A stretch of 64,000 bases of DNA from Halorhabdus rudnickae. Lineage in GTDB: Archaea > Halobacteriota > Halobacteria > Halobacteriales > Haloarculaceae. The position numbers and the translations under genes are program-made. This document shows, piece by piece, positions 1 through 64,000 of this stretch; the first letter of the stretch is position 1; each line of letters starts with the position of its first letter. The notes under the pieces were generated by a model. That model worked only from the letters and a program-made list of their open reading frames with translations. It searched no databases and was not told the origin of the DNA. The stretch covers positions 1,674,001 through 1,738,000 of the forward strand of contig NZ_CAAHFB010000001.1 of the NCBI RefSeq assembly GCF_900880625.1, given 5' to 3'.

Positions 1-159
1 GAGAGGCGTCATAGACGGTATCAACGCTACGGTTGAGAGAGTGCAATGAGTGAGCAATGGATAGACTCCCGTACCGGAGGACTCACTAGATATCTTGAAG
101 TAGATATGGAACTTGAGTTCGTAACAACGTTTTTGGTGGGCCATTGAATACGCCCCTGT

Positions 160-378
160 ATGGTCCCCGAATCAGACTCCGAACGCGGCTGTCCAAAGTG
201 TGGGCACGAAGAGACCGATGTCGGCGAGATCTCGACGACTGGCGGCGGCCTGAGCAAGATGTTCGATATCCAGACGAACAGCTTCAAGGTCGTCTCCTGT
301 ACCAACTGTGGCTATTCGGAACTGTACCGGGACACGACCTCCGGAGCGAGCGACATCGTGGACGTGTTCCTGGGGTAA
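160..378 (+). CDS. Small zinc-ribbon protein
   Basis: A 72-residue protein with two CxxC knuckles, CPKCG near residue 11 and CTNCG near residue 47, which together form a zinc ribbon. The segment between them has the GGGLSKMFDIQTN pattern seen in haloarchaeal one-domain nucleic-acid-binding zinc ribbons. The cellular role is unknown. ATG at 160 is the natural start because the first cysteine pair follows closely. The stop overlaps the start of the next gene (TAATG), so the two are probably translated together. Confidence 0.8.
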   Translation: MVPESDSERGCPKCGHEETDVGEISTTGGGLSKMFDIQTNSFKVVSCTNCGYSELYRDTTSGASDIVDVFLG

Positions 379-539
379 TGGTTGCCAGCGTGATCGCCGT
401 CCTATTGGTGGTCATGATCGGGCTTGCCCTACCGCTGGCCCTCTATCGGTTCGTCCGCGCCGAACACGACAAGCGGGAGACGATGACTCGCGACGATGCC
501 GAACGGGCCGCGCGACGGGACACCCACGAGAAGCGGTAA
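378..539 (+). CDS. Small single-pass membrane protein
   Basis: A 53-residue protein whose ATG overlaps the stop of the preceding zinc-ribbon gene by one base. Residues 3-23 form one hydrophobic membrane segment; the rest is a charged tail rich in Arg, Asp and Glu, probably cytoplasmic. No family is recognised and no catalytic motif is visible. The overlap with the upstream gene is the main evidence for expression. A longer reading in the same frame from 144 only runs through the zinc-ribbon gene and is not used. Confidence 0.55.
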   Translation: MVASVIAVLLVVMIGLALPLALYRFVRAEHDKRETMTRDDAERAARRDTHEKR

Positions 540-646
540 GTTCGCCGCCAGCGCGGGTCTCTGTCCACGAATCACGACACGACATCGGCTGACGTTGCAG
601 GCCACCCAACCACAGGTATTTGGGCGTACCGACCGACGAGCCGGGT

Positions 647-1930
647 GTGCGACTCGTTCAGGTGTCGATCCCGGCGGGCAAACGCGACGCGATCGAGGAC
701 GCCCTGGACGCCGAAGATGTCGACTACATCCTGACTGACGAGACCAGCGGCCGGGAGTTTACGGCCGTCGCGTACATCCCACTGCCGACCAACGCCGTCG
801 AACCGGTGCTCGAACGGCTCCGCGAGGCCGGCATCGACGAGCAGGCCTACACCGTCGTAGTTGAGGCCAATACCGTCATTTCACGGCGGTTCGAGGAACT
901 CCAGGATCGCTATGCCGAGGAAAAGAGCGAGGAACGCATCGCCCGCGAGGAACTCACCTCGAAGGCCGCCGACCTCGCCCCGGCGACCTGGAGCTATGCT
1001 GTCCTGACGGTCGTCTCCGCGGTGATCGCCACTGCCGGACTGCTGTTGGACTCGCCGGCGGTCATCGTCGGCTCGATGGTGATCGCACCGCTGATCGGCC
1101 CCGCGATGGCTGCAAGCGTCGGGACAGTCGTCGACGACGACGATCTCTTCCGGCGGGGCGTGGGGCTGCAGATCGCGGGGCTCGGACTGGCAGTACTTAG
1201 CGCCGCCGTCTTTGCCTTCCTGGTGCGAAACCTGTTTCTCGTCCCACCTGGGCTCGACGTCACGTCGATCCCGGCCGTCCGAGAGCGTCTCCTGCCGGAC
1301 TTCCTCTCGCTGGTGGTCGCGCTCGGGGCCGGTGTCGCGGGTGTGGTCAGTCTCTCGACAGGCGTCTCGACGGCGCTGGTCGGCGTCATGATCGCCGTCG
1401 CGTTGATCCCGCCCGCGGCGACGGTCGGGATCGGCATCGCCTGGGGGTTGCCGACAGTCAGCCTCGGATCGGGCGTGTTGACGCTGGTGAACGTCCTCTC
1501 GATCAACCTCGCCGCGCTAGCGGTGCTTTGGTACCTGGGCTACCGGCCGACCCACTGGTTCCGGGAAGACGACGCCCGTTCGCAGACACTCAAACGCGTG
1601 CTGGCGCTTGCCGCGGCCATCGCCGTCCTGTCGGTGTTTCTCGGCGGGGTCACCTACGACACCTACACGCGGGCGACCGTCGACGGCCAGATCGACGAGG
1701 CCGTCGCCAAAGTGGTTGCCGAGACACCGGGGACGACCGTACAGGACGTCTCGATCGAGCGATCAGGCGGACTGTTCTTCCAGCAACCGCGGCGGATCGT
1801 CGTCACGATCGGTATCCCGCCGGATAATGGCCCTCCCGATCTGGCCGACCGACTCGACGACCGTCTCGACGACGTTGTGGGGCGTGACGTCACAACGGAA
1901 CTCCGGTACGTAACGACTGAATCGGCCTGA
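647..1930 (+). CDS. DUF389 family membrane protein (TIGR00341)
   Basis: This 427-residue protein has an N-terminal soluble domain of about 110 residues that begins MRLVQVSIPAGKR, typical of the haloarchaeal TIGR00341/DUF389 family. Six or seven membrane segments follow, including one with SPAVIVGSMVIAPLIGPAM, the conserved core of the family. A C-terminal soluble domain of about 85 residues ends the protein. The biochemical function is not established. The frame is open back to a TTG at 620, but GTG at 647 puts Met directly before RLVQV as in relatives, so I chose it. Confidence 0.85.
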   Translation: MRLVQVSIPAGKRDAIEDALDAEDVDYILTDETSGREFTAVAYIPLPTNAVEPVLERLREAGIDEQAYTVVVEANTVISRRFEELQDRYAEEKSEERIAREELTSKAADLAPATWSYAVLTVVSAVIATAGLLLDSPAVIVGSMVIAPLIGPAMAASVGTVVDDDDLFRRGVGLQIAGLGLAVLSAAVFAFLVRNLFLVPPGLDVTSIPAVRERLLPDFLSLVVALGAGVAGVVSLSTGVSTALVGVMIAVALIPPAATVGIGIAWGLPTVSLGSGVLTLVNVLSINLAALAVLWYLGYRPTHWFREDDARSQTLKRVLALAAAIAVLSVFLGGVTYDTYTRATVDGQIDEAVAKVVAETPGTTVQDVSIERSGGLFFQQPRRIVVTIGIPPDNGPPDLADRLDDRLDDVVGRDVTTELRYVTTESA

Positions 1931-1967
1931 ACGAGACTCAAACGTTCGTTTGACCTTGGGATAGGGG

Positions 1968-1976
1968 CTTTTAGTA
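1968..1976 (+). promoter_or_regulatory. TATA-like promoter element before the SIMPL gene
   Basis: The stretch GGCTTTTAGTA is a haloarchaeal-type TATA element centred about 25 nt before ATG 1997. That spacing predicts a transcript starting at or next to the ATG. It favours 1997 over the in-frame GTG at 1994 and suggests a leaderless mRNA. Confidence 0.45.
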
Positions 1977-1996
1977 GCGGGTCGAATCTGGTAGTG

Positions 1997-2740
1997 ATGC
2001 GTACGAACAACATACTCCTCGTGGTAATCGCCGTTGCAGTGACGGCACTGGCGGCGGTCGGCGTCGCAGCCGCCGTCTCGCCGAGTGCACAGACGGACCA
2101 GCCAGCCAGACAGATCGAAGTCGGAGCGTCGGGCGACGTTTCGGCCGAGCCCGACCAGGCGCTCGTGCGCGTCGGCGTCGTCGCGACCGCCGACGACGCG
2201 GCGACCGCCCGTGACCGGGTCGCCCAGAACGTGACTGCCCTGCGATCGACGCTGGAGGAACTGGGAATCCCCGACGACCGCATCGAAACGGCCCACTACA
2301 ACATCCGGGACGTGCGCGAGCGTCCCGAATCCGAACAGACCAGCGAGTACCAGGCGATCCACACCTTCGAAATCACCCTCGAGGACATTGACCGCGTCGG
2401 TGACGTGATCGACGGCGTCGTCGACAGCGGCGCAAACCGGGTAGAGGGCGTCTCCTTTACGCTCTCGGACGATCGCCGCCAGGAACTCCGCCAAGACGCA
2501 CTCCGGAACGCGATGGACAACGCTCGCGAGGAGGCCGGGACGCTGGCTGATAGCGCCGACCTGACCATCGAGGGCGCGGCCTCGATCAGCGCAAGCGACG
2601 TCAGCGTCCGGCCCTACCGCGTCGAGCAATCGATGGTCGCGTTGGAGTCCGGGGACGCCGGCGCGTCGACGACGATCGAGAGCGGCCCGGTCGACGTCTC
2701 GGCGTCCGTCCAGGTCGTCTACAACGCGACGACGGCCTGA
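1997..2740 (+). CDS. SIMPL domain protein, exported
   Basis: The 247-residue protein starts with a hydrophobic signal or anchor segment (residues 4-24). A SIMPL (DUF541) domain follows, recognisable from IEVGASGDVSAEPDQALVRV and from the pattern of alternating acidic beta strands. The domain is found in bacterial periplasmic or surface proteins of uncertain function; here it should lie outside the membrane. The gene is monocistronic with its own TATA element. The converging ABC transporter operon ends 13 bp downstream on the other strand. Confidence 0.85.
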   Translation: MRTNNILLVVIAVAVTALAAVGVAAAVSPSAQTDQPARQIEVGASGDVSAEPDQALVRVGVVATADDAATARDRVAQNVTALRSTLEELGIPDDRIETAHYNIRDVRERPESEQTSEYQAIHTFEITLEDIDRVGDVIDGVVDSGANRVEGVSFTLSDDRRQELRQDALRNAMDNAREEAGTLADSADLTIEGAASISASDVSVRPYRVEQSMVALESGDAGASTTIESGPVDVSASVQVVYNATTA

Positions 2741-2753
2741 GCTGGGTAAGCGG

Positions 2754-3800
2754 TCAGTCACTCGCCGCCGACTGTCCGAGTCCCGGAATCGAGACGACCG
2801 TCTCGAAGCGAGACATCGCCAGCGCCGTCGTCAACACGAGCGCGAGATAGAACAGGCCGACGACGACGTAGATATCCGTATACTGGAACGTGTCCGAGGC
2901 GATGTCCCTCGCGCGCTGGAACAGCTCGGGGACGGTGATGAACGTCGCGAGCGAGGAGTACTTGATCAGGTAGATAAACTCGTTGGTCCAGCTCGGGATC
3001 GCGAGTCGCAGTCCCTGTGGGAGGACGACGTGACGAATCGCCTGCCGTTTCGAGAGGCCGACCGCGCGCGCGGCGGTCATCTGCCCGGCGTCGACCGACT
3101 CCAGGGCCGATCGAATATACTCCGCCTGGTAGGCCGAGGAGTTGATCGTGAACCCGATGACGGCGACGGCCGCCGCTGCCCGGGGGATCGGCGGCTCGCC
3201 AGTGAATCCGACCCAGCGGGCGACGTCCGTAAGCGGGAGCGCGAAGTAGACGAAAAACAGCTGGGCGAGCAACGGCGTCCCGCGGATGAGTTCGGTATAC
3301 GTCAGGGCAATCGCCCGCAAGAGCGTGCCACCGTAGGTCCGGGCTACGGCAACCGGGATCGCAACGACCAGCCCGAACAGGATCGACAGGATCGTCAGGT
3401 AGACCGTGACGAACGCACCCTCGGCGAATGCGGGGGCGATCGTCGTCGCGAACCCGGCCAGATCAGCGAGCCAGACCGCCCAATCGAGCAGGACGCTGGC
3501 CGGACCGAGCGGGTCCGCGACGCTCGCGATCGCGTTGGCAACTGCCTCGAAGGGGGCCGCCGGGACCCACCCCTCGCGTGCCTGGACAGCAACCTCCGAG
3601 CGGACGAGATCCGGAAATCCGAGCGCCGTGACCACCGCGTCGAGGACGGCGTTGTGATAGGCCCAGCGCGCGAACAGCCATACCCAAAAGACGGTGCCGA
3701 TCGCCCCGAGGGCGAGGCGGCGGCGAGCCGGTAACTCCTCGACGAGGGACCCGCGGTCGTCGGCGGGATCGGTCACCGTTTGCGCTGGTCCGTCGGTCAT
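2754..3800 (-). CDS. Polar amino acid ABC transporter permease
   Basis: A 348-residue inner-membrane permease of the HisM/GlnP family. The C-terminal half holds the typical membrane segments and an EAA-type loop (SVDAGQMTAARAVGLSKRQ) that contacts the ATPase. It is longer than the usual 220-250 residues: the N-terminal 110 residues carry one extra membrane segment and a soluble stretch. The start overlaps the stop of the upstream ATPase gene by 4 bp. Gene order is substrate-binding protein, permease, ATPase, permease. The substrate is an amino acid, but which one cannot be read from the sequence. Confidence 0.88.
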   Translation of the reverse strand: MTDGPAQTVTDPADDRGSLVEELPARRRLALGAIGTVFWVWLFARWAYHNAVLDAVVTALGFPDLVRSEVAVQAREGWVPAAPFEAVANAIASVADPLGPASVLLDWAVWLADLAGFATTIAPAFAEGAFVTVYLTILSILFGLVVAIPVAVARTYGGTLLRAIALTYTELIRGTPLLAQLFFVYFALPLTDVARWVGFTGEPPIPRAAAAVAVIGFTINSSAYQAEYIRSALESVDAGQMTAARAVGLSKRQAIRHVVLPQGLRLAIPSWTNEFIYLIKYSSLATFITVPELFQRARDIASDTFQYTDIYVVVGLFYLALVLTTALAMSRFETVVSIPGLGQSAASD

Positions 3801-4531
3801 TGCTCGAGGTCAGTGAGTTGGCCAAGGAACTCGGCGGTGCGGTCGTTCTCGGGGGCCTCGAACAACTGTTCCGGTCGACCTCGCTCGACGATCTGTCCGT
3901 CTTCGAGGACGGTGAGCGTGTCTGCGGCAGAGCGAGCAAAACCCATCTCGTGGGTGACCGATAGCATCGTCATTCCCTCGGCGGCGAGGTCGGCCATCAC
4001 GTCGAGGACTTCGCCGACGAGTTCCGGATCCAAGGCGCTGGTCGGCTCGTCGAACAACATGAGTTCGGGCTCCATCGCCAGTGCCCGGGCGATCCCGACG
4101 CGCTGTTTCTGCCCGCCGGAGAGTTCGGCGGGGTGGGAGTCGGCCTGATCGGAAAGCCCCACCTGGTCGAGATAGGCGTCGGCGCGCTCGACGGCCGTCT
4201 CGTGATCCAGCTCGAGTACCTCTTCGAGGCCGAGGGTGATGTTACCTCGTGCCGTCCGGTGGGCAAAAAGATTGAAGTCCTGGAACACCATCCCAACGCG
4301 CCGCCGGAGGGCATTCTCGTCCATCGCGTGGATCGACTCGCTGTCGAGAGTGATCGTCCCTCCGTCGATCCCCGTGAGTCGGTTGACACACCGCAACAGC
4401 GTGGACTTACCAGCCCCGCTCGGACCGACGATCACTTCGACGTCCCCGCGTTCCATCGCGAAACTGACGTCGCGCAGTACGTCTTCTTCCTCGAAAGACT
4501 TCTCGACGTGTTCGAATTCCAGAAGACTCAT
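3797..4531 (-). CDS. Polar amino acid ABC transporter ATPase
   Basis: The 244-residue nucleotide-binding subunit of the importer. Walker A is GPSGAGKST, the signature LSGGQKQRV, Walker B LMLFDEPTSALD, and the switch histidine sits in VTHEM. ATP hydrolysis drives uptake through the two flanking permeases. The frame stays open 64 codons further upstream, but that stretch is three imperfect 17-residue repeats without family resemblance. Start at 4531 gives MSLLEFEHVEKSF, the normal beginning of this family. Confidence 0.9.
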   Translation of the reverse strand: MSLLEFEHVEKSFEEEDVLRDVSFAMERGDVEVIVGPSGAGKSTLLRCVNRLTGIDGGTITLDSESIHAMDENALRRRVGMVFQDFNLFAHRTARGNITLGLEEVLELDHETAVERADAYLDQVGLSDQADSHPAELSGGQKQRVGIARALAMEPELMLFDEPTSALDPELVGEVLDVMADLAAEGMTMLSVTHEMGFARSAADTLTVLEDGQIVERGRPEQLFEAPENDRTAEFLGQLTDLEQ

Positions 4532-4547
4532 CGGTTCGGTCCCTCCG

Positions 4548-4692
4548 TGGTCACGTAGGTCGACAGTTTGTGGATCGTCCGGCTCATGGCACTCTCCCGA
4601 ATCGAGCAGTCCGACGGTCCTGGGTTCGCCCGGCCCACAGCGCCCGCCCGAATCGAGCAGTCCGTCGGTCCCAGGTTCGTCTGGCTCATGGT
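4548..4692. repeat. Three imperfect 51-bp tandem repeats between ATPase and permease genes
   Basis: The 11-mer GAATCGAGCAG recurs at 4599 and 4650, exactly 51 bp apart, with similar flanks. A more decayed third unit begins near 4548. The period is a multiple of three, so the reading frame stays open and would encode 17-residue repeats rich in Glu, Pro, Asp and Gly upstream of the ATPase. The permease upstream is complete, so the repeats fill the gap between two cistrons. Confidence 0.7.
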
Positions 4693-5405
4693 TCGGTTCC
4701 CTCGGGGATCGCGTAAACGTCACCCAGATAGTCCAGCGTGCGGTTGGTCGTGAACGTCAAGACGAAGTAGATCACGCTGATGATGACAATGACCTCGAAC
4801 ATCGCGCTGTCTCGCCCCGGCTGGAGATAGAGGTTCTCCGCGCGGGTGAGCAGTTCCACCAATCCGATCGCAAAGGCGACGCTGGTGTCCTTGAGAACGA
4901 TCGTGAACTCGTTTTGGAAGCCGGGGATCGAACGCCTGATCGCCTGTGGCAAGATGACGTGTCTGATGGCCTGCATGCGGGTCAGCCCGACCGACCGTGC
5001 TGCTTCCATCTGGCCGTCGTCGATCGACTGAATCGACCCGCGGAACACCTGGCTCTGATAGGCCCCACTCCGAAGTCCGAGCGCCAGCGTCGCCGCGACG
5101 AAGGCGTCCAATCGTACGTCAAGCAGCGGGACCGTTCCGAGGCTCGGAATCGGGAGCCCGTAGAAAAAGAGGAATATCAACACGACGATGGGCGTCCCGC
5201 GGAGGACGACGCCGATGGTGCTGACGGCCCCTCTGAGTCGACCCGATCCGTATGCTTCGATGGCGCCGGCGGGGAACCCGGCGAGTAATCCGACCAGGAG
5301 ACTGCTCGCCGTCAGCAGGACCGTCACAACCGTTCCGAGGAGCAGCCACTCCCAGTTGGCGGCGATGAACGCCAAGTCGCCCGTCTGGAGCACGGTCGAG
5401 ACCAT
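4686..5405 (-). CDS. Polar amino acid ABC transporter permease
   Basis: A 239-residue HisM/GlnP-type permease of usual length with about five membrane segments and an EAA loop at SIDDGQMEAARSVGLTRMQ. It should pair with the longer permease at the end of the operon to form the channel. It starts 9 bp after the stop of the substrate-binding protein. The two permeases are clearly different sequences, consistent with a heterodimeric channel. Confidence 0.88.
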   Translation of the reverse strand: MVSTVLQTGDLAFIAANWEWLLLGTVVTVLLTASSLLVGLLAGFPAGAIEAYGSGRLRGAVSTIGVVLRGTPIVVLIFLFFYGLPIPSLGTVPLLDVRLDAFVAATLALGLRSGAYQSQVFRGSIQSIDDGQMEAARSVGLTRMQAIRHVILPQAIRRSIPGFQNEFTIVLKDTSVAFAIGLVELLTRAENLYLQPGRDSAMFEVIVIISVIYFVLTFTTNRTLDYLGDVYAIPEGTEP

Positions 5406-5414
5406 CGAGAATCC

Positions 5415-6185
5415 TTACTCGAACCACTCGGAGACGAGGTCATCGTACGTGCCGTCCTCGCGAATCTCGGCCAGAGCGTCGTTGATGTCGGCGAGTCGGT
5501 CGTCGTCCTGGCGCATCCCGAGACCGAACTGTTCGCCGGTGTCGATCTCGAAGGCGATGGCGACCGACCGCTCTGCCGAGAACGTCTCGGCGACCGGGAT
5601 GTCGATCACGACGGCATCGACGTTGCCGTTCTCCAGATCCTGGACGGCAAGCGTGTAGTTGTCGTACTGGCGATAGTCGCTCTCGCTGATCGTCCCCTCC
5701 TCGATGAGGTCTTCGATCTGTCCCTCGCCGGTCGTCCCGCCCTGGGCACCGACCCGCCGACCCGCGAGGTCCCCAACGCTGCTTGGCTGGAAGTCACCGC
5801 CGTCACGGACGAGGACGGCCTGGCTGGACTCCCAGTACGGATTCGAGAAGTCGATCTGTTCTTGGCGATCGGGTTCGATCGTCATCCCTGCGGCGATGAG
5901 GTCGAGATCGGCTTCTTTGAGCGATGGGATCAGCGTGCCGAAATCGATGTCGACCCACTCGCCGACCTCGTAGCCGGCCCGGCCGATCACTTCCTCGGCG
6001 AGGTCGATGTCGAAGCCGACGACCGTCCCGTCCTGGGTGTACTCGAAGGGCGGGAAGGCCGCGTTCGTACCGGGTGTGATCGTGTCGTCGCTACCGCCCT
6101 GACAACCGGCGATGACGCCGGCGGTCCCGACGGCACCGACAGTCCTGAGGTAGGCGCGACGATCCATACTGAATTCACGGTTCAT
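5415..6185 (-). CDS. Amino acid ABC transporter substrate-binding lipoprotein
   Basis: This 256-residue family 3 solute-binding protein is the first gene of the importer operon. The N terminus has a twin-arginine motif (MDRRAYLR) and a lipobox ending in GVIAGC, so it is probably exported by Tat and lipid-anchored outside the membrane, as is common in haloarchaea. The binding domain shows FPPFEYTQDGTVVGFDIDLA, the usual start of lobe 1. ATG 6185 and ATG 6167 are both possible; an AT-rich element about 25 nt before 6185 favours the former. Confidence 0.88.
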   Translation of the reverse strand: MNREFSMDRRAYLRTVGAVGTAGVIAGCQGGSDDTITPGTNAAFPPFEYTQDGTVVGFDIDLAEEVIGRAGYEVGEWVDIDFGTLIPSLKEADLDLIAAGMTIEPDRQEQIDFSNPYWESSQAVLVRDGGDFQPSSVGDLAGRRVGAQGGTTGEGQIEDLIEEGTISESDYRQYDNYTLAVQDLENGNVDAVVIDIPVAETFSAERSVAIAFEIDTGEQFGLGMRQDDDRLADINDALAEIREDGTYDDLVSEWFE

Positions 6186-6678
6186 GTTCGTGTACGCTGT
6201 CCAGCGTCTATTTCAGCGTTTCGGACGCGTCGAGCCGTGAAACCCGGAAAATCACAGGCAAGTGGTACGAAATGAGGATGATCGATCGTTTTACTCGGGT
6301 GGGCGTCAGCACGTTGAGTGTGCTCTCACAGGCCGATTCCTCGAAGGATAGTGCCGGCTTATATCCGCCGGCTTCGACTGCCACGTCGAGAAGATCATCA
6401 CGCAACTTGGCCCCGATCGCCTGGGGCTGTATTTGCTTCGGTTAGTTTTGGTACGTGACGGGGACGTGGTGGCGGCCCCACTCAGTTCACCAGGTTCCAT
6501 TGGGACCTTGACCGCGTTGGATCGAAACGATTGTGCCGGACGGTTTCGGATCGCTTGTGACTACCGCCGTCGTCTTCTGGTTGCAACGATATTACAGACA
6601 CCCAAACAGCCACTCGCCGAGCGCTGATGCACTCACGCGTCGAGGACAGCAAGACGCTTCTGGGACTTATTTCAATGC
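6186..6678. other. Intergenic region without an intact gene
   Basis: This 490-bp gap separates the divergently placed amino acid importer from the convergent end of the peptide/nickel-type operon. It contains the short GTPase-like remnant listed separately. I see no complete gene or RNA in the rest. Confidence 0.6.
6334..6402 (-). pseudogene. Remnant of the C-terminus of a Nog1-type GTPase gene
   Basis: Read on the minus strand this encodes DLLDVAVEAGGYKPALSFEE. It matches 12 of 20 residues of the C-terminus of the GTPase at 14162-15130 (GVLDAAIEAVGYEPELPFEE). About three quarters of the bases also agree over roughly 54 bp. Upstream there is no G domain, so only a tail is left. It may be a decayed duplicate or the end of a lost paralogue. 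Confidence 0.5.
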
Positions 6679-7347
6679 TCAGAGCGGTACGTCGCCACGG
6701 ACGATATAGCGCTCGTTTTCGATGTCGTTCCCCCAGAAGACGGCGTCAGTCAATGGTTTCGAGACTACGTCTGCCAGCCCCCGGTCACGAAGGAACGCTT
6801 CCATCTGCTCCGCGAACGGGCCGTCATACAGCGGCAGGTCCTCGTGGATATCCGCGTATTCGTCCCAGGGCTCATCGAAGTCCCAGTGGCCTTCGACGAG
6901 TACGAGACGCCCGCCCGGGCGCAGGACGCGTATCCACTCCCGGATGGCCACAACGGGATTGGGCAGCGTCCAGACGAGATGCCGGGCCGTCACGACATCG
7001 AACGAATCGGCGGGGAACTCCAGGGATTCGGCGTCACCCTGCCGGAACTGGAGGGAAGCCTCGACTTCGGCGGCGTTGGCTCGGGCGCGGTCGATCATCT
7101 CGGAGGCATAATCGACGCCGGTAACGTCGTGGCCCAGTTCCGCCAGCAGTAGCGAGACGACGCCGGGGCCACAGCCGACATCGAGAACCTGCTTTGACTC
7201 GCCAGTCCACTCCCGCAGGACCGACACCCATGCGTCGTGCTGGGCCTCGCTGTGGATGGCGTGCTGGCTGTCGCTCTCGTAGGTTTCGGCGCGCCTGTTC
7301 CAATACTGTTCGACGAGTGCTTTGGGCTCGTCATCTGGCGAATCCAT
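6679..7347 (-). CDS. Class I SAM-dependent methyltransferase
   Basis: A 222-residue methyltransferase with motif I VLDVGCGPG (residues 54-62), an acidic end of strand 2 in VTGVDYASEM and motif II region DSFDVVTARHLVWTLPNP, all typical of the Methyltransf_11 group. The substrate is unknown. It lies 271 bp beyond the last gene of the peptide/nickel-type importer, on the same strand. Similar methyltransferases are often next to Nik-like importers in archaea, so a role in making or modifying the imported ligand or metal chelator is possible but inferred. ATG 7347 gives a normal N-terminus. Confidence 0.82.
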   Translation of the reverse strand: MDSPDDEPKALVEQYWNRRAETYESDSQHAIHSEAQHDAWVSVLREWTGESKQVLDVGCGPGVVSLLLAELGHDVTGVDYASEMIDRARANAAEVEASLQFRQGDAESLEFPADSFDVVTARHLVWTLPNPVVAIREWIRVLRPGGRLVLVEGHWDFDEPWDEYADIHEDLPLYDGPFAEQMEAFLRDRGLADVVSKPLTDAVFWGNDIENERYIVRGDVPL

Positions 7348-7618
7348 TAGGCGGACACCTCCCAGTGACCGTCTCTGTGAGCTGTTGGCCTGGATCGTTC
7401 CGGCGAAATCGGGGCTGTGTATGTTGTCGTGGGAACGTTCATTGGCTGTCCTCGATCGATACCGTCGCATTCTATCGAATTGGGCCGGACTGTATTGGTG
7501 TGGAACATTGGATGGGGTTCTGGGGGGTGATGTGCCATTGTGTTAATCTCGTCTGTGGGTCGTGTCGGGCAGCTATGCTGAGAGGCAATGTCGGAGACAG
7601 TTCCGAGACTGACAGCGA

Positions 7619-9175
7619 TCACGCCTCAGGGAGTGTTATCGATTCGACCCCGTAGTCGCTCTCGGTAGGATGGGGCTGGTAGCCATCGAGACCTGCCGAT
7701 GTCGCCACGACGTTCGTATAGTAGGTCAGCAAGGCCGTGGGTGCTTCCCGAAGCGTGATCGCCTGGACCTCGTCGTATTTTTGCTTGCGAGTCTCGTAGT
7801 CCATCGTCGCTCTGGCTGTCTCCAACAGTGTATCGACAGTCTGGTTTTCGTAGCCGTGTTCGAGCGTCGATTGCTCGGAATGATACATATCGCTCAGCCG
7901 TTCGGGATCGGGATACCACAGCATCGATAGCGACATCAGATAACAATCGAAGGCGTCCTGTTTGGTCTGTTCCATCATCGTCGCGTACTCGAAGACCGAC
8001 AACTCGACGTCGATCCCGATCTCTCCGAGCTGGCTCTGGATGACCTCTCCCATGAGTGGCAAACGCGGGCGTTCATTGTATGCAAGAAGCTCGATCGACA
8101 GTTCTGTGCCGTCTCGCGTACGAACGTCTCCCTGGCTGTCGTTCGTCCAGCCAGCCTCCGATAGTAGCGTCCGGGCAGTCTCCGGATCGTAGGCATAGCC
8201 ATCGAGGTCCGGGTTGTGCCAGCGCTCGACGGAGTCAGGGAACGGCCCGACGGCCGCTTTCCCGACGCCTTCGAGGACGGTCTCGACGATCGTGTTCGTA
8301 TCGATGGCGTAGTTGATGGCCTGCCGGACGGGAATCTCGTCGAACGGTGTCGTTGTCGTATCGAACACCAGGAAGCGACATCGCGGGATCTGATAGGCCT
8401 CGACATCGATATCGGCGGCGGTTTCCAGTGGATCGACGTCGCTCAGCGACAGAATGCGAGCCATCTCTAGATCCCCGTTCTCTAATTTGAGTCGCCGCGT
8501 CTGGTCGTCGGTGATCGTTTCATACCGGACGGACTCGACGGCCGGGATCGCCCCGTAATACTCCTCGTTTCGGACAGCGTTGATGATTGTCGCTCCCTCC
8601 CAAGACTGCACTTTCAGTGGCCCGGTACCGATCACCGCCGAGACGTTGCCGTCCTCGTAGGCCGCCGGCGAGAGGATGGCTGTCTTGGGACGAGTGAGGT
8701 GGGCCGGCAGCGAGACCAGTGGACTCGCCGTTTCGACGGTCACCGTCAGGTGGTCGCTCGCACGAACGTCGTCGATCGGGATTTCGGCAAACGCCGGTGA
8801 GTTGACCGCACGTTGGAGTGACCTGACGACCGCATCGGCGTCCATCGTCGTTCCATCGTGGAAGGTAACTCCCTCTCGAAGTGAGAACTCCCAGTGGCGG
8901 GCCGAATCGTCGCTCGTCCAGTCAGTCGCCAGCTCTGGCACGGGCTCGATATCGTGGCTGACGCCGACCAGCGACTCAGTAAGGCCAAATCGCTGTAATA
9001 TCAACCCCCCGTCGAGGGGATCGGGTTTCGGTTCCCACGTCGAGGCGATACGTAGCGTCTGTGACTCGTCTTCACCCGACGAGAGACAGCCAGCAACGGC
9101 GAGTGCCCCGCCTGCAGCTGCACCTTGCAACACTGTTCGTCGACTGATCGGCTGTGAGTTGGTTTCGTTTGCCAT
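7619..9175 (-). CDS. Peptide/nickel-type ABC transporter substrate-binding lipoprotein
   Basis: A family 5 solute-binding protein of 518 residues. It has a twin-arginine motif (SRRTVLQG), a lipobox ending in VAGC, and then ELATDWTSDDSARHWEFSLREG, with the W-x-F-x-L-R-x-G core of the DppA/NikA/OppA family. It should bind a peptide, nickel chelate or similar ligand at the cell surface and deliver it to the permease pair encoded upstream. It starts 5 bp after the fused ATPase gene. ATG 9175 is preferred over a TTG at 9184 because relatives start just before the twin arginines. Confidence 0.88.
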   Translation of the reverse strand: MANETNSQPISRRTVLQGAAAGGALAVAGCLSSGEDESQTLRIASTWEPKPDPLDGGLILQRFGLTESLVGVSHDIEPVPELATDWTSDDSARHWEFSLREGVTFHDGTTMDADAVVRSLQRAVNSPAFAEIPIDDVRASDHLTVTVETASPLVSLPAHLTRPKTAILSPAAYEDGNVSAVIGTGPLKVQSWEGATIINAVRNEEYYGAIPAVESVRYETITDDQTRRLKLENGDLEMARILSLSDVDPLETAADIDVEAYQIPRCRFLVFDTTTTPFDEIPVRQAINYAIDTNTIVETVLEGVGKAAVGPFPDSVERWHNPDLDGYAYDPETARTLLSEAGWTNDSQGDVRTRDGTELSIELLAYNERPRLPLMGEVIQSQLGEIGIDVELSVFEYATMMEQTKQDAFDCYLMSLSMLWYPDPERLSDMYHSEQSTLEHGYENQTVDTLLETARATMDYETRKQKYDEVQAITLREAPTALLTYYTNVVATSAGLDGYQPHPTESDYGVESITLPEA

Positions 9176-9180
9176 GTGTA

Positions 9181-11490
9181 TCAATTGTCAGTAGTCGCAC
9201 CGCTGTTCGATGTCTCGCTGTTCGCTCCCGGCGACTCTCCGCTGGTCGGCTGGTTTGACTGCTCGGTACTGGACTCGTGGGCCTTGTCGGGTGGCGCTCG
9301 CTGTCCCTCCGGGACGGCAGAGCTTCTGGACCCCCCTCCGTCCGGCTCCTCGGGGTGGTGACATCGTGTGTGAACCGCACCGAGCGGTTCAAACGACGGG
9401 TCGCACTTCCGACAGATGTCGGTCTCAGCCGGACATCGCGAGCGAAAGGCACACCCGGACGTTGCTGGTTGCGGTGTCTGTGCCATCCCGGTATCTGTGT
9501 CCGTCTCGGCATCGATTCCCGGAATCGCGTCCAGCAATGTCCGTGTATAGGGATGAGATGGGTCGGTAAAGACCGCCGTTGCCGGGCCGACTTCGACGAG
9601 CTGGCCGAAGTACATGACTGCCAGTCGGTCAGCCATGTGGTGGACGACTTCCAGATCGTGTGAGACCAGAAGATACGTCAGTCCGAGGTCGCGTTGCAGC
9701 GAGGCGAGCAGATTGAGAATCGTTGCCTGGGCTGAGACGTCCAGTGATGCCGTCGGTTCGTCGAGCAACACGATCGACGGACCCAACGCGAGGGCCCGAG
9801 CGATCGCCACTCGCTGGATCTGTCCGCCCGAGAGTTGTCGGGGCTGTCGCTCGGCGTATTCGACCGGTAGCCCGACCGAGTCGAGCAAGGATTCGACACG
9901 TTCGTCCCGCCGCTGTCGCCCCCATCCGGCTTCGTACAGCGGCTCGGCGATGACTTCCCGGACGGTCTGTTTCGGATTGATACTGCGCTGTGGGTTCTGG
10001 AAGACGACACCGATCTCCGAACGCTGGTCGGCCGTTCGTCCGTCGACGCTACCGACAGCCTCGCCGTGTAAGCGAACGGTCCCCGCGGTCGGCGTCTCCA
10101 ACCCGGCGATCAGCTTAAGCAGGGTCGATTTCCCACACCCGCTCTCGCCAATCAGCCCCATCGTCGTCCCCGCTTGCACCGACAGCGAGACGTTTTCGAG
10201 GGCAGTTCGTCGCTCGGCCGCCCCGACGAGTCGGTCCGTGATCGCATCCGACGTTCGGAAGGTTTTGCTCAGGCCGTCCAGAGCGAGGATCGGGTCCGAT
10301 CCGTCTGGCGTAGTGTCGGTCTCACTCGCGGCGGCCGCCGGGGTACCGCTCACGTCGTTCTCGCGGCGCGCACCTGAGTCGATCCCCGCGGACTGTCGAT
10401 CCGTCGAAGCTGTCCCCCCGTCAGCAGCGTGCTGTCCGTCGATAAGTGCCGGGGCCGTTCGTTGGACAGTCCGGGGTTCTCGCGCGCTCGGAACGGCACA
10501 CTCGACGGTATGACTGGGGGCGACCTCGACGGTCTCAGGTGGCCCATCACGGCAGGCCGCAGTCACGGACGGACAGCGGTGGGCAAACGGACAGCCTGAC
10601 GGCGCGGTAGTCCGCTCGGGGACGTCACCGTCGATCGTCGGTAGAGTGGTCCCGGGTTCCGAACGCCGTGGAATACAATCGAGCAGAGACTTGGTGTATG
10701 GGTGACTCGGGGCCGTCAGTACCGCGTCGGTCTGGCCACGCTCGACGATCGATCCGTCGTACATGACGAGGACGCGATCACATAGCTCCGAGACGAGACC
10801 CAGATCATGGGTGATGAACAACATACCCATGCCGTACTCGCGATTCAACGTCCGGAGGGTCTCGTGGATCGCCGCCTGTGTCGTCGTATCCAGGGCTGTC
10901 GTCGGTTCGTCGGCGATAAGTAGTGACGGGCGACGTGCCAGCGCCATGGCGATCATGACACGCTGGCGGAGACCGTCACTCAGCTGGTGTGGGTAGGCAT
11001 CGATCCATTCGTCAGGCTGGTGGATGCCCGCCGCCTGCATGGCCTGTCGAACCTTCGCGGGGTTGTTCGTCTGTCCGTGCCGGCACAGATGGGACGTGAT
11101 CTCACCGAGCAGGGACTGTTGGCGTGGCTGCTTGCGGATCCGCACGGCTTCGTCGATCTGTTCGCCGACGGGAAATCCGGGATTGAGCGAGGACGCGGGA
11201 TCCTGGAAGATCGTCGCCAGTTCCTGACCGCGTAGTCGCCCAAGCGTCCGTTCGTCGGTTTCGGTGAGATCAGTCCCGTCGAACGTGATCGTCCCGCGGG
11301 TGATCTCGCCGGGCGCTTCGAGGCGGACGAGCGAGTTGGCTGTTGCCGATTTCCCACAGCCACTCTCGCCGACCAGCCCGAGGACCTCACCCGCCTCGAG
11401 TTCGAAAGAGACGCCATCGACTGCACGGACGGGACGGCCGGCTGTCCGAAATCGAACTGATAAGTTCTCGACAGTGAGGGAGTTGCTCAT
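9181..11490 (-). CDS. Fused double ABC ATPase, DppD-DppF type
   Basis: A 769-residue protein carrying two complete nucleotide-binding domains that are separate subunits in most bacteria. The first has GESGCGKSAT, LSDGLRQRV and LLIADEPTTALD; the second has GESGCGKSTL, LSGGQIQRV and IVLLDEPTASLD. Each domain is followed by the cysteine-rich oligopeptide-transporter extension (CPFAHRCP and CAFRSRCP). A linker of about 90 polar residues joins the halves. It powers the importer of this operon. ATG 11490 overlaps the permease stop by 4 bp; the open frame above it is non-homologous. Confidence 0.9.
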   Translation of the reverse strand: MSNSLTVENLSVRFRTAGRPVRAVDGVSFELEAGEVLGLVGESGCGKSATANSLVRLEAPGEITRGTITFDGTDLTETDERTLGRLRGQELATIFQDPASSLNPGFPVGEQIDEAVRIRKQPRQQSLLGEITSHLCRHGQTNNPAKVRQAMQAAGIHQPDEWIDAYPHQLSDGLRQRVMIAMALARRPSLLIADEPTTALDTTTQAAIHETLRTLNREYGMGMLFITHDLGLVSELCDRVLVMYDGSIVERGQTDAVLTAPSHPYTKSLLDCIPRRSEPGTTLPTIDGDVPERTTAPSGCPFAHRCPSVTAACRDGPPETVEVAPSHTVECAVPSAREPRTVQRTAPALIDGQHAADGGTASTDRQSAGIDSGARRENDVSGTPAAAASETDTTPDGSDPILALDGLSKTFRTSDAITDRLVGAAERRTALENVSLSVQAGTTMGLIGESGCGKSTLLKLIAGLETPTAGTVRLHGEAVGSVDGRTADQRSEIGVVFQNPQRSINPKQTVREVIAEPLYEAGWGRQRRDERVESLLDSVGLPVEYAERQPRQLSGGQIQRVAIARALALGPSIVLLDEPTASLDVSAQATILNLLASLQRDLGLTYLLVSHDLEVVHHMADRLAVMYFGQLVEVGPATAVFTDPSHPYTRTLLDAIPGIDAETDTDTGMAQTPQPATSGCAFRSRCPAETDICRKCDPSFEPLGAVHTRCHHPEEPDGGGSRSSAVPEGQRAPPDKAHESSTEQSNQPTSGESPGANSETSNSGATTDN

Positions 11491-12395
11491 GCTCTCCTCC
11501 GTTGTTCGAGGGCCTGTTGATCCGGGTCCAGAAGATCCCGCAGGCCATCGCCAAGGAGATTGAACCCAATGACGGTCAGCATGATTGCGACACCGGGGAC
11601 CGTGATGAGCCACCACGCCGACCGAAGGTGATCACGGCCGGCATTGACCATCATGCCCCACTCGGCGGTCGGTGGCTGTGCGCCGACGCCGAGAAAAGAC
11701 AGGCTGGCGACCGAGATGACGACCGTTCCGAGATCCAGCGTCGCCAACACGATGACCGGATTCATCACGTTCGGTAGCAGGTGTCGACCGGCAATGCGCC
11801 AGCGGGGGGTTCCATACAGTTTCGAGGACTGAACAAAGGAGTTGTTCTTCACCGAGAGGACGCTACCCCGGACGACCCGCGCATACGAGGCCCAGCCGAC
11901 GACCGAGATTGCAAGGACGATACTCCCCAACCCGGGACCGAGAATGCCGGCGACGACAAGCGCCAGAATGAGTCCCGGGAAGGCCAGTTGGACATCGACG
12001 AGACGCATCAAGGAAGCGTCGACGATGCCGCCGGCAAGGCCTGCGACCAGTCCAAGGACCGTCCCGACGACCAGTCGGATCGCCGTCACGAGGAGGGCAA
12101 GTCCAAGCGAGAGACGAGCCCCGTAGACCAGCCGTGTGGCGACGTCGCGCCCGAGTTCGTCTGTCCCAAGTGGGTGTGCCAGCGAGGGCGCTGCCAGTCG
12201 GGTACGAAGAGCCTGGGTCGCCGGATCGTACGGTGTCACCAGCGGCCCCACGATCGCAACCACGCCCAGCAGGGCGACGATCGCGCCCCCGAGTGTGACT
12301 TTCGGCGGGGCCGACCGGACCCGACGTCGCCCTGAATCGATCGCGGTCCGGACTGACCGGAGCGTCGGCCACCGGGCGAGTAGCTGGTCGATCAC
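11487..12395 (-). CDS. Peptide/nickel-type ABC permease, DppC/NikC type
   Basis: The 302-residue second permease of the importer. It has an N-terminal membrane segment, the HPLGTDELGRDVATRLVYGAR motif diagnostic of the DppC/NikC side, and an EAA loop at ARVVRGSVLSVKNNSFVQ. It overlaps both neighbours by 4 bp, so the operon is translationally coupled. It forms the channel together with the DppB-like protein encoded just upstream. Confidence 0.9.
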   Translation of the reverse strand: MIDQLLARWPTLRSVRTAIDSGRRRVRSAPPKVTLGGAIVALLGVVAIVGPLVTPYDPATQALRTRLAAPSLAHPLGTDELGRDVATRLVYGARLSLGLALLVTAIRLVVGTVLGLVAGLAGGIVDASLMRLVDVQLAFPGLILALVVAGILGPGLGSIVLAISVVGWASYARVVRGSVLSVKNNSFVQSSKLYGTPRWRIAGRHLLPNVMNPVIVLATLDLGTVVISVASLSFLGVGAQPPTAEWGMMVNAGRDHLRSAWWLITVPGVAIMLTVIGFNLLGDGLRDLLDPDQQALEQRRRA

Positions 12396-13384
12396 GACCG
12401 AACACCCGACTCGACCTGTGGATCGATCGCGACGTATGCCAGATCGACCAGCTGGTTGATCAAGACGAACACGATCGCCGTGACGAGGACGACGCCCTGG
12501 ACGACGGGATAATTCCGGGCAAAGACCGCATCGACCAGGAGCGTCCCCAGACCCGGCCGCTGAAAGACGACTTCGACGACGACGGCCCCGTTCAACACGA
12601 AGCCAAATTGTAGCCCGATGACTGTCACGACCGGGATGAGCGCGTTGCGAAGCGCGTGTTTATAGACCACGAGACGCTCGCGGACGCCCTTCGAGCGCGC
12701 AACGACGACGTAATCTTTGCCCAGTTCATCGAGGACCGACGTGCGGACGATCCGGGTGATGATCCCGGCCATCGCGGTACCGAGCGTGATCGCAGGTAAG
12801 ACGAGATGCCCAACTGTGCCCGATCCCGAGACCGGTGTCAGTCCCAGTCCCAACGAGAAGACGAGAATGAGAAGATATCCCAGCCAGAAGTTCGGGATCG
12901 AGACACCCAGCAGCGCCCCGATCTGAGCGGTATGATCGATCCACGTATCGTACTGGACAGCACTGAGAATGCCAAGCGGGATCGCGATCACGACCGCAAC
13001 GACGATCGCCGCGATGGCTAACTCGGCAGTGTTTGGCAAATGCAACGCCAGCAGTTCCCGGACGGATTGGCTACCGTAATACGACGAGCCAAAGTCCCCG
13101 TGAATCGCGTCGACGAGCCAGGATAGATACTGCTGGACGAACGGTTCGTCCAGTCCGTGCTCGGCTCGAAAGGCGGCCATTTCGGCGGCCGTCGGCTCAC
13201 GCCGTAGCTGCTGGGCAAGGATCGTATGGGCGGGGTCGCCGGGCGTCAGATAGATTAGCCCGTAGGTGATCAGCGACGCTCCCAACGCGACGACGCTGAC
13301 CGAACATAGCCGGGAAAGACCACCACGGACTGCCCATGAGAGATCCCGCCTGCCAGGCATGCGATTCATCATCGGAACGGTCAC
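12392..13384 (-). CDS. Peptide/nickel-type ABC permease, DppB/NikB type
   Basis: The 330-residue first permease of the importer. It shows the DppB/NikB hallmarks: a first membrane segment, the loop LTPGDPAHTILAQQ, GLDEPFVQQYLSWL, and an EAA-type loop near DYVVVARSKGVRERLVVYKH. The start region has ATG codons at 13384, 13372 and 13360; I kept the first because it overlaps the stop of the acetyltransferase by 4 bp. Confidence 0.88.
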   Translation of the reverse strand: MTVPMMNRMPGRRDLSWAVRGGLSRLCSVSVVALGASLITYGLIYLTPGDPAHTILAQQLRREPTAAEMAAFRAEHGLDEPFVQQYLSWLVDAIHGDFGSSYYGSQSVRELLALHLPNTAELAIAAIVVAVVIAIPLGILSAVQYDTWIDHTAQIGALLGVSIPNFWLGYLLILVFSLGLGLTPVSGSGTVGHLVLPAITLGTAMAGIITRIVRTSVLDELGKDYVVVARSKGVRERLVVYKHALRNALIPVVTVIGLQFGFVLNGAVVVEVVFQRPGLGTLLVDAVFARNYPVVQGVVLVTAIVFVLINQLVDLAYVAIDPQVESGVRS

Positions 13385-13884
13385 AACGGCTTTTCGTAGA
13401 AAATGACTTCTCCATCGAGTATCGGGTGTGGTTCCCGATGGGTCTCCTCGTAGCCGTTGTCCTCGTACAGCGATTGGGCGACGGTCAACACATCGTCTGT
13501 GTGCAGGGTGATGCGATCGAACGCTTGCCGGCGTGCGAACCCCTCCAGCTTCTCGAGCAGCGCCGTTCCGTACCCCTTCTGCTGGTGTTTCGGCATGACG
13601 CGCAAGCGTCGCAGTTCGATCGCATGCTCCTGTGTGGGTGCCATTCCGCCGGTCGCGATCACGGTTCCGTCGAGACAGCCAACGAGGAACGTCCCGCCAG
13701 CCTCGAAGTAGTGTTCCGGAATGTTTCGCAGGTCCGCATCGAAGGAGGGCTTGGAAACGAACGGCAGCGGTGAGTCTTCGATAGCCGTTTTGTGGACCTC
13801 CCAGACACGATCGGCATCCGTGGGCTTGAAACGCCGGACAGTCAGCGGGCGAGCTCCCGAATCAGGGACCAGGGACTGGCTCAT
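13381..13884 (-). CDS. GNAT family N-acetyltransferase
   Basis: A 167-residue acetyltransferase. The acetyl-CoA binding motif A is LRRLRVMPKHQQKGYGTALL, with the Q-x-x-G-x-G pyrophosphate loop intact. It is the first gene of the operon that continues into the Nik/Dpp-like importer, with a 4-bp overlap to the permease. The acceptor substrate is unknown; context suggests it modifies the imported compound, or protects the cell from it. ATG 13884 gives a normal GNAT N-terminus; the longer open frame above it does not look coding. Confidence 0.82.
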   Translation of the reverse strand: MSQSLVPDSGARPLTVRRFKPTDADRVWEVHKTAIEDSPLPFVSKPSFDADLRNIPEHYFEAGGTFLVGCLDGTVIATGGMAPTQEHAIELRRLRVMPKHQQKGYGTALLEKLEGFARRQAFDRITLHTDDVLTVAQSLYEDNGYEETHREPHPILDGEVIFYEKPL

Positions 13885-14161
13885 ATGAGATTGCTGTAAC
13901 AGAATGGGAATAAGTATTACGAATCTTCTCCCCAGTAATACTGGCCTGGACCCTACCTGAGTCATTTGAGACTGGGTGGCCAGGCTGGCGATGGATAGCG
14001 CGAGGTTGTGGCTGCAACCGACAACAAACGCAAGGAAATATCGATCGTCCGTCAGGTGATCAGCTGCATCGGGATGGCATACGCTGGCCGTCCTCACATC
14101 ACGAAAGTCGGGACAGCTCGTTGTGGCCTATTAGCCACCGGAAACAAACCGATCAGTCCGC

Positions 14162-15130
14162 TCACTCCTCGAATGGTAGTTCGGGCTCGTACCCGACGGC
14201 TTCGATCGCTGCGTCGAGAACGCCCTCGACGTTGTCGTCCTCGGTGACGCTCATGTAGTGGTCAGCCTCCACGCTCCGTGATCGGTCGGCTTTGTTGGCG
14301 ACCGTCAGGACGGGGGCGTCCTCGAAGCGTTCGACGACATCGTCCCGGAGATCGAGTTGCACGTCGATCGGGAAGCCACACTCGCCACTGGCATCGACCA
14401 TGACGAGTACGGCATCTGCGAGGTGCTCCAAGGCACTGATCGCCTGGTTTTCGATATCGTTGCGCTCCGCCGGTGGCCGATCGAGCAAGCCCGGCGTGTC
14501 CACCAACTGGTAGCGGATGTGATCCCGTTCGACGTGACCGACGTGGATCTGCGTGGTCGTGAACGGGTACGCGGCGATCTCGTTGTCGGCCCGCGTCACG
14601 CGGTTGACGAACGAGGACTTCCCGACGTTGGGGTAGCCCGCGACGACGATTGCTGGTTCGTCGGGCCGGATGTCGGGGAACGCTCGGAGTGCGTTTCTGG
14701 CCTCGCCCAGTGCCGCGAGGTCGTCGCTCACCTCGCGGGTAACGTCCGCCAGCCGGGCGAACGCTTGCTTGCGGAGCTTGCGCGCGCCGTCGACATCGGC
14801 GTTACGCAGCCGCGACTGGTACTCGTCGCGGATGTCGTCGGTCTTTCGACTGGCCCACGTGACTTCCGAGAGGTGCTGTCGCAACTCGTCGACGCTACGC
14901 TCTGCGTCGGCCAGTTCCCGGTAGAACGGGTCAAGGTCGTCGAAGTCCGGCCAAGCCGTGACGACGTTCTCTAAGTTGTCCGAGAGGATGTTCGACGCAG
15001 TCTGGAGCATCGACTCCTGGGCCTCGTGGCCCTGCTTGGCTCGGCCGGACCGGGCGGCCCGCGAGAAGGCCTTGTCGATGAGTTCCTCCGACGTCGGGGT
15101 CGTCGGGAGGTTCTCGAATGGATGGCTCAT
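14162..15130 (-). CDS. Nog1-type GTP-binding protein
   Basis: A 322-residue GTPase. An N-terminal helical domain of about 150 residues precedes a G domain with P-loop GYPNVGKSS (165-173), G3 DTPGLLDRP and G4 NKAD. This is the layout of archaeal Nog1/OBG-related proteins thought to act in large ribosomal subunit assembly. The protein ends in a short GYEPELPFEE tail, and a partial copy of this tail lies at 6334-6402. ATG 15130 gives the standard MSHPFENLPTTPTSEELID start; the longer frame is rejected. Confidence 0.9.
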   Translation of the reverse strand: MSHPFENLPTTPTSEELIDKAFSRAARSGRAKQGHEAQESMLQTASNILSDNLENVVTAWPDFDDLDPFYRELADAERSVDELRQHLSEVTWASRKTDDIRDEYQSRLRNADVDGARKLRKQAFARLADVTREVSDDLAALGEARNALRAFPDIRPDEPAIVVAGYPNVGKSSFVNRVTRADNEIAAYPFTTTQIHVGHVERDHIRYQLVDTPGLLDRPPAERNDIENQAISALEHLADAVLVMVDASGECGFPIDVQLDLRDDVVERFEDAPVLTVANKADRSRSVEADHYMSVTEDDNVEGVLDAAIEAVGYEPELPFEE

Positions 15131-15287
15131 TGGGCGTTCGTAACCCGCGCGGCGGGAAAAGGACCGCGAATCCGGCTCGTCCGGGCCGCAAGCCCGCTGT
15201 GCTGGGTAAGTCGAAATCTGATAGCTCCCGCCGAAGGGTCGATGTCGCGGAGCGGTCGTTTTTATCGGTTCGATTCGAAACGGAGGT

Positions 15288-15599
15288 ATGGCACACAAAG
15301 ATGTCGAAGACATCCTTCCCGGCGGCCATCTGACTGAACAAGCGCTTTCCGGCGATGTGACACAGATTCATCGCGGTCAGGCCTACGCCGAGGAGGGCGA
15401 CACCTTTGAAATCGAGGACACCACGTTCGAAGTGACCGACGTGACCCACCGAATGCTCGGCGATCTGACGGACGAAGACGCACAGCGCGAAGGGTCCCCA
15501 GATCTGGACCACTACCGGCAGCGACTCCAACACGCTCATGACAACTTCGAGTGGGACGACGACAGTGAGGTTGTCCGCCACCGCTTCGAGCAAGTCTGA
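15288..15599 (+). CDS. Small ASCH/PUA-like domain protein
   Basis: A 103-residue acidic protein. The run FEIEDTTFEVTDVTHRMLGDLTDEDAQREG resembles small haloarchaeal ASCH proteins, a PUA-related fold linked to RNA binding. The final residues EWDDDSEVVRHRFEQ are typical of this group. It is divergent from the GTPase gene, with about 155 bp between starts. No catalytic site is evident. Confidence 0.6.
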   Translation: MAHKDVEDILPGGHLTEQALSGDVTQIHRGQAYAEEGDTFEIEDTTFEVTDVTHRMLGDLTDEDAQREGSPDLDHYRQRLQHAHDNFEWDDDSEVVRHRFEQV

Positions 15600-15952
15600 G
15601 ACCTCTCTATTTGGTATTCTCTCCCGAATCCGCTACCGTTCGCCTTCTTCGAGGTCTCGCTGCTCGCGGGTCACGGCGTTCCCCGCTCGCCTATAACGAG
15701 GTCTCCCTACGGTCGACCTCGCTATTACCGCCGTTCCCGCAACTCCGCCCGCAGATCCGCCAGATCCATATCGTTTCCACCTTTTATTCCTCGGGGTCGC
15801 AAAGCGACCCACTCGTCACAAAAGCTGGGCCAAAAGTCCTCGACCTCGCTACTCACGGCTTCCGTTGGTCGCCGTTCGCAATTCCGAGGCTCTCACTTCA
15901 TTCGAGCCTCGCTATCGCTCGCTCGAGTGAAACGGCGCTTCGCGCCGTACGA
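15600..15952. other. Gene-free, hairpin-rich region downstream of hisE
   Basis: No gene is apparent. The segment contains several perfect short hairpins, such as GGTCGC-AAA-GCGACC near 15797 and ACGGCGC-TTC-GCGCCGT near 15931. A direct copy of the 3' end of hisE is described separately. An open frame across the whole segment has no protein-like character. Confidence 0.65.
15725..15770 (-). repeat. Direct copy of the last 46 bp of hisE
   Basis: The 46 bp at 15725-15770 are identical to 15952-15997, which cover the last codons and stop of hisE plus one flanking base. The copy lies 227 bp downstream of the gene, in the same orientation. Matching stops abruptly on the upstream side within hisE coding sequence, so only the 3' end was copied. 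Confidence 0.9.
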
Positions 15953-16243
15953 TTACCGCCGTTCCCGCAACTCCGCCCGCAGATCCGCCAGATCCATGTC
16001 TTTCATCGCCAGCAGAACCAGCAGGTGATAAACGATGTCGGCGCTCTCGTGGGCGATTTCCTCGCGGTCGTCGTCCTTCGCGGCGAGCAGCAATTCCGTC
16101 GACTCCTCACCGAGTTTCTCCAGGACGGCGTTCTCGCCTTTCTCGTGGGTGAACAGGTCGGCCGTATAGGAGTCCTCGGGTAGCGTTTCCTTACGGTCCT
16201 CGATCACCGCGAACAACTCATCGAGGATTGCGTCGTCGGTCAT
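15953..16243 (-). CDS. hisE: Phosphoribosyl-ATP pyrophosphatase
   Basis: A 96-residue all-alpha NTP pyrophosphatase, HisE family. It hydrolyses phosphoribosyl-ATP to phosphoribosyl-AMP, the second step of histidine synthesis. The metal-binding region is clear: GEESTELLLAAK followed by ESADIVYHLLVLL (the ExxE and ExxD motif). Other his genes are not in the window. ATG 16243 gives the usual length; the longer open frame above it overlaps the cydB end and is not used. Confidence 0.92.
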   Translation of the reverse strand: MTDDAILDELFAVIEDRKETLPEDSYTADLFTHEKGENAVLEKLGEESTELLLAAKDDDREEIAHESADIVYHLLVLLAMKDMDLADLRAELRERR

Positions 16244-16313
16244 GTGGGTACAGATACACTGCCGGTCCCTAAGCGCGTCGAAGCAGGTGACGGAATCACG
16301 ACGACCGATCCGG

Positions 16314-17318
16314 CTATACGCCGTACCCCTCACTCTCGATTGGGCCGCTGAAGACGCCATAGAGGAACTTGAAGTACCACAAGACGACGAGGAGGACCGG
16401 GAGCCCGAGGATCGTAGTGAGATTGAGTGCCAGCGGTGAGACCACGGCGTCGCTGACGGTCAGTCCAGTCGCCGGGTAGATCGTCGGGTACAGCAGGAGC
16501 GCGACCAGCAGGCTCAACAGCGTCGGAAGCGCGAGCGCCGCGGAGAGCCACGCACGGTAGCGATCCCGGAGTGCGAGGACGATCCCGCCGAGCCCCGCCA
16601 CGACCGAGAGGCCGACGATGGCGATACCGGGAATCGAAAGGATCGTCCCGGCAGCCCCGCCGGCGTCGGTCCAGATCACGACCGCCAGCAGGACGACCAC
16701 GCCGCCAAGGTACGCAAGCGTGGCGAGAATGCCGAGATCACGCATCTCTCCGGCAAGCGCCGGCCTGGTCTTGGCCGCGATGAACGCCGCGCCGGTGACC
16801 GCCGAGACGGCGACCAGACCGACGCCGGTCAGGATGGCGGGCAGCGAGATCGCGCCGACGCTGAACACCCACGAGCCAGCGAGCACGCCGAACAAAAAGG
16901 GCGCGAGCGTACTCCCGCCGATAAACGACCAGTCACAGGCTCGCTGCCATTGTTCGTCCTCGCGTTGCTCGCGCAGTTCCGGGCCGATGCCGCGGAACAA
17001 CAGGGCGAGGACGAATCCGAGTGCGATCAGGTAGTTATCCGCAAGCAGGCGCGAGTATACATCCGGGAAGGCGGCAAGTGTCATCGTCCCGAAGGCGATC
17101 AGCCACACCTCGTTGGCGTCCCAAATCGGTCCGAACGCCGAAAGCAGCGTCTCTCGATCGGCCTCGTTATCGCGAGTCGCATACAGCATCCCGATCCCGA
17201 AGTCAAAACCGTCCAGGACGACGTACATCGTCAGCGCGAACATGACGACGCCGAACCAGACCTCCGGCAGCGCCGGATGGAGGTAGCTATCAACCGGGAT
17301 GATCAGCGGTTTAATCAT
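16314..17318 (-). CDS. cydB: Cytochrome bd-type quinol oxidase subunit II
   Basis: A 334-residue, eight to nine-segment membrane protein with the CydB start: LPEVWFGVVMFALTMYVVLDGFDFGIGML, then PIWDANEVWLIAFG. Subunit II pairs with CydA in the membrane oxidase that reduces oxygen to water with electrons from quinol. It overlaps the end of cydA by 8 bp, so both are made from one transcript. The length matches haloarchaeal homologues. Confidence 0.93.
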   Translation of the reverse strand: MIKPLIIPVDSYLHPALPEVWFGVVMFALTMYVVLDGFDFGIGMLYATRDNEADRETLLSAFGPIWDANEVWLIAFGTMTLAAFPDVYSRLLADNYLIALGFVLALLFRGIGPELREQREDEQWQRACDWSFIGGSTLAPFLFGVLAGSWVFSVGAISLPAILTGVGLVAVSAVTGAAFIAAKTRPALAGEMRDLGILATLAYLGGVVVLLAVVIWTDAGGAAGTILSIPGIAIVGLSVVAGLGGIVLALRDRYRAWLSAALALPTLLSLLVALLLYPTIYPATGLTVSDAVVSPLALNLTTILGLPVLLVVLWYFKFLYGVFSGPIESEGYGV

Positions 17319-18774
17319 CGCTGGTCACCCCCGGGATCGGGCCGTACCAGTGATCGTTTGCGGATTCCTCGACCCCGAGCTCGCGAAGTTCGTCCTCGAT
17401 CAGCCACCGGAGGACGTACAGCGCGGCCAGCACCAGGCCGACATAGATGACCACGAACGCGATCAGGCTCGCAGTCGCCTCCGCCGAAGTCAGCGTCGGG
17501 GAGACGGCGTCGCTCGTCGTGAGTACGTCCTGGATCACCCACGGCTGGCGGCCGATCTCCGTGACGTACCACCCGGTGAGTAATGCGGCATAACCCAGCG
17601 GTGACGCGGCGATCATCACTTTCAGATAGCGGCTGCTCTCAGAGAGACGATCCCGATAGATGAGGTACCCGCCCCAGAATGCCAACGCAATGAACAGGAA
17701 CCCGAGTCCGACCATGAACCGGAACGACCAGAACACGAGCGCGACCGGTGGGTTCTCCTCGTACTCGTCGAGTCCTTGTACGACGGCGTCGAAATCACCC
17801 CCGCTGGCGAGGAACGACCCGACTCTGGGGAGGCTTATCGCAAAGAGGTTCTCCGCCCGCGGGTCGGTCAACGCGCTTGGATCGGTCGGGACGGCAAAGA
17901 GGTGCAGATCGGCCGTCCCGGTCTCGTAGTGGGCCTCCATGGCGGCGAACTTCTGGGGCTGGGTGTCCTCGACGTGGCGGCCGTAGGCGTCACCGTGGAC
18001 CGCCTGCAATGGCGCGGCGACGATCAAGATCAGGACCGCGATCTTCAGCGCCGTGTTCCAGGACCCCGCATCGCGTTTCTTCCAGAGGATGTAGGCGGCG
18101 ACGCCGGCCACCAGCAGCGCCACGGAGATCACTGACGCGTTGATCATGTGAACGTACATCCAGGTCATCCGGGGCGTGAAGAACGCGGCGATGGGATCGG
18201 TCAGTTTGGCGACTTCCATCCCGTTGCGGGAGATCATCTCGAAACCCCGGGGCGTCTGCATCCAGGCATTGACGACCAGGATCCAAAAGCCAGAGAGCCA
18301 GGCCCCAAAGCCAGTCAGCACCGACGAGAGGAAATAGGTCCGATCGCTGACTTTCTCGCGGCCGAACAGTAACACACCGAGGAAGACGGCTTCGAGGAAG
18401 AAGGCCATCTTCGCCTCGAAGGCCAGCGGGCCGCCGATCAACTCACCCGCGACCGCCGAGAACTGCGGGAAGTTCGTCCCGAACTGGAAGCTCATCGGGA
18501 TTCCTGTCACAGTTCCCATGACGAACCCGACGGCGAAGACCTTCAACCAGAACGAGCGCAACCGCGTGTAGCGCTCGTCGTCTGTCCTGACGTCTTTCCA
18601 CGTGAAGTAGACGATAAAGGGCGCGAGCCCGATCGAAAGGGCCGCAAAGAGGATGTGCACGCTGATCGTCCACCCGAACTGGGCCCGACTCGCGAACTCG
18701 ACCGGCAAGAACAGTGCCCATCCGTCCAGCACCGCTCCGGCCCCGAGTGCGCTTTCGACTATCTGTGCGTACAT
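17311..18774 (-). CDS. cydA: Cytochrome bd-type quinol oxidase subunit I
   Basis: The 487-residue haem-bearing subunit. SRAQFGWTISVHILFAALSI carries the conserved N-terminal histidine that binds haem. EIGRQPWVI contains the family-wide GRQPW motif. The loop between segments VI and VII is short, as in the group with a short Q-loop. The first 27 residues extend beyond the usual start and include a hydrophobic patch. It should support respiration at low oxygen. A possible TATA element lies about 36 nt before the ATG. Confidence 0.93.
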   Translation of the reverse strand: MYAQIVESALGAGAVLDGWALFLPVEFASRAQFGWTISVHILFAALSIGLAPFIVYFTWKDVRTDDERYTRLRSFWLKVFAVGFVMGTVTGIPMSFQFGTNFPQFSAVAGELIGGPLAFEAKMAFFLEAVFLGVLLFGREKVSDRTYFLSSVLTGFGAWLSGFWILVVNAWMQTPRGFEMISRNGMEVAKLTDPIAAFFTPRMTWMYVHMINASVISVALLVAGVAAYILWKKRDAGSWNTALKIAVLILIVAAPLQAVHGDAYGRHVEDTQPQKFAAMEAHYETGTADLHLFAVPTDPSALTDPRAENLFAISLPRVGSFLASGGDFDAVVQGLDEYEENPPVALVFWSFRFMVGLGFLFIALAFWGGYLIYRDRLSESSRYLKVMIAASPLGYAALLTGWYVTEIGRQPWVIQDVLTTSDAVSPTLTSAEATASLIAFVVIYVGLVLAALYVLRWLIEDELRELGVEESANDHWYGPIPGVTSDD

Positions 18775-18932
18775 TCGTTATCGAGCGCTCTGTCTCCTGA
18801 AAGGATAAGTCGGCGGTTCCCTCCCGGCGACTGGAAATAGGCGAATGAATTTTACGTGTGCACGAAGACTCTTTGAGTAAGCAGCAAATTTTGACGAAAT
18901 TTCGGCCCGGTTCCCGCGCAGTGACGCGTCTC

Positions 18933-19511
18933 TCACTCGAAGAATGCGAGTTCGTGAATCCGGTGGTCGCCGGTCAATTCCGGGTGAAAAGAGGTCCCGA
19001 CCACTGGCCCGTCGCGGACCGCGACGGGTCGACCGTCCCAGGTGGCGAGGACGTCGACATCACCGACTTCGCTGATGACCGGCGCGCGGATGAACACCGC
19101 GTGGAACGACTCGTCCAGCCCGTCGACGTCGAGCGGGGCCTCGAAACTGTCCTTCTGTCGGCCGAAGGCGTTGCGCTGGACGTGAACGTCCAGCAGATCG
19201 AGTGTCTCGACCCGGTCGTCGCCGGCGTCGCTCGCGGCGACGATCAGGCCCGCACAGGTCGCCAGTACGGGCTTGCCACTGGCGACGTGCTCGCGGATTT
19301 CGGCGGCGATTCCCTCGCGGTGGATCAGCCGGGAGATGGTCGTCGACTCGCCGCCGGGCATGAGTAACACGTCACAGTCCTCGACGAGACCGGACTCGCG
19401 GATCTCGATGACTGTGGCAGCTTCGCCGTGGTCGGCGGCGGCCTCGACGACGGCCTCGGCGTGTTCGTTCACGTCGCCCTGGACGGCGACGACGCCGGCG
19501 GTAATGGCCAT
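18933..19511 (-). CDS. pdxT: Pyridoxal 5'-phosphate synthase glutaminase subunit PdxT
   Basis: A 192-residue class I glutaminase that supplies ammonia to PdxS for vitamin B6 synthesis. The oxyanion motif LLMPGGESTTI, the nucleophile in LATCAGLIV (Cys about residue 79) and the His-Glu pair in SFHPEL are all present. The length matches the family. The pdxS gene is not in the window. It is divergent from no neighbour and reads toward cydA, with a 160-bp gap. Confidence 0.93.
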   Translation of the reverse strand: MAITAGVVAVQGDVNEHAEAVVEAAADHGEAATVIEIRESGLVEDCDVLLMPGGESTTISRLIHREGIAAEIREHVASGKPVLATCAGLIVAASDAGDDRVETLDLLDVHVQRNAFGRQKDSFEAPLDVDGLDESFHAVFIRAPVISEVGDVDVLATWDGRPVAVRDGPVVGTSFHPELTGDHRIHELAFFE

Positions 19512-19592
19512 ACGCCCGCTTGCCGATCGAACGCGAAAAACCTCTCCTTTCGGGTCGACGGAGCAGTCTAAAACGATCGGAAACAGCGTCCG

Positions 19593-20627
19593 TCAGACCG
19601 TCGACTCGAGACCGAAGTGCTCGGCCAGTTTCCGGCCGGCTGTCAGTCCGCTGTCGAGGGCAGCGTGTGCCTGACCGACGCCAGCGACCCAGTCGCCGGC
19701 GACCGCGAGGGCGTCTTCGAGCGTGCGATCGCACAGCGAGTCCTCCGGTCTACCGGCCGGCAGCCCCCGGCCCCACCGATGGTGATCCCACCAGTCGGGT
19801 TCCCGTAGCCGGTCGTCGCCAACCAGGGGAGCGATGCGGTGGGCGACCTCCAGGGCCGTCTCCTGAGCGCGCGCACCGGCGTTGGCGGCCGACCACAGCG
19901 CACCGAGTTGGACCATCAAAAGCGACTCACCGGCAGGAACGTGGCCCGGTTTACACTCCTGGCGACCCACCCAGACCACGTCGCTGGCTCGCTCGACGCT
20001 GACCAGTCCGTAGTAGGGGACCTCAACTGCGAAGGGATAGTGCAACGCCACGACATCGACGGTCCGATGCGGGACGTCACCAGCGACCTCGGCCAGTCGC
20101 CGACGGCCGGACGCCTCCCAGTCGGCGGCCTCGAGTAAGACCGCCGTCGCGGCGGCCGGCGTCGCCAGCACGACCGCGTCGAACCGGCGGCGATCGCCCG
20201 CGACGGACACCACCCACTCGTCGTCTCGGCGGGCGAGTCCGGTGACGGTCGTGCCTTCCTCGATCGCCGGGTCAGCCGCCTCGAGGAAGGCCCAGACGAT
20301 TTCGTCGATGCCGTTCGCGCCGCTCCAACGCGTGAACTCGTCCGGTCGGTCGGTGATCGTCCCCTCGGCGTCGAACTGATGGATCGGTGCGGTGATCTCG
20401 ACCAGTGCCTCACCCGCGACACGTCTCACGAGGTCCGTACGATCGTCGGCCGCCAGCCGAAGGTGATCTGCCCCGTGATCGTAGATGCAGCCCTCGCGGT
20501 GTCGACTGGCGAGGCGGCCGCCGATGGCCTCGGATTCGAGGACCGTCACGTCGACCGCATCGGGGAGGGCAAATGCGGCACCGGCACCGGCGATCCCGCC
20601 ACCGACGACACAGATCGACCGTGGCAT
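19593..20627 (-). CDS. FAD-dependent amine oxidoreductase-like protein
   Basis: A 344-residue flavoprotein. The N-terminal dinucleotide fold is ICVVGGGIAGAGAAFAL, followed by VTVLESEAIGGRLASR, the GG-x-x-R pattern of amine oxidase/renalase-like enzymes. The C-terminus has the second FAD contact in AVAGDWVAGVGQAHAALDSG. Substrate unknown. ATG 20627 is chosen because seven residues later the fold begins as in relatives. It is divergent from the PrsW-type gene. Confidence 0.85.
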   Translation of the reverse strand: MPRSICVVGGGIAGAGAAFALPDAVDVTVLESEAIGGRLASRHREGCIYDHGADHLRLAADDRTDLVRRVAGEALVEITAPIHQFDAEGTITDRPDEFTRWSGANGIDEIVWAFLEAADPAIEEGTTVTGLARRDDEWVVSVAGDRRRFDAVVLATPAAATAVLLEAADWEASGRRRLAEVAGDVPHRTVDVVALHYPFAVEVPYYGLVSVERASDVVWVGRQECKPGHVPAGESLLMVQLGALWSAANAGARAQETALEVAHRIAPLVGDDRLREPDWWDHHRWGRGLPAGRPEDSLCDRTLEDALAVAGDWVAGVGQAHAALDSGLTAGRKLAEHFGLESTV

Positions 20628-20769
20628 GAATGTGTCTTGGACCGCCAACAGTTAAAGGCGAGTGGCGGTCCTCGCGATCACAGTCTCCAGTCCCCGCGAT
20701 CCACCACTCGGCCGACTCGATCCACAGCTCGCCGGCAGACACTTGTCGTCGCCGGTCCCAGGAGCCCCT

Positions 20770-21786
20770 ATGGACCGACGCGACCCGATACAGGTCGCCA
20801 CCGACGGCTCGCTGGATCTGCAGGATGTCACCGAATGGCGCGCCCGGAGTCGGCTCGATCGGATGGCCGTCTTCGTCTACCACCTGTTGGTTACACTCGC
20901 GCGTTCGGCCGTGGTGGTGCTGGCGCTGTTGATCCTCGCCGCACAGGTACTCCTCGGAGGCCTAGGGACCGTAGCCGATCCAGTGGTTGGGACGTTGACG
21001 CTGCTGTCGGCCATCCCGGCTCTCGCCCTGGCGGCGTACGTCTGGTGGGCGGACGTCACGACGGGCGAACCGCTGAGCTTGCTCGTCGCGACGTTCCTGC
21101 TGGGCGTGCTGTTTGCCGGGTTCGCCGGGATCGTTAACTCCCTGCTACAGCCCGTGGTCGTCGGGTCGGCTGCACTGATCGGTGTCCCCGCCCTCGGGAT
21201 GGTGGCGATGTTTCTTGTCGTCGTCGGCCCCGTCGAGGAGGGCGTGAAACTGCTTGCAGTCCGCCTGCACGCGTTCCGTGACGATCGCTTCGACGCGGTG
21301 ATCGACGGGGCGGTCTACGGCGCGGTCGCCGGTCTCGGTTTCGCCACCATCGAGAACACGATCTATATCACCACACAGACGACGGCTAACGGCGGTTTAC
21401 AGACGCTGGCGGCGGTCAGCGGCATCGCGACCGTACGGGCTCTGGCCGGGCCGGGTCACGTCATCTACTCGGCGATCGCAGGCTACTATCTCGGGCTCGC
21501 GAAGTTCAACCCCGACGATGCGGGACCGATCGTCGTCAAGGGCCTGTTGATCGCAGCGTTCGTCCACGCCGGGTACAACGTACTGGTCTCGGTCGTCCCC
21601 TTCGGCGTGGCCGAGGCCGTCGGGATCGCTCCCTTGATCGCCCTCGTCGGGTTCGTGCTCGTCTATGACGGCATCCTGCTCTCCGTCCTGCTCGGCAAGT
21701 TGCGTGCCTACCGGCGGGCCTACCTCGCGACCCGACCGGACGCCGGCCAGTCTCTGGAACCGGAGCTAACCGAGTTCGATCCCTGA
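20770..21786 (+). CDS. PrsW-type intramembrane metalloprotease
   Basis: A 338-residue multi-pass membrane protein of the PrsW/CPBP type. The first catalytic motif is VGPVEEGVKLLAV, the second GLGFATIENTIYI, then GPGHVIYSAIAGYYLG and FVHAGYNVLV supply the metal-binding histidines. Such proteases cleave membrane substrates; the target here is unknown. The start at 20770 gives MDRRDPIQVATDG; the open frame above it is non-homologous and overlaps the divergent gene's promoter. Confidence 0.87.
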   Translation: MDRRDPIQVATDGSLDLQDVTEWRARSRLDRMAVFVYHLLVTLARSAVVVLALLILAAQVLLGGLGTVADPVVGTLTLLSAIPALALAAYVWWADVTTGEPLSLLVATFLLGVLFAGFAGIVNSLLQPVVVGSAALIGVPALGMVAMFLVVVGPVEEGVKLLAVRLHAFRDDRFDAVIDGAVYGAVAGLGFATIENTIYITTQTTANGGLQTLAAVSGIATVRALAGPGHVIYSAIAGYYLGLAKFNPDDAGPIVVKGLLIAAFVHAGYNVLVSVVPFGVAEAVGIAPLIALVGFVLVYDGILLSVLLGKLRAYRRAYLATRPDAGQSLEPELTEFDP

Positions 21787-21832
21787 CGTCCCGACGAGAG
21801 ACTTTTCCGTTAACGCGCAGTACGCTCCCCGC

Positions 21833-22072
21833 ATGGCATCGGGGATCCTCGAGTTGATCGGGCAGGCCGGAACCGTGGTCGTCGTCGCTCCGATCCTCGT
21901 GCTGGCGCTTGACTTTCTCGCCAGCGGGCGCGTTCTGGGCGGACTGGCGTTTCTCGGGATCATCGCGTTGATCCTCGCCGTCGAACGCTACGTCGTCACG
22001 CCCGGCGACCTGCTGGAACGGGGCCTCGGCGGAGCCGTTTCGGCGGTGGTTAAGCCGCCAAAAGACGAATGA
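21833..22072 (+). CDS. Small two-segment membrane protein
   Basis: A 79-residue protein with two hydrophobic segments (about residues 12-29 and 36-52) and a polar tail ending VKPPKDE. It starts 46 bp after the protease gene on the same strand and may be cotranscribed. Small membrane proteins of this layout are common in haloarchaea, but no function is known. It converges with pntB, leaving 7 bp between stops. Confidence 0.65.
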   Translation: MASGILELIGQAGTVVVVAPILVLALDFLASGRVLGGLAFLGIIALILAVERYVVTPGDLLERGLGGAVSAVVKPPKDE

Positions 22073-22079
22073 GTTGCCG

Positions 22080-23525
22080 TCAGTGGTTCTCGTTGTAGGC
22101 GTCGACCAGGTCCTGCATCGACTGCTTTGCATCGCCAAAGAGCATGCTCGTGTTGTCCTTGGCAAACAGCGGATTGGGGATACCCGAGAACCCGGGCGAG
22201 AGGCTGCGTTTGTTGACGATGACCGACCGAGCGTCCCAGACCTCCAGGACGGGCATCCCGGCGATCGGACTCCCCTCGTCCTCGTTGGCCGAGGGATTGA
22301 CCACGTCGTTGGCGCCAGTAATGATCACCACGTCCGTCTGGGAGAACGTGGGGTTGACTGACTCCAGTTCGCGCATCTTCTCGTAGTCGACGTCCGCTTC
22401 GGCGAGCAAGGCGTTCATGTGTCCGGGCATCCGCCCGGCGACAGGGTGGATACCGAACTCGACGTCGACGCCGGTTTCCTCGAGCAGATCGGCCAGTTCC
22501 GCGACGGCGTGTTGGGCCTGGGCGACGGCCATCCCGTAGCCGGGGACGATGACGACGCGCTCGGCGGCGTCGAGCATCATCTCGACCTCCTCGGGTGACG
22601 TTTCCGTGATGTTGCCCTCGTAGATGTCCTCCATGTCCTCGCTGTCACCCTCGGCCATGCTGCCGAAGAGGACGTTCGTCAACGAGCGATTCATCGACTC
22701 ACACATGATGAACGTGAGGATCAACCCGGCCGCGCCGACGAGCGTCCCGGCGACGATCAGCGCCGTGTTGTCCAGCACGAACCCGGTCGTGGCCGCCGCC
22801 AGTCCTGACATCGAGTTCAACAGCGCGATCACGACCGGCATGTCCGCGCCGCCGATCGGGTACACCAGCAAGATGCCAAAGACCGCCGCAGCGGCGACCA
22901 GTATCCAGTAGGCGGGGAGCCACTCGGCCAGCGGCGCTCCACCGAGCAGGCCCGTCTGGACGATCAAGCCGACGCCGGCCAGGACCGCGCCAGCGAAGAA
23001 GACGGCCTGAAGCACCTGATTCGCTCGTCCATCGACCGGGGAGTCGCCGACCAGCCCGTGGAGTTTCCCGGCGGCGACGAGGCTCCCGAAGAAGGTGACC
23101 GTGCCGACGATCCCGGCGATCGCGGCCGTGGTTGTCAACTCCAGTCCGAGACCCGCCGTCGTGGTGGGATCAACCGCGTCGACCAGTTCCGCACCGGCGA
23201 CGAGCGTGGATGCTCCGCCACCAAAGCCGTTGAACAGCCCGACGAGCTGGGGCATCTCGGTGGTCTCGACGCTGACGGCGAGCCAGGCGCCGATCGCCCC
23301 GCCGACCAACAGCGAGGCCGCCAACAGTACCGGCGAGAGGATCTCGAAGTAGAGGACCGTCGCGATGACGGCCAGGAACATGCCGCCCGAGGACAGCCCG
23401 TTGCCGCGCGTGGCCGTCCGGGGATGAGTCATGTCCCGTAGGCCCTGGATGAAGAAGATCGCCGCCACGAGATAGGCGAGTTCGAGCGCCGACGGCGGCA
23501 GGTGCCCGAGGAGTCCGTCGGCCAT
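22080..23525 (-). CDS. pntB: Proton-translocating NAD(P) transhydrogenase beta subunit
   Basis: A 481-residue protein with about nine membrane segments that form the proton channel, followed by the NADP(H)-binding domain III. Domain III shows VVIVPGYGMAVAQAQHAV, then GIHPVAGRMPGHMN, both diagnostic. With the two alpha pieces encoded upstream it couples hydride transfer between NADH and NADP+ to proton movement, supplying NADPH. It follows directly on the previous stop with no gap. Confidence 0.94.
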   Translation of the reverse strand: MADGLLGHLPPSALELAYLVAAIFFIQGLRDMTHPRTATRGNGLSSGGMFLAVIATVLYFEILSPVLLAASLLVGGAIGAWLAVSVETTEMPQLVGLFNGFGGGASTLVAGAELVDAVDPTTTAGLGLELTTTAAIAGIVGTVTFFGSLVAAGKLHGLVGDSPVDGRANQVLQAVFFAGAVLAGVGLIVQTGLLGGAPLAEWLPAYWILVAAAAVFGILLVYPIGGADMPVVIALLNSMSGLAAATTGFVLDNTALIVAGTLVGAAGLILTFIMCESMNRSLTNVLFGSMAEGDSEDMEDIYEGNITETSPEEVEMMLDAAERVVIVPGYGMAVAQAQHAVAELADLLEETGVDVEFGIHPVAGRMPGHMNALLAEADVDYEKMRELESVNPTFSQTDVVIITGANDVVNPSANEDEGSPIAGMPVLEVWDARSVIVNKRSLSPGFSGIPNPLFAKDNTSMLFGDAKQSMQDLVDAYNENH

Positions 23526-23807
23526 TCAGCGCCCACCCCGGTTGAACTGCGAGAGCATGAAGTGACTCACGAGATATCCACCGACGACGTTGATCGTCGC
23601 CATCACGACCGCAAGTACCCCGAGAACCGTCGCCAGCGTCGTCTCGCCCGATCCAGCGACGAGGACCGAGCCGATCAGCGTGATGCCGGAGATGGCGTTC
23701 GCGCCGGACATCAGCGGCGTGTGGAGGTTCGTCGGGATCTTGGTGATGATCTCATAGCCCAGGAACGCCGCCAAGACGAACAGCGTGAGGTTGGTGACGA
23801 GACTCAT
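23526..23807 (-). CDS. pntA2: Transhydrogenase alpha subunit, membrane part
   Basis: A 93-residue protein with three to four membrane segments. It matches the C-terminal membrane part of PntA, with PTNLHTPLMSGANAISGI as the conserved loop. In haloarchaea the alpha subunit is split into a soluble piece and this membrane piece. The start overlaps the stop of the upstream soluble gene by 4 bp. Confidence 0.92.
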   Translation of the reverse strand: MSLVTNLTLFVLAAFLGYEIITKIPTNLHTPLMSGANAISGITLIGSVLVAGSGETTLATVLGVLAVVMATINVVGGYLVSHFMLSQFNRGGR

Positions 23808-25030
23808 GTCTCTACACCTCCGTCGTCTGCGTCGGCCGGTTGCTCGGCGTCGGCCGCCTCGCTGTCTTCGCTCCCGTCGTTCGTCGCCTCCTCTTTCGCT
23901 TGTTCGTCCTCGTGAGGGTTCCGTACCGTTCCGTCGTGAGTGAGCAGCGTCGCGTCGACGATATCGTCGTCGGTGTCGATGGTAAGATTGCCATCTTCGA
24001 GCATGTTTTCGAGGAAGTTCACCAGGTTGTTGGCGTAGAGTTGACTCGCCGTTCGCGGGACCGTCGCCGGCAGGTTCGTCGGCCCGAGGACGGTCGCGCC
24101 CTCGTGGTTGACCCGCTCGTCGGGCACGGTCGGATCACAGTTCCCGCCACCGTCGGCCGCCAGATCGACGACGACGGAACCGTCGTCCATCGCGGCGATC
24201 GCCTCGTCGGTGACGAGACGGGGTGCCTCACCGCTTGCGACGGCTGCGGTTGTGATCAGGGCATCCGAGTCGGCGACGACCTCGCCGAGTTGTTCGCGCT
24301 GTTTGCGGTAGAACGTCTCGTCCTGCTCGACGGCGTGGCCTTCCTCGTCCGATGCGTCGTCGGCGTGGACATCGAGTTCGACGAACTCCGCGCCGACGCT
24401 CGTGATCTCCTCGGCGGCCTCCGGCCGAATGTCGTAGGCCCTCACCGACGCGCCCAGTCGATCGGCCGTCGAGATGGCTTGGAGGCCGGCGACGCCCGCA
24501 CCGATGACGAACACCTCGGCGGGCTGGACCGTCCCGGCGGCGGTCATCTGCATCGGGACCATCCGATCGAGGTTCTCGGCGGCCCGGACGGCAGCCTTAT
24601 AGCCAGCGACGTTGGCCTGCGAGGAGTTTGCGTCCATGCTCTGAGCCCGGGAGATCCGCGGGACGAGTTCGAGCGCGAACGCGGAGACCTCGCGGTCGGC
24701 GAGGATCTCCAGAGTCGCGTCGTCGATCCCGTAGGGACCGAGCATGCCGAGGACGGCCTGCCCCTGGCGGTACTGCTCGGGGTCGGGATCGTCCACGGCT
24801 CCCAGCGCCGCGACCTCGAAGACCACGTCGGCGTCGACGAGTACACCCTCGCGGTCGTCGTGGACCTCACAGCCCGCCTCGCGGTAGGCCGTGTCGTCCC
24901 AGCCAGCCCTCTCGCCAGCGCCGGATTCGACGTGTACTTCGTGGCCGGCGTCGACGAGATCCGTGGCAACAGCCGGCGTCATCGCGACGCGCGTCTCCTC
25001 GCCACCTGCGGCAGGAACGCCGACGATCAT
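23804..25030 (-). CDS. pntA1: Transhydrogenase alpha subunit, NAD-binding part
   Basis: A 408-residue soluble domain I of the transhydrogenase, in the AlaDH/PNT family. SRAQSMDANSSQANVAGYKA is the conserved substrate-region motif and VFVIGAGVAGLQAISTADRLG the NAD-binding fold. The last 40 residues form a highly acidic tail, probably a halophilic addition. A strong Shine-Dalgarno-like GAGGGAGGGGAC lies just before the ATG, so this operon is not leaderless. A TATA-like element may lie near 25100. Confidence 0.93.
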   Translation of the reverse strand: MIVGVPAAGGEETRVAMTPAVATDLVDAGHEVHVESGAGERAGWDDTAYREAGCEVHDDREGVLVDADVVFEVAALGAVDDPDPEQYRQGQAVLGMLGPYGIDDATLEILADREVSAFALELVPRISRAQSMDANSSQANVAGYKAAVRAAENLDRMVPMQMTAAGTVQPAEVFVIGAGVAGLQAISTADRLGASVRAYDIRPEAAEEITSVGAEFVELDVHADDASDEEGHAVEQDETFYRKQREQLGEVVADSDALITTAAVASGEAPRLVTDEAIAAMDDGSVVVDLAADGGGNCDPTVPDERVNHEGATVLGPTNLPATVPRTASQLYANNLVNFLENMLEDGNLTIDTDDDIVDATLLTHDGTVRNPHEDEQAKEEATNDGSEDSEAADAEQPADADDGGVET

Positions 25031-25247
25031 GTCCCCTCCCTCGGCCGACGACGAGGCGATACATCCCGCTCCAGTCGTCCGATCTGACGTGTAATGACGT
25101 AGTTTAACATAGACAGGCAGGTAGCGGAGTCACTAGCCTGGCGGTATTATGACTTTCGCAAATAATGCGCCATTCGAAACGAACTCTCCAAATCTTTCCG
25201 GAGACGAAAGCCCCCGACCCATCCATCCGCTCGCGGTGTCGATCACC

Positions 25248-25343
25248 GACTCTCCGTTCGCCCGGTCCTCACACCGATTGACTCTCCGTTCGCTCGGGCT
25301 ACTCATCGATTGACTCTCCGTCGGCCCGGACCACTCATCGATA
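25248..25343. repeat. Three 32-bp tandem repeats in the pntA1 upstream gap
   Basis: GACTCTCCGT begins at 25248, 25280 and 25312, exactly 32 bp apart. The last two units are close in sequence, both ending near ACTCATCGAT; the first is more divergent. The repeats fill the end of the 320-bp gap between the divergently read pntA1 promoter and the end of the PIN-domain gene. No gene is seen in this gap. Confidence 0.8.
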
Positions 25344-25350
25344 CGTCCGT

Positions 25351-26007
25351 TCACTCGACGCGCTCGCCGGCTGCCAAATACTCCTCGATCAGCGGCGGGA
25401 ACGACCGCCCGCGGAGGTATCGCAACCCGAAGTCCTCCGCCCAGTTGATGATCCCCGTATCCTCGGTGACGACCCCGGCGTCCAGTTCCCGCGCGAGGAT
25501 CAGCAGGTCGAAATCCTCTCGAGAGTCCAACACGCCCTGCCGAAGCGCCCGTCGGTACTCGTCACGCAGATCCGAGATCACCTTGTCCACTTCGCTCATG
25601 TGTTCGTGGTCGGCCTCCTCCTCGCGGGATTGTTCGGCCTTCCGGACGGCCTTCTCGGAGACGCGCAATCCTCTGTTTACCCGGTCGCTCATCTCGTCGA
25701 TGAATCCATAGACGATCTCGGCAGGGATCATCACCTCGTACTGGGCGGGACTCTTGGTGATGACCCAGGTGTTCAACTTCTCGATGGTTTCCTCGCTTAC
25801 GTCGCGCTCCTCGAGCATCGTCGTCAACTCGTCGTTGATAGACGGCGGCATGTAACAGGAGATGTTGTGTGCGAGCTTTGCCTCCGCGACGAGATCGAGC
25901 AAGCGTTCGACAGCCGCCTCTACGTCTTCGTCCTCGGTGCGGATCTCGGGAGTGATGAACACCGACGTGTCGAGGACGAACCGCTGTTTCAGCGGATGCT
26001 CGGCCAT
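25351..26007 (-). CDS. RNA ligase partner protein, PIN domain
   Basis: A 218-residue PIN-fold protein of the family known as RNA ligase partner (TIGR03875, UPF0278). The first acidic site is FVLDTSVFI, the last in [19 protein letters not shown]. It is divergent from the ATP-dependent RNA ligase, with 96 bp between starts, which is the genomic pairing that gave the family its name. A nuclease or RNA-end role with the ligase is inferred. ATG 26007 gives the usual beginning; nine extra codons upstream are possible. Confidence 0.88.
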
Positions 26008-26057
26008 GGTTGATGATACCGTGTCCGCTGACAAAGATGCTCCGGCGCATCGTCCGT

Positions 26058-26082
26058 GTGGTGTGCCACCACGACTATATTG
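26058..26082 (+). promoter_or_regulatory. Promoter of the RNA ligase gene with an adjoining inverted repeat
   Basis: CTATATTG at 26075-26082 is a TATA-like box centred about 26 nt before ATG 26104, which predicts a leaderless transcript. Directly before it lies GTGGTG-TGC-CACCAC (26058-26072), a perfect six-base inverted repeat with a three-base centre. Its position against the TATA box fits an operator or an extended transcription factor site. Confidence 0.5.
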
Positions 26083-26103
26083 CCAGCGTGCGTCAGTCTA
26101 CAC

Positions 26104-27225
26104 ATGGACGCCGATCCCGCCCTGGCCGACGCCCTCGGCGTGCCGCCGGACGATCTCGAGTCCCTCCTCGAACAGTTTCAACACGAAACGTTCGAGGGGC
26201 AGCGGTATCGCCATCTCGCTGACGCCCGCCACGGGATCGAACGCGGGACCGCTATCGTCGCAGGCGGGGTCGTCCGCGGGTTCCCCTCCATCCCACGAAC
26301 GCTCGTACTCGATCCAGGCGTACCCGGACACTTCGACGGCCGGCTCACCATCGAAGAGAAGCGCAACGGCTACAACGTCCGGATCGCCCGGATCGACGGC
26401 GACATTCTGGGGTTCACCCGCAGTGGGTATCTCTGTCCGTATACCACCGCGACAGTCCGAGAATTGCTCGATTCCGGCGCTTTCTTCGAGGAGCACCCCG
26501 ATCTGATGCTCTGTGGCGAGTTGATCGGTCCCGAGAACCCCTACACGCCCCACGAGTACCCGGACGTAGAGTCGGCACGGATCGAGGTTTTCGACGTGCG
26601 TCATCGAGAGACGGGGACAGCGCTATCGGTCCCGCGCCGACGAAAACTGTGCGAGACGTACGATCTTCCGCAGGTCCCCGACTTCGGCGAGTACGATCCA
26701 GCGACGGCACCCGAAGCCGTCCGGTCGGTCATCGCCGACCTTGACCGCGAGCGAAAGGAGGGTGTCGTCATGCAGTCGATCGACGGGACGCGACAGCTGA
26801 AGTACACCACCTCGGCCACCCACCGGGCCGACCTCGAACACGCCTTCTCGCTGCCGTTCGACTACGGTCGCGATTTCGTCTTCCCGCGGATCGTCCGGGA
26901 AGCGTTCCAGGCAGTCGAACTGGACCATTCGAAGGGCGAGTCCCGGCAGCGCGCGCGGGAACTCGGGGAATCGATCCTCCTGCCCGCGATCGAGACGATC
27001 CGGGCGGTCGAACGCAGCGAAACCGTCGGTGAGGAACACACTGTCCGGGCCGATCCCGACGTGATCGAGGCGCTACTGTCTCACCTTCGGAATCAGGGCA
27101 TCACCATCGAAATCGAGCGCGACGAACGCGAGGCGGACCAACGGGTGGTTACGTTCGTCAAAGTCGCGCAGGCAACCCGCGATAACGCCCGGGACTACCT
27201 CGAAGGCAAGTTGATCGACGAATGA
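26104..27225 (+). CDS. ATP-dependent RNA ligase, archaeal Rnl3-type
   Basis: A 373-residue nucleotidyltransferase ligase of the archaeal family (TIGR01209). Motif I is TIEEKRNGYNVR with the adenylated lysine about residue 86. Later motifs include LMLCGELIGPENPY and KEGVVMQSIDG. A C-terminal domain of about 120 residues is specific to this family. It joins 5'-phosphate and 3'-hydroxyl RNA ends in characterised relatives. The start is fixed by the TATA box 26 nt upstream. Confidence 0.9.
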   Translation: MDADPALADALGVPPDDLESLLEQFQHETFEGQRYRHLADARHGIERGTAIVAGGVVRGFPSIPRTLVLDPGVPGHFDGRLTIEEKRNGYNVRIARIDGDILGFTRSGYLCPYTTATVRELLDSGAFFEEHPDLMLCGELIGPENPYTPHEYPDVESARIEVFDVRHRETGTALSVPRRRKLCETYDLPQVPDFGEYDPATAPEAVRSVIADLDRERKEGVVMQSIDGTRQLKYTTSATHRADLEHAFSLPFDYGRDFVFPRIVREAFQAVELDHSKGESRQRARELGESILLPAIETIRAVERSETVGEEHTVRADPDVIEALLSHLRNQGITIEIERDEREADQRVVTFVKVAQATRDNARDYLEGKLIDE

Positions 27226-27251
27226 TCGCCGGGACGGCGGCGAACAGCCGC

Positions 27252-29093
27252 TCAGTGGACGGCTGCGGCTTCCTCTCCGAGGATATCTGCCAGGCTTTCC
27301 TCGGGATCGATCTCGGTCGGCTCGTTGTTCAAGAGGACGTCGATCGGGAGCGTGGGGGCACCATCGACGAGGTTCTCGAGGATCACCAGCCGTTCCCTGG
27401 CCCGTGACATCCCGACGTAGAAGACCCGCCGTTCGTTGTCGGTCAGGGTCGGGACGGGGCTGGTGTGTTTGGTGAACTCCTCGACACCCGGGATCTCGAT
27501 GTCGTCCTGTTCGACGGTCGCGGCCATCTGCTCGACAACTTTCTCGGTGAGGTCTGTCGCGACGAAGACGTGATCGGCCTCACGACCCTTCGCACTGTGG
27601 ATCGTGCCGACACGCACCCGGTCGGTCGGCATGTCCTGATAGTCACCGCGGAAGTACGCCTCGATGGCCCGCTCCTGGAAGCTGGTTACCTTCCGGACCA
27701 TATCCGCGGCAGCCGGCGGCTCTGGCAGGAAGGGAGCGTGATCGCGAACCAGGTCGGGTTCGACCATGATCTCCTCTAAGTCGTCGGTCTCGGCGGCCTC
27801 CTGGCGGTCGTCGACGGCGTCGAAGAGGTCGTCGCGCTCGCCGGTCCCGAAGGCCGTGTCTTCGAGCATGTCTGCCAGCCGGCGGACCTCCAGGGCCGTC
27901 AGATCCTCGTCGGCAGCGAGTGCCTCGATGCCGTGGACGTAATCCTCCAGACGGTCAGTCCACATGCGCTGGTCAGTCATCACGTCGAAGGGGATGCCCT
28001 CGTCGATGAACTCATCGATGAACTGGAACATCTGATAGCGCGCCCGGAAGAGGATCATCAGCGAGCCGTCGTCCTCCTCGACGGTCGAACGGACGTTCCG
28101 GACCAGATCCAGCATCGAGGGAGTCTGGACAGCTTCGACTGCCCCACCCTGCTTGCGTGGCGAGAGATTCTTCTCCTGGCGCTCGTCGATGTGGCTGACC
28201 TCCCGCTGGACAACGTCCAGGATCGTCGAGGGCAAGCGGTGTGAGGTGTCGAGGATGACGTCCTCGCCTTCCACCTCTAAGAGGAGGCGCGGATCAGCCC
28301 CCTGCCAGGCGTAGACGACCTGATCGTCGTCGCCCGCGATCAGGACATTCTCCATGTGAGACTTCCATTCCCCGTAGACATCGTACTGCAGCGTGGTGAT
28401 GTCCTGGAACTCGTCGATGGCGAGGTATTCGACGTTCGGCAACAGCGACCGCTGGGCGACGCGTTCGAGCATGTCCGCGAAGCCGACGATATCGTGTTCA
28501 CCCTTGTACGTCCGCCAGGCACGGATCACTTCGGGGACGTCGACCCGATCGTCGTCGGAGGGCCATGTCGGCGTGTACTTGTTGCCGGTCTGGGCGTTCT
28601 CGTCGATGTCTGGCGGGAGCCGGACCGTCTCGTCGTTCCACTTGAAGGGGACGTCGTACCAGTCGGCGACGTCACGACGGGTCCGCTGGAGCCACTGACT
28701 GGTGGCGATGATCTTGTTGCCGATGGTAGTCGAACGGGCGGTCCGCCGACCGCCGCTCTCGTACTGGTCTTCGTACTCGACGCCGTACTCCTCACAGAAC
28801 TCCTGTTTGTCGGACTCGCCCACTACGTCTCCTCGCGAGAGGTTAAGCAATTCGTAGGCCTTAGCGTGCATCGTACAGACGTTGCCCTTCAACGATCGCG
28901 GGGAAACGTCCAGCCGCTCGGCCAGCCGTTCGCGGACCTCCGCCGCCGCCGCTCGCGTATAAGAGACGACCAGCACGTCACGGACATCAACGTCATCGTC
29001 CTCGAGCAGTGCCTCTACACGGTCGAGCAGGGCCGTCGTCTTCCCGCTGCCGGGTCCGCCGAACAGGCGCGTCACCTGCGTCGAATCGGTCAT
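27252..29093 (-). CDS. UvrD/Rep-type superfamily 1 DNA helicase
   Basis: A 613-residue SF1A helicase. Walker A GPGSGKTTALLDRVE (14-28), motif Ia VVSYTRAAAAEVRERL, motif II EYLAIDEFQDITTLQ, motif III AGDDDQVVYAWQGADP, motif V TIHSAKGREADHVFV and motif VI VFYVGMSRARERL are all in order. It should unwind DNA in repair or replication restart. The stop converges with the RNA ligase gene, 26 bp away. It is shorter than bacterial UvrD because the 2B region is reduced. Confidence 0.92.
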   Translation of the reverse strand: MTDSTQVTRLFGGPGSGKTTALLDRVEALLEDDDVDVRDVLVVSYTRAAAAEVRERLAERLDVSPRSLKGNVCTMHAKAYELLNLSRGDVVGESDKQEFCEEYGVEYEDQYESGGRRTARSTTIGNKIIATSQWLQRTRRDVADWYDVPFKWNDETVRLPPDIDENAQTGNKYTPTWPSDDDRVDVPEVIRAWRTYKGEHDIVGFADMLERVAQRSLLPNVEYLAIDEFQDITTLQYDVYGEWKSHMENVLIAGDDDQVVYAWQGADPRLLLEVEGEDVILDTSHRLPSTILDVVQREVSHIDERQEKNLSPRKQGGAVEAVQTPSMLDLVRNVRSTVEEDDGSLMILFRARYQMFQFIDEFIDEGIPFDVMTDQRMWTDRLEDYVHGIEALAADEDLTALEVRRLADMLEDTAFGTGERDDLFDAVDDRQEAAETDDLEEIMVEPDLVRDHAPFLPEPPAAADMVRKVTSFQERAIEAYFRGDYQDMPTDRVRVGTIHSAKGREADHVFVATDLTEKVVEQMAATVEQDDIEIPGVEEFTKHTSPVPTLTDNERRVFYVGMSRARERLVILENLVDGAPTLPIDVLLNNEPTEIDPEESLADILGEEAAAVH

Positions 29094-29175
29094 TGCACAA
29101 CTAGTGGGGCTACACCCTCATAAGGGCCGTGACTTTTGCCGGTAACCGCAAAACGCCTCGCTTTGCGCTGTGGAG

Positions 29176-29508
29176 TTACCGATACAGCGAGAGATACAAC
29201 ATGGCGAACCCGATGATGAACGGAATCGTCTCGGTCATATCGAAGAACAACCGCGCGGTAGCCGTCGGATCGGTCGTGAACATCTGCGAAACGATGTTGC
29301 TCACCGCAACGCCCATGCTGATGAACGCAAACCCGATGAACGCGTACTGGAGGCGTTCGGACTGACGCTGCTGGTAGGCCTGGAAACTGATGAGCGTGAT
29401 CCCCAGCGTCAGGCCGAACAGAATGAGTCGCAACAACACGAGAACCGCCTGGCCGTACTGTACGACGCTAGAAGCCATCGTTGGCTCGCCAGTTGATTTG
29501 CCCGACAT
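29176..29508 (-). CDS. Small membrane protein, DUF7521-like
   Basis: A 110-residue protein with three membrane segments (about residues 20-41, 53-75 and 87-107) and a short polar N-terminus. It resembles haloarchaeal DUF7521 proteins, which are found next to a winged-helix regulator as here. The function is unknown. The frame opens 16 codons earlier, but ATG 29508 gives the compact form. Its regulator partner ends 123 bp upstream on the same strand. Confidence 0.7.
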   Translation of the reverse strand: MSGKSTGEPTMASSVVQYGQAVLVLLRLILFGLTLGITLISFQAYQQRQSERLQYAFIGFAFISMGVAVSNIVSQMFTTDPTATARLFFDMTETIPFIIGFAMLYLSLYR

Positions 29509-29631
29509 ATCAATGTGATCATTGACAGGTGCCAGGCGACAGTGCATGCCATCCAACTGAACAGTCCCGAAAGCCCGAACACAGGCTGCTGGTCGATAGT
29601 CGTCGACTCCAACGAGACCTCAGCCCCGACG

Positions 29632-29982
29632 TCAGTCCACGTTGAGATCGTCCCAGAGCTGGCCGAACCGGTCTGGAAGGTTCTCCGAACGATAGATCCG
29701 CACCTGATACTCGTCGTCCTCCAGCCGGATGACTGTACTCTCGAAGTTCGATTCGTAGACCTTGTAGTGGTTGCCGTCGTCGGCAACGGCCGTCTGATCG
29801 GACACCAGATCGTGTTCCTGGAGGATCTCCAGACGACGGTAGACAGTCGGCAACGAGAGATCGAGTTGCTCGCTGAGTTCCTTGGCCGATTTGGCCTGCT
29901 TGCTGACTCCCGCCAGGACGTGTCGCGCGTGCTCGTCCCCGATCGTGTCGAGGACTTCCTCGATTGGTCGATCGTCAGCCAC
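29632..29982 (-). CDS. Winged helix-turn-helix regulator, ArsR type
   Basis: A 116-residue DNA-binding protein. The helix-turn-helix is SAKELSEQLDLSLPTVYRRLEILQ (residues 31-54), followed by a wing and an acidic C-terminal strand region. Start is GTG at 29982. It precedes the DUF7521-like membrane gene on the same strand and probably controls that pair. No metal-binding cysteines are present, so this is not a classic ArsR metal sensor. Confidence 0.82.
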   Translation of the reverse strand: MADDRPIEEVLDTIGDEHARHVLAGVSKQAKSAKELSEQLDLSLPTVYRRLEILQEHDLVSDQTAVADDGNHYKVYESNFESTVIRLEDDEYQVRIYRSENLPDRFGQLWDDLNVD

Positions 29983-30073
29983 TGCTCTGGGGTACTAAAC
30001 CAGTACTCAAAAATGTTGTGAGGTGGATGCTGTCAATTACCGGGTAAAAGACACCGCCATCGGGCGGTCCCTG

Positions 30074-30259
30074 TCATCTCGATCCGGCCGGTATCCAGCC
30101 GCATACCGAGCATTCGTTCGCTGTCGGCTCGTGGAGCCCTCCGCAATCCGGACACTGCTTCTTGTTATAGTTTTCGTCCCAGCCGACCGCTTCGGTTTCG
30201 TGCCCACGCTGGGAGAGGAATTCGTCAATGACCTCGTCCGTGCTCGGTGCGGTGGCCAT
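30074..30259 (-). CDS. HVO_0416-type small zinc finger protein
   Basis: A 61-residue protein with CPDCGGLH and CSVCGW, a pair of CPxCG-type zinc knuckles 15 residues apart, preceded by GHETEAVGWDENYNKK. This matches the haloarchaeal HVO_0416 family of small zinc fingers. The role is unknown. A TATA box 24-31 nt upstream fixes the leaderless ATG at 30259 over the two ATGs further out. Confidence 0.88.
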   Translation of the reverse strand: MATAPSTDEVIDEFLSQRGHETEAVGWDENYNKKQCPDCGGLHEPTANECSVCGWIPAGSR

Positions 30260-30282
30260 ACATGACATGATATAGCACACCA

Positions 30283-30290
30283 CTATATAG
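30283..30290 (-). promoter_or_regulatory. TATA box of the small zinc finger gene
   Basis: CTATATAG lies with its centre 27 nt before ATG 30259 on the minus strand, the standard archaeal distance to a transcription start. The transcript should begin at the ATG itself. The ATG at 30268 is too close to the box to be used. Confidence 0.6.
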
Positions 30291-30437
30291 GTTTGTTGGT
30301 TCGCATACGTGTTACCAAGTGACAATATACTTCATCACTTCGACAGCGTGTGAGGCGATCGTGGCTGGACCCACAGGCCGGGGCTGCTCGGCGGGAAAGG
30401 GATCGCTTTTTTGGGGGACCTTCCCGTACGGTGGGGT

Positions 30438-30788
30438 ATGTCATCCCGCGAGTCGGGGCCGGGCGAACGCGGATCGGGGCAGGGTGGTCACCTGGCCGAC
30501 GTATTGCCGATCGACCGGACGGCGATCGAATCACTCAGCTGGGGACTCGGATCACGCGTCACCGGCAACGTCGACGCGACACCGCGCCTGGAGCTGACAA
30601 ATCGAGCGACAAACACCTCTCTGACGGTCTTCGGAGCGACCGACTACACCTACATCGTGCGGTTCCGGACGCCCGTCGGCCGCGAGAAGTTCTTCGGCGT
30701 CGCCGGCGTCGATCTCCGACCTATGCTCAAGGAATTGCTCGATCGCGGCGAGTGGACAGTACTGCAGGGCGAACTAGACGGGATGTGA
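30438..30788 (+). CDS. Hypothetical protein
   Basis: A 116-residue protein that I do not recognise. The first 25 residues are Gly, Ser and Glu rich and look disordered. Residues 40-110 read as a compact beta-rich domain (SLTVFGATDYTYIVRFRTP, then REKFFGVAGVDLRPML). Codon use is normal for the window. It lies 190 bp before the old end of the CRISPR array; no link to the CRISPR system is apparent. Confidence 0.6.
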   Translation: MSSRESGPGERGSGQGGHLADVLPIDRTAIESLSWGLGSRVTGNVDATPRLELTNRATNTSLTVFGATDYTYIVRFRTPVGREKFFGVAGVDLRPMLKELLDRGEWTVLQGELDGM

Positions 30789-30980
30789 CCGACCAGAAGG
30801 GTTCGTTTCCGTCGCTTCTGGCCGTTTGTGCCGCGAGTGGATCCGGGTGGAACTAGATCCGCCCGAGGGCGACTCCTTCGTTCTCGTCAAGTGGGGCTAT
30901 GCAGCTTCCGACGGGATTGGGACGCAAGCCATGACACGGACTGCGTCCGATCTCGAACCGATTGACGCACGCACCGCGCA

Positions 30981-30994
30981 GGTCCGTCTGAAAC
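30981..30994 (-). repeat. Truncated terminal CRISPR repeat
   Basis: GGTCCGTCTGAAAC is the last 14 bases of the array repeat as written on the plus strand. The other 16 bases are replaced by unrelated sequence. It sits one spacer length (35 nt) from the first full repeat, so it is the decayed distal end of the array. Confidence 0.8.
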
Positions 30995-31029
30995 CGCGAC
31001 AATCGCAACGACGAGTACATCGTTTTCGA

Positions 31030-32781
31030 GCTTCAACCCCACAAGAGTCCGTCTGAAACGGCGCTAGCGTGGCGTGCGCTCGATCGAGGAGATCCAGCTT
31101 TAACCCCACAAGGGTCCGTCTGAAACCGTCTGCCCCGTCATCGGACCCCGTCAGTTTGTCCAAGCTTCAACCCCACAAGGGTCCGTCTGAAACTCGTGAT
31201 CGGTGGCGTCCTCTACTACGGCCGTCAGGCTTCAACCCCACAAGGGTCCGTCTGAAACGACTTACGGCGTCGTGTGTACGAGCGAGGCTCATGCGCTTCA
31301 ACCCCACAAGGGTCCGTCTGAAACTATGCGGATGGGAATTTGAAACGACAGAGCCACAGGAGCTTCAACCCCACAAGGGTCCGTCTGAAACTGCGGGCCG
31401 TCGTCGGCTTGTCGTTCACGTCCGTGGCTTCAACCCCACAAGGGTCCGTCTGAAACTGATTCATGGTCATGGTTTGATACACCAACGTCTGGTGCTTCAA
31501 CCCCACAAGGGTCCGTCTGAAACCATAAGTAGCATATGTGGCTGCCTTCATTGACAGTGGCTTCAACCCCACAAGGGTCCGTCTGAAACCGTTCGTCGGC
31601 GTATTGCCGTGACCGTCCGGGTCGGTGCTTCAACCCCACAAGGGTCCGTCTGAAACCAACGATCCCGGACAAGATGCCGCCCCAGTCGAGCACGCTTCAA
31701 CCCCACAAGGGTCCGTCTGAAACTAGCTCTTTGAGGTATCGGTTTACTGTGCGTCTCTCGCTTCAACCCCACAAGGGTCCGTCTGAAACGACGACTACCT
31801 GTTTGTTCTCACCGCTGGGGTTTCGCTTCAACCCCACAAGGATCCGTCTGAAACACACTAATGCTATTCTTTCGCAAATCCTACCATTAGCTTCAACCCC
31901 ACAAGGGTCCGTCTGAAACCAGTGAGTTGGAGTCTCATAGGCGTAACATCCAGGGCTTCAACCCCACAAGGGTCCGTCTGAAACGAGCATTTGAAGGAGA
32001 TCGACCTGTCAGACGCAAATGCTTCAACCCCACAAGGGTCCGTCTGAAACCAATCACTACGACTCGCTACTCGACGGGCCGATTGCTTCAACCCCACAAG
32101 GGTCCGTCTGAAACACGTCGTTAAACTAAAGATACCGTCTGATGCTGGGCGCTTCAACCCCACAAGGGTCCGTCTGAAACTCGGACTGAAATTAGGACGC
32201 GACTTGATGGAGGCGTGTGGACATGCTTCAACCCCACAAGGGTCCGTCTGAAACCTATCTCTTACGGCGTCCTGATTAGGGCGTTAACAAGCTTCAACCC
32301 CACAAGGGTCCGTCTGAAACCGCTGGAGAATCCCGAAGAGATGCGGCCCGACGACGCTTCAACCCCACAAGGGTCCGTCTGAAACAACGGGCCGATCCCG
32401 TTTATTCACGCGTGAAAACCGCTTCAACCCCACAAGGGTCCGTCTGAAACTCGTATGGGGGTTTGGTACAATAGTACCAAACTGAGTGCTTCAACCCCAC
32501 AAGGGTCCGTCTGAAACCGGACCTCCCGACCAGAACCGCGGTCCTCGTTGGTGGCTTCAACCCCACAAGGGTCCGTCTGAAACAACGGGCCGATCCCGTT
32601 TATTCACGCGTGAAAACCGCTTCAACCCCACAAGGGTCCGTCTGAAACTCGTATGGGGGTTTGGTACAATAGTACCAAACTGAGTGCTTCAACCCCACAA
32701 GGGTCCGTCTGAAACCGGACCTCCCGACCAGAACCGCGGTCCTCGTTGGTGGCTTCAACCCCACAAGGGTCCGTCTGAAAC
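31030..32781 (-). CRISPR. CRISPR array, type I-B, 27 full repeats
   Basis: Twenty-seven 30-bp repeats separated by 26 spacers of 34-37 nt, apart from one of 44 nt (32181-32224). On the transcribed minus strand the repeat starts GTTTCAGACGGACCCTTGTG and ends GGGGTTGAAGC, the classic haloarchaeal I-B repeat; cleavage would leave an eight-base GTTGAAGC tag. Three repeats differ by one base (31030, 31097, 31826), two of them at the distal end, so the leader side is the cas2 side. Three spacers occur twice, leaving 23 different spacers among the 26. I found no spacer matching elsewhere in the window. Confidence 0.98.
32386..32781 (-). repeat. 198-bp tandem duplication of three spacer-repeat units
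   Basis: Positions 32386-32583 and 32584-32781 are identical: spacers of 35, 37 and 36 nt, each followed by a repeat, occur in the same order twice. They are the six units nearest the leader, so the duplicated spacers are the youngest in the array. Unequal crossing-over or replication slippage between repeats would give this pattern. Confidence 0.95.
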
Positions 32782-32882
32782 CATGGCCAAATCGGGCCAT
32801 ATATGGCCTGCTAAGTGGCAGGAGGTGTTAGTGTTTTCGTCGACCGCCAATAGCCCGCAATACCCGGGAGGTCGATGAAGGG
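32782..32882 (-). promoter_or_regulatory. CRISPR leader
   Basis: The 101 bp between the last repeat and the stop of cas2. It holds a perfect 14-bp palindrome GGCCATATATGGCC (32795-32808), whose centre is a TATA-like element, and an overlapping inverted pair ATGGCC/GGCCAT (32783-32800). Its place between cas2 and the least degenerate end of the array identifies it as the leader that directs array transcription and spacer insertion. Confidence 0.75.
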
Positions 32883-33146
32883 CTACAAAAATTGACTGTC
32901 GTCCGTCGGATCTTCACCATAGACGGTACGCGAGACATACTGCTCAGAACTCATTCGATAAACGATCACGGATTCCCCTGCTTCTAGCATCGAATCAAGT
33001 TCTTGCTTGATCTCTTCGAGATCGCCCTCTGTGATTTCACCCTCGAAAACCGAATTCTGAACGTGAGTCAAATATCGGCGCAGGAAATTCAAGAAGAGTC
33101 GAGTTCGATCGGCCTCAACGTCGTAGACGGCGACGACGTACACCAC
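32883..33146 (-). CDS. cas2: CRISPR-associated endonuclease Cas2
   Basis: An 87-residue protein that begins with GTG. MVYVVAVYDVEADRTR carries the conserved aspartate (Asp9) at the end of strand 1, and FLRRYLTHVQNSVFEGEI matches the dimer core. With Cas1 it forms the integrase that adds spacers next to the leader. It follows cas1 after 1 bp and is the last gene before the leader. Confidence 0.95.
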   Translation of the reverse strand: MVYVVAVYDVEADRTRLFLNFLRRYLTHVQNSVFEGEITEGDLEEIKQELDSMLEAGESVIVYRMSSEQYVSRTVYGEDPTDDSQFL

Positions 33147-33147
33147 G

Positions 33148-34140
33148 TTACCACCACCGTTCGAATGACTCGTATGATTCGCCGGTCAGCAGGTGCTTCT
33201 TGAGTTTGTATGCCTCCACCCGGAGGAGGTACTGGTAGCTTACCTTTCGGTTAAGTCTGGGATGTTCGATCGTCCGATCGAGTGTCTGTTCGAACTCCTT
33301 CGAGAACGTCTCTCGTCCACTTTCGGTAAGTAGGCATGCATTCATTTCCGAATCAAAGTCGTCTTCGGACAGTTGTCCCCGATTCACGAGACGAAACACC
33401 ACGCGATCGGTCAACACTGGCTTGAACAGGTCCGCGAGGTCCAACGCCAGCGAATACCGTCGCTCGCCGGGTTCGTGGAGATAACTGATCGTCGGGTCGA
33501 GTGCCGTGGCCCGGATCGCTGAGACGATGTTCGCGTAGACTAGACTGTTCCCGAACGAGATCAGACTGTTCACCTTGTTGTTCGGTGGATTGTATTTGCG
33601 GCCCCCGAAAACGAAGCCATCCGGTAGGATCTGATCAAAGATCGCGTAGTAGGCCCGTCGAGCACTCGCTTCAACGCCCATGGCTTCCTCGACGGACTCG
33701 GCGGACTGGATCTCCTCACGACGCCGATCGAGTGCATCGAGTGTCGGGCCGAGGTCGTAGTCCCGATTGTCGTAATAGGTCACGTTCGCCCGCATATTAT
33801 GAATGCTCCCAGCGACGATTTCGCGGGCGATCTTCCCCCGGTGGACTTCGTCGTCGTAGGCCCGGACCTGTTTGACGACCGTCTGGCCCGACGTTTGACC
33901 ACGCTCGGGCATGATCGACCCCGCATAGTAGTCGTTCCAGCCAAAGACGTGCATCGCCACGCCGTGATCGTCGAGAAACGAGATCACTCGGGTGTTGAAG
34001 TCGATCTGTCCGTGAAGGAACAGCGCTTCGGCGTTCTCGATCGGGAGATACTTTTTCTCGTCGCCCTCGGTGACGAGCCGTACAGTATCGTTGTGTCGCT
34101 CGACCCGTCCGTCCGAGAAGATGTGGTAGTTGTCGTTCAT
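33148..34140 (-). CDS. cas1: CRISPR-associated integrase Cas1, type I-B
   Basis: A 330-residue Cas1 of the I-B subfamily. The metal-binding residues are Glu157 (GVEASARRAYY), His222 (SYLHEPGERR) and Asp237 (LDLADLFKP), and all are present. With Cas2 it cuts and joins new spacers at the leader-repeat boundary. The gene is intact although the adjacent cas4 is not. Confidence 0.96.
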   Translation of the reverse strand: MNDNYHIFSDGRVERHNDTVRLVTEGDEKKYLPIENAEALFLHGQIDFNTRVISFLDDHGVAMHVFGWNDYYAGSIMPERGQTSGQTVVKQVRAYDDEVHRGKIAREIVAGSIHNMRANVTYYDNRDYDLGPTLDALDRRREEIQSAESVEEAMGVEASARRAYYAIFDQILPDGFVFGGRKYNPPNNKVNSLISFGNSLVYANIVSAIRATALDPTISYLHEPGERRYSLALDLADLFKPVLTDRVVFRLVNRGQLSEDDFDSEMNACLLTESGRETFSKEFEQTLDRTIEHPRLNRKVSYQYLLRVEAYKLKKHLLTGESYESFERWW

Positions 34141-34143
34141 GGG

Positions 34144-34377
34144 TCAACAGCTCCAGCAGAAGTCGTGGTACGCACACGACTCGCAGTACGGTTTTTCTTT
34201 CGCGGGCGGTGGCGTATCGCTTCGGATGACCTCGTAGATCCCGCGGATAGCGTCTTCGACCTGCTGTACAGTTTCATCCGTCAACTCGACTGATTCACGG
34301 TTCCGTTCGGTTGGATGGGCCAGCACCCCCTCTTTTTCGACACCGACGACGCGATCGAGATACCAGAGGTAGCGCGC
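34144..34377 (-). pseudogene. cas4: cas4 remnant, C-terminal part only
   Basis: The minus strand encodes a run that starts ARYLWYLDRVVGVEKEG, continues LAHPTERNRESVELTDET and ends CESCAYHDFCWSC, the C-terminal three-cysteine iron-sulfur motif of Cas4. About 77 residues remain of roughly 180-200. The RecB-type nuclease motifs and the N-terminal cysteine are missing, and the residues before ARYLWY (TPRG) do not fit the QxxxY motif. No start codon lies in frame before a stop at 34462. Cas4 normally trims prespacers and helps select PAM-adjacent DNA; this copy cannot. Confidence 0.82.
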
Positions 34378-34411
34378 ACCACGCGGTGTGTGATGACGAA
34401 TTCGGCGAGTA

Positions 34412-34585
34412 AACGAAGGCCACGTTCTATATGCACTTGAAAGCGGATCGACCCTACCACATCAACCACGTTTTCGCACCCGAACGGTGGATTGCATCAG
34501 AGAGTGCGGTTACTGCCGGTCGGTACGACGACTGGACGACGCGAGCGATCACGTGCCGCTACTGGTGACACTTTGGGACAACTCG
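34412..34585 (+). pseudogene. Fragment resembling the C-terminus of an EEP-family protein
   Basis: The plus strand reads TKATFYMHLKADRPYHINHV, then FAPERWIASESAVTAGRYDDW; after a one-base frame change near 34543 it continues SDHVPLLVTLW. This order (PYHI-x-x-x-FAP, then YDDW, then SDHVP) is that of the end of endonuclease/exonuclease/phosphatase family proteins. There is a stop before it and a frame break inside it. It occupies exactly the place where the front of cas4 should be, on the opposite strand. Confidence 0.6.
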
Positions 34586-34586
34586 C

Positions 34587-37175
34587 TCATTGAACGCCGA
34601 ACACTGGATGATAGGACTCACCGCGGGCGTCCACCAGCAGGTACCGCGAATTACCGACCGTGACCTCGCCCGTCCACGTGTCCGGGTCAGTGCTAACTTG
34701 TGCCCCCGGATGTCTCCCGATGTCGCCAGCGTCCAGATCGCCGTCGAGCAGCTCGGTCCGCTCCTCGTCAGTGAGGCAGGCGACAATATCCTCATAGTCC
34801 TCGATCTCCTCAATCATGTGTTCGCCCTCCAGTTCGGACATCGACGCCGAGGAGATGGCATCCGCCAGTCGCTCGTCGCCGGGGTCCAGTTCCCCGTCGA
34901 ACAGTGACTCGTAGAACTCACTCACAGTGGCAGAGACCATCGTCGACTCGCCGATACACCCGTCCTCGACGTGTCGCCGCAAGACGTGTCCGGTTTCGTG
35001 GAGGAGTGGAAGAGCATCGCCGCCGTCGCCACCGTGAATCACCAGCGAAGGAATGGCGCTTCCGTCCTCGGGTCTGGCGAGGCGCCAGACGACCACGTCG
35101 CCGGTCTCACCGCCGAACGAGCGGTTGCATCGCCCTCCTGACTGGACGATATTCGGAATGGGAGCATAGTCTCGGAACACGGTGTCGAAACTCACGTCGA
35201 CGCCGGCCTCGACAACGCTCGTTGAGATGAGGACGACCGACACATCGCCGTCGAGGAGCGGCGCGGGATCGTCCTCGTCGCCCACCTCGTCGTCGTAGAG
35301 GGTGTCGATAAGCAGCTTGCGGTCGTCAGGACGGATATCGCCGGATAGGAACGCGTAGACGGTCTCGGCATCTTGCCTGCCCACGGCGTCGAGTGCAAGT
35401 CGCCGGTGTGCGATGGGGCTCGGCAACTCGCCGGTTTCGTCGATATGGTCATGGATGAGGCGACCGAGTTCGACCGGCTCGCTCGCTTTCATATCCTCCA
35501 TCGGCGTGACGGATTGGTAGAGTTCTTCGGCACTTGCCCGTGTGTTACAAATGGCGAGCACGTCTTGTCCGTCTCCTGCTGCCTCGGATATTCGATTGCC
35601 AGCGGTGGGATAGTCAAGCGTCGCGAACTCGTCACCCTGGTCCGTTCGGACGGTGTCGTGCAGTCGGTAGGTGACCCGGGGGTGCTCAGCGAGAAAGTCC
35701 GTGTACTGGTCGGTATCGTCGGTGAGTTCACGCGTGGTCAGCTCGTCCGATCCGTACTTGACGAGGCCGGGCTGTGTCGCCGTCATCAGGATAACGGTAG
35801 CGTCGTAGGTGTCGACGAGTAACTCGACGAGCACGGGGACGATCTGCCACCAGTCTTCGGGGATGGCCTGTGGCTCGTCGATCACGACAACGGACCCGCG
35901 GAGGGACGGTACACGGGTTGCTTGCCGTGCCGTCGGAGCCGTGAGCGACTCGAAGAGCTGGACGGTAGTGGTAAGGGTGACTCCACTCAGCCACGACTCC
36001 GCGTGCAGGGCACCCGGCGAGCGGCCGATGTCGCCGTCCGTGTAATGGTCACCGAGTCCGGTGTAGGTGTTCGAAAGGTGGTGGTGGAGGGTGAACGCCT
36101 TGCTGTAGGGACTGACGCCGAAGACGGATTGGATCTCGCTCGCGGTCTGGTCGAGGATACTCGTATACGGGAGGACGTACACCAGCCTGCTGTCGTTGAT
36201 GTTGGCCGCCCGAAGACCTGCGGAGAGGCCGGCGTACGTCTTACCGAACCCGGTTGGGAGCGTGATCAGTCCCACGTCGTCGGATGCCAGGAGCGCCTCA
36301 ACGTTTTCCGTCGAGGTCTGTCGTGCCTGATCTCGGAGATCGTTGAGGTCCGCCAGTATACCCTCTCCCTCGTCAAGGTCGTCGACGTGCTGGTTGAGGG
36401 CTTCTCGGTTGGGAAGCGTTCCACCAATGTCGGCGTCTTCGAGACCGCTCGCAGCGGTCTGATCGGCGAACTTGAGTCCCGCCCAGAGTCCAACCACGTC
36501 CCCGTAGTAGCCAACTCCGGCGTCTCCGGCGCCCATTCGGGCGAAGTACAGCAGATGATCGTGGGCGTCATCGACTGGCTTAGTGCGGGTCTTGTGCCAC
36601 TCCATGAAGTCCTCCCACGACCCATCACCGTCGGTCGCCGCGTGGATGATTCGGTCTGCCCGCTCCGGCACCTTGTTGCCAATATCGCCGAACTGCTCGT
36701 TGACGCGCTCGTATGTCCCCTGTACTACATCATTATCTCGACCGTAGTTCTCCGCCAGCATGGAGGGTTCCGGTGGCGATCGCGTGTTGTGGTGGCCCGT
36801 GACAACGAGTGTGGCCACTTCGGCCGCGTAATCGCCGACCTCGTCGCGACATTCCAGCAGGCAGTACAAGGTGACGAGGGCGCTCGGGAAGGCATGATAT
36901 CGATACTCGTCCGAGTGCTGGGAGGGCTCACCGCGGAGATGCTTCTGCGCCCAACTAGTCAACTTGGCGAAGTCGTGAGTCAGACCGACTACTTCCGCAA
37001 CCGACTCCGCTGGCGTCCCGTCGGCTAGTGTCTGCCCGCGGCAGGCCTCCACCATTCTGTCGGCTACCGTCTGGAGATGCCCATCGTCGTCGAACTGGCC
37101 ATTGTCGCCAATGAGGAGCGTCGCCTCGCAGTCGTCGCTTTTGGCCGGGTGCGAGATGTACTGCTTGAAGATCAT
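34587..37175 (-). CDS. cas3: CRISPR-associated helicase/nuclease Cas3, type I-B
   Basis: An 862-residue effector. The N-terminal HD nuclease has GLTHDFAKL (His67-Asp68). The helicase follows with Walker A LPTGFGKT, motif II VVIDEPQ, motif III MTATQP, STSVVEAGVDVSFD and QSGGRCNR. Cascade recruits it to unwind and degrade target DNA. All catalytic motifs are intact, so interference should be possible although adaptation may be altered by the loss of cas4. It starts 10 bp after cas5. Confidence 0.95.
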   Translation of the reverse strand: MIFKQYISHPAKSDDCEATLLIGDNGQFDDDGHLQTVADRMVEACRGQTLADGTPAESVAEVVGLTHDFAKLTSWAQKHLRGEPSQHSDEYRYHAFPSALVTLYCLLECRDEVGDYAAEVATLVVTGHHNTRSPPEPSMLAENYGRDNDVVQGTYERVNEQFGDIGNKVPERADRIIHAATDGDGSWEDFMEWHKTRTKPVDDAHDHLLYFARMGAGDAGVGYYGDVVGLWAGLKFADQTAASGLEDADIGGTLPNREALNQHVDDLDEGEGILADLNDLRDQARQTSTENVEALLASDDVGLITLPTGFGKTYAGLSAGLRAANINDSRLVYVLPYTSILDQTASEIQSVFGVSPYSKAFTLHHHLSNTYTGLGDHYTDGDIGRSPGALHAESWLSGVTLTTTVQLFESLTAPTARQATRVPSLRGSVVVIDEPQAIPEDWWQIVPVLVELLVDTYDATVILMTATQPGLVKYGSDELTTRELTDDTDQYTDFLAEHPRVTYRLHDTVRTDQGDEFATLDYPTAGNRISEAAGDGQDVLAICNTRASAEELYQSVTPMEDMKASEPVELGRLIHDHIDETGELPSPIAHRRLALDAVGRQDAETVYAFLSGDIRPDDRKLLIDTLYDDEVGDEDDPAPLLDGDVSVVLISTSVVEAGVDVSFDTVFRDYAPIPNIVQSGGRCNRSFGGETGDVVVWRLARPEDGSAIPSLVIHGGDGGDALPLLHETGHVLRRHVEDGCIGESTMVSATVSEFYESLFDGELDPGDERLADAISSASMSELEGEHMIEEIEDYEDIVACLTDEERTELLDGDLDAGDIGRHPGAQVSTDPDTWTGEVTVGNSRYLLVDARGESYHPVFGVQ

Positions 37176-37185
37176 GGTACGCGTG

Positions 37186-38004
37186 TTAGTAAAGGATTAC
37201 TTCGTGGTCGCCAACCGCGTACGTCCGCGTGGCGTCCATCGGAAGCCGATCGTCGCCAGCCGCGTACGTAATGTTTCCATACGTGGTCGTCCGCCGGCCG
37301 TCGTCGGTCGCTTCCATGTACAGTGGGGCCCGCTCGCGCTTGATGCTGACACCGGGTTTAGGAATGACCGCGGAGTCGTCGTACGCAGCCGAGTCGACGG
37401 CGTCTGTGGTGGCGGATTCGACCGTATGCGTGTCCACGTTTCGGATGTCAGCGATGCACTCGGAAAGGCCGAGTGCCGGCGAGTAGTGGTACCGCGAGTT
37501 TTCGAGGCGTTCCCACAGTTCGTTGTGGGTATCCTCGTCGGCGAGTGCGACATAGATCCGATACACCGGGTCGACGAGCATCTCGTAGGTGTCGCGCTGG
37601 CGGTCGTACTCCACGTAGGACTTGGGGGTCAGCATCTCTGCCGACTTCGTGTAGTGCTTTTCCTCTGGGAGGTACTGGATGGCTTGTTCGTTCGTGTTGA
37701 CCGTGGTGATCCCCATCGTGTAGGTGTGGGGCATCTCCTTCGGGACAACCGCGATCGCGGACGACGACGGGGAAAACAGGTCGTAGTAACTGTTTCGCGC
37801 CATTCCCATAATCCCCGCGAGCAATCCGGCGATGGTCGTCCGTGGCGGGACGCGGTAGCTGGGCTTGGCGCTATTGTTACCGACCTTCCGGAAGTGGGCG
37901 AAGTCAGCGGTTATGTCGAACCCGATGCAAGTATCAGGAACGTACCGAGCGGTCGACGAGTCGCCGCCATCGGACGCGTAGTCGGTGGGGTCTTGTTGCG
38001 TCAT
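37186..38004 (-). CDS. cas5: Cascade subunit Cas5, type I-B
   Basis: A 272-residue Cas5. The core begins CIGFDITADFAHFRKV followed by YRVPPRTTIAGLLAGIMGMAR, the conserved Cas5h segment with the glycine-rich turn. In Cascade it caps the 5' handle of the crRNA. The first 25 residues are a low-complexity extension. It follows cas7 after 23 bp. Confidence 0.94.
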   Translation of the reverse strand: MTQQDPTDYASDGGDSSTARYVPDTCIGFDITADFAHFRKVGNNSAKPSYRVPPRTTIAGLLAGIMGMARNSYYDLFSPSSSAIAVVPKEMPHTYTMGITTVNTNEQAIQYLPEEKHYTKSAEMLTPKSYVEYDRQRDTYEMLVDPVYRIYVALADEDTHNELWERLENSRYHYSPALGLSECIADIRNVDTHTVESATTDAVDSAAYDDSAVIPKPGVSIKRERAPLYMEATDDGRRTTTYGNITYAAGDDRLPMDATRTYAVGDHEVILY

Positions 38005-38027
38005 ATGCAGAGAAATGAGGGGCGGTT

Positions 38028-39062
38028 TCAGTTCGTGTACCGCTCGTACACGTCGTAGGCGTCGACCGCCTCGGTACCGAGAGAATCTTCGAGGGCGGTG
38101 AAGAAAGCCTCGCGGTCGCCCGTCTCGCCGCTGGGGAGCGCGAAGTCAACGGCACTGTCGGCGGTGACGTGGACGGTGTCGATCCGGGCCTTATGTTCGG
38201 CAAGCGCGGCCACGAGTTCCGAGACGTCGAGGTGGAAGTCGCCCATCCCGCGAATCTCGTCCTCGGGCAGGTCACTGGCCACGCCGATGCGGTCGTTAAG
38301 CCGCCCGATCTCGAAGCCGTCTTGCTCGTATTCGACGCGGACGTAGAGACGGGGCTGTTGACCAGCCTTCGAGCGGGTAACAGTCTGGTTCTTCAGCGCT
38401 CGCCAGCAGAGCGTGTCGAGTCGCTCCACATCGACTTCGGACAGGTTCGTGTCCGCGGCGGCATTGTCGTTGATGCGGCCGCCGAAGCCGATGACACCGT
38501 AGCTGATGCGATTGTCCGTGGCGAACGTGCCCTGATCTTTCTTCCCGTCTTCCTGGCTTTCGTCCTCGTTAGCAATGACAGTCGCAAGCTGCTTGGACTC
38601 GGTGTTGCGCGCGACCTGGTGGTAGCTGCGGCCGTGGTTGAACTGTACGGGACCCTCGAACTGGTCGGGGAGGTCTTCGGCTAAATCCGTGTCGAGCGAG
38701 ATTGTTGCACCAAAGTATCGCACGTCGGCAGCGGTTTTTACGAACGCCTCAAGCAGTTCCTCGGGCTCTGCCTCTTCGGTGCTGATGCCCATCTCTGCTT
38801 CAACAGCGTCGTACATCTCCTCGCGGGTCAGAACATCATCGTTCGGGTTGGCGATCAACACGACGTGGCCGTCTTCCACGAGCTGGTCCCGAATATACCG
38901 CTTAAGCCGGACATCGGTGACGACACACTGTCCGGTGACGGGATCGATGCGCGGTTCGTTGTCCGCGGTGAGTGGGTCGCCGTTAGGATTGGTGTCCTTA
39001 GCGTCGATTACGAAGGCGATTTCGGAGCGGTTCTGGATGGTGTCATCGTTGGTTTCGGCCAT
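38028..39062 (-). CDS. cas7: Cascade backbone subunit Cas7, type I-B
   Basis: A 344-residue Csh2-type Cas7. It begins with SEIAFVIDAKDTNPNGDPLT, the family hallmark, then VTDVRLKRYIRDQL. Several copies wrap the crRNA spacer. A segment near residue 188 (YGVIGFGGRINDNAA) is the glycine-rich strand region. It follows cas8b after 26 bp. Confidence 0.95.
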   Translation of the reverse strand: MAETNDDTIQNRSEIAFVIDAKDTNPNGDPLTADNEPRIDPVTGQCVVTDVRLKRYIRDQLVEDGHVVLIANPNDDVLTREEMYDAVEAEMGISTEEAEPEELLEAFVKTAADVRYFGATISLDTDLAEDLPDQFEGPVQFNHGRSYHQVARNTESKQLATVIANEDESQEDGKKDQGTFATDNRISYGVIGFGGRINDNAAADTNLSEVDVERLDTLCWRALKNQTVTRSKAGQQPRLYVRVEYEQDGFEIGRLNDRIGVASDLPEDEIRGMGDFHLDVSELVAALAEHKARIDTVHVTADSAVDFALPSGETGDREAFFTALEDSLGTEAVDAYDVYERYTN

Positions 39063-39088
39063 TTTTGTATTCTGGTTGATCGGCGTGG

Positions 39089-41299
39089 TCAGTCGTCAGT
39101 CTGTGCCTCGGCTGCTGGTGCTTCGGACTCCTCTTCGTCTGCGTCGTCGAGCGTGGTGTCGTTCTTGCCGTAGGTGAGGCCGAGGCCGTAGTGCATCCGG
39201 AGGTCGTCGGTCGAGAGCGACCACTCCTGCGGTGGACGGCGGTTCACGATGTCGTTTAGTCGTGAGATATATCGATCGTTCATCAGCATCCCCGCCTTTT
39301 CGTCGTCGTCAGAGTAGTGAGCGTTCTTCTCCAGCACCTTGGCGAGCGTGGTGCTGATTCGCCGCCGCGTCATCGCGTCGATAGGATGTTGGCGAATTAC
39401 GGTGCGCGAGATACCGCTTTGACTCTGATACGCTGCCACGCGACCGACCAGCGCGCCAAGGAGGAATGCTGCACGGCGCTCCTCATCCTCGTCGAGGGCA
39501 GGATGGCTGTCGATGAACTGTTCAAGTCGATCGTCTCTGTCACTAAATTCAGTCTTGTCACTCATGGCTTCAGTGCTTGCTGGGATGGTTCGTGGGTCGT
39601 CTGAGGACGGATCACCGAGGACGTCCGCGCGGGCAAGCGCCTGCATCTGGACGTACTGGCGGGTGAGAAGCGACTCGGGGAGCTCGTCGCCGTCTTCAAA
39701 CGCACTCCGCTGATCGCTGATCAAACGTGGGACGTACTGTGCGAGAAGCCAGTCTGGGTCAAATTGGCCGTTGGAGGCAATGGCAGTGCTCGTCGCCTCC
39801 GCTCGGAGATCTGTCGTTCCGTGATCGTCTCTGTCCTCATCCGTACTCTGGTGCCGGAAGGTACTCTGGAAGTACCCACCGGTGAGGATCCCAGAGACGA
39901 CCGGTGCGTTCGGCCGCAGGTACTTGCTCCCCTGCTCGTCTTCTCCATCGTCGTCCAGCCGACCGTACGATGGCGAAGGGAACAGAGGCTGACTGTCGCC
40001 ATCGGGAGCGACGAGATCGCCTCTCAGTACGGTAGTGTGTGCATCCTGAATGGCACGAATCCGTTCCGGATCGACGCATGGCTCCTCTTGGATGAACTTC
40101 CGCTTATTCCCCGGTGTGTACGTGGCCACGTAGTGGAATTGGAGATCGCCTTTTAGCGGACTGATGGGGTTATTTGCGACGTCGTCGAGTACGTCGACGA
40201 TCGTCCCGTTGTTGTCCGCGGCGTCCATGGCCAACCCGTACAGTGCGAGTGCTTGCTCAACCGTCGGTTCGGGGACGTATGGGACGTAATACGCCTGCGT
40301 ATCACCACCGAGGACCTGTACGAAGTTCCCCAGCAGTGGCACGGCTGAGGACACGGCAAACGCGGCCTCAGCAGTGAGCGGGCGTTGCTGCCAACTCTCG
40401 TCGACCACAAGATTCGGGAACTTCTCAGCCATTTTCCCCTTGTACCGCTCAAGCGGGGAATCACTCAATCCGAACACTTCACCGGTATCTCCGGTGATGT
40501 ATCCCCGACCATTGCCAGACGCGTCTTTGGCCGCCGAATACGCCCGCATCCGCTTCTCGACCCACCTGTGGAGCATCGCCTCGTTCAGCACCTCCACTTC
40601 GCCTGGATAGACGTATCCGTCGGTGTCCGGGAGCTTCAGGCGAGCGGAGAGGACGCCGTTGATCTCATCACCGAACGTTTCGCGAACGGCGTCTACGACT
40701 TCGTCTTCGATGATGTCCATCAAGTGGCCGTCTTCCCCGACCTTTTTGAGTTCTTCAAGAATCCACCCGTCACCGTGGTCATCGGCCACGTCCGCAACAG
40801 CATCAGACGCAGCCCATCGCTCGAATGACTGTTTAGCGTATTTCTTACATTTCTCTTTCTTCTCATCGGTCGTCAGAGATAGACCCGATACGTCGTGCGC
40901 TAAAGACATATTGTGGCCGGCTGCACGACTGTCTTGTCGACTAAATCCGACACGGAGCATTTTCTCGCGGTCAAGCGACTCGGCGACAAACGGTGACTCG
41001 TCGTCGTCCGGTCGCCCGTCCAACTCGCCGGCTTTGCCGAAGGTCGGCTCGTCTCCAGTGAGGTCGACGAGAATACTGAGGAGCCCGACTTCCTGCTCGT
41101 AGTAGTCCGTGCGGGACTCGTGGGTCATCCGCTCGATGTACTGGTCGTCGATCGGTACATCGTACTCCTTTGCTGTATTCAGCGCGTGGAGCTTCCCGTA
41201 GAGGTACGCCACATCGTACAGCGATGCGATCGGACGATCGAGGAGAAGATTCTCAATATCGTCCGCGTCCTCATTGGCGTCGAGAGCTATGTCACTCAT
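39089..41299 (-). CDS. cas8b: Cascade large subunit Cas8b (Csh1)
   Basis: A 736-residue protein, the usual size of haloarchaeal Cas8b, in its standard place between cas6 and cas7. Large subunits diverge strongly, and the assignment rests on position, size and segments such as [20 protein letters not shown] and the acidic C-terminal tail. It recognises the PAM and holds the target strand. ATG 41299 is chosen; 31 codons above it are non-homologous. Confidence 0.9.
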
Positions 41300-41429
41300 C
41301 GTTCTCCCGTCGATGATTGAGTGGCCCGAGACCGACCGGCGTCCGGTGGCCGATACCACCGTCCAAGGCGATCTCCTTGAGAACGTAGGCAAGCGGGCAT
41401 GTCATCTCGAACTCAGCGAGCGAAAGCAT
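41292..41429 (-). CDS. Possible small ORF between cas6 and cas8b
   Basis: A 45-residue open frame whose ATG overlaps the end of cas6 and whose stop overlaps the cas8b start region (ATGAGTGA). It encodes [16 protein letters not shown] and then [14 protein letters not shown], which resembles the glycine-rich loop at the C-terminus of Cas6 (GIGERNSLGFGF). It may be a decayed piece of a second Cas6, a coupling ORF, or chance. Confidence 0.35.
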
Positions 41430-42228
41430 TCTCACCCTCCAGTGCCGTGTCACCGGGTTCCGTCTTGTCGACGATGTTGCAGAACCCGAACCCGAGCGAA
41501 TTGCGCTCGCCGATACCCACATCAAGCAGTAGATTCAGGTGGCGTCGATGGTCGTCGTCCCGAACGGTGTACTCGAAACGCCACTTGCTCAACACCCACG
41601 TCTCGGTCTCGCCGGTCGTCGGCGTGACCGGAATCGCAAAGGTCTTGATGAGTTCGTAGCCGTCGAACAGCTCGCCGTCGACCTCGCTCGGACCGGGCAA
41701 ATAGTCCGGACAGAACAGGTCGTGTTTCCTGTCCAGGTTCGCCTCGATCTGGTTGCGGAACGGTTCCATCGAGTGTTCCGGGCGCCAGAACTCAGCCTCG
41801 TCGTGGTCCGTCTCGATCCCGTACTCGTCGAAACGCCAGGGCGGGATCCGAACCAACACGCCGGTTCCAGTCGAAATGGTCCCGCTCGTTCCGGGTTCGC
41901 CGACATCCGGCGAGACCGGCGTGATCTGCTCGACGGTGAACGGCATCTCACCGATGTTCAACTCGCGGTCGTCCTTCAGATCGGCGGCGACGTGGGCCAG
42001 CAGATCCTCGTACGGCGAGGCGACGAGGAGCGTTCGCTCGTCGCCCTCCTCCATGTCGCCCGGCGGGAAGGGGTTCGAGTACGTGAACGCCTTCGGGCGG
42101 TTCTCGTCGTGGCTGGCCTCGTAGTCCGTCCCGTCGAGGGCTCCCCAGAGCCGCCCGCGGAGCTTGTGGTGATACGCGTTGTCGTATGCTGCGCCGGTTC
42201 GTGCCCGCAAGCGGACGAGTACACGCAT
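41413..42228 (-). CDS. cas6: crRNA-processing endoribonuclease Cas6
   Basis: A 271-residue Cas6. The N-terminal ferredoxin-like half has AYDNAYHHKLRGRLWGAL with the likely catalytic histidine (20 or 21). The glycine-rich loop LLDVGIGERNSLGFGFCN closes the second half. It cuts the array transcript inside each repeat to leave an eight-base 5' tag. It is the first gene of the cas operon; a TATA-like TTATTA element lies at about 42294-42301. Confidence 0.93.
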   Translation of the reverse strand: MRVLVRLRARTGAAYDNAYHHKLRGRLWGALDGTDYEASHDENRPKAFTYSNPFPPGDMEEGDERTLLVASPYEDLLAHVAADLKDDRELNIGEMPFTVEQITPVSPDVGEPGTSGTISTGTGVLVRIPPWRFDEYGIETDHDEAEFWRPEHSMEPFRNQIEANLDRKHDLFCPDYLPGPSEVDGELFDGYELIKTFAIPVTPTTGETETWVLSKWRFEYTVRDDDHRRHLNLLLDVGIGERNSLGFGFCNIVDKTEPGDTALEGENAFAR

Positions 42229-42319
42229 CCAGCGTCACCTCACCTCTCGCCGTTCAGTTGTTCGCATTGCGCCATCGAAATCATACGGCTCTCTAATAAG
42301 GTTCATCCTACCAAGGTGA

Positions 42320-42349
42320 AAGTAAAGCCCACAAGGGGCCATCTGAAAC
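42320..42349 (-). repeat. Solitary decayed CRISPR repeat upstream of cas6
   Basis: CCCACAAGGGGCCATCTGAAAC (22 bp) differs from the matching part of the array repeat by two bases; the other eight bases are unlike it. It stands alone just before the cas6 promoter, in the same orientation as the array. It is probably the last trace of a second array flanking the cas operon. Confidence 0.75.
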
Positions 42350-42574
42350 ATGCCCCAACGTCCTCTCCACCAGCAAGCACTACACGCGCGTCGATCCACT
42401 GGATCGGAACGATACCCCGACGAACTACCGGATCACGGTCTCGACAAGGATGGGACTGCCGTGATCATGCCGGCGAACGCGCCCGACGTGGATGCATTGG
42501 TGACCGACGACTTCCGGAACCTGGTACGGATCCGCGCACTGCCTGAAGACATTCAGTTGGTCCCGAGACCGTGA
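42350..42574 (+). pseudogene. Possible gene remnant next to the decayed CRISPR repeat
   Basis: A 74-codon open frame. Only the second half looks protein-like (KDGTAVIMPANAPDV, then DALVTDDFRNLVRIRAL). The first half reads better in the next frame (HYTRVDPLDRNDTPTNYRITVS), which suggests a frame break near 42448. I do not recognise a family. It could be a remnant of an accessory gene lost beside the CRISPR locus. Confidence 0.35.
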
Positions 42575-42961
42575 CTGTTACTCTTGATCGGTATCACAGC
42601 CCCCTATCGAAACCGGGAGCCGAACAGTTGCGAGCAAGCTCTCCGGGAGACGCTCTGATTGGTCTTCTACGGGAAGGCTAGGCTGATACAGACTCTACCA
42701 GCTGGGAAAGCGATCATCGGAGCCAGAAAATCCAGACTGGAGTCGATCTACCATTGAGATCATATATTTGACTAGTTTTTTAATGCTTTGATTGGCAGTT
42801 CTCCACATTATCCGGCTGGAACCCCCTCTGGAAGCCGAACCCGTTCACGGACTGAACGGATTCGACCGTCAAGACCCCCTATTTGACCGGCGAAGGAACG
42901 ACCCGATCACCGGCTATAAGCACTGAAAAATACGAAAACGGCATAATTACGAATCGTGCAG

Positions 42962-43053
42962 AAGGTGAGTGGGTCCGGGCGGATTTGAACCTCGGTCGCT
43001 CCCGTTCGTTCGCTATCGCTCACTCACCTTCCGCTCCCTGCTTCCAATCCGCC
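42962..43053 (-). repeat. tRNA-Val 3'-end copy B with inverted segments
   Basis: Positions 42968-42991 repeat the last 24 nt of the region that ends tRNA-Val. AAGGTGAGTG (42962-42971) pairs with CACTCACCTT (43021-43030), and GGCGGATT (42978-42985) with AATCCGCC (43046-43053). The two pairings cross instead of nesting. The copy lies 133 bp from copy A. Confidence 0.85.
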
Positions 43054-43100
43054 GGCCGCTCCGCATACGCGGCGCTCGCAAGTGAGCGCCGCGAAAACTC

Positions 43101-43185
43101 AGTGGGTCCGGGCGGATTTGAACCACGCCCTGACGTGCTCGCTTCGCTGCGCGCGTCACGTCTGCTTCAAATCCTCGTCACCCAC
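43101..43185 (-). repeat. tRNA-Val 3'-end copy A inside an 84-nt palindrome
   Basis: Positions 43101-43126 are identical to 43233-43258, the T arm and 3' acceptor strand of tRNA-Val. The copy forms one arm of a nested palindrome: GTGGGT (43102-43107) pairs with ACCCAC (43180-43185), and GGATTTGAA (43114-43122) with TTCAAATCC (43166-43174). It lies 132 bp from the gene's own 3' end. Confidence 0.88.
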
Positions 43186-43234
43186 ACAGACGGCGCTGGC
43201 TCCTCGTTTCACTCGTCGCAGTCGCCGTCAGAAG

Positions 43235-43309
43235 TGGGTCCGGGCGGATTTGAACCACCGACCTCGGCCTTGTAAAGGCCACGTCATAACCAACCTAGAC
43301 CACGGACCC
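43235..43309 (-). tRNA. tRNA-Val (anticodon UAC)
   Basis: A 75-nt cloverleaf on the minus strand. The acceptor stem is GGGTCCG/CGGACCC with discriminator A; the anticodon stem TGGCC/GGCCG carries loop TTTACAA, so the anticodon is UAC (valine). The T arm has loop TTCAAAT. No intron is present and CCA is not encoded. Its 3' end is copied twice downstream. Confidence 0.93.
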
Positions 43310-43382
43310 GACACCACCAATTTCCCACCAGAGGGAATAACCCTTACTGTCTCGCCCGAACACTTTCACGCCCCCTGTCCGT

Positions 43383-43901
43383 ATGTCCCCTGTGAAGCGT
43401 AGCCGCCTCATCAACGCAATCGTCTTGATCCTGTTGGCCATTGCCCTTGTCCTCGTCCTGGTCAGCCCGTCCGGCCCCCTCGCGTCGGTGCTGTATCCCC
43501 TCGACTACGGGAACGCCACGGTGACGGTCCACGACGTCACCAACACCACCCTCGCCAGCGTCGATATCCGGATCGCGAATTCCGAACACGAACGCTGGGT
43601 CGGACTCAGCGAGACCACCGACCTCAAAGACGGCCATGGGATGTTGTTCGTCCACGAGCAAACGGGTACCTACACCTACGTGATGCGGAACATGTCCTTC
43701 CCGATCGACATCGTCTTCATCGACGCCGACGGGCAGATCACGGAGATTCACCACGCACCAGTCGCCGACGATCCCGAGAATCCCGACCGGCGATACCGGG
43801 GGGAGGGCCGGTACGTCCTCGAAGTGCCGTACGGCTGGACGAATCAAACCGGTATCTCCGTGGGCGATCGCGTCTCGATTCCGGAGAGAGTTCACGACTG
43901 A
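43383..43901 (+). CDS. DUF192 family protein, membrane-anchored
   Basis: A 172-residue protein with an N-terminal membrane segment (residues 10-30) and an extracytoplasmic DUF192 domain. The domain shows RIANSEHERWVGLSE, GHGMLFVH, YVMRNMSFPIDIVFID and ITEIHHAP, the usual family order. The function of DUF192 is unknown. It stands alone, divergent from tRNA-Val. Confidence 0.88.
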   Translation: MSPVKRSRLINAIVLILLAIALVLVLVSPSGPLASVLYPLDYGNATVTVHDVTNTTLASVDIRIANSEHERWVGLSETTDLKDGHGMLFVHEQTGTYTYVMRNMSFPIDIVFIDADGQITEIHHAPVADDPENPDRRYRGEGRYVLEVPYGWTNQTGISVGDRVSIPERVHD

Positions 43902-44026
43902 TAGTGAGTACTGTCGGTATGTACCGCTACGACCGCACGAATGCGTGGTGGAGTGAAACAGGTCTACAGTGATCACTATGAGAAGGGGCGATGAGCTTTT
44001 CACCGGCAGACCCGTCATGCGTTTCG

Positions 44027-45961
44027 ATGGGCGTTTCTGAACTCGATGATGACGACGTGTTTGAAGACGTTCGCGAGCGCGTCGATCGCCCGATGGCCCG
44101 GCTCTTTCGCTCGTACGGCTGGGACTACCGGGTCCCCTTTGCCGTCGGGTTCGTCAGTAGCGTCGCCGCCCGGATCCTCGACCTCCTGCCGCCACTGCTG
44201 TTGACTGTCGCGATCGACGGGATCTTCGGCGACCAGGCCTTCAGTCTCTGGCTGGTCCCCGACGCCTGGCTCCCCGGGACTCGGGCCGGCCAACTATGGC
44301 TCACGGTGGCGATCATCGCCACGGCCTTCCTGATCGGCGCCGCCTTCCACTGGATGCGCAACTGGGGCTGGAACATCTTCTCCCAGAACATCCAGCACGA
44401 CGTCCGGACGGACACCTACGACAAGATGCAGCGGCTGAACATGGACTTCTTCGCCGACAAGCAGACCGGCGAACTGATGTCCATCCTGTCGAACGACGTC
44501 AACCGGCTGGAGCGGTTCCTCAACGACGGGATGAACTCGTTTTTCCGGCTGTCGATCATGGTGCTCGGCATCGCCGCCATCCTCTTCTACTGGAACTGGC
44601 AACTCGCGCTGGTGACGCTCGGGGTCGTGCCGCTGATCGGCTTTTTCACCTACAAGTTCGTCCAGATCATCCAGCCCCAGTACGCCGAGGTCCGCTCGTC
44701 GGTCGGCCAGCTGAACTCGCGGCTGGAGAACAACCTCGGCGGCATCCAGGTGATCAAGACCGCGAACACCGAGACTTTCGAATCGGACCGGGTTGACGAC
44801 GTCTCCGAGGACTACTTCGACGCCAACTGGGCGGCCATCAACACCCGCATCAAGTTCTTCCCCAGCCTGCGACTGCTCTCTGGGGTCGGGTTCGTCGCCA
44901 CGTTCCTGCTCGGCGGGATCTGGGTGGTGACCTACCAGACGACCGGGGCCGCTCCGTGGTTTTTCACCGGCACCCTGAGTGAGGGACAGTTCGTCGGGTT
45001 TATCCTGCTCTCCCAGCGGTTCATTTGGCCGATGGCGCAGTTCGGGCAGATCATCAACATGTACCAGCGCGCCCACGCCTCCAGCGAGCGAATCTTCGGG
45101 TTAATGGATACACCGAGCCGGATCGTCGAGGATCCCGACGCCAAACCCCTCGAGGTAACTGAGGGCCACGTGGCGTTCGACGACGTCACCTTCGGCTACG
45201 ACGAGAAGGATCCCATCGTCGAGGACATCTCCTTCGACGTCGCGGGTGGGGACACCGTCGCACTGGTTGGCCCGACGGGCGCCGGCAAGTCCACCATCAT
45301 GAAACTTCTCCTGCGGATGTACGATGTCGACGAGGGCGCGATTCGTATCGACGGGACGGACCTCCGAGACGCGACGATTCCCAGCCTCCGGCAGGCGATG
45401 GGTTACGTTAGCCAGGAGACGTTTCTGTTCTACGGCACCGTCCGGGAGAACATCGAGTACGGCACTTTCGACGCCGACAAAGACGAAGTGGTCGAGGCCG
45501 CGAAGATGGCCGAAGCCCACCGATTCATCCAGAATCTCCCAGAGGGCTACGATACGAAAGTCGGCGAACGCGGAGTGAAACTCTCGGGCGGCCAACGCCA
45601 GCGGATCGCGCTTGCGCGTGCGATCCTCAAAGACCCGGAGGTCCTCGTGCTGGACGAGGCGACGTCCGACGTGGACACGGAGACGGAAATGCTGATACAG
45701 CGTTCCCTGGACGAACTCACCGCCGATCGGACCACCTTCGCGATCGCCCATCGGCTCTCGACTATCAAGGACGCCGAACAGATTGTCGTCGTCGAGGACG
45801 GTCGGATCGTCGAACGCGGCACCCACGAGGAGTTGCTCGTCGCCGATGGTCTCTACGCCAAACTCTGGGCAGTCCAGGCCGGCGAGATCGACGAACTCCC
45901 CGAGGAGTTCATCGAACGGGCGGCCCGGCGACGCGCACAGACCGAGGCCGACGACGACTGA
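44027..45961 (+). CDS. ABC exporter with fused permease and ATPase
   Basis: A 644-residue half-transporter of the MdlB/MsbA type. Six membrane segments fill residues 30-330. The ATPase has Walker A GPTGAGKSTIM, signature LSGGQRQRI, Walker B VLVLDEATSDVD and the switch histidine in IAHRLSTI. It should act as a homodimer exporting a lipid or drug-like substrate. ATG 43991 would add 12 residues; 44027 fits relatives better. Confidence 0.9.
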   Translation: MGVSELDDDDVFEDVRERVDRPMARLFRSYGWDYRVPFAVGFVSSVAARILDLLPPLLLTVAIDGIFGDQAFSLWLVPDAWLPGTRAGQLWLTVAIIATAFLIGAAFHWMRNWGWNIFSQNIQHDVRTDTYDKMQRLNMDFFADKQTGELMSILSNDVNRLERFLNDGMNSFFRLSIMVLGIAAILFYWNWQLALVTLGVVPLIGFFTYKFVQIIQPQYAEVRSSVGQLNSRLENNLGGIQVIKTANTETFESDRVDDVSEDYFDANWAAINTRIKFFPSLRLLSGVGFVATFLLGGIWVVTYQTTGAAPWFFTGTLSEGQFVGFILLSQRFIWPMAQFGQIINMYQRAHASSERIFGLMDTPSRIVEDPDAKPLEVTEGHVAFDDVTFGYDEKDPIVEDISFDVAGGDTVALVGPTGAGKSTIMKLLLRMYDVDEGAIRIDGTDLRDATIPSLRQAMGYVSQETFLFYGTVRENIEYGTFDADKDEVVEAAKMAEAHRFIQNLPEGYDTKVGERGVKLSGGQRQRIALARAILKDPEVLVLDEATSDVDTETEMLIQRSLDELTADRTTFAIAHRLSTIKDAEQIVVVEDGRIVERGTHEELLVADGLYAKLWAVQAGEIDELPEEFIERAARRRAQTEADDD

Positions 45962-46025
45962 CGCGATCGGTGAGTGATGCGTGACTCGCGGAAGCGTTTT
46001 GCGCCAGCGGATTCCCCAGTGAGAC

Positions 46026-46757
46026 ATGAAGCTTACTGAAGCCACCTGGACGGATGTCGAATCGACCGGGACGGATCTCGCAGTCCTTCCCGTCGGATCC
46101 ACCGAACAGCACGGTCCACACGCCCCCCTGGGAACCGACGCGATCGCCGCGGAGACAGTCGCCAAAGCGGGTGCCGACGCAGCCGAGTGGGAAGTGGTCG
46201 TCGCCCCGTCGATCTCGGTCGGCGTGTCAGAAGAACACCGCGCGTTCGCTGGCTCGCTGTGGGTCAGCGAAGACACCTTCCGGGCGTACATCCGCGAGAC
46301 CATCGAGGCGCTGGCCCACCACGGCTTCGGCCGGATCGTCGTCGTCAATGGCCACGGCGGCAACACCGCTGCGCTCAGGGAAGTCTGCGCCCGAATCACC
46401 AGAGACGGCGACGCCTACGCCGTCCCGTTCACCTGGTTCGAAGCCGTCGATCCCGACGGGATCGAGATGGGGCATGCGGGACCCGTCGAGACGGCACTGC
46501 TCGAACACGTTGCACCCGAGTTGATCGACAGCGAGAGAAAGGAGACCGCGGGCGAAGACGCGGCCGACCGCTGGGGCGAGTGGGAGGGAAGCGTCAATCT
46601 CGCCTGCGACACCGACGGGTTCGCGGACAACGGGGTCGTCGGCGATCCAGCCGACGGCGACGGCGAGTTGGGCGAACGGTTGCTCGCCGAGGCCGCCGAC
46701 GCGCTGGCGGCGCTGCTTTCCCGCGTCGCCGAGCGTGATCGTCCGGGGGAGCTATAG
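46026..46757 (+). CDS. Creatininase family amidohydrolase, ArfB-like
   Basis: A 243-residue metal-dependent hydrolase. Metal ligands appear in LPVGSTEQHGPHAPLGTDA (Glu-x-His and Asp), VVNGHGGN and GHAGPVETAL. In archaea this family includes ArfB, which deformylates the second intermediate of riboflavin and F420 synthesis. Assignment to ArfB is plausible but not proved by the sequence alone. The last 30 residues form a haloarchaeal acidic tail. Confidence 0.82.
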   Translation: MKLTEATWTDVESTGTDLAVLPVGSTEQHGPHAPLGTDAIAAETVAKAGADAAEWEVVVAPSISVGVSEEHRAFAGSLWVSEDTFRAYIRETIEALAHHGFGRIVVVNGHGGNTAALREVCARITRDGDAYAVPFTWFEAVDPDGIEMGHAGPVETALLEHVAPELIDSERKETAGEDAADRWGEWEGSVNLACDTDGFADNGVVGDPADGDGELGERLLAEAADALAALLSRVAERDRPGEL

Positions 46758-47180
46758 CTACTCCTCGTTGTCCTCGTCGTCTACGTCGTCTACGTCGGCG
46801 TCTTCGAGGGCGCTTTTGAGTTCCGGGATCGTGCTCGTCAACTCGCCAACCTGCTCGCGGGCCTCGGATAGATCGGTGACGATCCCTTCGAGTTCCTCGA
46901 TTTCGTCCTCCAGGTCCCCGGCGTCCTCGAAGGCGTCGGCGCGCTCACCCATCGTGTACCACTTCTTGGCGTCCCGGAGGTGGTCCTCGGCGTCCCCCGG
47001 GTCCAGCCCAGACCGTAGCGCATTGAGCACGCCCAGCGTGTTGTCGGCCTCGACCGCCCAAATGGCGTCCACGTCGGGCAATGCTGCCCGGGTCGCTTCG
47101 AGGTGCGCTTCGACGTCCGAGCGCATCTCGCTGGCTGCTTCCCCGAAGAGGTCCTCGTCGTCAAGTGTTGCCTGGCTCAT
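46758..47180 (-). CDS. DUF5790 family protein
   Basis: A 140-residue acidic helical protein of the haloarchaeal DUF5790 family, beginning MSQATLDDEDLFGEAASEMR and containing HLRDAKKWYTMGERADAFED. The C-terminal 40 residues are strongly acidic. No function is known. ATG 47180 is the family start; 20 more codons are open upstream but not conserved in character. Its stop abuts the creatininase stop. Confidence 0.82.
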   Translation of the reverse strand: MSQATLDDEDLFGEAASEMRSDVEAHLEATRAALPDVDAIWAVEADNTLGVLNALRSGLDPGDAEDHLRDAKKWYTMGERADAFEDAGDLEDEIEELEGIVTDLSEAREQVGELTSTIPELKSALEDADVDDVDDEDNEE

Positions 47181-47282
47181 GTGTAGGGATTCAATCGCAC
47201 TCCGGTTAAAAGATTGCCCGAAACTGAAAGTGAACGACACCCAACCACAGCGTTCGGCTACCTGAGAGCGGAGCGAGGGCTC

Positions 47283-48326
47283 TCAGAGCGACTGTGACGG
47301 ACGGCGATCACCCAGCACGTCGAAGTTGGTGTTCGTGTCCCCCAGGACGAGCAGGGCGTACTGACGGTGGAAAACCTTGATCGGGACGTAGATCACGGCC
47401 GCCGCCACGAACAGGACGAGCAGATACGCCGCCAGTAGCGCGACCAGCAGGACGACCGCCCCGGCCGTGATCGTCCCGCTGCCGATCATCCCGAAGCCGA
47501 CGGGGACCGCGACGATCAGGAACGGAATCGCCAGGGCGACGGCGGCGATCCCGAGGACGATGGTTCCGGCAATCTCGGTGACGATGTGGAGGCCGAACGC
47601 GACCAGGACGTACGTGCCGTACTGTTTCCACTGGTCTACCAACGTCGGCCAGAAGCGTCGCCACCCCGCGAGGACGCCGCGGTCCTCACGGAGCATGATC
47701 GGGACGACGAACTCCGTCGTGAACCCGTTTGCCAGCGCCACGAGGACCCCGACAGCGATTCCCAGCGGCACCAAGAGGATCGCACCGACGACGAGACGAC
47801 TCGCCGACGGGACGCCGACTTCGCCAGCAAGTAGCCCCGCAAAGACGTCTCCGAACAGCAACACGGTGGCTCCGCCAAGGACGGCCAGTGTCCCGAGTCC
47901 GAGGACGATCCGGAAGCCGAACAGCCGTACTCCCTTGCCAGCGTACCGACGGACGTACTGCCGGACGTGGACCTCGTCCGCCGAGAGCGATTGGACGAAG
48001 ACGAACTCCATGACGGCACCGATCGCAGCGACGACCAGCCCGCCCAGTACCAGCAGGGCGATCACGCCGATGACGACCGCGACGGCCGTTCCCGTGAGTT
48101 CGGGGAACTCGGCGGAGAGTTCGGGAAGCCCGTTCTCCGGTATCGACCCGGCAGTCGTGGGAGTGTTCGTCACAGTCGAAGCGGCACCACCCCCGCCGCC
48201 GGTACCACCCAGCAAGAACGCGACGACCACCGCCAGCCGTCCCCACCGCCCCGCCTCGACGGGGCTGAGAAACGAGCGGGTCATGTCAACCGCGTCGTCG
48301 ATCCGTTCGACCGCGTAGAGGGCCAT
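47283..48326 (-). CDS. Multi-pass membrane protein, DUF7544-like
   Basis: A 347-residue protein with about seven membrane segments. It begins ALYAVERIDDAVDMTRSFL and has a charged loop at SADEVHVRQYVRRYAGKGVRLF and REDRGVLAGWRRFWPTLVDQWKQYG, as in haloarchaeal DUF7544 proteins. A glycine-rich loop follows the first segment. Function unknown. Confidence 0.8.
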   Translation of the reverse strand: MALYAVERIDDAVDMTRSFLSPVEAGRWGRLAVVVAFLLGGTGGGGGAASTVTNTPTTAGSIPENGLPELSAEFPELTGTAVAVVIGVIALLVLGGLVVAAIGAVMEFVFVQSLSADEVHVRQYVRRYAGKGVRLFGFRIVLGLGTLAVLGGATVLLFGDVFAGLLAGEVGVPSASRLVVGAILLVPLGIAVGVLVALANGFTTEFVVPIMLREDRGVLAGWRRFWPTLVDQWKQYGTYVLVAFGLHIVTEIAGTIVLGIAAVALAIPFLIVAVPVGFGMIGSGTITAGAVVLLVALLAAYLLVLFVAAAVIYVPIKVFHRQYALLVLGDTNTNFDVLGDRRPSQSL

Positions 48327-48398
48327 ACCGTCTGTTCCACCCGGAGTCGTCTTAGCGTTTTGCCCGGCTTCACACCCTGAAGCGGAAGAATGAGTCGT

Positions 48399-48740
48399 TC
48401 ACGCGACCGAAACCAGCCGCATCCGCGGGTAGCCGTCGTCCATCTCCATGACGGCGGTCGCCTCGATCCCCTCGTAGGCGACGACGATTTCCACATCGGC
48501 GAACTCGCCGGTGAACTCGGTATACCCCACGCCGGGATCGACCGCCTCCCGGATCGCCGCGGTCTTCATCTCGACAGTTACGTCCCGACAGTGGGGCTGG
48601 TTCTCGATCGCGCTCTCGATCGCGGCCGCGAGATTGGCAGCGCTCGCGGGACTGATCGGCGTCCCGGCGAACTGGTGGTACAGCGAGCCGAATTTGATCC
48701 CGAGTTCGAAACACACCTGCTGGGCGTCGGTCGGTGCCAT
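48399..48740 (-). CDS. mptD: Archaeal dihydroneopterin aldolase MptD
   Basis: A 113-residue protein of the archaeal MptD family, with IKFGSLYHQFAGTP near the start and DDGYPRMRL at the end, both conserved. It converts dihydroneopterin to 6-hydroxymethyl-dihydropterin in folate or methanopterin synthesis. It is divergent from the GTPase gene, with about 150 bp between starts. Confidence 0.88.
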   Translation of the reverse strand: MAPTDAQQVCFELGIKFGSLYHQFAGTPISPASAANLAAAIESAIENQPHCRDVTVEMKTAAIREAVDPGVGYTEFTGEFADVEIVVAYEGIEATAVMEMDDGYPRMRLVSVA

Positions 48741-48888
48741 ATCGGCTTTGAGAGAGCAGCCGGGAAAACGCTTGGCCGTTCTATCGCGGTTCAGTATTGT
48801 TTGTCAACGTCCCTCAACCGACCGATACCGGCCGTTACGGACCCAACACCGGCGAAGGTTTTTGGTGACACCCCCGTTAGCGATTCCC

Positions 48889-50526
48889 ATGAACGCCGAC
48901 CGGGCCGTCCTCGAGCATGCGATCGAGCGCGGCGAGCGCGAGGGCGGCAGCGTCGAGTTCAAAGAACGGCTCACCCGCGAGACCCACCTCACCGACGGAC
49001 GACTGGAAAGTCTGGCCGCCCAGTTGCGTCACCGCGTCCTCTCGGGTGACAGCGAGGCGACGTACGTCGTCGGCGTCACGGACGACGGAGGGATTGCCGG
49101 CCTCGAACCCGAGGCTTTCTCGGAGTCGATGGACGTCCTCTCGTTGCTGGCCGACGAGGCGGGCGCCCACATCGAAGACGTCGAAACGTGGGGCGTTGAC
49201 GAGGCGGGCAACGCCGTCCGTGGCCAGTCGGGCGAGTGTGGACTCGTCGGCGTCGCGACGATCCAGGAGGGGGCCGTCATGGAGGACGACGAGCACATCG
49301 TCGTCGGGACGGCAGGCCACGTCGACCACGGCAAGAGTACGCTCGTTGGGTCGCTCGTCACTGGGCAAGCTGACGACGGGCAAGGCGGGACGCGGTCGTT
49401 CCTGGACGTCCGGCCTCACGAAGTCGAACGCGGCCTGTCGGCCGATCTTTCCTATGGCGTCTACGGCTTCGACGACGACGGCCCGGTCCGGATGGACAAT
49501 CCCGACCGGAAGACCGACCGGGCCCGGATCGTCGAGGAGGCCGATCGCCTCGTAAGCTTCGTCGATACCGTCGGCCACGAACCCTGGCTCCGGACGACGA
49601 TCCGGGGGCTCGTCGGCCAGAAACTCGACTACGGGCTACTAACAGTTGCTGCCGACGATGGACCGACCAAGACCACCCGCGAGCATCTGGGTATCCTGCT
49701 GGCGACGGACCTCCCGACGATGGTCGCTATCACGAAGGCCGATCTGGTCGACGACGAGCGCGTCCTGGAAGTAGAACGCGAGGTCGAACGACTCCTGCGG
49801 GATGTCGACCGAACGCCCCTGAACGTCGACCGCCACGGTGTCGACGCCGCGATCGAGGAGATAAGCGAGACGGTCGTCCCGGTGGTGACAACCAGCGCCG
49901 TCTCTGGGGAGGGGTTGGACACCCTCGATGAACTGTTCGAACGCCTGCCCAAGACTGGCGGCGACGAAACCGCCCAGTTCCGGATGTACGTCGACCGGAG
50001 CTACAACGTCACCGGTGTCGGTGCAGTCGCCTCGGGAACGATTAACGCCGGCCGGGTCGAGGCCGGCGACGAACTCCTGCTCGGGCCGATGGACGATGGT
50101 CGCTTCCGGGAGGTCGAGGCCCGCTCGATCGAGATGCACTACCATCGCGTTGATGAAGCCCGGGCGGGTCGGATCGTCGGCATTGCGCTGAAGGGTGTCC
50201 CAGAGCAGGATGTCGAACGCGGGATGGTCCTGCTTCCCCGCGACGCCGACCCCGACCCCGTCCGGGAGTTCGAGGCCGAAGTGATGGTGCTCAACCACCC
50301 GACGCGGATCGGCGAGGGCTACGAACCCGTCGTCCACCTAGAAACAGTCAGCGAGGCCGCCGCGTTCTACCCCGAGGGTGGGCAACTCCTGCCTGGCGAT
50401 ACCGGACGGGCACGTGTTCGCTTCAAGTTCCGGCCCTACCTAATCGAGGAAGGCCAGCGCTTCGTCTTCCGTGAGGGGCGATCGAAGGGCGTCGGGACCG
50501 TGACAGACGTGACGGGCGTGGAATGA
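48889..50526 (+). CDS. GTPBP1-type GTP-binding protein
   Basis: A 545-residue translation-factor-like GTPase. An N-terminal domain of about 135 residues precedes the G domain with P-loop GTAGHVDHGKST (140-151), G3 DTVGHEPW and G4 ITKADL, then EF-Tu-like beta-barrel domains. The family resembles eukaryotic GTPBP1; its archaeal role is not settled. ATG 48889 begins MNADRAVLEHAIERGE; the frame is open far upstream but non-homologous. Confidence 0.9.
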   Translation: MNADRAVLEHAIERGEREGGSVEFKERLTRETHLTDGRLESLAAQLRHRVLSGDSEATYVVGVTDDGGIAGLEPEAFSESMDVLSLLADEAGAHIEDVETWGVDEAGNAVRGQSGECGLVGVATIQEGAVMEDDEHIVVGTAGHVDHGKSTLVGSLVTGQADDGQGGTRSFLDVRPHEVERGLSADLSYGVYGFDDDGPVRMDNPDRKTDRARIVEEADRLVSFVDTVGHEPWLRTTIRGLVGQKLDYGLLTVAADDGPTKTTREHLGILLATDLPTMVAITKADLVDDERVLEVEREVERLLRDVDRTPLNVDRHGVDAAIEEISETVVPVVTTSAVSGEGLDTLDELFERLPKTGGDETAQFRMYVDRSYNVTGVGAVASGTINAGRVEAGDELLLGPMDDGRFREVEARSIEMHYHRVDEARAGRIVGIALKGVPEQDVERGMVLLPRDADPDPVREFEAEVMVLNHPTRIGEGYEPVVHLETVSEAAAFYPEGGQLLPGDTGRARVRFKFRPYLIEEGQRFVFREGRSKGVGTVTDVTGVE

Positions 50527-50610
50527 TACCGCCGAGAGCGTGGGGGAAGCGAACGACAGCGGAACGATCCTGGCGAAAATATCTTTGCAATATATTTCAT
50601 AGAGGACGAT

Positions 50611-50843
50611 ATGGTCCTCATCGAAGACGTAGTCGTCGGAGTCCTGCTCCTGGTAGTCGGCGCCATACTGGTTGTTCGTGGCCGTTCGGTCGCTGATATG
50701 AGCGAAACGATCGATGCCATCGGCAGTACGAACTCGTTCGACGGGACAGAGGCCGCGGCGTGGAGAGTTACGCAATTCAAGATGAGGGGTGTCGTCGTTT
50801 GTTCGTCGGTTTGATGCTCCTGATCAGCGGTCTGTTCAGCTGA
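50611..50843 (+). pseudogene. Small two-segment membrane protein gene with an apparent frameshift
   Basis: The frame from 50611 encodes a membrane segment (EDVVVGVLLLVVGAILVVRG) and then DMSETIDAIGSTNSFDG and RVTQFKMRG before stopping at 50814. In the neighbouring frame the sequence continues LFVGLMLLISGLFS to a stop at 50843, a good second membrane segment. A one-base deletion near 50790-50798 explains this. It could also be a sequencing error, or the short form could be real. Confidence 0.5.
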
Positions 50844-50982
50844 GCCGAGACACAACTGGTTTTCCGGTTGCGTCGTCTACGCAGACGGCGATCCAGCGGG
50901 TCTTGGATAGTTAAATCAACGAGATTGTCAGCGAACAGTTCCGATCGAATAGAGAGTGGCGAACGAGGGACTCCTCTCGTGA

Positions 50983-51654
50983 TCAGGCCCAGGGTTCGTC
51001 GGCGACGTCGTGCATCGACGTGACGCGGTACTCGGGGACTGGATCCGGATCGATATCGGTGTCGCCGTCGAGCCAGACTGACGTGACGCCAGCGTTGTGC
51101 GCGCCCGCTACGTCGCTCTCCAGTGAATTGCCGATGTGGACGGCCCGATCGCGATCCACGCCAAGCGCGTCGAGGGCCTCGTAGAACGGCTCCGGATCGG
51201 GTTTGTACGGCGCGTCGTGGCCGCCGTGGACGACCGTCTCTACCCGGCCTTCAAGCCCCAACCCAGCGAGCTTTTGGGACTGCATCCAGGGATCGCCGTT
51301 GGTGACGATCCCGACGCGATAGCGGTCGAGCATCCGCTCGAAAGCGGTCTCTGCACCCGGGAGAAAGCGGACGTTCGTCTGGTCGCGCTCGGCTGTGAAC
51401 GCCTCGGCAATGGCCCGTCCCACGTCGCCATCCATCCCGTTTTCGTCGGCGATCGTGCTGAAACAGCGCCGACGAACGTCCCGAATGTCGTCGCCCGACT
51501 CGACGAACTCCCCGAAGCGGCGATAGTAGTCTTCGACCGCGAAGAACGGATCGGCCCCCACCTGCTCGAAGGCAATCTCGAGTACGTCACCGGCGGGCCG
51601 TCGGTACTCACAGAGAGTATCATCAAGATCGAACAACACGGCGTCGACAGTCAT
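50983..51654 (-). CDS. HAD family hydrolase
   Basis: A 223-residue phosphatase-type HAD protein. Motif I DLDDTL (with DAVLFDLDDTLCEY), motif II IVTNGD, a lysine in APYKPDPEPF and motif IV region VHIGNSLESDVAGAHNAG are complete. The substrate is unknown; a small phosphorylated metabolite is typical. The length and the cap position (after motif I) fit class I. Confidence 0.88.
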   Translation of the reverse strand: MTVDAVLFDLDDTLCEYRRPAGDVLEIAFEQVGADPFFAVEDYYRRFGEFVESGDDIRDVRRRCFSTIADENGMDGDVGRAIAEAFTAERDQTNVRFLPGAETAFERMLDRYRVGIVTNGDPWMQSQKLAGLGLEGRVETVVHGGHDAPYKPDPEPFYEALDALGVDRDRAVHIGNSLESDVAGAHNAGVTSVWLDGDTDIDPDPVPEYRVTSMHDVADEPWA

Positions 51655-52256
51655 GTGTATTTGGAGGGGATCCCGATTGAAAACGACTCCGGGATACGGA
51701 CAGCCCAGGTGTCTCTACTGACGGTCTGGAACTCATCCACGATCGTCGTGAGAAGCAAACCGCCACGGTTACCGCTTGCAAACGGTGATCTATCGTGTTT
51801 CCGAGGCCATCCGGACACAGTGTTCCGAACCCGAAACGCCACCAGACGCCACTCTACAGTCGTATAGACTACACTATTGAAAAGGATTTAGAATAGTAAG
51901 TTTTTAACAAGGTGAACGAAATTTTCACCGTGTCGATTGCGGGTTCTGTCCGGGGGAGAGGGAGTGGTCCCTCCGCAGCGACCCGCTGGCAAGGTAACCA
52001 TGAGACGGATGACAGCACCGTGCGGCTGGGGGGTCGTAGAGCGTTTCGAACGAAATGATCGCAGGACAGCAGAGCCATCAGTCCAACAGGGGAGACGGCA
52101 CCATCCTGGCTTCGGGAGGCCAGACGGCCCCGGCGAGCGGTCCGGGCCGGCGCGGTCCAGGTGGGCGCGGTCCAAGTGGGCGAACGGTACGGACACTGTC
52201 GCGGCCGCATCTGGCGGAGACCGGGCGTCGACAACGTATTTCCAGTGAGGGGTGGC
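51655..52256. other. Gene-free region between HAD and glycosyltransferase genes
   Basis: About 600 bp without a supported gene. There is an AT-rich patch at 51876-51922 and a short tandem repeat near 52137-52185, where GGCGCGGTCCA(A/G)GTG (15 bp) occurs twice with a third looser copy. Open frames here lack family features. GAGGGGTG just before 52257 is the ribosome binding site of the next gene. Confidence 0.6.
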
Positions 52257-53447
52257 ATGTCTGTGCAATCACCCCGGGGGACAGCAGCGTCGCCCGACCC
52301 TCAGGCGAATCGGCAGACCAGCGTCTCCGTCGTCATTCCGACCTACAACGAACGGGAGAACGTCCAGCAGGTTGTCAGGCACTGTCTCGACGCTCTCGCG
52401 ACGTACGACATCGAAGTGATCGTCGTCGACGACGACAGTCCCGACGGCACCTGGAAGTTCGCCAGGGAGTGTTTCACGACGGACGACCGGGTGAGAGTGA
52501 TACGGCGACGCGAACAGTCGGGGCTGGCGACGGCAATTGCCCGGGGATTCCGGGCGGCATCCGCGGAATACTGTACGGTCATCGACGCCGACCTGCAGCA
52601 TCCGCCAGCGAAGATAGCGGCGTTACTCGAGGCCTTAGAAGCGGGGGCGGACGTCGCCATCGGCAGTCGCTACACCGACAGCGGAGGGATCGAGAACTGG
52701 TCGTGGTATCGTCGGGCGGTCAGTGGCGGGGCTTCGGCCGTCGCGAGCGTCTGTGTGCCCGAAGCCAGGTCGCTCGCGGATCCGATGAGCGGATTCTTCG
52801 CGATCCGTCAGTCTGTCGTCGAGAGCGTCGAACTGGATCCCACAGGGTACAAAATGCTGCTCGAAGTGCTCGTCAAGGGCGACTACGACTCGGTCGTGGA
52901 AGTCCCGTACGTGTTCCGGGAACGCGAACGCGGTGATTCGAAGCTTTCTGCAGGGGAGTACGTCGCGTTCCTCGAACACGTCCTTGCGCTCGGGTTCACC
53001 TCGCGAGGGATGGGTGACACCGTTGACGCGGAACGGGCTGTTCAAATGGTGGAATTCGGCGCGATCGGCGCGATCGGTGCGCTGTTGAACATGGCAGTGT
53101 TCGCACTGGCCCACGACGTCACGGGCGTTCATTACGTCGCGGCCGGTATCGTGGCCTTTCTGGTGGCTTTGCACGGTAATTTCGTTGGGAACTGGTTGCT
53201 CACGTTCGACCGTCCTCCCGGTCGATTGCGGGCACAGTACCTCCGGTTTCACGCGGTCAGTATCGGCGGGTTTGTCGTCTATACCGCCGTACTGTCCGGG
53301 TCGGTGGAGCTGATAGGACTGCCAGCACTCGGAGCGAACGCAGTCGCGATCCTCGCCGGTTCGATCATCAACTACATCGGTTCCGAACAGTTCGCGTTCC
53401 GGCCGAAATCGGTTCGATCACGCGGTGAAGCGACCGGACAAGGGTAG
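52257..53447 (+). CDS. Glycosyltransferase family 2 with GtrA-like membrane domain
   Basis: A 396-residue fusion. The GT2 domain has SVVIPTYNEREN, VVDDDSPDGT and the DxD in TVIDADLQHPP, as in dolichyl-phosphate hexose synthases. From about residue 260 a four-segment GtrA-like domain follows (FGAIGAIGALLNMAVFALAH). Such proteins load a sugar on a lipid carrier and may help move it across the membrane for glycan or S-layer modification. Start chosen by the Shine-Dalgarno at 52247. Confidence 0.88.
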   Translation: MSVQSPRGTAASPDPQANRQTSVSVVIPTYNERENVQQVVRHCLDALATYDIEVIVVDDDSPDGTWKFARECFTTDDRVRVIRRREQSGLATAIARGFRAASAEYCTVIDADLQHPPAKIAALLEALEAGADVAIGSRYTDSGGIENWSWYRRAVSGGASAVASVCVPEARSLADPMSGFFAIRQSVVESVELDPTGYKMLLEVLVKGDYDSVVEVPYVFRERERGDSKLSAGEYVAFLEHVLALGFTSRGMGDTVDAERAVQMVEFGAIGAIGALLNMAVFALAHDVTGVHYVAAGIVAFLVALHGNFVGNWLLTFDRPPGRLRAQYLRFHAVSIGGFVVYTAVLSGSVELIGLPALGANAVAILAGSIINYIGSEQFAFRPKSVRSRGEATGQG

Positions 53448-53530
53448 GGACCCCCGATTGCAATAACCCTAGCTGCCAGCGATCGACCGTCTACGTTCGC
53501 AGTCGACGTGTTTCGGTCCCGTCTCGCAGC

Positions 53531-54463
53531 TTACAGCCCGAAACTCTCGACCAGCAACGCCTCGCTCGTCTCGCCGTAGGTCGTCGTCTCACCGCCGATC
53601 ACGTCGACAGTAACCTGGGCGGGGCCAAAGACGTCCGCCGGGAGTTCCTCGAAGTCCCAATCTGTTTCCGCGAAGATGTCGGCGAAGGGCTGACCATACT
53701 CATCGCTGGCCGTCGAGGGGAGTTCGTCGAAGCGATCGAACGCCGACTCGACGATAAGATGAACCTCGCCGCCATAGGCCAGCGCATCGTTCGTCCGGGC
53801 CATCGCTGCTGTCTCGTCGCTCGCGACGGGCGCGACCGGGGCCGTTCCCGACACGGAATGGACGTCAGCCGGATCGTAACCCAACTCGAACAGCCGGTAG
53901 ACGGCGAGTTCACTAGCCCGCGCCGCGGCCGAGACACTGCCCGTGATCGAGGCCGTCGCGTAGGTCGGCAAGAAGACTGCGCTCTCGTCGACGCCAGCCA
54001 GGTCGGCGACTTGTGTGGCTGCCGCGTCGGTCGGTAGCTCGTCGGCCTCGATAGCGAGGACTGCGAAGTCGAACGCCTCGGCATAGCCCAGCCGGTCAAA
54101 AACATCCTCGTCGGCGACCAGTGCTCGTGCGGGTCCGCTACCGAGTCCCTCGAAGTCCTCGGTTGCGAGTTCCCAGCCAGCCTTCTGTGAGCCCAGCAGC
54201 GCCAACACGGGATGGTCAGTCGTCAGTTCGACGTGCGGGATCGAGGCGTCAGCGATCGACTCCAGGTGCGACGTGACGGAGGCGAGTCCCGCAGTCTGGA
54301 TCTCGGTGAGCATCAGACCCGCCTCGACGCCGCCGGGATGGTCGACGCCGAAGTCAAGCACAGTCGCCTCGTTGTCGAGTCGAAACTCGGCGACTCCGAG
54401 CTCGTCGGCGAAGTCGATCGCCTCGTCGACGAGTTCGGTCGCCATCCGGTTGAGTTGATCCAT
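53531..54463 (-). CDS. mch: Methenyltetrahydromethanopterin cyclohydrolase
   Basis: A 310-residue Mch, interconverting methenyl- and formyl-tetrahydropterin. It shows DHPGGVEAGLMLTEIQTAGL, TDHPVLALLGSQKAGW and SVSGTAPVAPVA, typical of the family. In haloarchaea, which are not methanogens, it serves folate-type C1 metabolism. ATG 54463 starts MDQLNRMATELVDEA, the usual beginning; 11 more codons are open upstream. Confidence 0.92.
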   Translation of the reverse strand: MDQLNRMATELVDEAIDFADELGVAEFRLDNEATVLDFGVDHPGGVEAGLMLTEIQTAGLASVTSHLESIADASIPHVELTTDHPVLALLGSQKAGWELATEDFEGLGSGPARALVADEDVFDRLGYAEAFDFAVLAIEADELPTDAAATQVADLAGVDESAVFLPTYATASITGSVSAAARASELAVYRLFELGYDPADVHSVSGTAPVAPVASDETAAMARTNDALAYGGEVHLIVESAFDRFDELPSTASDEYGQPFADIFAETDWDFEELPADVFGPAQVTVDVIGGETTTYGETSEALLVESFGL

Positions 54464-54537
54464 GCCCCCGCTTCGAACGGGGGCTTGAAAACTCATGCTA
54501 CAGGCGGCCGCCGGGCCGACCGCCCGGTCGCCGTCGG

Positions 54538-54855
54538 TTACTCCTCGAGATCGCGTTCGGGATCGTGCCCGAGTTCGTTGGCGACGGATTCAACTTTGTC
54601 CTGGGCGGCATGCTCGACCGCCCGCTTATCGTCGATCTTTAGCAGCGTCTCGACGCGGTCGGCGTCGACCGCATCGTGGGCGTCGGCCGCCGCGGCGAAG
54701 ATATCCGCCGGATCCTCGGCCTCGATGATCGTCCCCATCGGCGTCGTCTCGTAGCCAACATCGTGCTCCTCGATGGCTGCGACCGCTTTAGCAACCTCGC
54801 CGGACATGCTCTCCTCGATGACCGGTGCGACCGTCAGGAAGCCGAACGCTGTCAT
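54538..54855 (-). CDS. MTH1187-type thiamine-binding family protein
   Basis: A 105-residue protein of the MTH1187/YkoF-like family. GFLTVAPVIEE, VGYETTPMGTIIEAE and DDKRAVEHAAQDKVESV follow the family order. The fold is ferredoxin-like and forms tetramers; some members bind thiamine. It may be cotranscribed with mch (75 bp). Confidence 0.88.
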   Translation of the reverse strand: MTAFGFLTVAPVIEESMSGEVAKAVAAIEEHDVGYETTPMGTIIEAEDPADIFAAAADAHDAVDADRVETLLKIDDKRAVEHAAQDKVESVANELGHDPERDLEE

Positions 54856-54995
54856 GTGTCACGCTTTGGGGCCAGCCAGTAAATGTCCAGCGGTTCTGTC
54901 CTCTCGCTGGCGACCTGATCCATACTCGACAGCTGAGCGTCGCCGTCGTCGTATGGTCACAACCAGCGTCTGACCGAGGAGTGAAATGGCCCCGC

Positions 54996-56075
54996 TCAGG
55001 GATCGGCTCGATCGGCCGACAGGTCTCTGTCGTGGAATTCGAAGCGTGCCCCGCCCCCATCGCTTTCGGTCACCGAGACGTCCCACCCGTGGGCAGTTGC
55101 GATCCGGTCGACGATCGTGAGGCCGACCCCGGTACCGCTGTAGCCGGTCGAAAATCCGTGTTCGAAGACTCGCTCGTGGTCGTCAGGGTCGATGCCGGGG
55201 CCGTCGTCGGCCACGAAGAATCCACCTTCCGCGAGGGGGCCGACCGTGACCGTCACATGGTCGCCGCCGTGTCCCACGGCGTTGCGGAAGAGGTTCTCGA
55301 AGAGGGTCCGGAGTTTGGCCGGGTCGGCGTCGACGGTGGCTGCGGGGTCGACATCCAGCGTCGCCGAGCGGGTGTCGACGTTCTCCCAGACGTGGCGGCT
55401 CGCCTCGGCCAGCGAGACGCGTTCGCTCTCGCCGGTCTCGCCGTTGCCCTGTGCGAGGTCGAGCAACTCGTCGGTGATCGTCTCGATGCGTTCGAGAGCG
55501 TCGATGGCTGTCTCAACGGACGCCGACTCGTTGCCGGCCCGCATCAGTTCCAGGTGACTCAGCGCCACCGAAAGCGGGTTCCGGAGGTCATGAGAGACCA
55601 TGCTGGCGAACTGGTCGAGTCGCTCGACTTGCTCCTCGAGCTGACGTTCGCGCTCGACGAACTCGGTCACGTCCGAGGAGATCCCTGCCAGTCCAACGAC
55701 GCCCCCGTCGTCGAACACCGGGACGCCGACCGTCTCCAGGTGGCGCTCGTCGTCGCCCTCGCCGACAGTTACCTCGAGGACGTACTCCCGGTCGGGGTCA
55801 CCCGCGGCGACATCGTTCCTGATCGCCGTCAGCCACTCCCGTGCCGCCGTCGTGTTCTCGGGATGAATGACGGCCGCGGGATCACAGTCCGGCGAGACGC
55901 CAACCACCGACTCGTAGGCTGGATTGACGTAGACGATACCCTCTAGATCGGCGTCGAGCATCCAGATCACCTCCGTCAGGTGGTCGACGATCTGCCGGAA
56001 CGGATCCCGTTGCATATTGTACCGTAGTTCGGACACGTTCGGCCTTGAATGTGGGGTTTCCGAACCTACCGACAT
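54996..56075 (-). CDS. PAS-domain sensor histidine kinase
   Basis: A 359-residue kinase without membrane segments, so probably cytosolic. A PAS domain (about residues 22-140) precedes the HisKA helix with phosphorylated His162 in MVSHDLRNPLSV. The ATPase domain has N box LFENLFRNAVGH, G1 DDGPGID and G2 GTGVGLTIV. No response regulator gene is adjacent, as is common in haloarchaea. ATG 56015 is an alternative start that would still keep the PAS domain. Confidence 0.88.
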   Translation of the reverse strand: MSVGSETPHSRPNVSELRYNMQRDPFRQIVDHLTEVIWMLDADLEGIVYVNPAYESVVGVSPDCDPAAVIHPENTTAAREWLTAIRNDVAAGDPDREYVLEVTVGEGDDERHLETVGVPVFDDGGVVGLAGISSDVTEFVERERQLEEQVERLDQFASMVSHDLRNPLSVALSHLELMRAGNESASVETAIDALERIETITDELLDLAQGNGETGESERVSLAEASRHVWENVDTRSATLDVDPAATVDADPAKLRTLFENLFRNAVGHGGDHVTVTVGPLAEGGFFVADDGPGIDPDDHERVFEHGFSTGYSGTGVGLTIVDRIATAHGWDVSVTESDGGGARFEFHDRDLSADRADP

Positions 56076-56081
56076 CGCCGC

Positions 56082-56780
56082 TCAGGCGTTTCGGACCCAC
56101 CCCGCCGTCACGTCGATCCCGGGGCTGTACAGCAGATGCGGGTCCCCGTCTGGGGAATCAAAGCCCGACGCTTCGAACAGCGTGTTGTGTTCGATCGTCA
56201 CGTCGACGTCCTGCAGGGGCCAGGGCTCGTGCTCGATCTCGCCGACGGCGATCGAGCCTCGCCGCTCGGTGAAAAACCGGTAGCGCTCGACCAGGAACGC
56301 CTCGAGCGTCCCAGATTCGACTGATTCGGGCTCGCCCCGCGGGCGGATCGTGGCATCGAACGCAGCGTCCGGCGCTCCCGAGTGGTGGCGTTGGCTGCGG
56401 AACCGAGTCTCCCCGTCACGTTCACTGACAGTCATCTCGGCGCGGTAGTACGGCAGGCCGAACAGACGACGCGCGATTGCGACGCCCAGGCGGTCGTCGG
56501 CGTCGAGATTGTAGAAGTACACGCCCGGCACGTCGTCGTGGCGGACGTACGTCCGGAGGTTGAGTTCCTGAAACGAGCGACCGATCGGGACGAACCGCGG
56601 CCGAATGTCGTCCATCCGGAAGCCGACGATCCCCAGCCACGCCTGGCCGTCGAACGTGTCGACCGTCAGGCCGTCGGGAAGCGTCGCTTCGAGGACTGTT
56701 GGGTCGACGGGCCAGTGGGCGAAGAACACGTCTCGCCACGCCATCGTGAGCACGTCGCGCTGGGTCCCGCTCGAGGGCAT
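56082..56780 (-). CDS. DUF2071 family protein (YqjF-like)
   Basis: A 232-residue protein. It begins with AWRDVFFAHWPVDPTVLEATLP, then DTFDGQAWLGIVGFRMDDIRPR, the DUF2071 pattern, and ends with HLLYSPGIDVTAGW. The function is unknown. The frame is open 91 codons upstream, but only the part from 56780 resembles the family. The stop lies 6 bp before the kinase start. Confidence 0.87.
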   Translation of the reverse strand: MPSSGTQRDVLTMAWRDVFFAHWPVDPTVLEATLPDGLTVDTFDGQAWLGIVGFRMDDIRPRFVPIGRSFQELNLRTYVRHDDVPGVYFYNLDADDRLGVAIARRLFGLPYYRAEMTVSERDGETRFRSQRHHSGAPDAAFDATIRPRGEPESVESGTLEAFLVERYRFFTERRGSIAVGEIEHEPWPLQDVDVTIEHNTLFEASGFDSPDGDPHLLYSPGIDVTAGWVRNA

Positions 56781-56850
56781 ACGTTTCCTACGGCTGCCAG
56801 CCGCTTTGTCGTTCGGGTTGCCTCGTTTTGCGGGCGAGTAACGGACCCGG

Positions 56851-58446
56851 TCAGTACAAGATGGCTTCCCAGACCCATGCCATCGGCTTCCGTGAGCCGA
56901 CCGGCTCCGGGCGTCGGATGTCAGCAGTGCCGACCTCCTGGAACTGCCACCGATAGTCGAACGCGTGGCCAGTTTCCCGGGAGCGGAACGTCGCCTCAAC
57001 CACCCCGACGGTTCCGCGCTCCCGGTCGACGACGACCTTGACCGTGCTCTCATCGTCGAACCCTCCGCTTGAGCCCTGATAGGTGGTGTCTCCTTGGAAT
57101 GCGTCGCCGATGGCCTCGGGGTGATTGAACCGATAGACGAGCGTCGAGTCGGTGCTGGAACTCACCTGTGGATCGGCATCAGGTGCCAGAAGAGCAATCT
57201 CCGGGATCTCGCTGGCGGGGACGTACGCGGGGAGCTGTCTGACCTGCCAGTTCCCGGTGGCAATCGTGGCTTCGAGGGATCCGTCCGTCGCCGCGTCGCC
57301 CCTGAACCGTGTTGCGTAGGTCCCCTCACCCATGAACCCACCAACGGTGCTGGTCCCGTTCTCGTCGTACATGTAGAGGTACATCCGTCGATCATCGGCG
57401 TCGACCCCTGTCCGGAGCGAGAGCGTGAAGGACTCGTTCGCGCTCCGGTTTCGCGAGGTCATGACGACGCGGTGATTTGCTTCGGCCGTGTTCTCTATCG
57501 CGGTACTGTAGGCCGCTTCGGGATCATTTGAGAGTGGTTCGATCGGAGCCTGTCCAGCCCCAACGTCCGCAACCCGGACAACACCCGCACCCGCCACCGC
57601 GACCGACAGGACCGCGATACCGATGGCGACTCGCTTCCAGGGCAGCGGGGTGACCGAACCCCGATCGGGGACACTCGCCGATACCGTGCCCCGGACATAT
57701 CCGACGTGAACCGCCACCCACAGCAACGTGCTGGCGCCGCCGATCACGGTGATCGTCGTCACGGCGACCAGCTCCGAATCCGGCCATAATTCGGTCACGT
57801 ATTCCAGTAGTATGGTCGCGGTTCTGAACAGGACGATCGTAGCGAGCGCGTAGCCGAAAAACGTGCTCGGGTGACGGCGAGCGAACCCGGCACTCGAACG
57901 CCAGGCCATCCACGGGTTGGCGTCCTCGAAAACGACGAAGAGATCGGTGAAGCGGGTCACGAGCAGTCCGACGCCGAACCCCATCCAGAAGGCAAGCGCC
58001 AGTTCGGAAAGGATCTGTAACGACGAGGAGAACCGCGAGCCGACGAGGACGTACATTCCCAGCCGGAGTCCGGTCGCGAGGACGTACCAAGAGAGAACCG
58101 CGGCGATCCCGGCGACGACCGCGACCCCCAGGGCGACTGAATTAGCGACGAGCAGCGAGCGGTACTGCGTCCGGACGGCGTTCCAGGATTGTCGAAGCGT
58201 CGCTGTCAATCCCGTCCGATCGCCGGCCAGCGGCGCATACAACGCGACCAGCAACGGCAGCGTCACGACCAGCATCAACGGGACCCCAACGATCTCCGCT
58301 ACGGTGACGTTGTCCGTGATCGCCACCAGACCGAGCCCCACGGCACTTGTCACGGCAGTGGCGACCAGTACGACTGCAGCGGTAACGACGACCAGTGCGG
58401 GACGGATCGCACGCAGCGACGGCCCGATATCCTCGCGAAGACCCAT
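56851..58446 (-). CDS. Membrane protein with extracellular lipoprotein-like domain
   Basis: A 531-residue protein. The N-terminal 300 residues contain seven to eight membrane segments like haloarchaeal DUF7847-type proteins. The rest is an extracytoplasmic beta-rich domain (SLSLRTGVDADDRRMYLY and ATFRSRETGHAFDYRWQF) of the kind otherwise found in stand-alone haloarchaeal lipoproteins. The combination looks like a fusion. Function unknown. Confidence 0.75.
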   Translation of the reverse strand: MGLREDIGPSLRAIRPALVVVTAAVVLVATAVTSAVGLGLVAITDNVTVAEIVGVPLMLVVTLPLLVALYAPLAGDRTGLTATLRQSWNAVRTQYRSLLVANSVALGVAVVAGIAAVLSWYVLATGLRLGMYVLVGSRFSSSLQILSELALAFWMGFGVGLLVTRFTDLFVVFEDANPWMAWRSSAGFARRHPSTFFGYALATIVLFRTATILLEYVTELWPDSELVAVTTITVIGGASTLLWVAVHVGYVRGTVSASVPDRGSVTPLPWKRVAIGIAVLSVAVAGAGVVRVADVGAGQAPIEPLSNDPEAAYSTAIENTAEANHRVVMTSRNRSANESFTLSLRTGVDADDRRMYLYMYDENGTSTVGGFMGEGTYATRFRGDAATDGSLEATIATGNWQVRQLPAYVPASEIPEIALLAPDADPQVSSSTDSTLVYRFNHPEAIGDAFQGDTTYQGSSGGFDDESTVKVVVDRERGTVGVVEATFRSRETGHAFDYRWQFQEVGTADIRRPEPVGSRKPMAWVWEAILY

Positions 58447-58600
58447 GGTATCCGGTAGCGCTCAGCGCAGTGACATAACGATCCCGATTACTGACAGTGG
58501 TGCGTGATCAGGGAGATATCGAACAGGGGGACGGCCGCGACTCGCCGGCGATCAGATCAGTACCGGACCTGTTTTGGTACTGCTCGTGTGACGGTGGTGC

Positions 58601-59149
58601 ATGGTCGAGGACGACCTCGCGTGGGAGACACTGGACGATCGCGTCGTCTACAGTTGTGCAGGCTTCGACATCTACAACGAGGACGTACGCTTCCCGAACG
58701 GTGACGTAGGGGAGTTCGATTACCTCTCGGAGAACGAGGCAGTCGTCGTGCTCCCGTTCACCCCGAACGGTAAGGTGGTCGTCATCGACGAATGGCGACA
58801 GGCCGTCAAGCGCGTCAACCGTAGTCTTCCCGCCGGGTCGATCGAAGACGCTGACGCGGATCGCGAGACCGCTGCTCGACGCGAACTCGCCGAGGAGACC
58901 GGCTACGAGGCTGGCAGCGTCGAACACCTCACGACGGTCGAACCGGCCAACGGCTACTCGGACTCTGTCTTTCACTACTTCGTCGCCGAGGACTGCGAAC
59001 CGACCGCTGGGCAAGATCTCGACGACAACGAGTCGATCCGCGTCGAAACGACGACGATGGACGACCTGCTGGAAGCAGTCCGTGAAGACGACCTCCGCGA
59101 CGGCCGGAGTGCACTGGCCGTGCTCTACTACCAGGCTTTCGAGCGGTAA
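58601..59149 (+). CDS. NUDIX hydrolase, ADP-ribose pyrophosphatase type
   Basis: A 182-residue NUDIX protein. The catalytic box is GSIEDADADRETAARREL followed by AEETGY, with RExxxEE intact. The first conserved glutamate of the box is not at its usual distance: one residue is inserted and Ala or Asp stands there. The overall layout (VVIDEWRQAVKRVNRSLPAG before the box) fits ADP-ribose pyrophosphatases. A TATA-like element may lie near 58570. Confidence 0.88.
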   Translation: MVEDDLAWETLDDRVVYSCAGFDIYNEDVRFPNGDVGEFDYLSENEAVVVLPFTPNGKVVVIDEWRQAVKRVNRSLPAGSIEDADADRETAARRELAEETGYEAGSVEHLTTVEPANGYSDSVFHYFVAEDCEPTAGQDLDDNESIRVETTTMDDLLEAVREDDLRDGRSALAVLYYQAFER

Positions 59150-59202
59150 CTCGTCTCGGGCGGGGCTCACTGAGACAGTCCGGCCGAGCTCGGTTCCGAT
59201 CC

Positions 59203-59316
59203 GATGGCCTGTACTCGTACTACCGGGCGACCTCTCTCGGCGAGGGGGTCCTCACGCACGGCGTGCGCGAACTCATGTGCGAGGAATGGGACTTGCGTGA
59301 GATGTACGGGGAGTGA
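59203..59316 (+). pseudogene. Possible gene fragment between NUDIX and vapB
   Basis: The frame reads DGLYSYYRATSLGEGVL, then THGVRELMCEEWDLREMYGE and a stop at 59314. The composition is protein-like and typical of the host, but there is no start codon in frame nearby and no recognised family. It may be the tail of a lost gene. The rest of the 59150-59475 gap holds nothing that I can support. Confidence 0.3.
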
Positions 59317-59448
59317 GTGTGCGTCTGTTCGCGATTTCCTCGCTTGTGGGTGTCCCAATCGACAGTATCGATCGAGTATCGAAGTCCGCCCCCCACTATT
59401 CGGAATCTCACAGCGCCCGTTCGTCTGGCCCAGCCGTGGCCGAGGGGA

Positions 59449-59454
59449 TTAAAT
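59449..59454 (+). promoter_or_regulatory. TATA-like element before vapB
   Basis: TTAAAT is centred about 25 nt before ATG 59476, the usual archaeal spacing. It favours that start among the three in-frame ATGs at 59464, 59476 and 59488. The CATG-rich stretch between box and start (59462-59491) could be the antitoxin operator. Confidence 0.4.
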
Positions 59455-59475
59455 GCATTCCGCATGTACATACTC

Positions 59476-59739
59476 ATGAAAATATTCATGTCTACGGATG
59501 CCGATGCGAAAGTCGTCCAGACGCGACTCACGGAACAAGAGTACGAACAGCTTCGCCGGGTGGCCGACCAGGAGGGGCTCCCGCTGAAAGAGGTACTCCG
59601 GCGAGCGGCGATCGAGTTCTCGAAGCGACAGGAGAAACACGACCCTGAAGATCCGTTCTTTGCCGAGCAAGTGCCGGAGGTGGCCGACGAGGAGTCGTCG
59701 CTCACCGCAACGAAAACCGACGAGTATCTCTACGAATGA
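59476..59739 (+). CDS. vapB: VapB-type antitoxin, ribbon-helix-helix
   Basis: An 87-residue protein. VVQTRLTEQEYEQLRRVADQEG and LPLKEVLRRAAIEF form a ribbon-helix-helix DNA-binding motif; the acidic C-terminus should wrap the toxin. Its stop overlaps the toxin start (ATGA), the standard coupling of such pairs. The first gene normally represses the operon by binding its own promoter. Confidence 0.82.
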   Translation: MKIFMSTDADAKVVQTRLTEQEYEQLRRVADQEGLPLKEVLRRAAIEFSKRQEKHDPEDPFFAEQVPEVADEESSLTATKTDEYLYE

Positions 59740-60194
59740 CCGATCTGGAGCGCTTTCGACCGTCGTCGGGTGGTCCGACCGCGCTGTTTCTCGATACGAG
59801 TGGGTTGTTTGCCTACTTTCACCCGCAGGCTGCCGAACACGAAGAAGCGACTGCGTTTCTCCAGGCAGTCGGATCGAACGAGGTTCCCTATCGACCGTTG
59901 TACACCAGTACGTACGTCGTCGACGAACTGGCCACGTTGCTGCTCTCGAAAGGGACACACGAACTCGCGACGGTGGCACTCGATCGGACGCTTGATTCCG
60001 AACACGTCTCCGTGATCGCCGAAGACGAGGACGAGTTCGCCGCTGCCCGGCAGGCGTTCGAACGGTACGACGACCACGAGATCTCGTTCACCGACCAACT
60101 CAGCGGCGTCCAGATGCGAGAGCGCGACGTTGGACACGTCTTCGCCTACGACGGTGACTTCCGGACGCTCGGATTCGAACAGCTGCCGCGGTGA
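59736..60194 (+). CDS. vapC: VapC-type PIN-domain ribonuclease toxin
   Basis: A 152-residue PIN protein. The acidic catalytic residues are Asp20 (LFLDTSGLF), Glu64 (VVDELATLL), Asp120 (FTDQLSGVQM) and Asp138 or Asp141 (AYDGDF). All are present, so the toxin should be active. It directly follows the antitoxin and lies next to the tRNA-Gly repeat region. VapC toxins cut tRNA or rRNA. Confidence 0.85.
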   Translation: MTDLERFRPSSGGPTALFLDTSGLFAYFHPQAAEHEEATAFLQAVGSNEVPYRPLYTSTYVVDELATLLLSKGTHELATVALDRTLDSEHVSVIAEDEDEFAAARQAFERYDDHEISFTDQLSGVQMRERDVGHVFAYDGDFRTLGFEQLPR

Positions 60195-60601
60195 TTGCGC
60201 GGAGACGAAACTCCGCACCGTATGGATTTGGAGAAGATGCGACGGCCGAGAGTTCACCAAGCGAAGCGAGGTGAACGCCGATCGACGGCGTCGATCGGAA
60301 TTTGAACTCGATGGCGAGACGATCCTGCTCGCTCCCGCTGGTCGCTGCGCGGGCTGCAACTGGCGTGTTCAAATCTCTATTGACGCATTCATCCTCGCGC
60401 TGAAGCGAGCGACACGCAGAGCGGTCGCTCGCTGGTTTTGCGCTCGGTAGAAGTGCGACGGCCGAGATTTGAACAGGTGCCAGACGGTCGGCCTCACTCC
60501 GTTCGGCCGCTGCGACTGGCGTGCTCAAATCTCGGTTGCGCACACAACAAACTCCGTGATAGCGCGGAGATGAAACTCCGCGCAGTTGGAGTTTGGAGAA
60601 G
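60195..60601. repeat. tRNA-Gly 3'-end copies downstream of the gene
   Basis: Copy A at 60450-60474 is identical to 60598-60622, which spans the end of tRNA-Gly, 148 bp away. It is one arm of a 91-nt palindrome: CCGAGATTTGA (60462-60472) pairs with TCAAATCTCGG (60525-60535), and GTGCG (60453-60457) with CGCAC (60539-60543). A looser copy B begins near 60231. The sequence before copy B (GCGCGGAG, then AAACTCCGC, then TTGGAGAAG) also matches that before the gene's own end, so the repeat extends past the tRNA. No gene is present. Confidence 0.85.
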
Positions 60602-60672
60602 TGCGACGGCCGAGATTTGAACTCGGGTTAGGACCGTGGCAGGGTCCTGTGATACCACTACACCACCGTCGC
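60602..60672 (-). tRNA. tRNA-Gly (anticodon GCC)
   Basis: A 71-nt cloverleaf on the minus strand. Acceptor GCGACGG/CCGTCGC with discriminator A, anticodon stem GGACC/GGTCC with loop CTGCCAC, so the anticodon is GCC (glycine). The T arm is CCGAG-TTCAAAT-CTCGG. No intron and no encoded CCA. Confidence 0.94.
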
Positions 60673-60875
60673 ACGGTGCATTCCAAAGTCGGGCGTGAGA
60701 GAAACATAAGGCTTCCGAATCGAGTGCCCGAAAGCGGGTGGTCCACGACAGCCACACGCATGCACCGCAATCCCCTGAGAGAGCGTCTCACGACCGGGTC
60801 AAAGCGGCATCCTTTTAGGACTTGGGCCGGGAGTAATCGGCACAGTCTAGTGGCGTGACCTGGAAGCGTCACGGC

Positions 60876-61799
60876 ATGACGCTATGCGCACTCGTGCCGT
60901 CGTCGCTCTGCCGCGAGGCGGAGGACAAACGCGAAGCGACCCGGAAGATTGGCTACGTGGCCCGTGCGGCCACCGTCTTCGGGGTCGACCGTTTGACCGT
61001 CTTCCCCGACCCTGACGGGGCGGGGAGATGGGGCGACGGGTTCGTCGAAACCGTGCTGCGGTACGCCGCCACACCCCCCTACCTCCGAAAGGCGGTATGG
61101 GACAGGCGGGACGAACTGGAGTGTGTCGGCGTCCTGCCGCCGCTCCGCGTTGCGACACGGACCGGCTCCGGATCGGACGATTCGGGGTCGTTGAGACAGG
61201 GAATCGTGACCGAGGTCGGACCTGATGGGCGCGTCCGGGTCAATTGCGGCCTGCAACACCCGATCTCTCTCCCCGTTCCGGACGACCGGAACGTGGCTGA
61301 GGGGGAGCGTGTCACCGTCAGGGTCTCTTCGAGACGACCGGTCCGCGCGAAACTCACCGACGAGTCCCCACCGGGATTCGGAGTCGATCGCACGGACCTC
61401 GATACGGCGCTCGAACGCTCCAATGCCGGCGTTACCATCGCCGCGTCCCGTCACGGCCAGTCGCTCACATCCGGGCGACTGGGGCAGTTGATCGGGACGA
61501 TCGATGGCGCCGGCGGCGACATGACAGTCGTCTTCGGGGCACCCGAGCGCGGTTTGCCGGCTATCCTCGGCGTCGATACGGATGCCGTCGGCTCGGCCAC
61601 CGTGGCGGAGCTTTCGGCTGCCGACGACACGGAGGACGGCGTCGACACCGTCGACGCAGAAGACGCGGTCACCGGAAGGCGACCGGACGGAACCCGGTTC
61701 GACCTCTGGCTGAACACGGTTCCCAACCAGGGAAGCGAGGTCGTGCGAACCGAAGAAGCGATGTTCGCCACCCTCGCGCCCCTGACACTCACGGAGTGA
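60876..61799 (+). CDS. SPOUT-type RNA methyltransferase (putative uridine N3)
   Basis: A 307-residue protein of the archaeal SPOUT family that precedes the L3 gene in many archaea and is annotated as a putative RNA uridine N3-methyltransferase. It begins CALVPSSLCREAEDKREATRK, has an inserted OB-like domain in the middle, and the SAM knot region is VVFGAPERGLPA and NTVPNQGSEVVRTEEA. The target is probably rRNA, by context. GTG 60855 is an alternative start. A TATA-like CTTTTAGG lies near 60811. Confidence 0.85.
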   Translation: MTLCALVPSSLCREAEDKREATRKIGYVARAATVFGVDRLTVFPDPDGAGRWGDGFVETVLRYAATPPYLRKAVWDRRDELECVGVLPPLRVATRTGSGSDDSGSLRQGIVTEVGPDGRVRVNCGLQHPISLPVPDDRNVAEGERVTVRVSSRRPVRAKLTDESPPGFGVDRTDLDTALERSNAGVTIAASRHGQSLTSGRLGQLIGTIDGAGGDMTVVFGAPERGLPAILGVDTDAVGSATVAELSAADDTEDGVDTVDAEDAVTGRRPDGTRFDLWLNTVPNQGSEVVRTEEAMFATLAPLTLTE

Positions 61800-61806
61800 G
61801 AATCCG

Positions 61807-62817
61807 ATGCCACAACCAAGCAGACCACGCAAAGGCTCGCTGGCCTACAGTCCGCGCAAGCGCGCGACCAGTGAGACGCCGCGGTTCAACACCTGGCCCG
61901 ATGACGCGGGCCAGCCGGGCGTACAGGGCTTTGCCGGCTACAAGGCCGGCATGAGCCACGTCGTTGTCATCAACGACGAGCCCGACTCGCCGCGAGAGGG
62001 CATGGAGGAGACCGTGCCCGTCACTGTCGTCGAGACGCCGCCGATGCGGGCGGTGGCTCTGCGAGCCTACGAAGACACGCCGTACGGCCTGCGCCCCCTC
62101 ACGGAGGTCTGGACCGACGAGTTCCATCCGGATCTCGATCGGGCCATCGACCTCCCGGAGGGCCAGGACCGCGACGCCACAGAGGAACAGATCAGGAGCG
62201 CCTTGGACGACGGTCGTCTCGGGGACGTGCGTCTCATCACGCACACGGTCCCGGGCGAGCTCGCAGGCGTTCCCAAGAACGAACCGGACGTCATGGAGAC
62301 CCGCGTCGGCGGCGGTTCGCTGACCGATCGCCTCGAGCACGGCCTCGAACTGCTCAACGACGGCGAGTACGCCATGACCGACGTCTTCCGCGCCGGCGAG
62401 TACGCCGACGTGGCGGGCGTCACCAAGGGCAAGGGCACCCAGGGCCCCGTCAAGCGCTGGGGCGTCCAGAAACGGAAGGGCAAACACGCCCGCCAGGGCT
62501 GGCGCCGCCGGATCGGCAACCTGGGTCCGTGGAACCCCTCGCGGGTTCGCTCGACGGTGCCCCAGCAGGGCCAGACCGGCTACCACCAGCGCACCGAACT
62601 CAACAAGCGCCTCATCGACCTCGGCGACGACGACGTCACCCCCGACGGTGGCTTCGTCAACTACGGCGAGGTCGACGGGGAGTACGCGCTCGTCAAGGGC
62701 TCGGTTCCCGGGCCCGAGGAGCGCCTGGTTCGCCTGCGCCCGGCCGTCCGGCCGACCGACCAGCCGCGTCTCGACCCCGAGGTGCGGTACGTCTCTACGG
62801 AGTCAAACCAGGGGTGA
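61807..62817 (+). CDS. rpl3: Large ribosomal subunit protein uL3
   Basis: A 336-residue archaeal L3. PRKGSLAYSPRKRA starts the protein, and FRAGEYADVAGVTKGKGTQGPVKRWG is the long loop that reaches the peptidyl transferase centre. It opens the S10 operon order L3, L4, L23, L2. It starts 7 bp after the methyltransferase with a GGAGTGAG ribosome binding site. Confidence 0.97.
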   Translation: MPQPSRPRKGSLAYSPRKRATSETPRFNTWPDDAGQPGVQGFAGYKAGMSHVVVINDEPDSPREGMEETVPVTVVETPPMRAVALRAYEDTPYGLRPLTEVWTDEFHPDLDRAIDLPEGQDRDATEEQIRSALDDGRLGDVRLITHTVPGELAGVPKNEPDVMETRVGGGSLTDRLEHGLELLNDGEYAMTDVFRAGEYADVAGVTKGKGTQGPVKRWGVQKRKGKHARQGWRRRIGNLGPWNPSRVRSTVPQQGQTGYHQRTELNKRLIDLGDDDVTPDGGFVNYGEVDGEYALVKGSVPGPEERLVRLRPAVRPTDQPRLDPEVRYVSTESNQG

Positions 62818-62822
62818 GATGA

Positions 62823-63566
62823 ATGCAGGCAACACTACACGACCTGGACGGCAGCGCCGACGGCGAGGTCGAGCTGCCGGACGTCTTCGAGACGCCCTAC
62901 CGGCCCGACCTCATCAAGTCGGCAGTGCTCGCCGCCCAGGCCAACCGCAAGCAGAAGTACGGAGCCGACGAGTACGCGGGCCTGCGGACGCCCGCCGAGT
63001 CGATGGGGAGTGGCCGCGGTCAGGCCCACGTCCCCCAGCAGGACGGCCAGGCACGACGCGTCCCCCAGACGGTGGGGGGCCGGCCGGCCCACCCGCCGAA
63101 GGCCGAGAAAGACCCTGCGCCCGACCTCAACGACAAGGAACGCAAACTTGCGACCCGATCGGCGATCGCGGCGACCGCCGACGCGGATCTGGTCGCAGAG
63201 CGCGGTCACGAGTTCGACGAAGGTGTCGACCTGCCGCTGGTCGTCTCTGATTCCTTCGAGGATCTCCAGAAGACCCAGGCAGTCGTCGACGTGCTCGAGA
63301 GCCTCGGCGTCCACGCGGACATCGAGCGGGCCGACGACCGGACCGTGCGAGCCGGCCAGGGGACGACCCGCGGCCGGAAGTACCGCACGCCGACGTCGAT
63401 CCTGTTCGTCACGAGCGAGGAGCCCTCGAAAGCGGCCCGCAACCTCGCGGGCGCGGACGTCACGACCGCACGCGAAGTCAACACGGAAGACCTCGCGCCG
63501 GGCGCGACGGGCGGGCGACTCACCGTCTGGACGGAAAGCGCACTCGCGGAGGTGGCCGACCGATGA
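62823..63566 (+). CDS. rpl4: Large ribosomal subunit protein uL4
   Basis: A 247-residue archaeal L4. It contains AVLAAQANRKQKYGADEYAG and the Gly-Arg-rich loop that lines the exit tunnel (GSGRGQAHVPQ). VRAGQGTTRGRKYRTPTSIL is the conserved C-terminal half. It starts 5 bp after L3 and overlaps L23 by 4 bp. Confidence 0.97.
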   Translation: MQATLHDLDGSADGEVELPDVFETPYRPDLIKSAVLAAQANRKQKYGADEYAGLRTPAESMGSGRGQAHVPQQDGQARRVPQTVGGRPAHPPKAEKDPAPDLNDKERKLATRSAIAATADADLVAERGHEFDEGVDLPLVVSDSFEDLQKTQAVVDVLESLGVHADIERADDRTVRAGQGTTRGRKYRTPTSILFVTSEEPSKAARNLAGADVTTAREVNTEDLAPGATGGRLTVWTESALAEVADR

Positions 63567-63826
63567 CCGATCCGATCGACGTCATCGAGCACCCTCACGT
63601 CACCGAAAAGGCCATGGACAAGATGGACTTCCAGAACAAGCTGCAGTTCATCGTCAAGACGGACGCGGCCAAGGCCGACGTACGCGAGGCCGTCGAGCAG
63701 CAGTTCGACGTGACGGTCGAGAACGTGAACACGCAGGTCACGATGAATGGCAACAAAAAGGCGGAGGTTACCCTCTCGGCTGACGACGACGCCGAGGAGA
63801 TCGCCTCCCGAATCGGGGTGTTCTGA
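63563..63826 (+). CDS. rpl23: Large ribosomal subunit protein uL23
   Basis: An 87-residue archaeal L23 beginning [20 protein letters not shown], with [16 protein letters not shown] in the second half. It binds 23S rRNA near the tunnel exit and is a docking site for nascent-chain factors. The length is that of archaeal homologues. Confidence 0.97.
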
Positions 63827-63828
63827 AC

Positions 63829-64000
63829 ATGGGACGACGTATTCAGGGACAACGACGCGGTCGCGGGACGCCCACGTTCCGGGCGCCCTCCCATCGCTAC
63901 AAGTCCGATCTCTCACACCGGAGCACCGAAGCGCGTGACGGCGATCTCATTGCGGGTACGGTCGTGGATATCGAACACGATCCGGCCCGGAGCGCGCCCG
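63829..64000 (+). CDS. rpl2: Large ribosomal subunit protein uL2, 5' part
   Basis: The first 57 codons of L2, cut by the window edge. They begin [20 protein letters not shown] and continue [18 protein letters not shown], as in archaeal L2. It starts 2 bp after L23. Confidence 0.95.

Follow-up and report, generated by a model that had tools for sequence, protein, structure and literature searches.

The tRNA-Val(TAC) gene in the window (the whole stretch of 64,000 nt of Halorhabdus rudnickae DNA that was analysed) is followed by two tandem units, which are probably members of a Halobacteria-wide set of non-coding DNA-hairpin cassettes that site-specific recombination has placed at the T-loop. 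Stacks of such units behind tRNA genes suggest an undescribed sort of tRNA-targeting mobile DNA. The original prediction started from 26 nt that were said to recur exactly 132 bp away, and the 26 nt at 43233–43258 do recur exactly at 43101–43126. A third copy of the tRNA-Val end, with small differences, is located at 42968–42994, 133 bp beyond the second. Because this third copy closes a second unit, the tRNA-Val locus is a tandem array, and its features are as follows.

43234–43309, minus strand: tRNA-Val(TAC), the anchor gene of the array (ARAGORN; Rfam RF00005 at 43235–43309, 59.1 bits)
43102–43233, minus strand: unit A, 132 bp, proximal to the tRNA, without a counterpart at the same place in the congener G001
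43186–43233, minus strand: hairpin H1 region of unit A (ctgacggcg...cgccgtc)
43165–43177, minus strand: inverted arm of unit A (CGAGGATTTGAAG), complementary to the T-loop and to some of the 3′ T-stem strand
43124–43164, minus strand: core hairpin of unit A, of a core type also present behind tRNA-Pro(TGG) (87 % identity over 79 nt)
43102–43123, minus strand: direct arm of unit A, an exact copy of the tRNA from T-loop to 3′ end, and the one seen in the original prediction
42969–43101, minus strand: unit B, 133 bp, distal, of the type with which the array ends in 6 of 7 congeneric genomes
43041–43053, minus strand: inverted arm of unit B (GGCGGATTGGAAG)
42991–43040, minus strand: core hairpin of unit B, of a core type also present behind tRNA-Leu(TAA)
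42969–42990, minus strand: direct arm of unit B, the third copy of the tRNA 3′ end, overlooked in the original prediction

Read on the tRNA strand, each unit begins with H1; the T-loop and 3′ T-stem strand follow as an inverted copy, then comes a core hairpin, and last a direct copy that extends from the T-loop to the tRNA 3′ end. The 84-nt palindrome described originally is the second half of unit A. The strand at 43101–43185 (85 nt) is predicted to form a long imperfect hairpin as ssDNA (−23.6 kcal/mol, z = −4.19), and none of 200 shuffles was as good. Its inverted arm is real but exact only in part: GTGGGT and GGATTTGAA match, and the bases between them differ. Some acceptor bases are inverted as well in the tRNA-Val unit. 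Additionally, a 14-nt inverted repeat has one half (42958–42971) in the flank just past the last tRNA copy and the other (43021–43034) in the unit B core.

The cassettes are not peculiar to tRNA-Val, and the palindrome in the window is one member of a larger set. All 42 Rfam tRNA genes of the window genome were inspected; a strict parse recovered 29 units behind 19 tRNAs, compared with 31 behind 19 in G001, and about half of the tRNAs are without units. A covariance model, R1, was built from 26 units, mostly from the window genome. The underlying alignment comprised 23 of 30 units picked by eye together with 3 from relatives, and the covariation pair counts rest on this chosen set. R1 has 44 matches in the window genome, of which 36 are in sense orientation and downstream of 24 of the 42 tRNAs, in a tested zone that makes up 0.75 % of the genome. 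The other 8 consist of 5 that are the same palindromes read backwards and 3 that are situated at attachment ends of integrated elements, two of these on contig C6, next to an integrase-like gene and the 3′ half of a tRNA-Val, and one behind an 18.8-kb element in tRNA-Arg(TCG).

Since R1 was mostly trained on the window genome, its independent test lies in other genomes. The original prediction had proposed a search of haloarchaeal genomes for tRNA 3′-end copies in palindromes; R1 matches (E 0.01) are present in 289 of 292 Halobacteria and 76 of 77 genera, with unit counts that are lower bounds, as at most 13 candidates per genome were scored. Three of the 292 (G031, G048 and G291) had no R1 match at E 0.01. 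Among 148 genomes drawn from the phylum, R1 matched in 23, all of them the window genome or members of the same family or order. The 125 without a match are G048, of the same order, a further 19 labelled only as belonging to the phylum, and 105 of unstated class; R1 is G+C-rich, so that low-G+C genomes are a harder target for it. Among 59 sampled matches from other genomes, a chosen part of those listed, 56 (19 of 20 and 37 of 39) are situated 0–500 nt behind a tRNA in sense orientation. The exceptions are locus L158, where the match directly follows an integrase-like frame and an acceptor-end copy, locus L207, where it follows a tRNA-Gly 3′ half, and locus L199. At L199 (genome G011) a sense tRNA upstream was not found, and this match alone among the 59 has neither a tRNA nor an attachment copy to explain it.

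Units are also present in Natronorubrum bangense and Natrinema thermotolerans (plasmid collection) and in Halorhabdus amylolytica and H. salina, the latter two with the tRNA-Val neighbourhood in common with the window. Unit architecture is uniform, with a median length of 121 nt and an interquartile range of 113–133 nt across 169 units. No unit emerged from three pattern scans of viral contigs, the lone match (L224) being without the rest of a unit and without a tRNA, and units were not met in circular or free form. Likewise, haloarchaeal phage records gave no match, and three matches in Streptomyces phages amount to 26 nt at E = 1. Behind a tRNA-Phe gene in genome G159 (C1:2111885-2112545), three units of near-equal score are evenly spaced at 272 bp, which is probably a tandem duplication.

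The two arms of the units are fitted to the adjoining tRNA. Arm analysis covered 169 units, which belong to 107 of the 177 tRNA loci that were parsed; the set is enriched for unit-bearing loci and excludes duplicate loci (L002–L015, L091–L120), L183 and L184, loci with less than 200 nt downstream, and direct copies having no recognisable inverted arm. Where T-loop positions vary, the inverted arm carries the base of its own tRNA at 68 of 81 positions and the majority base at 6. A C at loop base 5 occurs in 2 of 105 units by TTCAAATC tRNAs versus 30 of 36 by TTCGAATC tRNAs (Fisher 2e-22). The inverted arm tracks tRNA positions 54–65 only, i.e. the T-loop and T-stem (z 4.4 to 12.8 where the tRNAs vary); at position 66 and in the acceptor stem it has no clear excess over shuffled tRNAs (z −1.1 to 2.0; 169 units). 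The earlier picture of one arm as the whole copy inverted thus holds for the T-loop and 3′ T-stem strand but not for position 66 and the acceptor stem. The direct arm tracks the tRNA from about position 53 to the 3′ end, with the 5′ T-stem strand essentially uncopied. An anchor-neutral permutation of the inverted arm gave 86 of 125 stem matches versus 60.0 when shuffled, a value reached in 0 of 5000 permutations (30 of 33 parsed units). An initial permutation test was set aside, as the arm had been placed by its match to its own tRNA; the analysis of 169 units also used neutral anchors.

Cores, by comparison with the arms, are shared between tRNAs: some that are 90–94 % identical stand behind different tRNAs, such as Gly(TCC) and Arg(TCT). 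Among the core ends that occur most often, CAG or TAG starts tend to pair with a CGTG finish, and CCT starts with TCCG or TTCG. At three loci (L137, L150 and L049) a different palindromic insert is located downstream of the tRNA, inside direct copies and between the T-loop and acceptor part; an example from this group is GATCGAC...GTCGATC before CTCACTCCC.

Several observations bear on whether the hairpins fold as DNA or RNA. H1 stems covary strongly, and their non-Watson–Crick pairs comprise 11 G.T and 7 A.C, compared with 32 G.T and 2 A.C in tRNA stems of the window genome and G001 (Fisher 0.005); a hairpin needed 4 or more Watson–Crick pairs out of 6 to enter the H1 count, hence the G.T:A.C ratio alone was used. 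In the arms, G.T (109) and A.C (115) pairs are about equally frequent. Covariation of H1 without the G.U preference of tRNA stems indicates DNA rather than RNA folding. The core outer stems, with 5 G.T and no A.C, go against the DNA reading. Tandem G.A pairs can stabilise DNA hairpins, and tandem G.A motifs at hairpin tips number 327 on the tRNA-sense strand versus 34 on the other. From the sequences, the self-complementarity seems to belong to the DNA, with a preference for one strand. A count over all tandem-GA hairpins (G.T 38, A.C 81) was discarded, as outward extension enters a conserved internal loop of the core. Folding energy was also dropped as evidence on strand: of 162 units, 110 fold more stably on the tRNA-sense strand and 50 less stably, but upstream controls lean alike (50 of 82).

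Arrays differ between species by whole units. When unit A of tRNA-Val(TAC) is cut out at the direct repeat, the remainder has exactly the arrangement of G001 (272 identities, 27 mismatches and 2 gap columns in the alignment). Array content differs at most tRNAs between two congeners. Differences at tRNA-Val across the genus lie between the B-type unit and the tRNA, the B-type unit being last in 6 of 7 genomes; in G002 a B-like unit is not last, and more units follow beyond it. Losses via direct-repeat recombination would equally yield whole-unit differences. Direct copies have 0.51 mismatches in first units (103) versus 1.41 in later units (66; p = 3e-4), and among 44 arrays of at least two units, the first copy surpasses the last in 21, equals it in 20 and falls short of it in 3. 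Gene conversion from the tRNA would equally keep the proximal copy best.

Three other explanations were weighed, each of which is in conflict with at least one result. The original prediction favoured a fold-back or template switch at the tRNA 3′ end as the source of the inverted copy; tandem duplication would then spread the units and quasi-palindrome correction would keep the arms matched. Palindromic arms that match the adjoining tRNA are in keeping with this, as are a few units, for instance at L066, with a longer inverted arm that includes acceptor bases, and the equal-scoring, evenly spaced units of G159 suggest that tandem duplication does occur. However, core types common to different tRNAs and to many genera would be unexpected from local copying, and the inverted copy ends at the T-stem/acceptor boundary where the direct copy continues, which makes a local origin of this kind unlikely. 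Units transcribed behind the tRNA as structured RNA, with a role in tRNA processing, termination or T-arm mimicry, would fit covarying hairpins that are nearly always in sense orientation behind tRNAs, the strand bias of the tandem G.A motifs and the G.T pairs of the core outer stems. The earlier suggestion of a tRNA-like RNA structure keeps the latter in its favour, yet is weakened by the near or complete absence, from H1 stems and arms, of the bias towards G.U over A.C that tRNA stems have. Additionally, about half of the tRNAs do without units, unit number and content vary between congeners, and tRNA was the sole Rfam family matched at gathering scores in the window stretch and 16 loci. A role as structured RNA is therefore considered quite improbable.

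The third explanation, that the units are scars of integrative elements, single or tandem attachment sites that a provirus or plasmid using the same tRNA has left behind, draws on the fact that integrase-bearing elements do target these tRNAs. One case is an 18.8-kb element integrated in tRNA-Arg(TCG) of the window genome (L184, G000:C1:378000-397999, approximately 126–19026). A PF00589 integrase (E 3.5e-10) lies at its far end beside a short copy of the acceptor end, and the tRNA-Arg unit, displaced, follows directly behind. Integrase-like frames, recognised by eye, are also present on C6 and at L158. On C6 of the same genome (L009 1150–1540 and L002 1773–2774), two tRNA-Val-type units and a longer tRNA-Val(GAC) 3′ half are located by the integrase-like gene, in inverted orientation and about 11 kb from tRNA-Val(GAC), and look like an element end relocated by inversion. 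Because the tRNA-Arg element lies between the tRNA and the unit, the unit is beyond the attachment copy of the element; L158 and L207 look similar. The integrated elements have a shorter attachment copy of their own, and the early view that the copies do not mark where an ordinary integrated element ends is upheld. Direct tRNA 3′-end repeats do flank the units of the window, but at 132 and 133 bp these are far too short for an integrase gene. Clean excision is scarless, and one architecture is common to the units. Leftover attachment sites are thus a very improbable source.

The preferred explanation remains that of cassettes inserted at the T-loop. Each cassette is about 120 bp, with two DNA hairpins and palindromic arms that repeat the sequence of the adjoining tRNA gene in its T-loop and 3′ T-stem strand. 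Site-specific recombination is proposed to insert the cassette precisely where the T-loop begins on its 5′ side, between tRNA positions 53 and 54; a putative tyrosine recombinase acting in trans with the 7-nt T-loop as overlap is the probable agent. In the folded strand, the inverted arm would turn the recombination site double-stranded. Every insertion would give the tRNA an intact 3′ end and displace older cassettes outward, such that arrays would grow at the tRNA side with the newest cassette adjoining the tRNA. Crossover at the T-loop edge would account for the start of the direct copy, the variable loop-base match and the restored tRNA, as well as for clean whole-unit differences and arrays that lengthen at the tRNA side. 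What we infer from these patterns is active mobility, a crossover at the T-loop and single-stranded folding as the recombining form. Cleavage at tRNA loop edges is discussed for archaeal integrases (PMC8371274).

If true, nearly every haloarchaeal genome carries tRNA-tied mobile DNA that rewrites the 3′ ends of tRNA genes with every insertion, the genes remaining functional. It would then be testable which recombinase uses the T-loop crossover, and whether integron-type single-stranded hairpin recombination exists in haloarchaea. The arrays could double as a fast-changing record of strain history.

A literature search found no description of tRNA-end copies in hairpin units; subscription journals were thinly covered, and a description elsewhere is possible. 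The closest formal likeness is with integrons, in which attC hairpins are recombined at attI, the array grows adjoining attI and the folded attC is double-stranded. Like integron cassettes, the tRNA units form tandem arrays with a strand-asymmetric hairpin, and each unit ends in an imperfect attC-like palindrome; outer arms that begin at a GTT core complete a resemblance of form only. Entry at a single fixed end may be a further likeness, but losses or gene conversion could mimic it. Unlike integron cassettes, the units are about 120 bp without an open reading frame, their arms vary with the tRNA, they target the T-loop of many tRNA genes, and at their apparent entry end, where integrons have intI, stands a tRNA gene. 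An integron-like system of Halobacteria, with tRNA T-loops as the attachment point, tRNA-fitted single-stranded cassettes, a tyrosine recombinase acting in trans and arrays behind dozens of tRNAs ordered newest first, is put forward as a tentative and somewhat doubtful extension.

Tyrosine integrases of archaeal type are carried by SNJ2/pT26-2-type elements (PMC8371274), which resemble the units in the use of the tRNA 3′ part as an attachment site, the restored tRNA and the direct repeats. They differ in that the units encode nothing, have an inverted arm and stack, and true elements integrate between the tRNA and the unit. The MITEs, IS200/IS605-derived PATEs and small mobile repeats of Haloquadratum are likewise short, non-coding haloarchaeal mobile repeats with palindromes; the portions of PMC3119063 available describe no tie to tRNA ends, and relate the terminal inverted repeats of MITEs to a known transposon. 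In contrast to MITEs, the arms of the units are tRNA sequence, specific to the respective tRNA, and the units are anchored to tRNA genes. If short non-autonomous mobile repeats are counted as one kind, the cassettes would fall within it; no known kind considered here fits all of their features.

Follow-up and report, generated by a model that had tools for sequence, protein, structure and literature searches.

Structured repeat units carrying tRNA 3′-end copies form arrays downstream of tRNA genes across the haloarchaea

Results

Short repeat units that end in a copy of the 3′ end of the preceding tRNA gene occur across the haloarchaea and are restricted to tRNA genes or to arrays displaced from them. 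Two arrays are in the window, that is, the whole 64,000-nucleotide stretch of the Halorhabdus rudnickae genome (contig NZ_CAAHFB010000001.1) that was analyzed here. One is headed by tRNA-Gly(GCC), which is on the minus strand, so that downstream means lower coordinates. This array comprised the following features (window 60191-60672).

60601-60672, minus strand: tRNA-Gly(GCC), the array head (ARAGORN; RF00005, 64.1 bits)
60621-60602, minus strand: positions 54-73 of tRNA-Gly(GCC), TTCAAATCTCGGCCGTCGCA
60545-60600, minus strand: unit 1, hairpin 1 region, GCGCGGAG...CTCCGCGC (repeat comparison, unit alignment)
60523-60535, minus strand: unit 1, inverted T-arm box, CCGAGATTTGAGC (repeat comparison, unit alignment)
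60475-60522, minus strand: unit 1, hairpin 2, GCCAGTCGCAG...CCGACCGTCTGGC (fold z -5.1; covariance model match G000:C1:1734463-1734534 for the unit, 67.4 bits)
60454-60473, minus strand: copy 1 of tRNA-Gly positions 54-73 (20/20 identical)
60378-60453, minus strand: unit 2, hairpin 1 region (unit alignment)
60367-60377, minus strand: unit 2, inverted box, GAGATTTGAAC (repeat comparison, unit alignment)
60307-60366, minus strand: unit 2, hairpin 2 (covariance model match G000:C1:1734296-1734378 for the unit, 48 bits)
60287-60306, minus strand: copy 2 of the tRNA-Gly 3′ end, decayed (unit alignment)
about 60238-60256, minus strand: third copy of the tRNA-Gly 3′ end, a remnant, ACTCTCGGCCGTCGCA
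60191-60237, minus strand: hairpin-1-like sequence, second copy, past the terminal remnant (repeat comparison)

An earlier note on this DNA had reported that the end of tRNA-Gly recurs 148 bp downstream, and the recurrence was exact over a 26-nt stretch at the 3′ end of the gene. The palindrome that it described at this copy is real and has the tRNA copy (60473-60454) as its right arm, but it is imperfect. Its left arm, CCGAGATTTGAGC at 60535-60523, repeats the T-loop and T-stem of the tRNA in inverted orientation, and the region folds at -38.7 kcal/mol (z = -5.1 versus shuffles). The looser copy that had been seen farther out was located at 60306-60287, with the remnant at about 60256-60238 in addition, and the flanking hairpin sequence was indeed repeated, with 83% identity between 60191-60236 and 60556-60601 over 46 nt. 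Beyond what the earlier note had recognized, the left palindrome arm is the inverted T-arm, the copy begins at position 54 in the T-loop and extends no farther than the discriminator base, and the hairpins are conserved modules. Directly past the array, a short open reading frame and a PIN-domain-like one (window 59317-60194) may, as read from the sequence, be a VapBC pair.

The second array head in the window, tRNA-Val(TAC), was correctly singled out earlier as having the same arrangement as tRNA-Gly. Its two 3′-end copies (43122-43103 and 42989-42970) each have an inverted partner (window 42970-43309).

43234-43309, minus strand: tRNA-Val(TAC), the array head (ARAGORN)
43254-43235, minus strand: positions 54-73 of tRNA-Val(TAC)
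43165-43175, minus strand: unit 1, inverted box, AGGATTTGAAG (unit alignment)
43103-43122, minus strand: copy 1 of tRNA-Val positions 54-73 (20/20; covariance model match, 68.5 bits)
43041-43055, minus strand: unit 2, inverted box, CCGGCGGATTGGAAG (unit alignment)
42970-42989, minus strand: copy 2 of tRNA-Val positions 54-73 (20/20; covariance model match, 40.3 bits)

Frequency of the copies within the genome and among congeners

The genome of H. rudnickae encodes a ribosomal protein L3 that is 93% identical to its Halorhabdus salina counterpart. It has 42 tRNA genes (RF00005), and 20 of these had a copy of their own 3′ end, counted where at least 18 of the tRNA's own last 25 nt matched within 600 nt downstream. 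In upstream flanks, an own 3′-end copy was found at none of the 42 tRNAs, and copies of the tRNA 5′ end and of the tRNA middle were likewise found at 0/42 each. A control with the 3′ ends of other tRNAs gave 5% at ≥18/25 and 1/1214 at ≥22/25. Because the best matches of own 3′ ends to shuffled downstream DNA reached 13-17/25, versus 22-25/25 in genuine copies, a chance origin of the copies is excluded. The scan of all tRNA genes with shuffled controls that the earlier note proposed found own-end copies at about half of them, and clearly at tRNA genes other than the two initially noticed.

Units numbered from one to four per tRNA gene, counts that vary with the threshold applied (18/25 or 76% identity), and the arrays at two loci (L088 and L089) were simple tandem duplications. 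Three congeners had copies at 16, 24, and 24 tRNAs, in part at different tRNAs, and the four congeners disagreed on the presence of a copy at most tRNAs. At the orthologous tRNA-Gly(GCC), a copy was scored at 24 of 60 haloarchaeal loci, which is an upper bound because one locus (L105) owes its match to a second, complete tRNA gene. The 30 best tRNA-Gly copies averaged 21.3/22 matches to the end of their own species' tRNA, against 11.3 to the differing ends of other species.

Unit anatomy and covariation

Read in tRNA sense, the aligned units consist of hairpin 1, an inverted T-arm box, hairpin 2, and tRNA positions 54-73, in that order. The unit body is about 75-170 bp long; bodies diverge, vary in length, and have no genes inside. 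Hairpin 1 often begins with TTCTG and has a stem, tandem G-A mismatches, and at times a longer inner hairpin. The box is typically GGATTTGAA, hairpin 2 is typically AGTCGCAG...GACCGTCT with a variable tip, and the copy that follows it extends from TTCAAATCC through the discriminator base. An unusual T-loop was usually tracked by the box, which reads GAATTGAA in Lys(TTT) and Gly(TCC), GATTCGAA in Gln(TTG) and Arg(TCT), and GACTCGA in Asn; Leu(GAG) was an exception. Past the T-loop, boxes matched 2.7 of 5 T-stem bases of their own tRNA, compared with 1.8 for other tRNAs.

The helices formed by box, hairpin 2, and copy had 85.8% of cells paired and two-sided changes at 12 of 18 pairs, with a covariation score of 0.249, versus 0.104 in shuffles and at most 0.107 in slid structures. 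Hairpin 1 covaried as well, the evidence being confined to its inner pairs and two-sided changes since the alignment was preselected for at least 4/5 stem pairs; an inner pair outside this selection criterion was G-C in 16 cases, A-U in 12, and G-U in 1. Both hairpins had homologs throughout the class, and their internal loops were conserved. Folds with tandem G-A mismatches and a GNA loop appeared in the tRNA-sense strand only. Hairpin tips of this kind, GAGCGAAGCGAG / GAACGAAGTGAG, were observed in four genomes (G000, the genome studied here, G050, G089, and G079; for example, at 60475-60522).

Copy edges and unit turnover

The edges of the copied segment were determined in 82 well-preserved copies. 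Past the discriminator base, identity was 0.52, 0.55, 0.39, and 0.33 at successive bases, so that by the third base it was no better than chance. The copies have no CCA after the discriminator base, and for this reason we rejected an origin as retro-copies of mature tRNA fragments. On the left, identity to the tRNA context was lost no more than three bases before G53. The copied segment, 54-73, is what an element crossing at the T-loop must carry in order to restore the tRNA.

For tRNA-Thr(GGT), position 53 is G in the intact copies of G050 and G089, which nonetheless share U61 with the tRNA; this places the left junction between 53 and 61. In this same tRNA, three congeners (L301, L330, and L360) have A53-U61 in place of the usual G53-C61; the box and most 3′-end copies follow the new base 61, and the terminal copy of L360 retains the old one.

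Comparisons between genomes, all of which are between species, revealed whole-unit differences among congeners at Arg-CCG, Asn-GTT, Arg-GCG, Thr-GGT, and Gly-GCC, with the sequences breaking at the T-loop. In the case of Arg-CCG, the tRNA of G089 is followed by a complete additional unit, behind which comes a unit 99% identical to the sole unit of G050, and the flanks beyond the units are 97% identical (97-99% overall). Of the two G089 boxes, the older fits the T-stem CCCCTC, which is also seen in G000, whereas the newer fits CCCTTC. Each such difference of one unit could be a gain, or a loss in the other genome via direct-repeat recombination.

Nonterminal copies were more similar to their tRNA (96.8% identity) than terminal ones (91.2%, P = 0.0003), and in 17 orthologous unit pairs the bodies differed by 16% and the copies by 5.6%. 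CRISPR-like growth always at the tRNA-proximal end was rejected: it fits the clean cases, but unshared units over all pairs were proximal in 25 cases and distal in 25. We also rejected a recent spread of the hairpin module between tRNA genes. High-identity pairs exist, yet units at different tRNAs were no more similar within a genome than between congeners, and with no within-genome excess no recent spread is seen.

Distribution across Halobacteria

A covariance model of the unit core, built on this genus and on tRNA-Gly loci and hence possibly missing distant units, gave 39 matches to E 0.5 in this genome, 30 of them below 0.005. It matched in 115 of 116 Halobacteria genomes, representing 45 of 45 genera, and in 0 of 124 sampled non-haloarchaeal genomes of the phylum. 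The number of matches per haloarchaeal genome was 0-40 (median 17), with G099 and G102 at the low end, and Haloarcula rara gave 41 matches. The sole negative haloarchaeon, G014, had a G+C content of 43% over the 20 kb that was sampled, and the sensitivity of the model may be lower there. This distribution, together with the copies at 20 of 42 tRNAs and in three congeners, supports the proposal of the earlier note that the arrangement reflects either a general process or a repeat type not described before.

Among 60 fetched model matches, 57 were directly downstream of a tRNA gene, two were in arrays displaced from their tRNA, and one was in a contig of a metagenome-assembled genome (MAG) with assembly gaps. 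At about 219.7 kb of contig C6 of this genome (C6:217500-222000), a tRNA-Val 3′ end and two units adjoin a tyrosine integrase (PF13495) with no tRNA gene, an array apparently displaced by an island. A tRNA-Arg(TCG) unit at C1:397067 and the corresponding tRNA gene are 19 kb apart, suggesting that an island was inserted between the tRNA and the array. Two clear island junctions in this genome had other repeat edges, the repeat including the T-stem in one and the T-loop being absent from the other. In the MAG QS_4_66_20 (L071), about 290 bp of other DNA precede the right half of hairpin 2 and the 3′-end copy downstream of tRNA-Gly (3200-3270); an open frame in this insert had no Pfam match.

Rfam 15 gave no match to the units, the only matches in the arrays being to tRNA. 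Blast comparison of the units with plasmids and phages gave no credible match, and a loose DNA pattern tried on viral contigs was dropped, its 95 loci being at chance level. No haloarchaeal description of such units was found in the open literature, the coverage of which excludes subscription papers.

Comparison with known systems

The closest known counterpart is the tandem repeat of E. coli tyrT/tyrV, with its rtT (RttR) RNA (Rfam RtT). At tyrV/rttR of E. coli K-12 (NC_000913, 1285800-1288200), the tRNA 3′ end recurs in three 19-nt copies at 178-bp intervals, and each 178-bp unit contains an inverted T-arm box, GGGGAAGGAT, the complement of ATCCTTCCCC, as well as hairpins. Direct tRNA 3′-end copies, an inverted T-arm box in each unit, and hairpins are therefore common to both; to our knowledge, the box is not a recognized feature of rtT. 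The E. coli repeat is confined to one locus, and its 178-bp units are near-identical, with a copy that begins about 4 nt farther into the tRNA and contains CCA. In contrast, the haloarchaeal units are unrelated in sequence, have no RtT match in Rfam, and have bodies that diverge and vary in length; they are found class-wide, in the genus studied behind roughly every second tRNA gene, and differ from one another. The haloarchaeal arrays are a separate class-wide family with an anatomy like that of the E. coli locus.

Other systems share fewer of these traits. Attachment sites of tyrosine integrases include a T-loop sublocation, where the repeat likewise covers the tRNA from T-loop to 3′ end and the tRNA is restored. 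Unlike tRNA-integrated elements, the haloarchaeal units are without integrase or cargo, measure about 75-170 bp, occur in up to four repeats, and have conserved hairpins. Integron attC sites have the consensus GTTRRRY / RYYYAAC. The units resemble attC in forming an imperfect hairpin that has an outer stem with the crossover, an internal loop, a mismatched inner stem, and a variable tip, and they resemble cassette arrays in being a direct-repeat array. However, they have no gene cassettes, the array heads are tRNA genes rather than intI and attI, there is one array per tRNA gene, and the core is GTTCAAAT rather than GTTRRRY. As in CRISPR arrays, repeats are identical near the array head and decayed at the end, but here the DNA between the repeats is structured and homologous from unit to unit, the tRNA end itself serves as the repeat, and unshared units showed no preference for the head. 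Finally, unlike MITE or REP elements, the units are not dispersed to unrelated sites, as nearly all fetched matches sit directly behind a tRNA gene.

Possible origins of the units

From the exact 54-73 segment and the covarying hairpin with a crossover in its outer stem, we infer site-specific recombination at the T-loop. Our tentative reading, held at somewhat short of an even chance, is that each unit is a cassette without genes, inserted and removed through site-specific recombination in the tRNA T-loop. The crossover would fall within TTCAAAT (54-60) of the T-loop. An incoming unit would supply its own tRNA 3′ end, leaving the tRNA whole, and the displaced old 3′ end would persist as the downstream copy. 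The folded site of recombination, comparable to integron attC, would be the hairpin that the inverted box forms with hairpin 2 and the copied T-loop. Repeats near the tRNA would continue to take part and stay identical, while terminal repeats would drop out and decay. Against the cassette model, islands here have the other repeat edge and push arrays away, and the misfit of the core to GTTRRRY argues against an attC-like site. No integrase gene or cargo was seen within any intact unit, and among 116 genomes those with more units did not have more tyrosine integrases (Spearman -0.15, P = 0.10). A tyrosine recombinase encoded by an open frame of about 210 codons is present in many haloarchaeal genomes; it is perhaps the catalytic domain alone and a possible candidate enzyme. 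The broader proposal, that haloarchaea have a genome-wide integron-like system in which a putative host recombinase acts on attC-like gene-less hairpin cassettes at nearly any tRNA T-loop and repeatedly replaces tRNA 3′ ends, we regard as rather unlikely.

A structured trailer RNA, transcribed with the tRNA and kept by selection for tRNA 3′ processing, folding, termination, or a released small RNA, would also explain the covariation of both hairpins and the presence of strand-specific motifs in the tRNA-sense strand only, with unit number shifting through ordinary recombination between direct copies. Some arrays separate the tRNA from a T-rich stretch that resembles its terminator, the copies of orthologous units change less than the bodies, and the E. 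coli analog is reported to release an RNA (PMC4986893, citing Bosl and Kersten 1991). Yet presence is patchy, both at tRNA-Gly(GCC), with its upper bound of 24/60 loci, and among the four congeners, and a trailer RNA does not by itself account for the copy starting at 54 or for the acceptor strand, which is outside the hairpin. We consider this explanation a real contender, albeit somewhat unlikely.

Less probable, in our view, is a mutational by-product arising without a dedicated enzyme, in which template switching or slippage at the palindromic tRNA 3′ end makes the copies and quasi-palindrome correction fits the box. The match of boxes to their own tRNA past the T-loop (2.7 versus 1.8 of 5 T-stem bases), the separate fits of the old and new boxes at Arg-CCG in G089, and the simple tandem duplications in L088 and L089 are all in keeping with such an origin, but random template switching would not be expected to yield class-wide homologous hairpins with conserved internal loops, exact edges at 54 and 73, or a model without matches outside Halobacteria in the phylum. 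It is very unlikely that the units are scars of ordinary tRNA-targeting islands, that is, attR remnants following internal deletion. Tyrosine integrases do target archaeal tRNA genes (PMC8371274), an integrase gene adjoins the displaced Val array, and in the 326-nt variant of L071 the copies are separated by foreign-looking DNA. However, the two clear island junctions have the other repeat edge and are without box and hairpin 2, cargo-bearing units were not found, and a shared covarying anatomy at many tRNAs is unexpected from such scars.

Significance

Nearly every sampled haloarchaeal genome has this repeat family, which has no Rfam entry and is absent from the open literature searched, and tRNA 3′ ends are duplicated routinely throughout an archaeal class. 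The common anatomy of 3′-end copies and inverted T-arm box links the arrays to the long-puzzling tyrT repeats of E. coli. For annotation there is a risk that the copies are mistaken for att sites or pseudo-tRNAs. The arrays seem to be a class-wide system built by recombination at the tRNA T-loop. Some haloarchaea are genetically tractable, making either main reading testable: if units are exchanged at the T-loop, they would represent a new kind of site-specific recombination and a route of tRNA gene evolution, and if they are RNA elements, they would add a new layer of tRNA 3′ processing.
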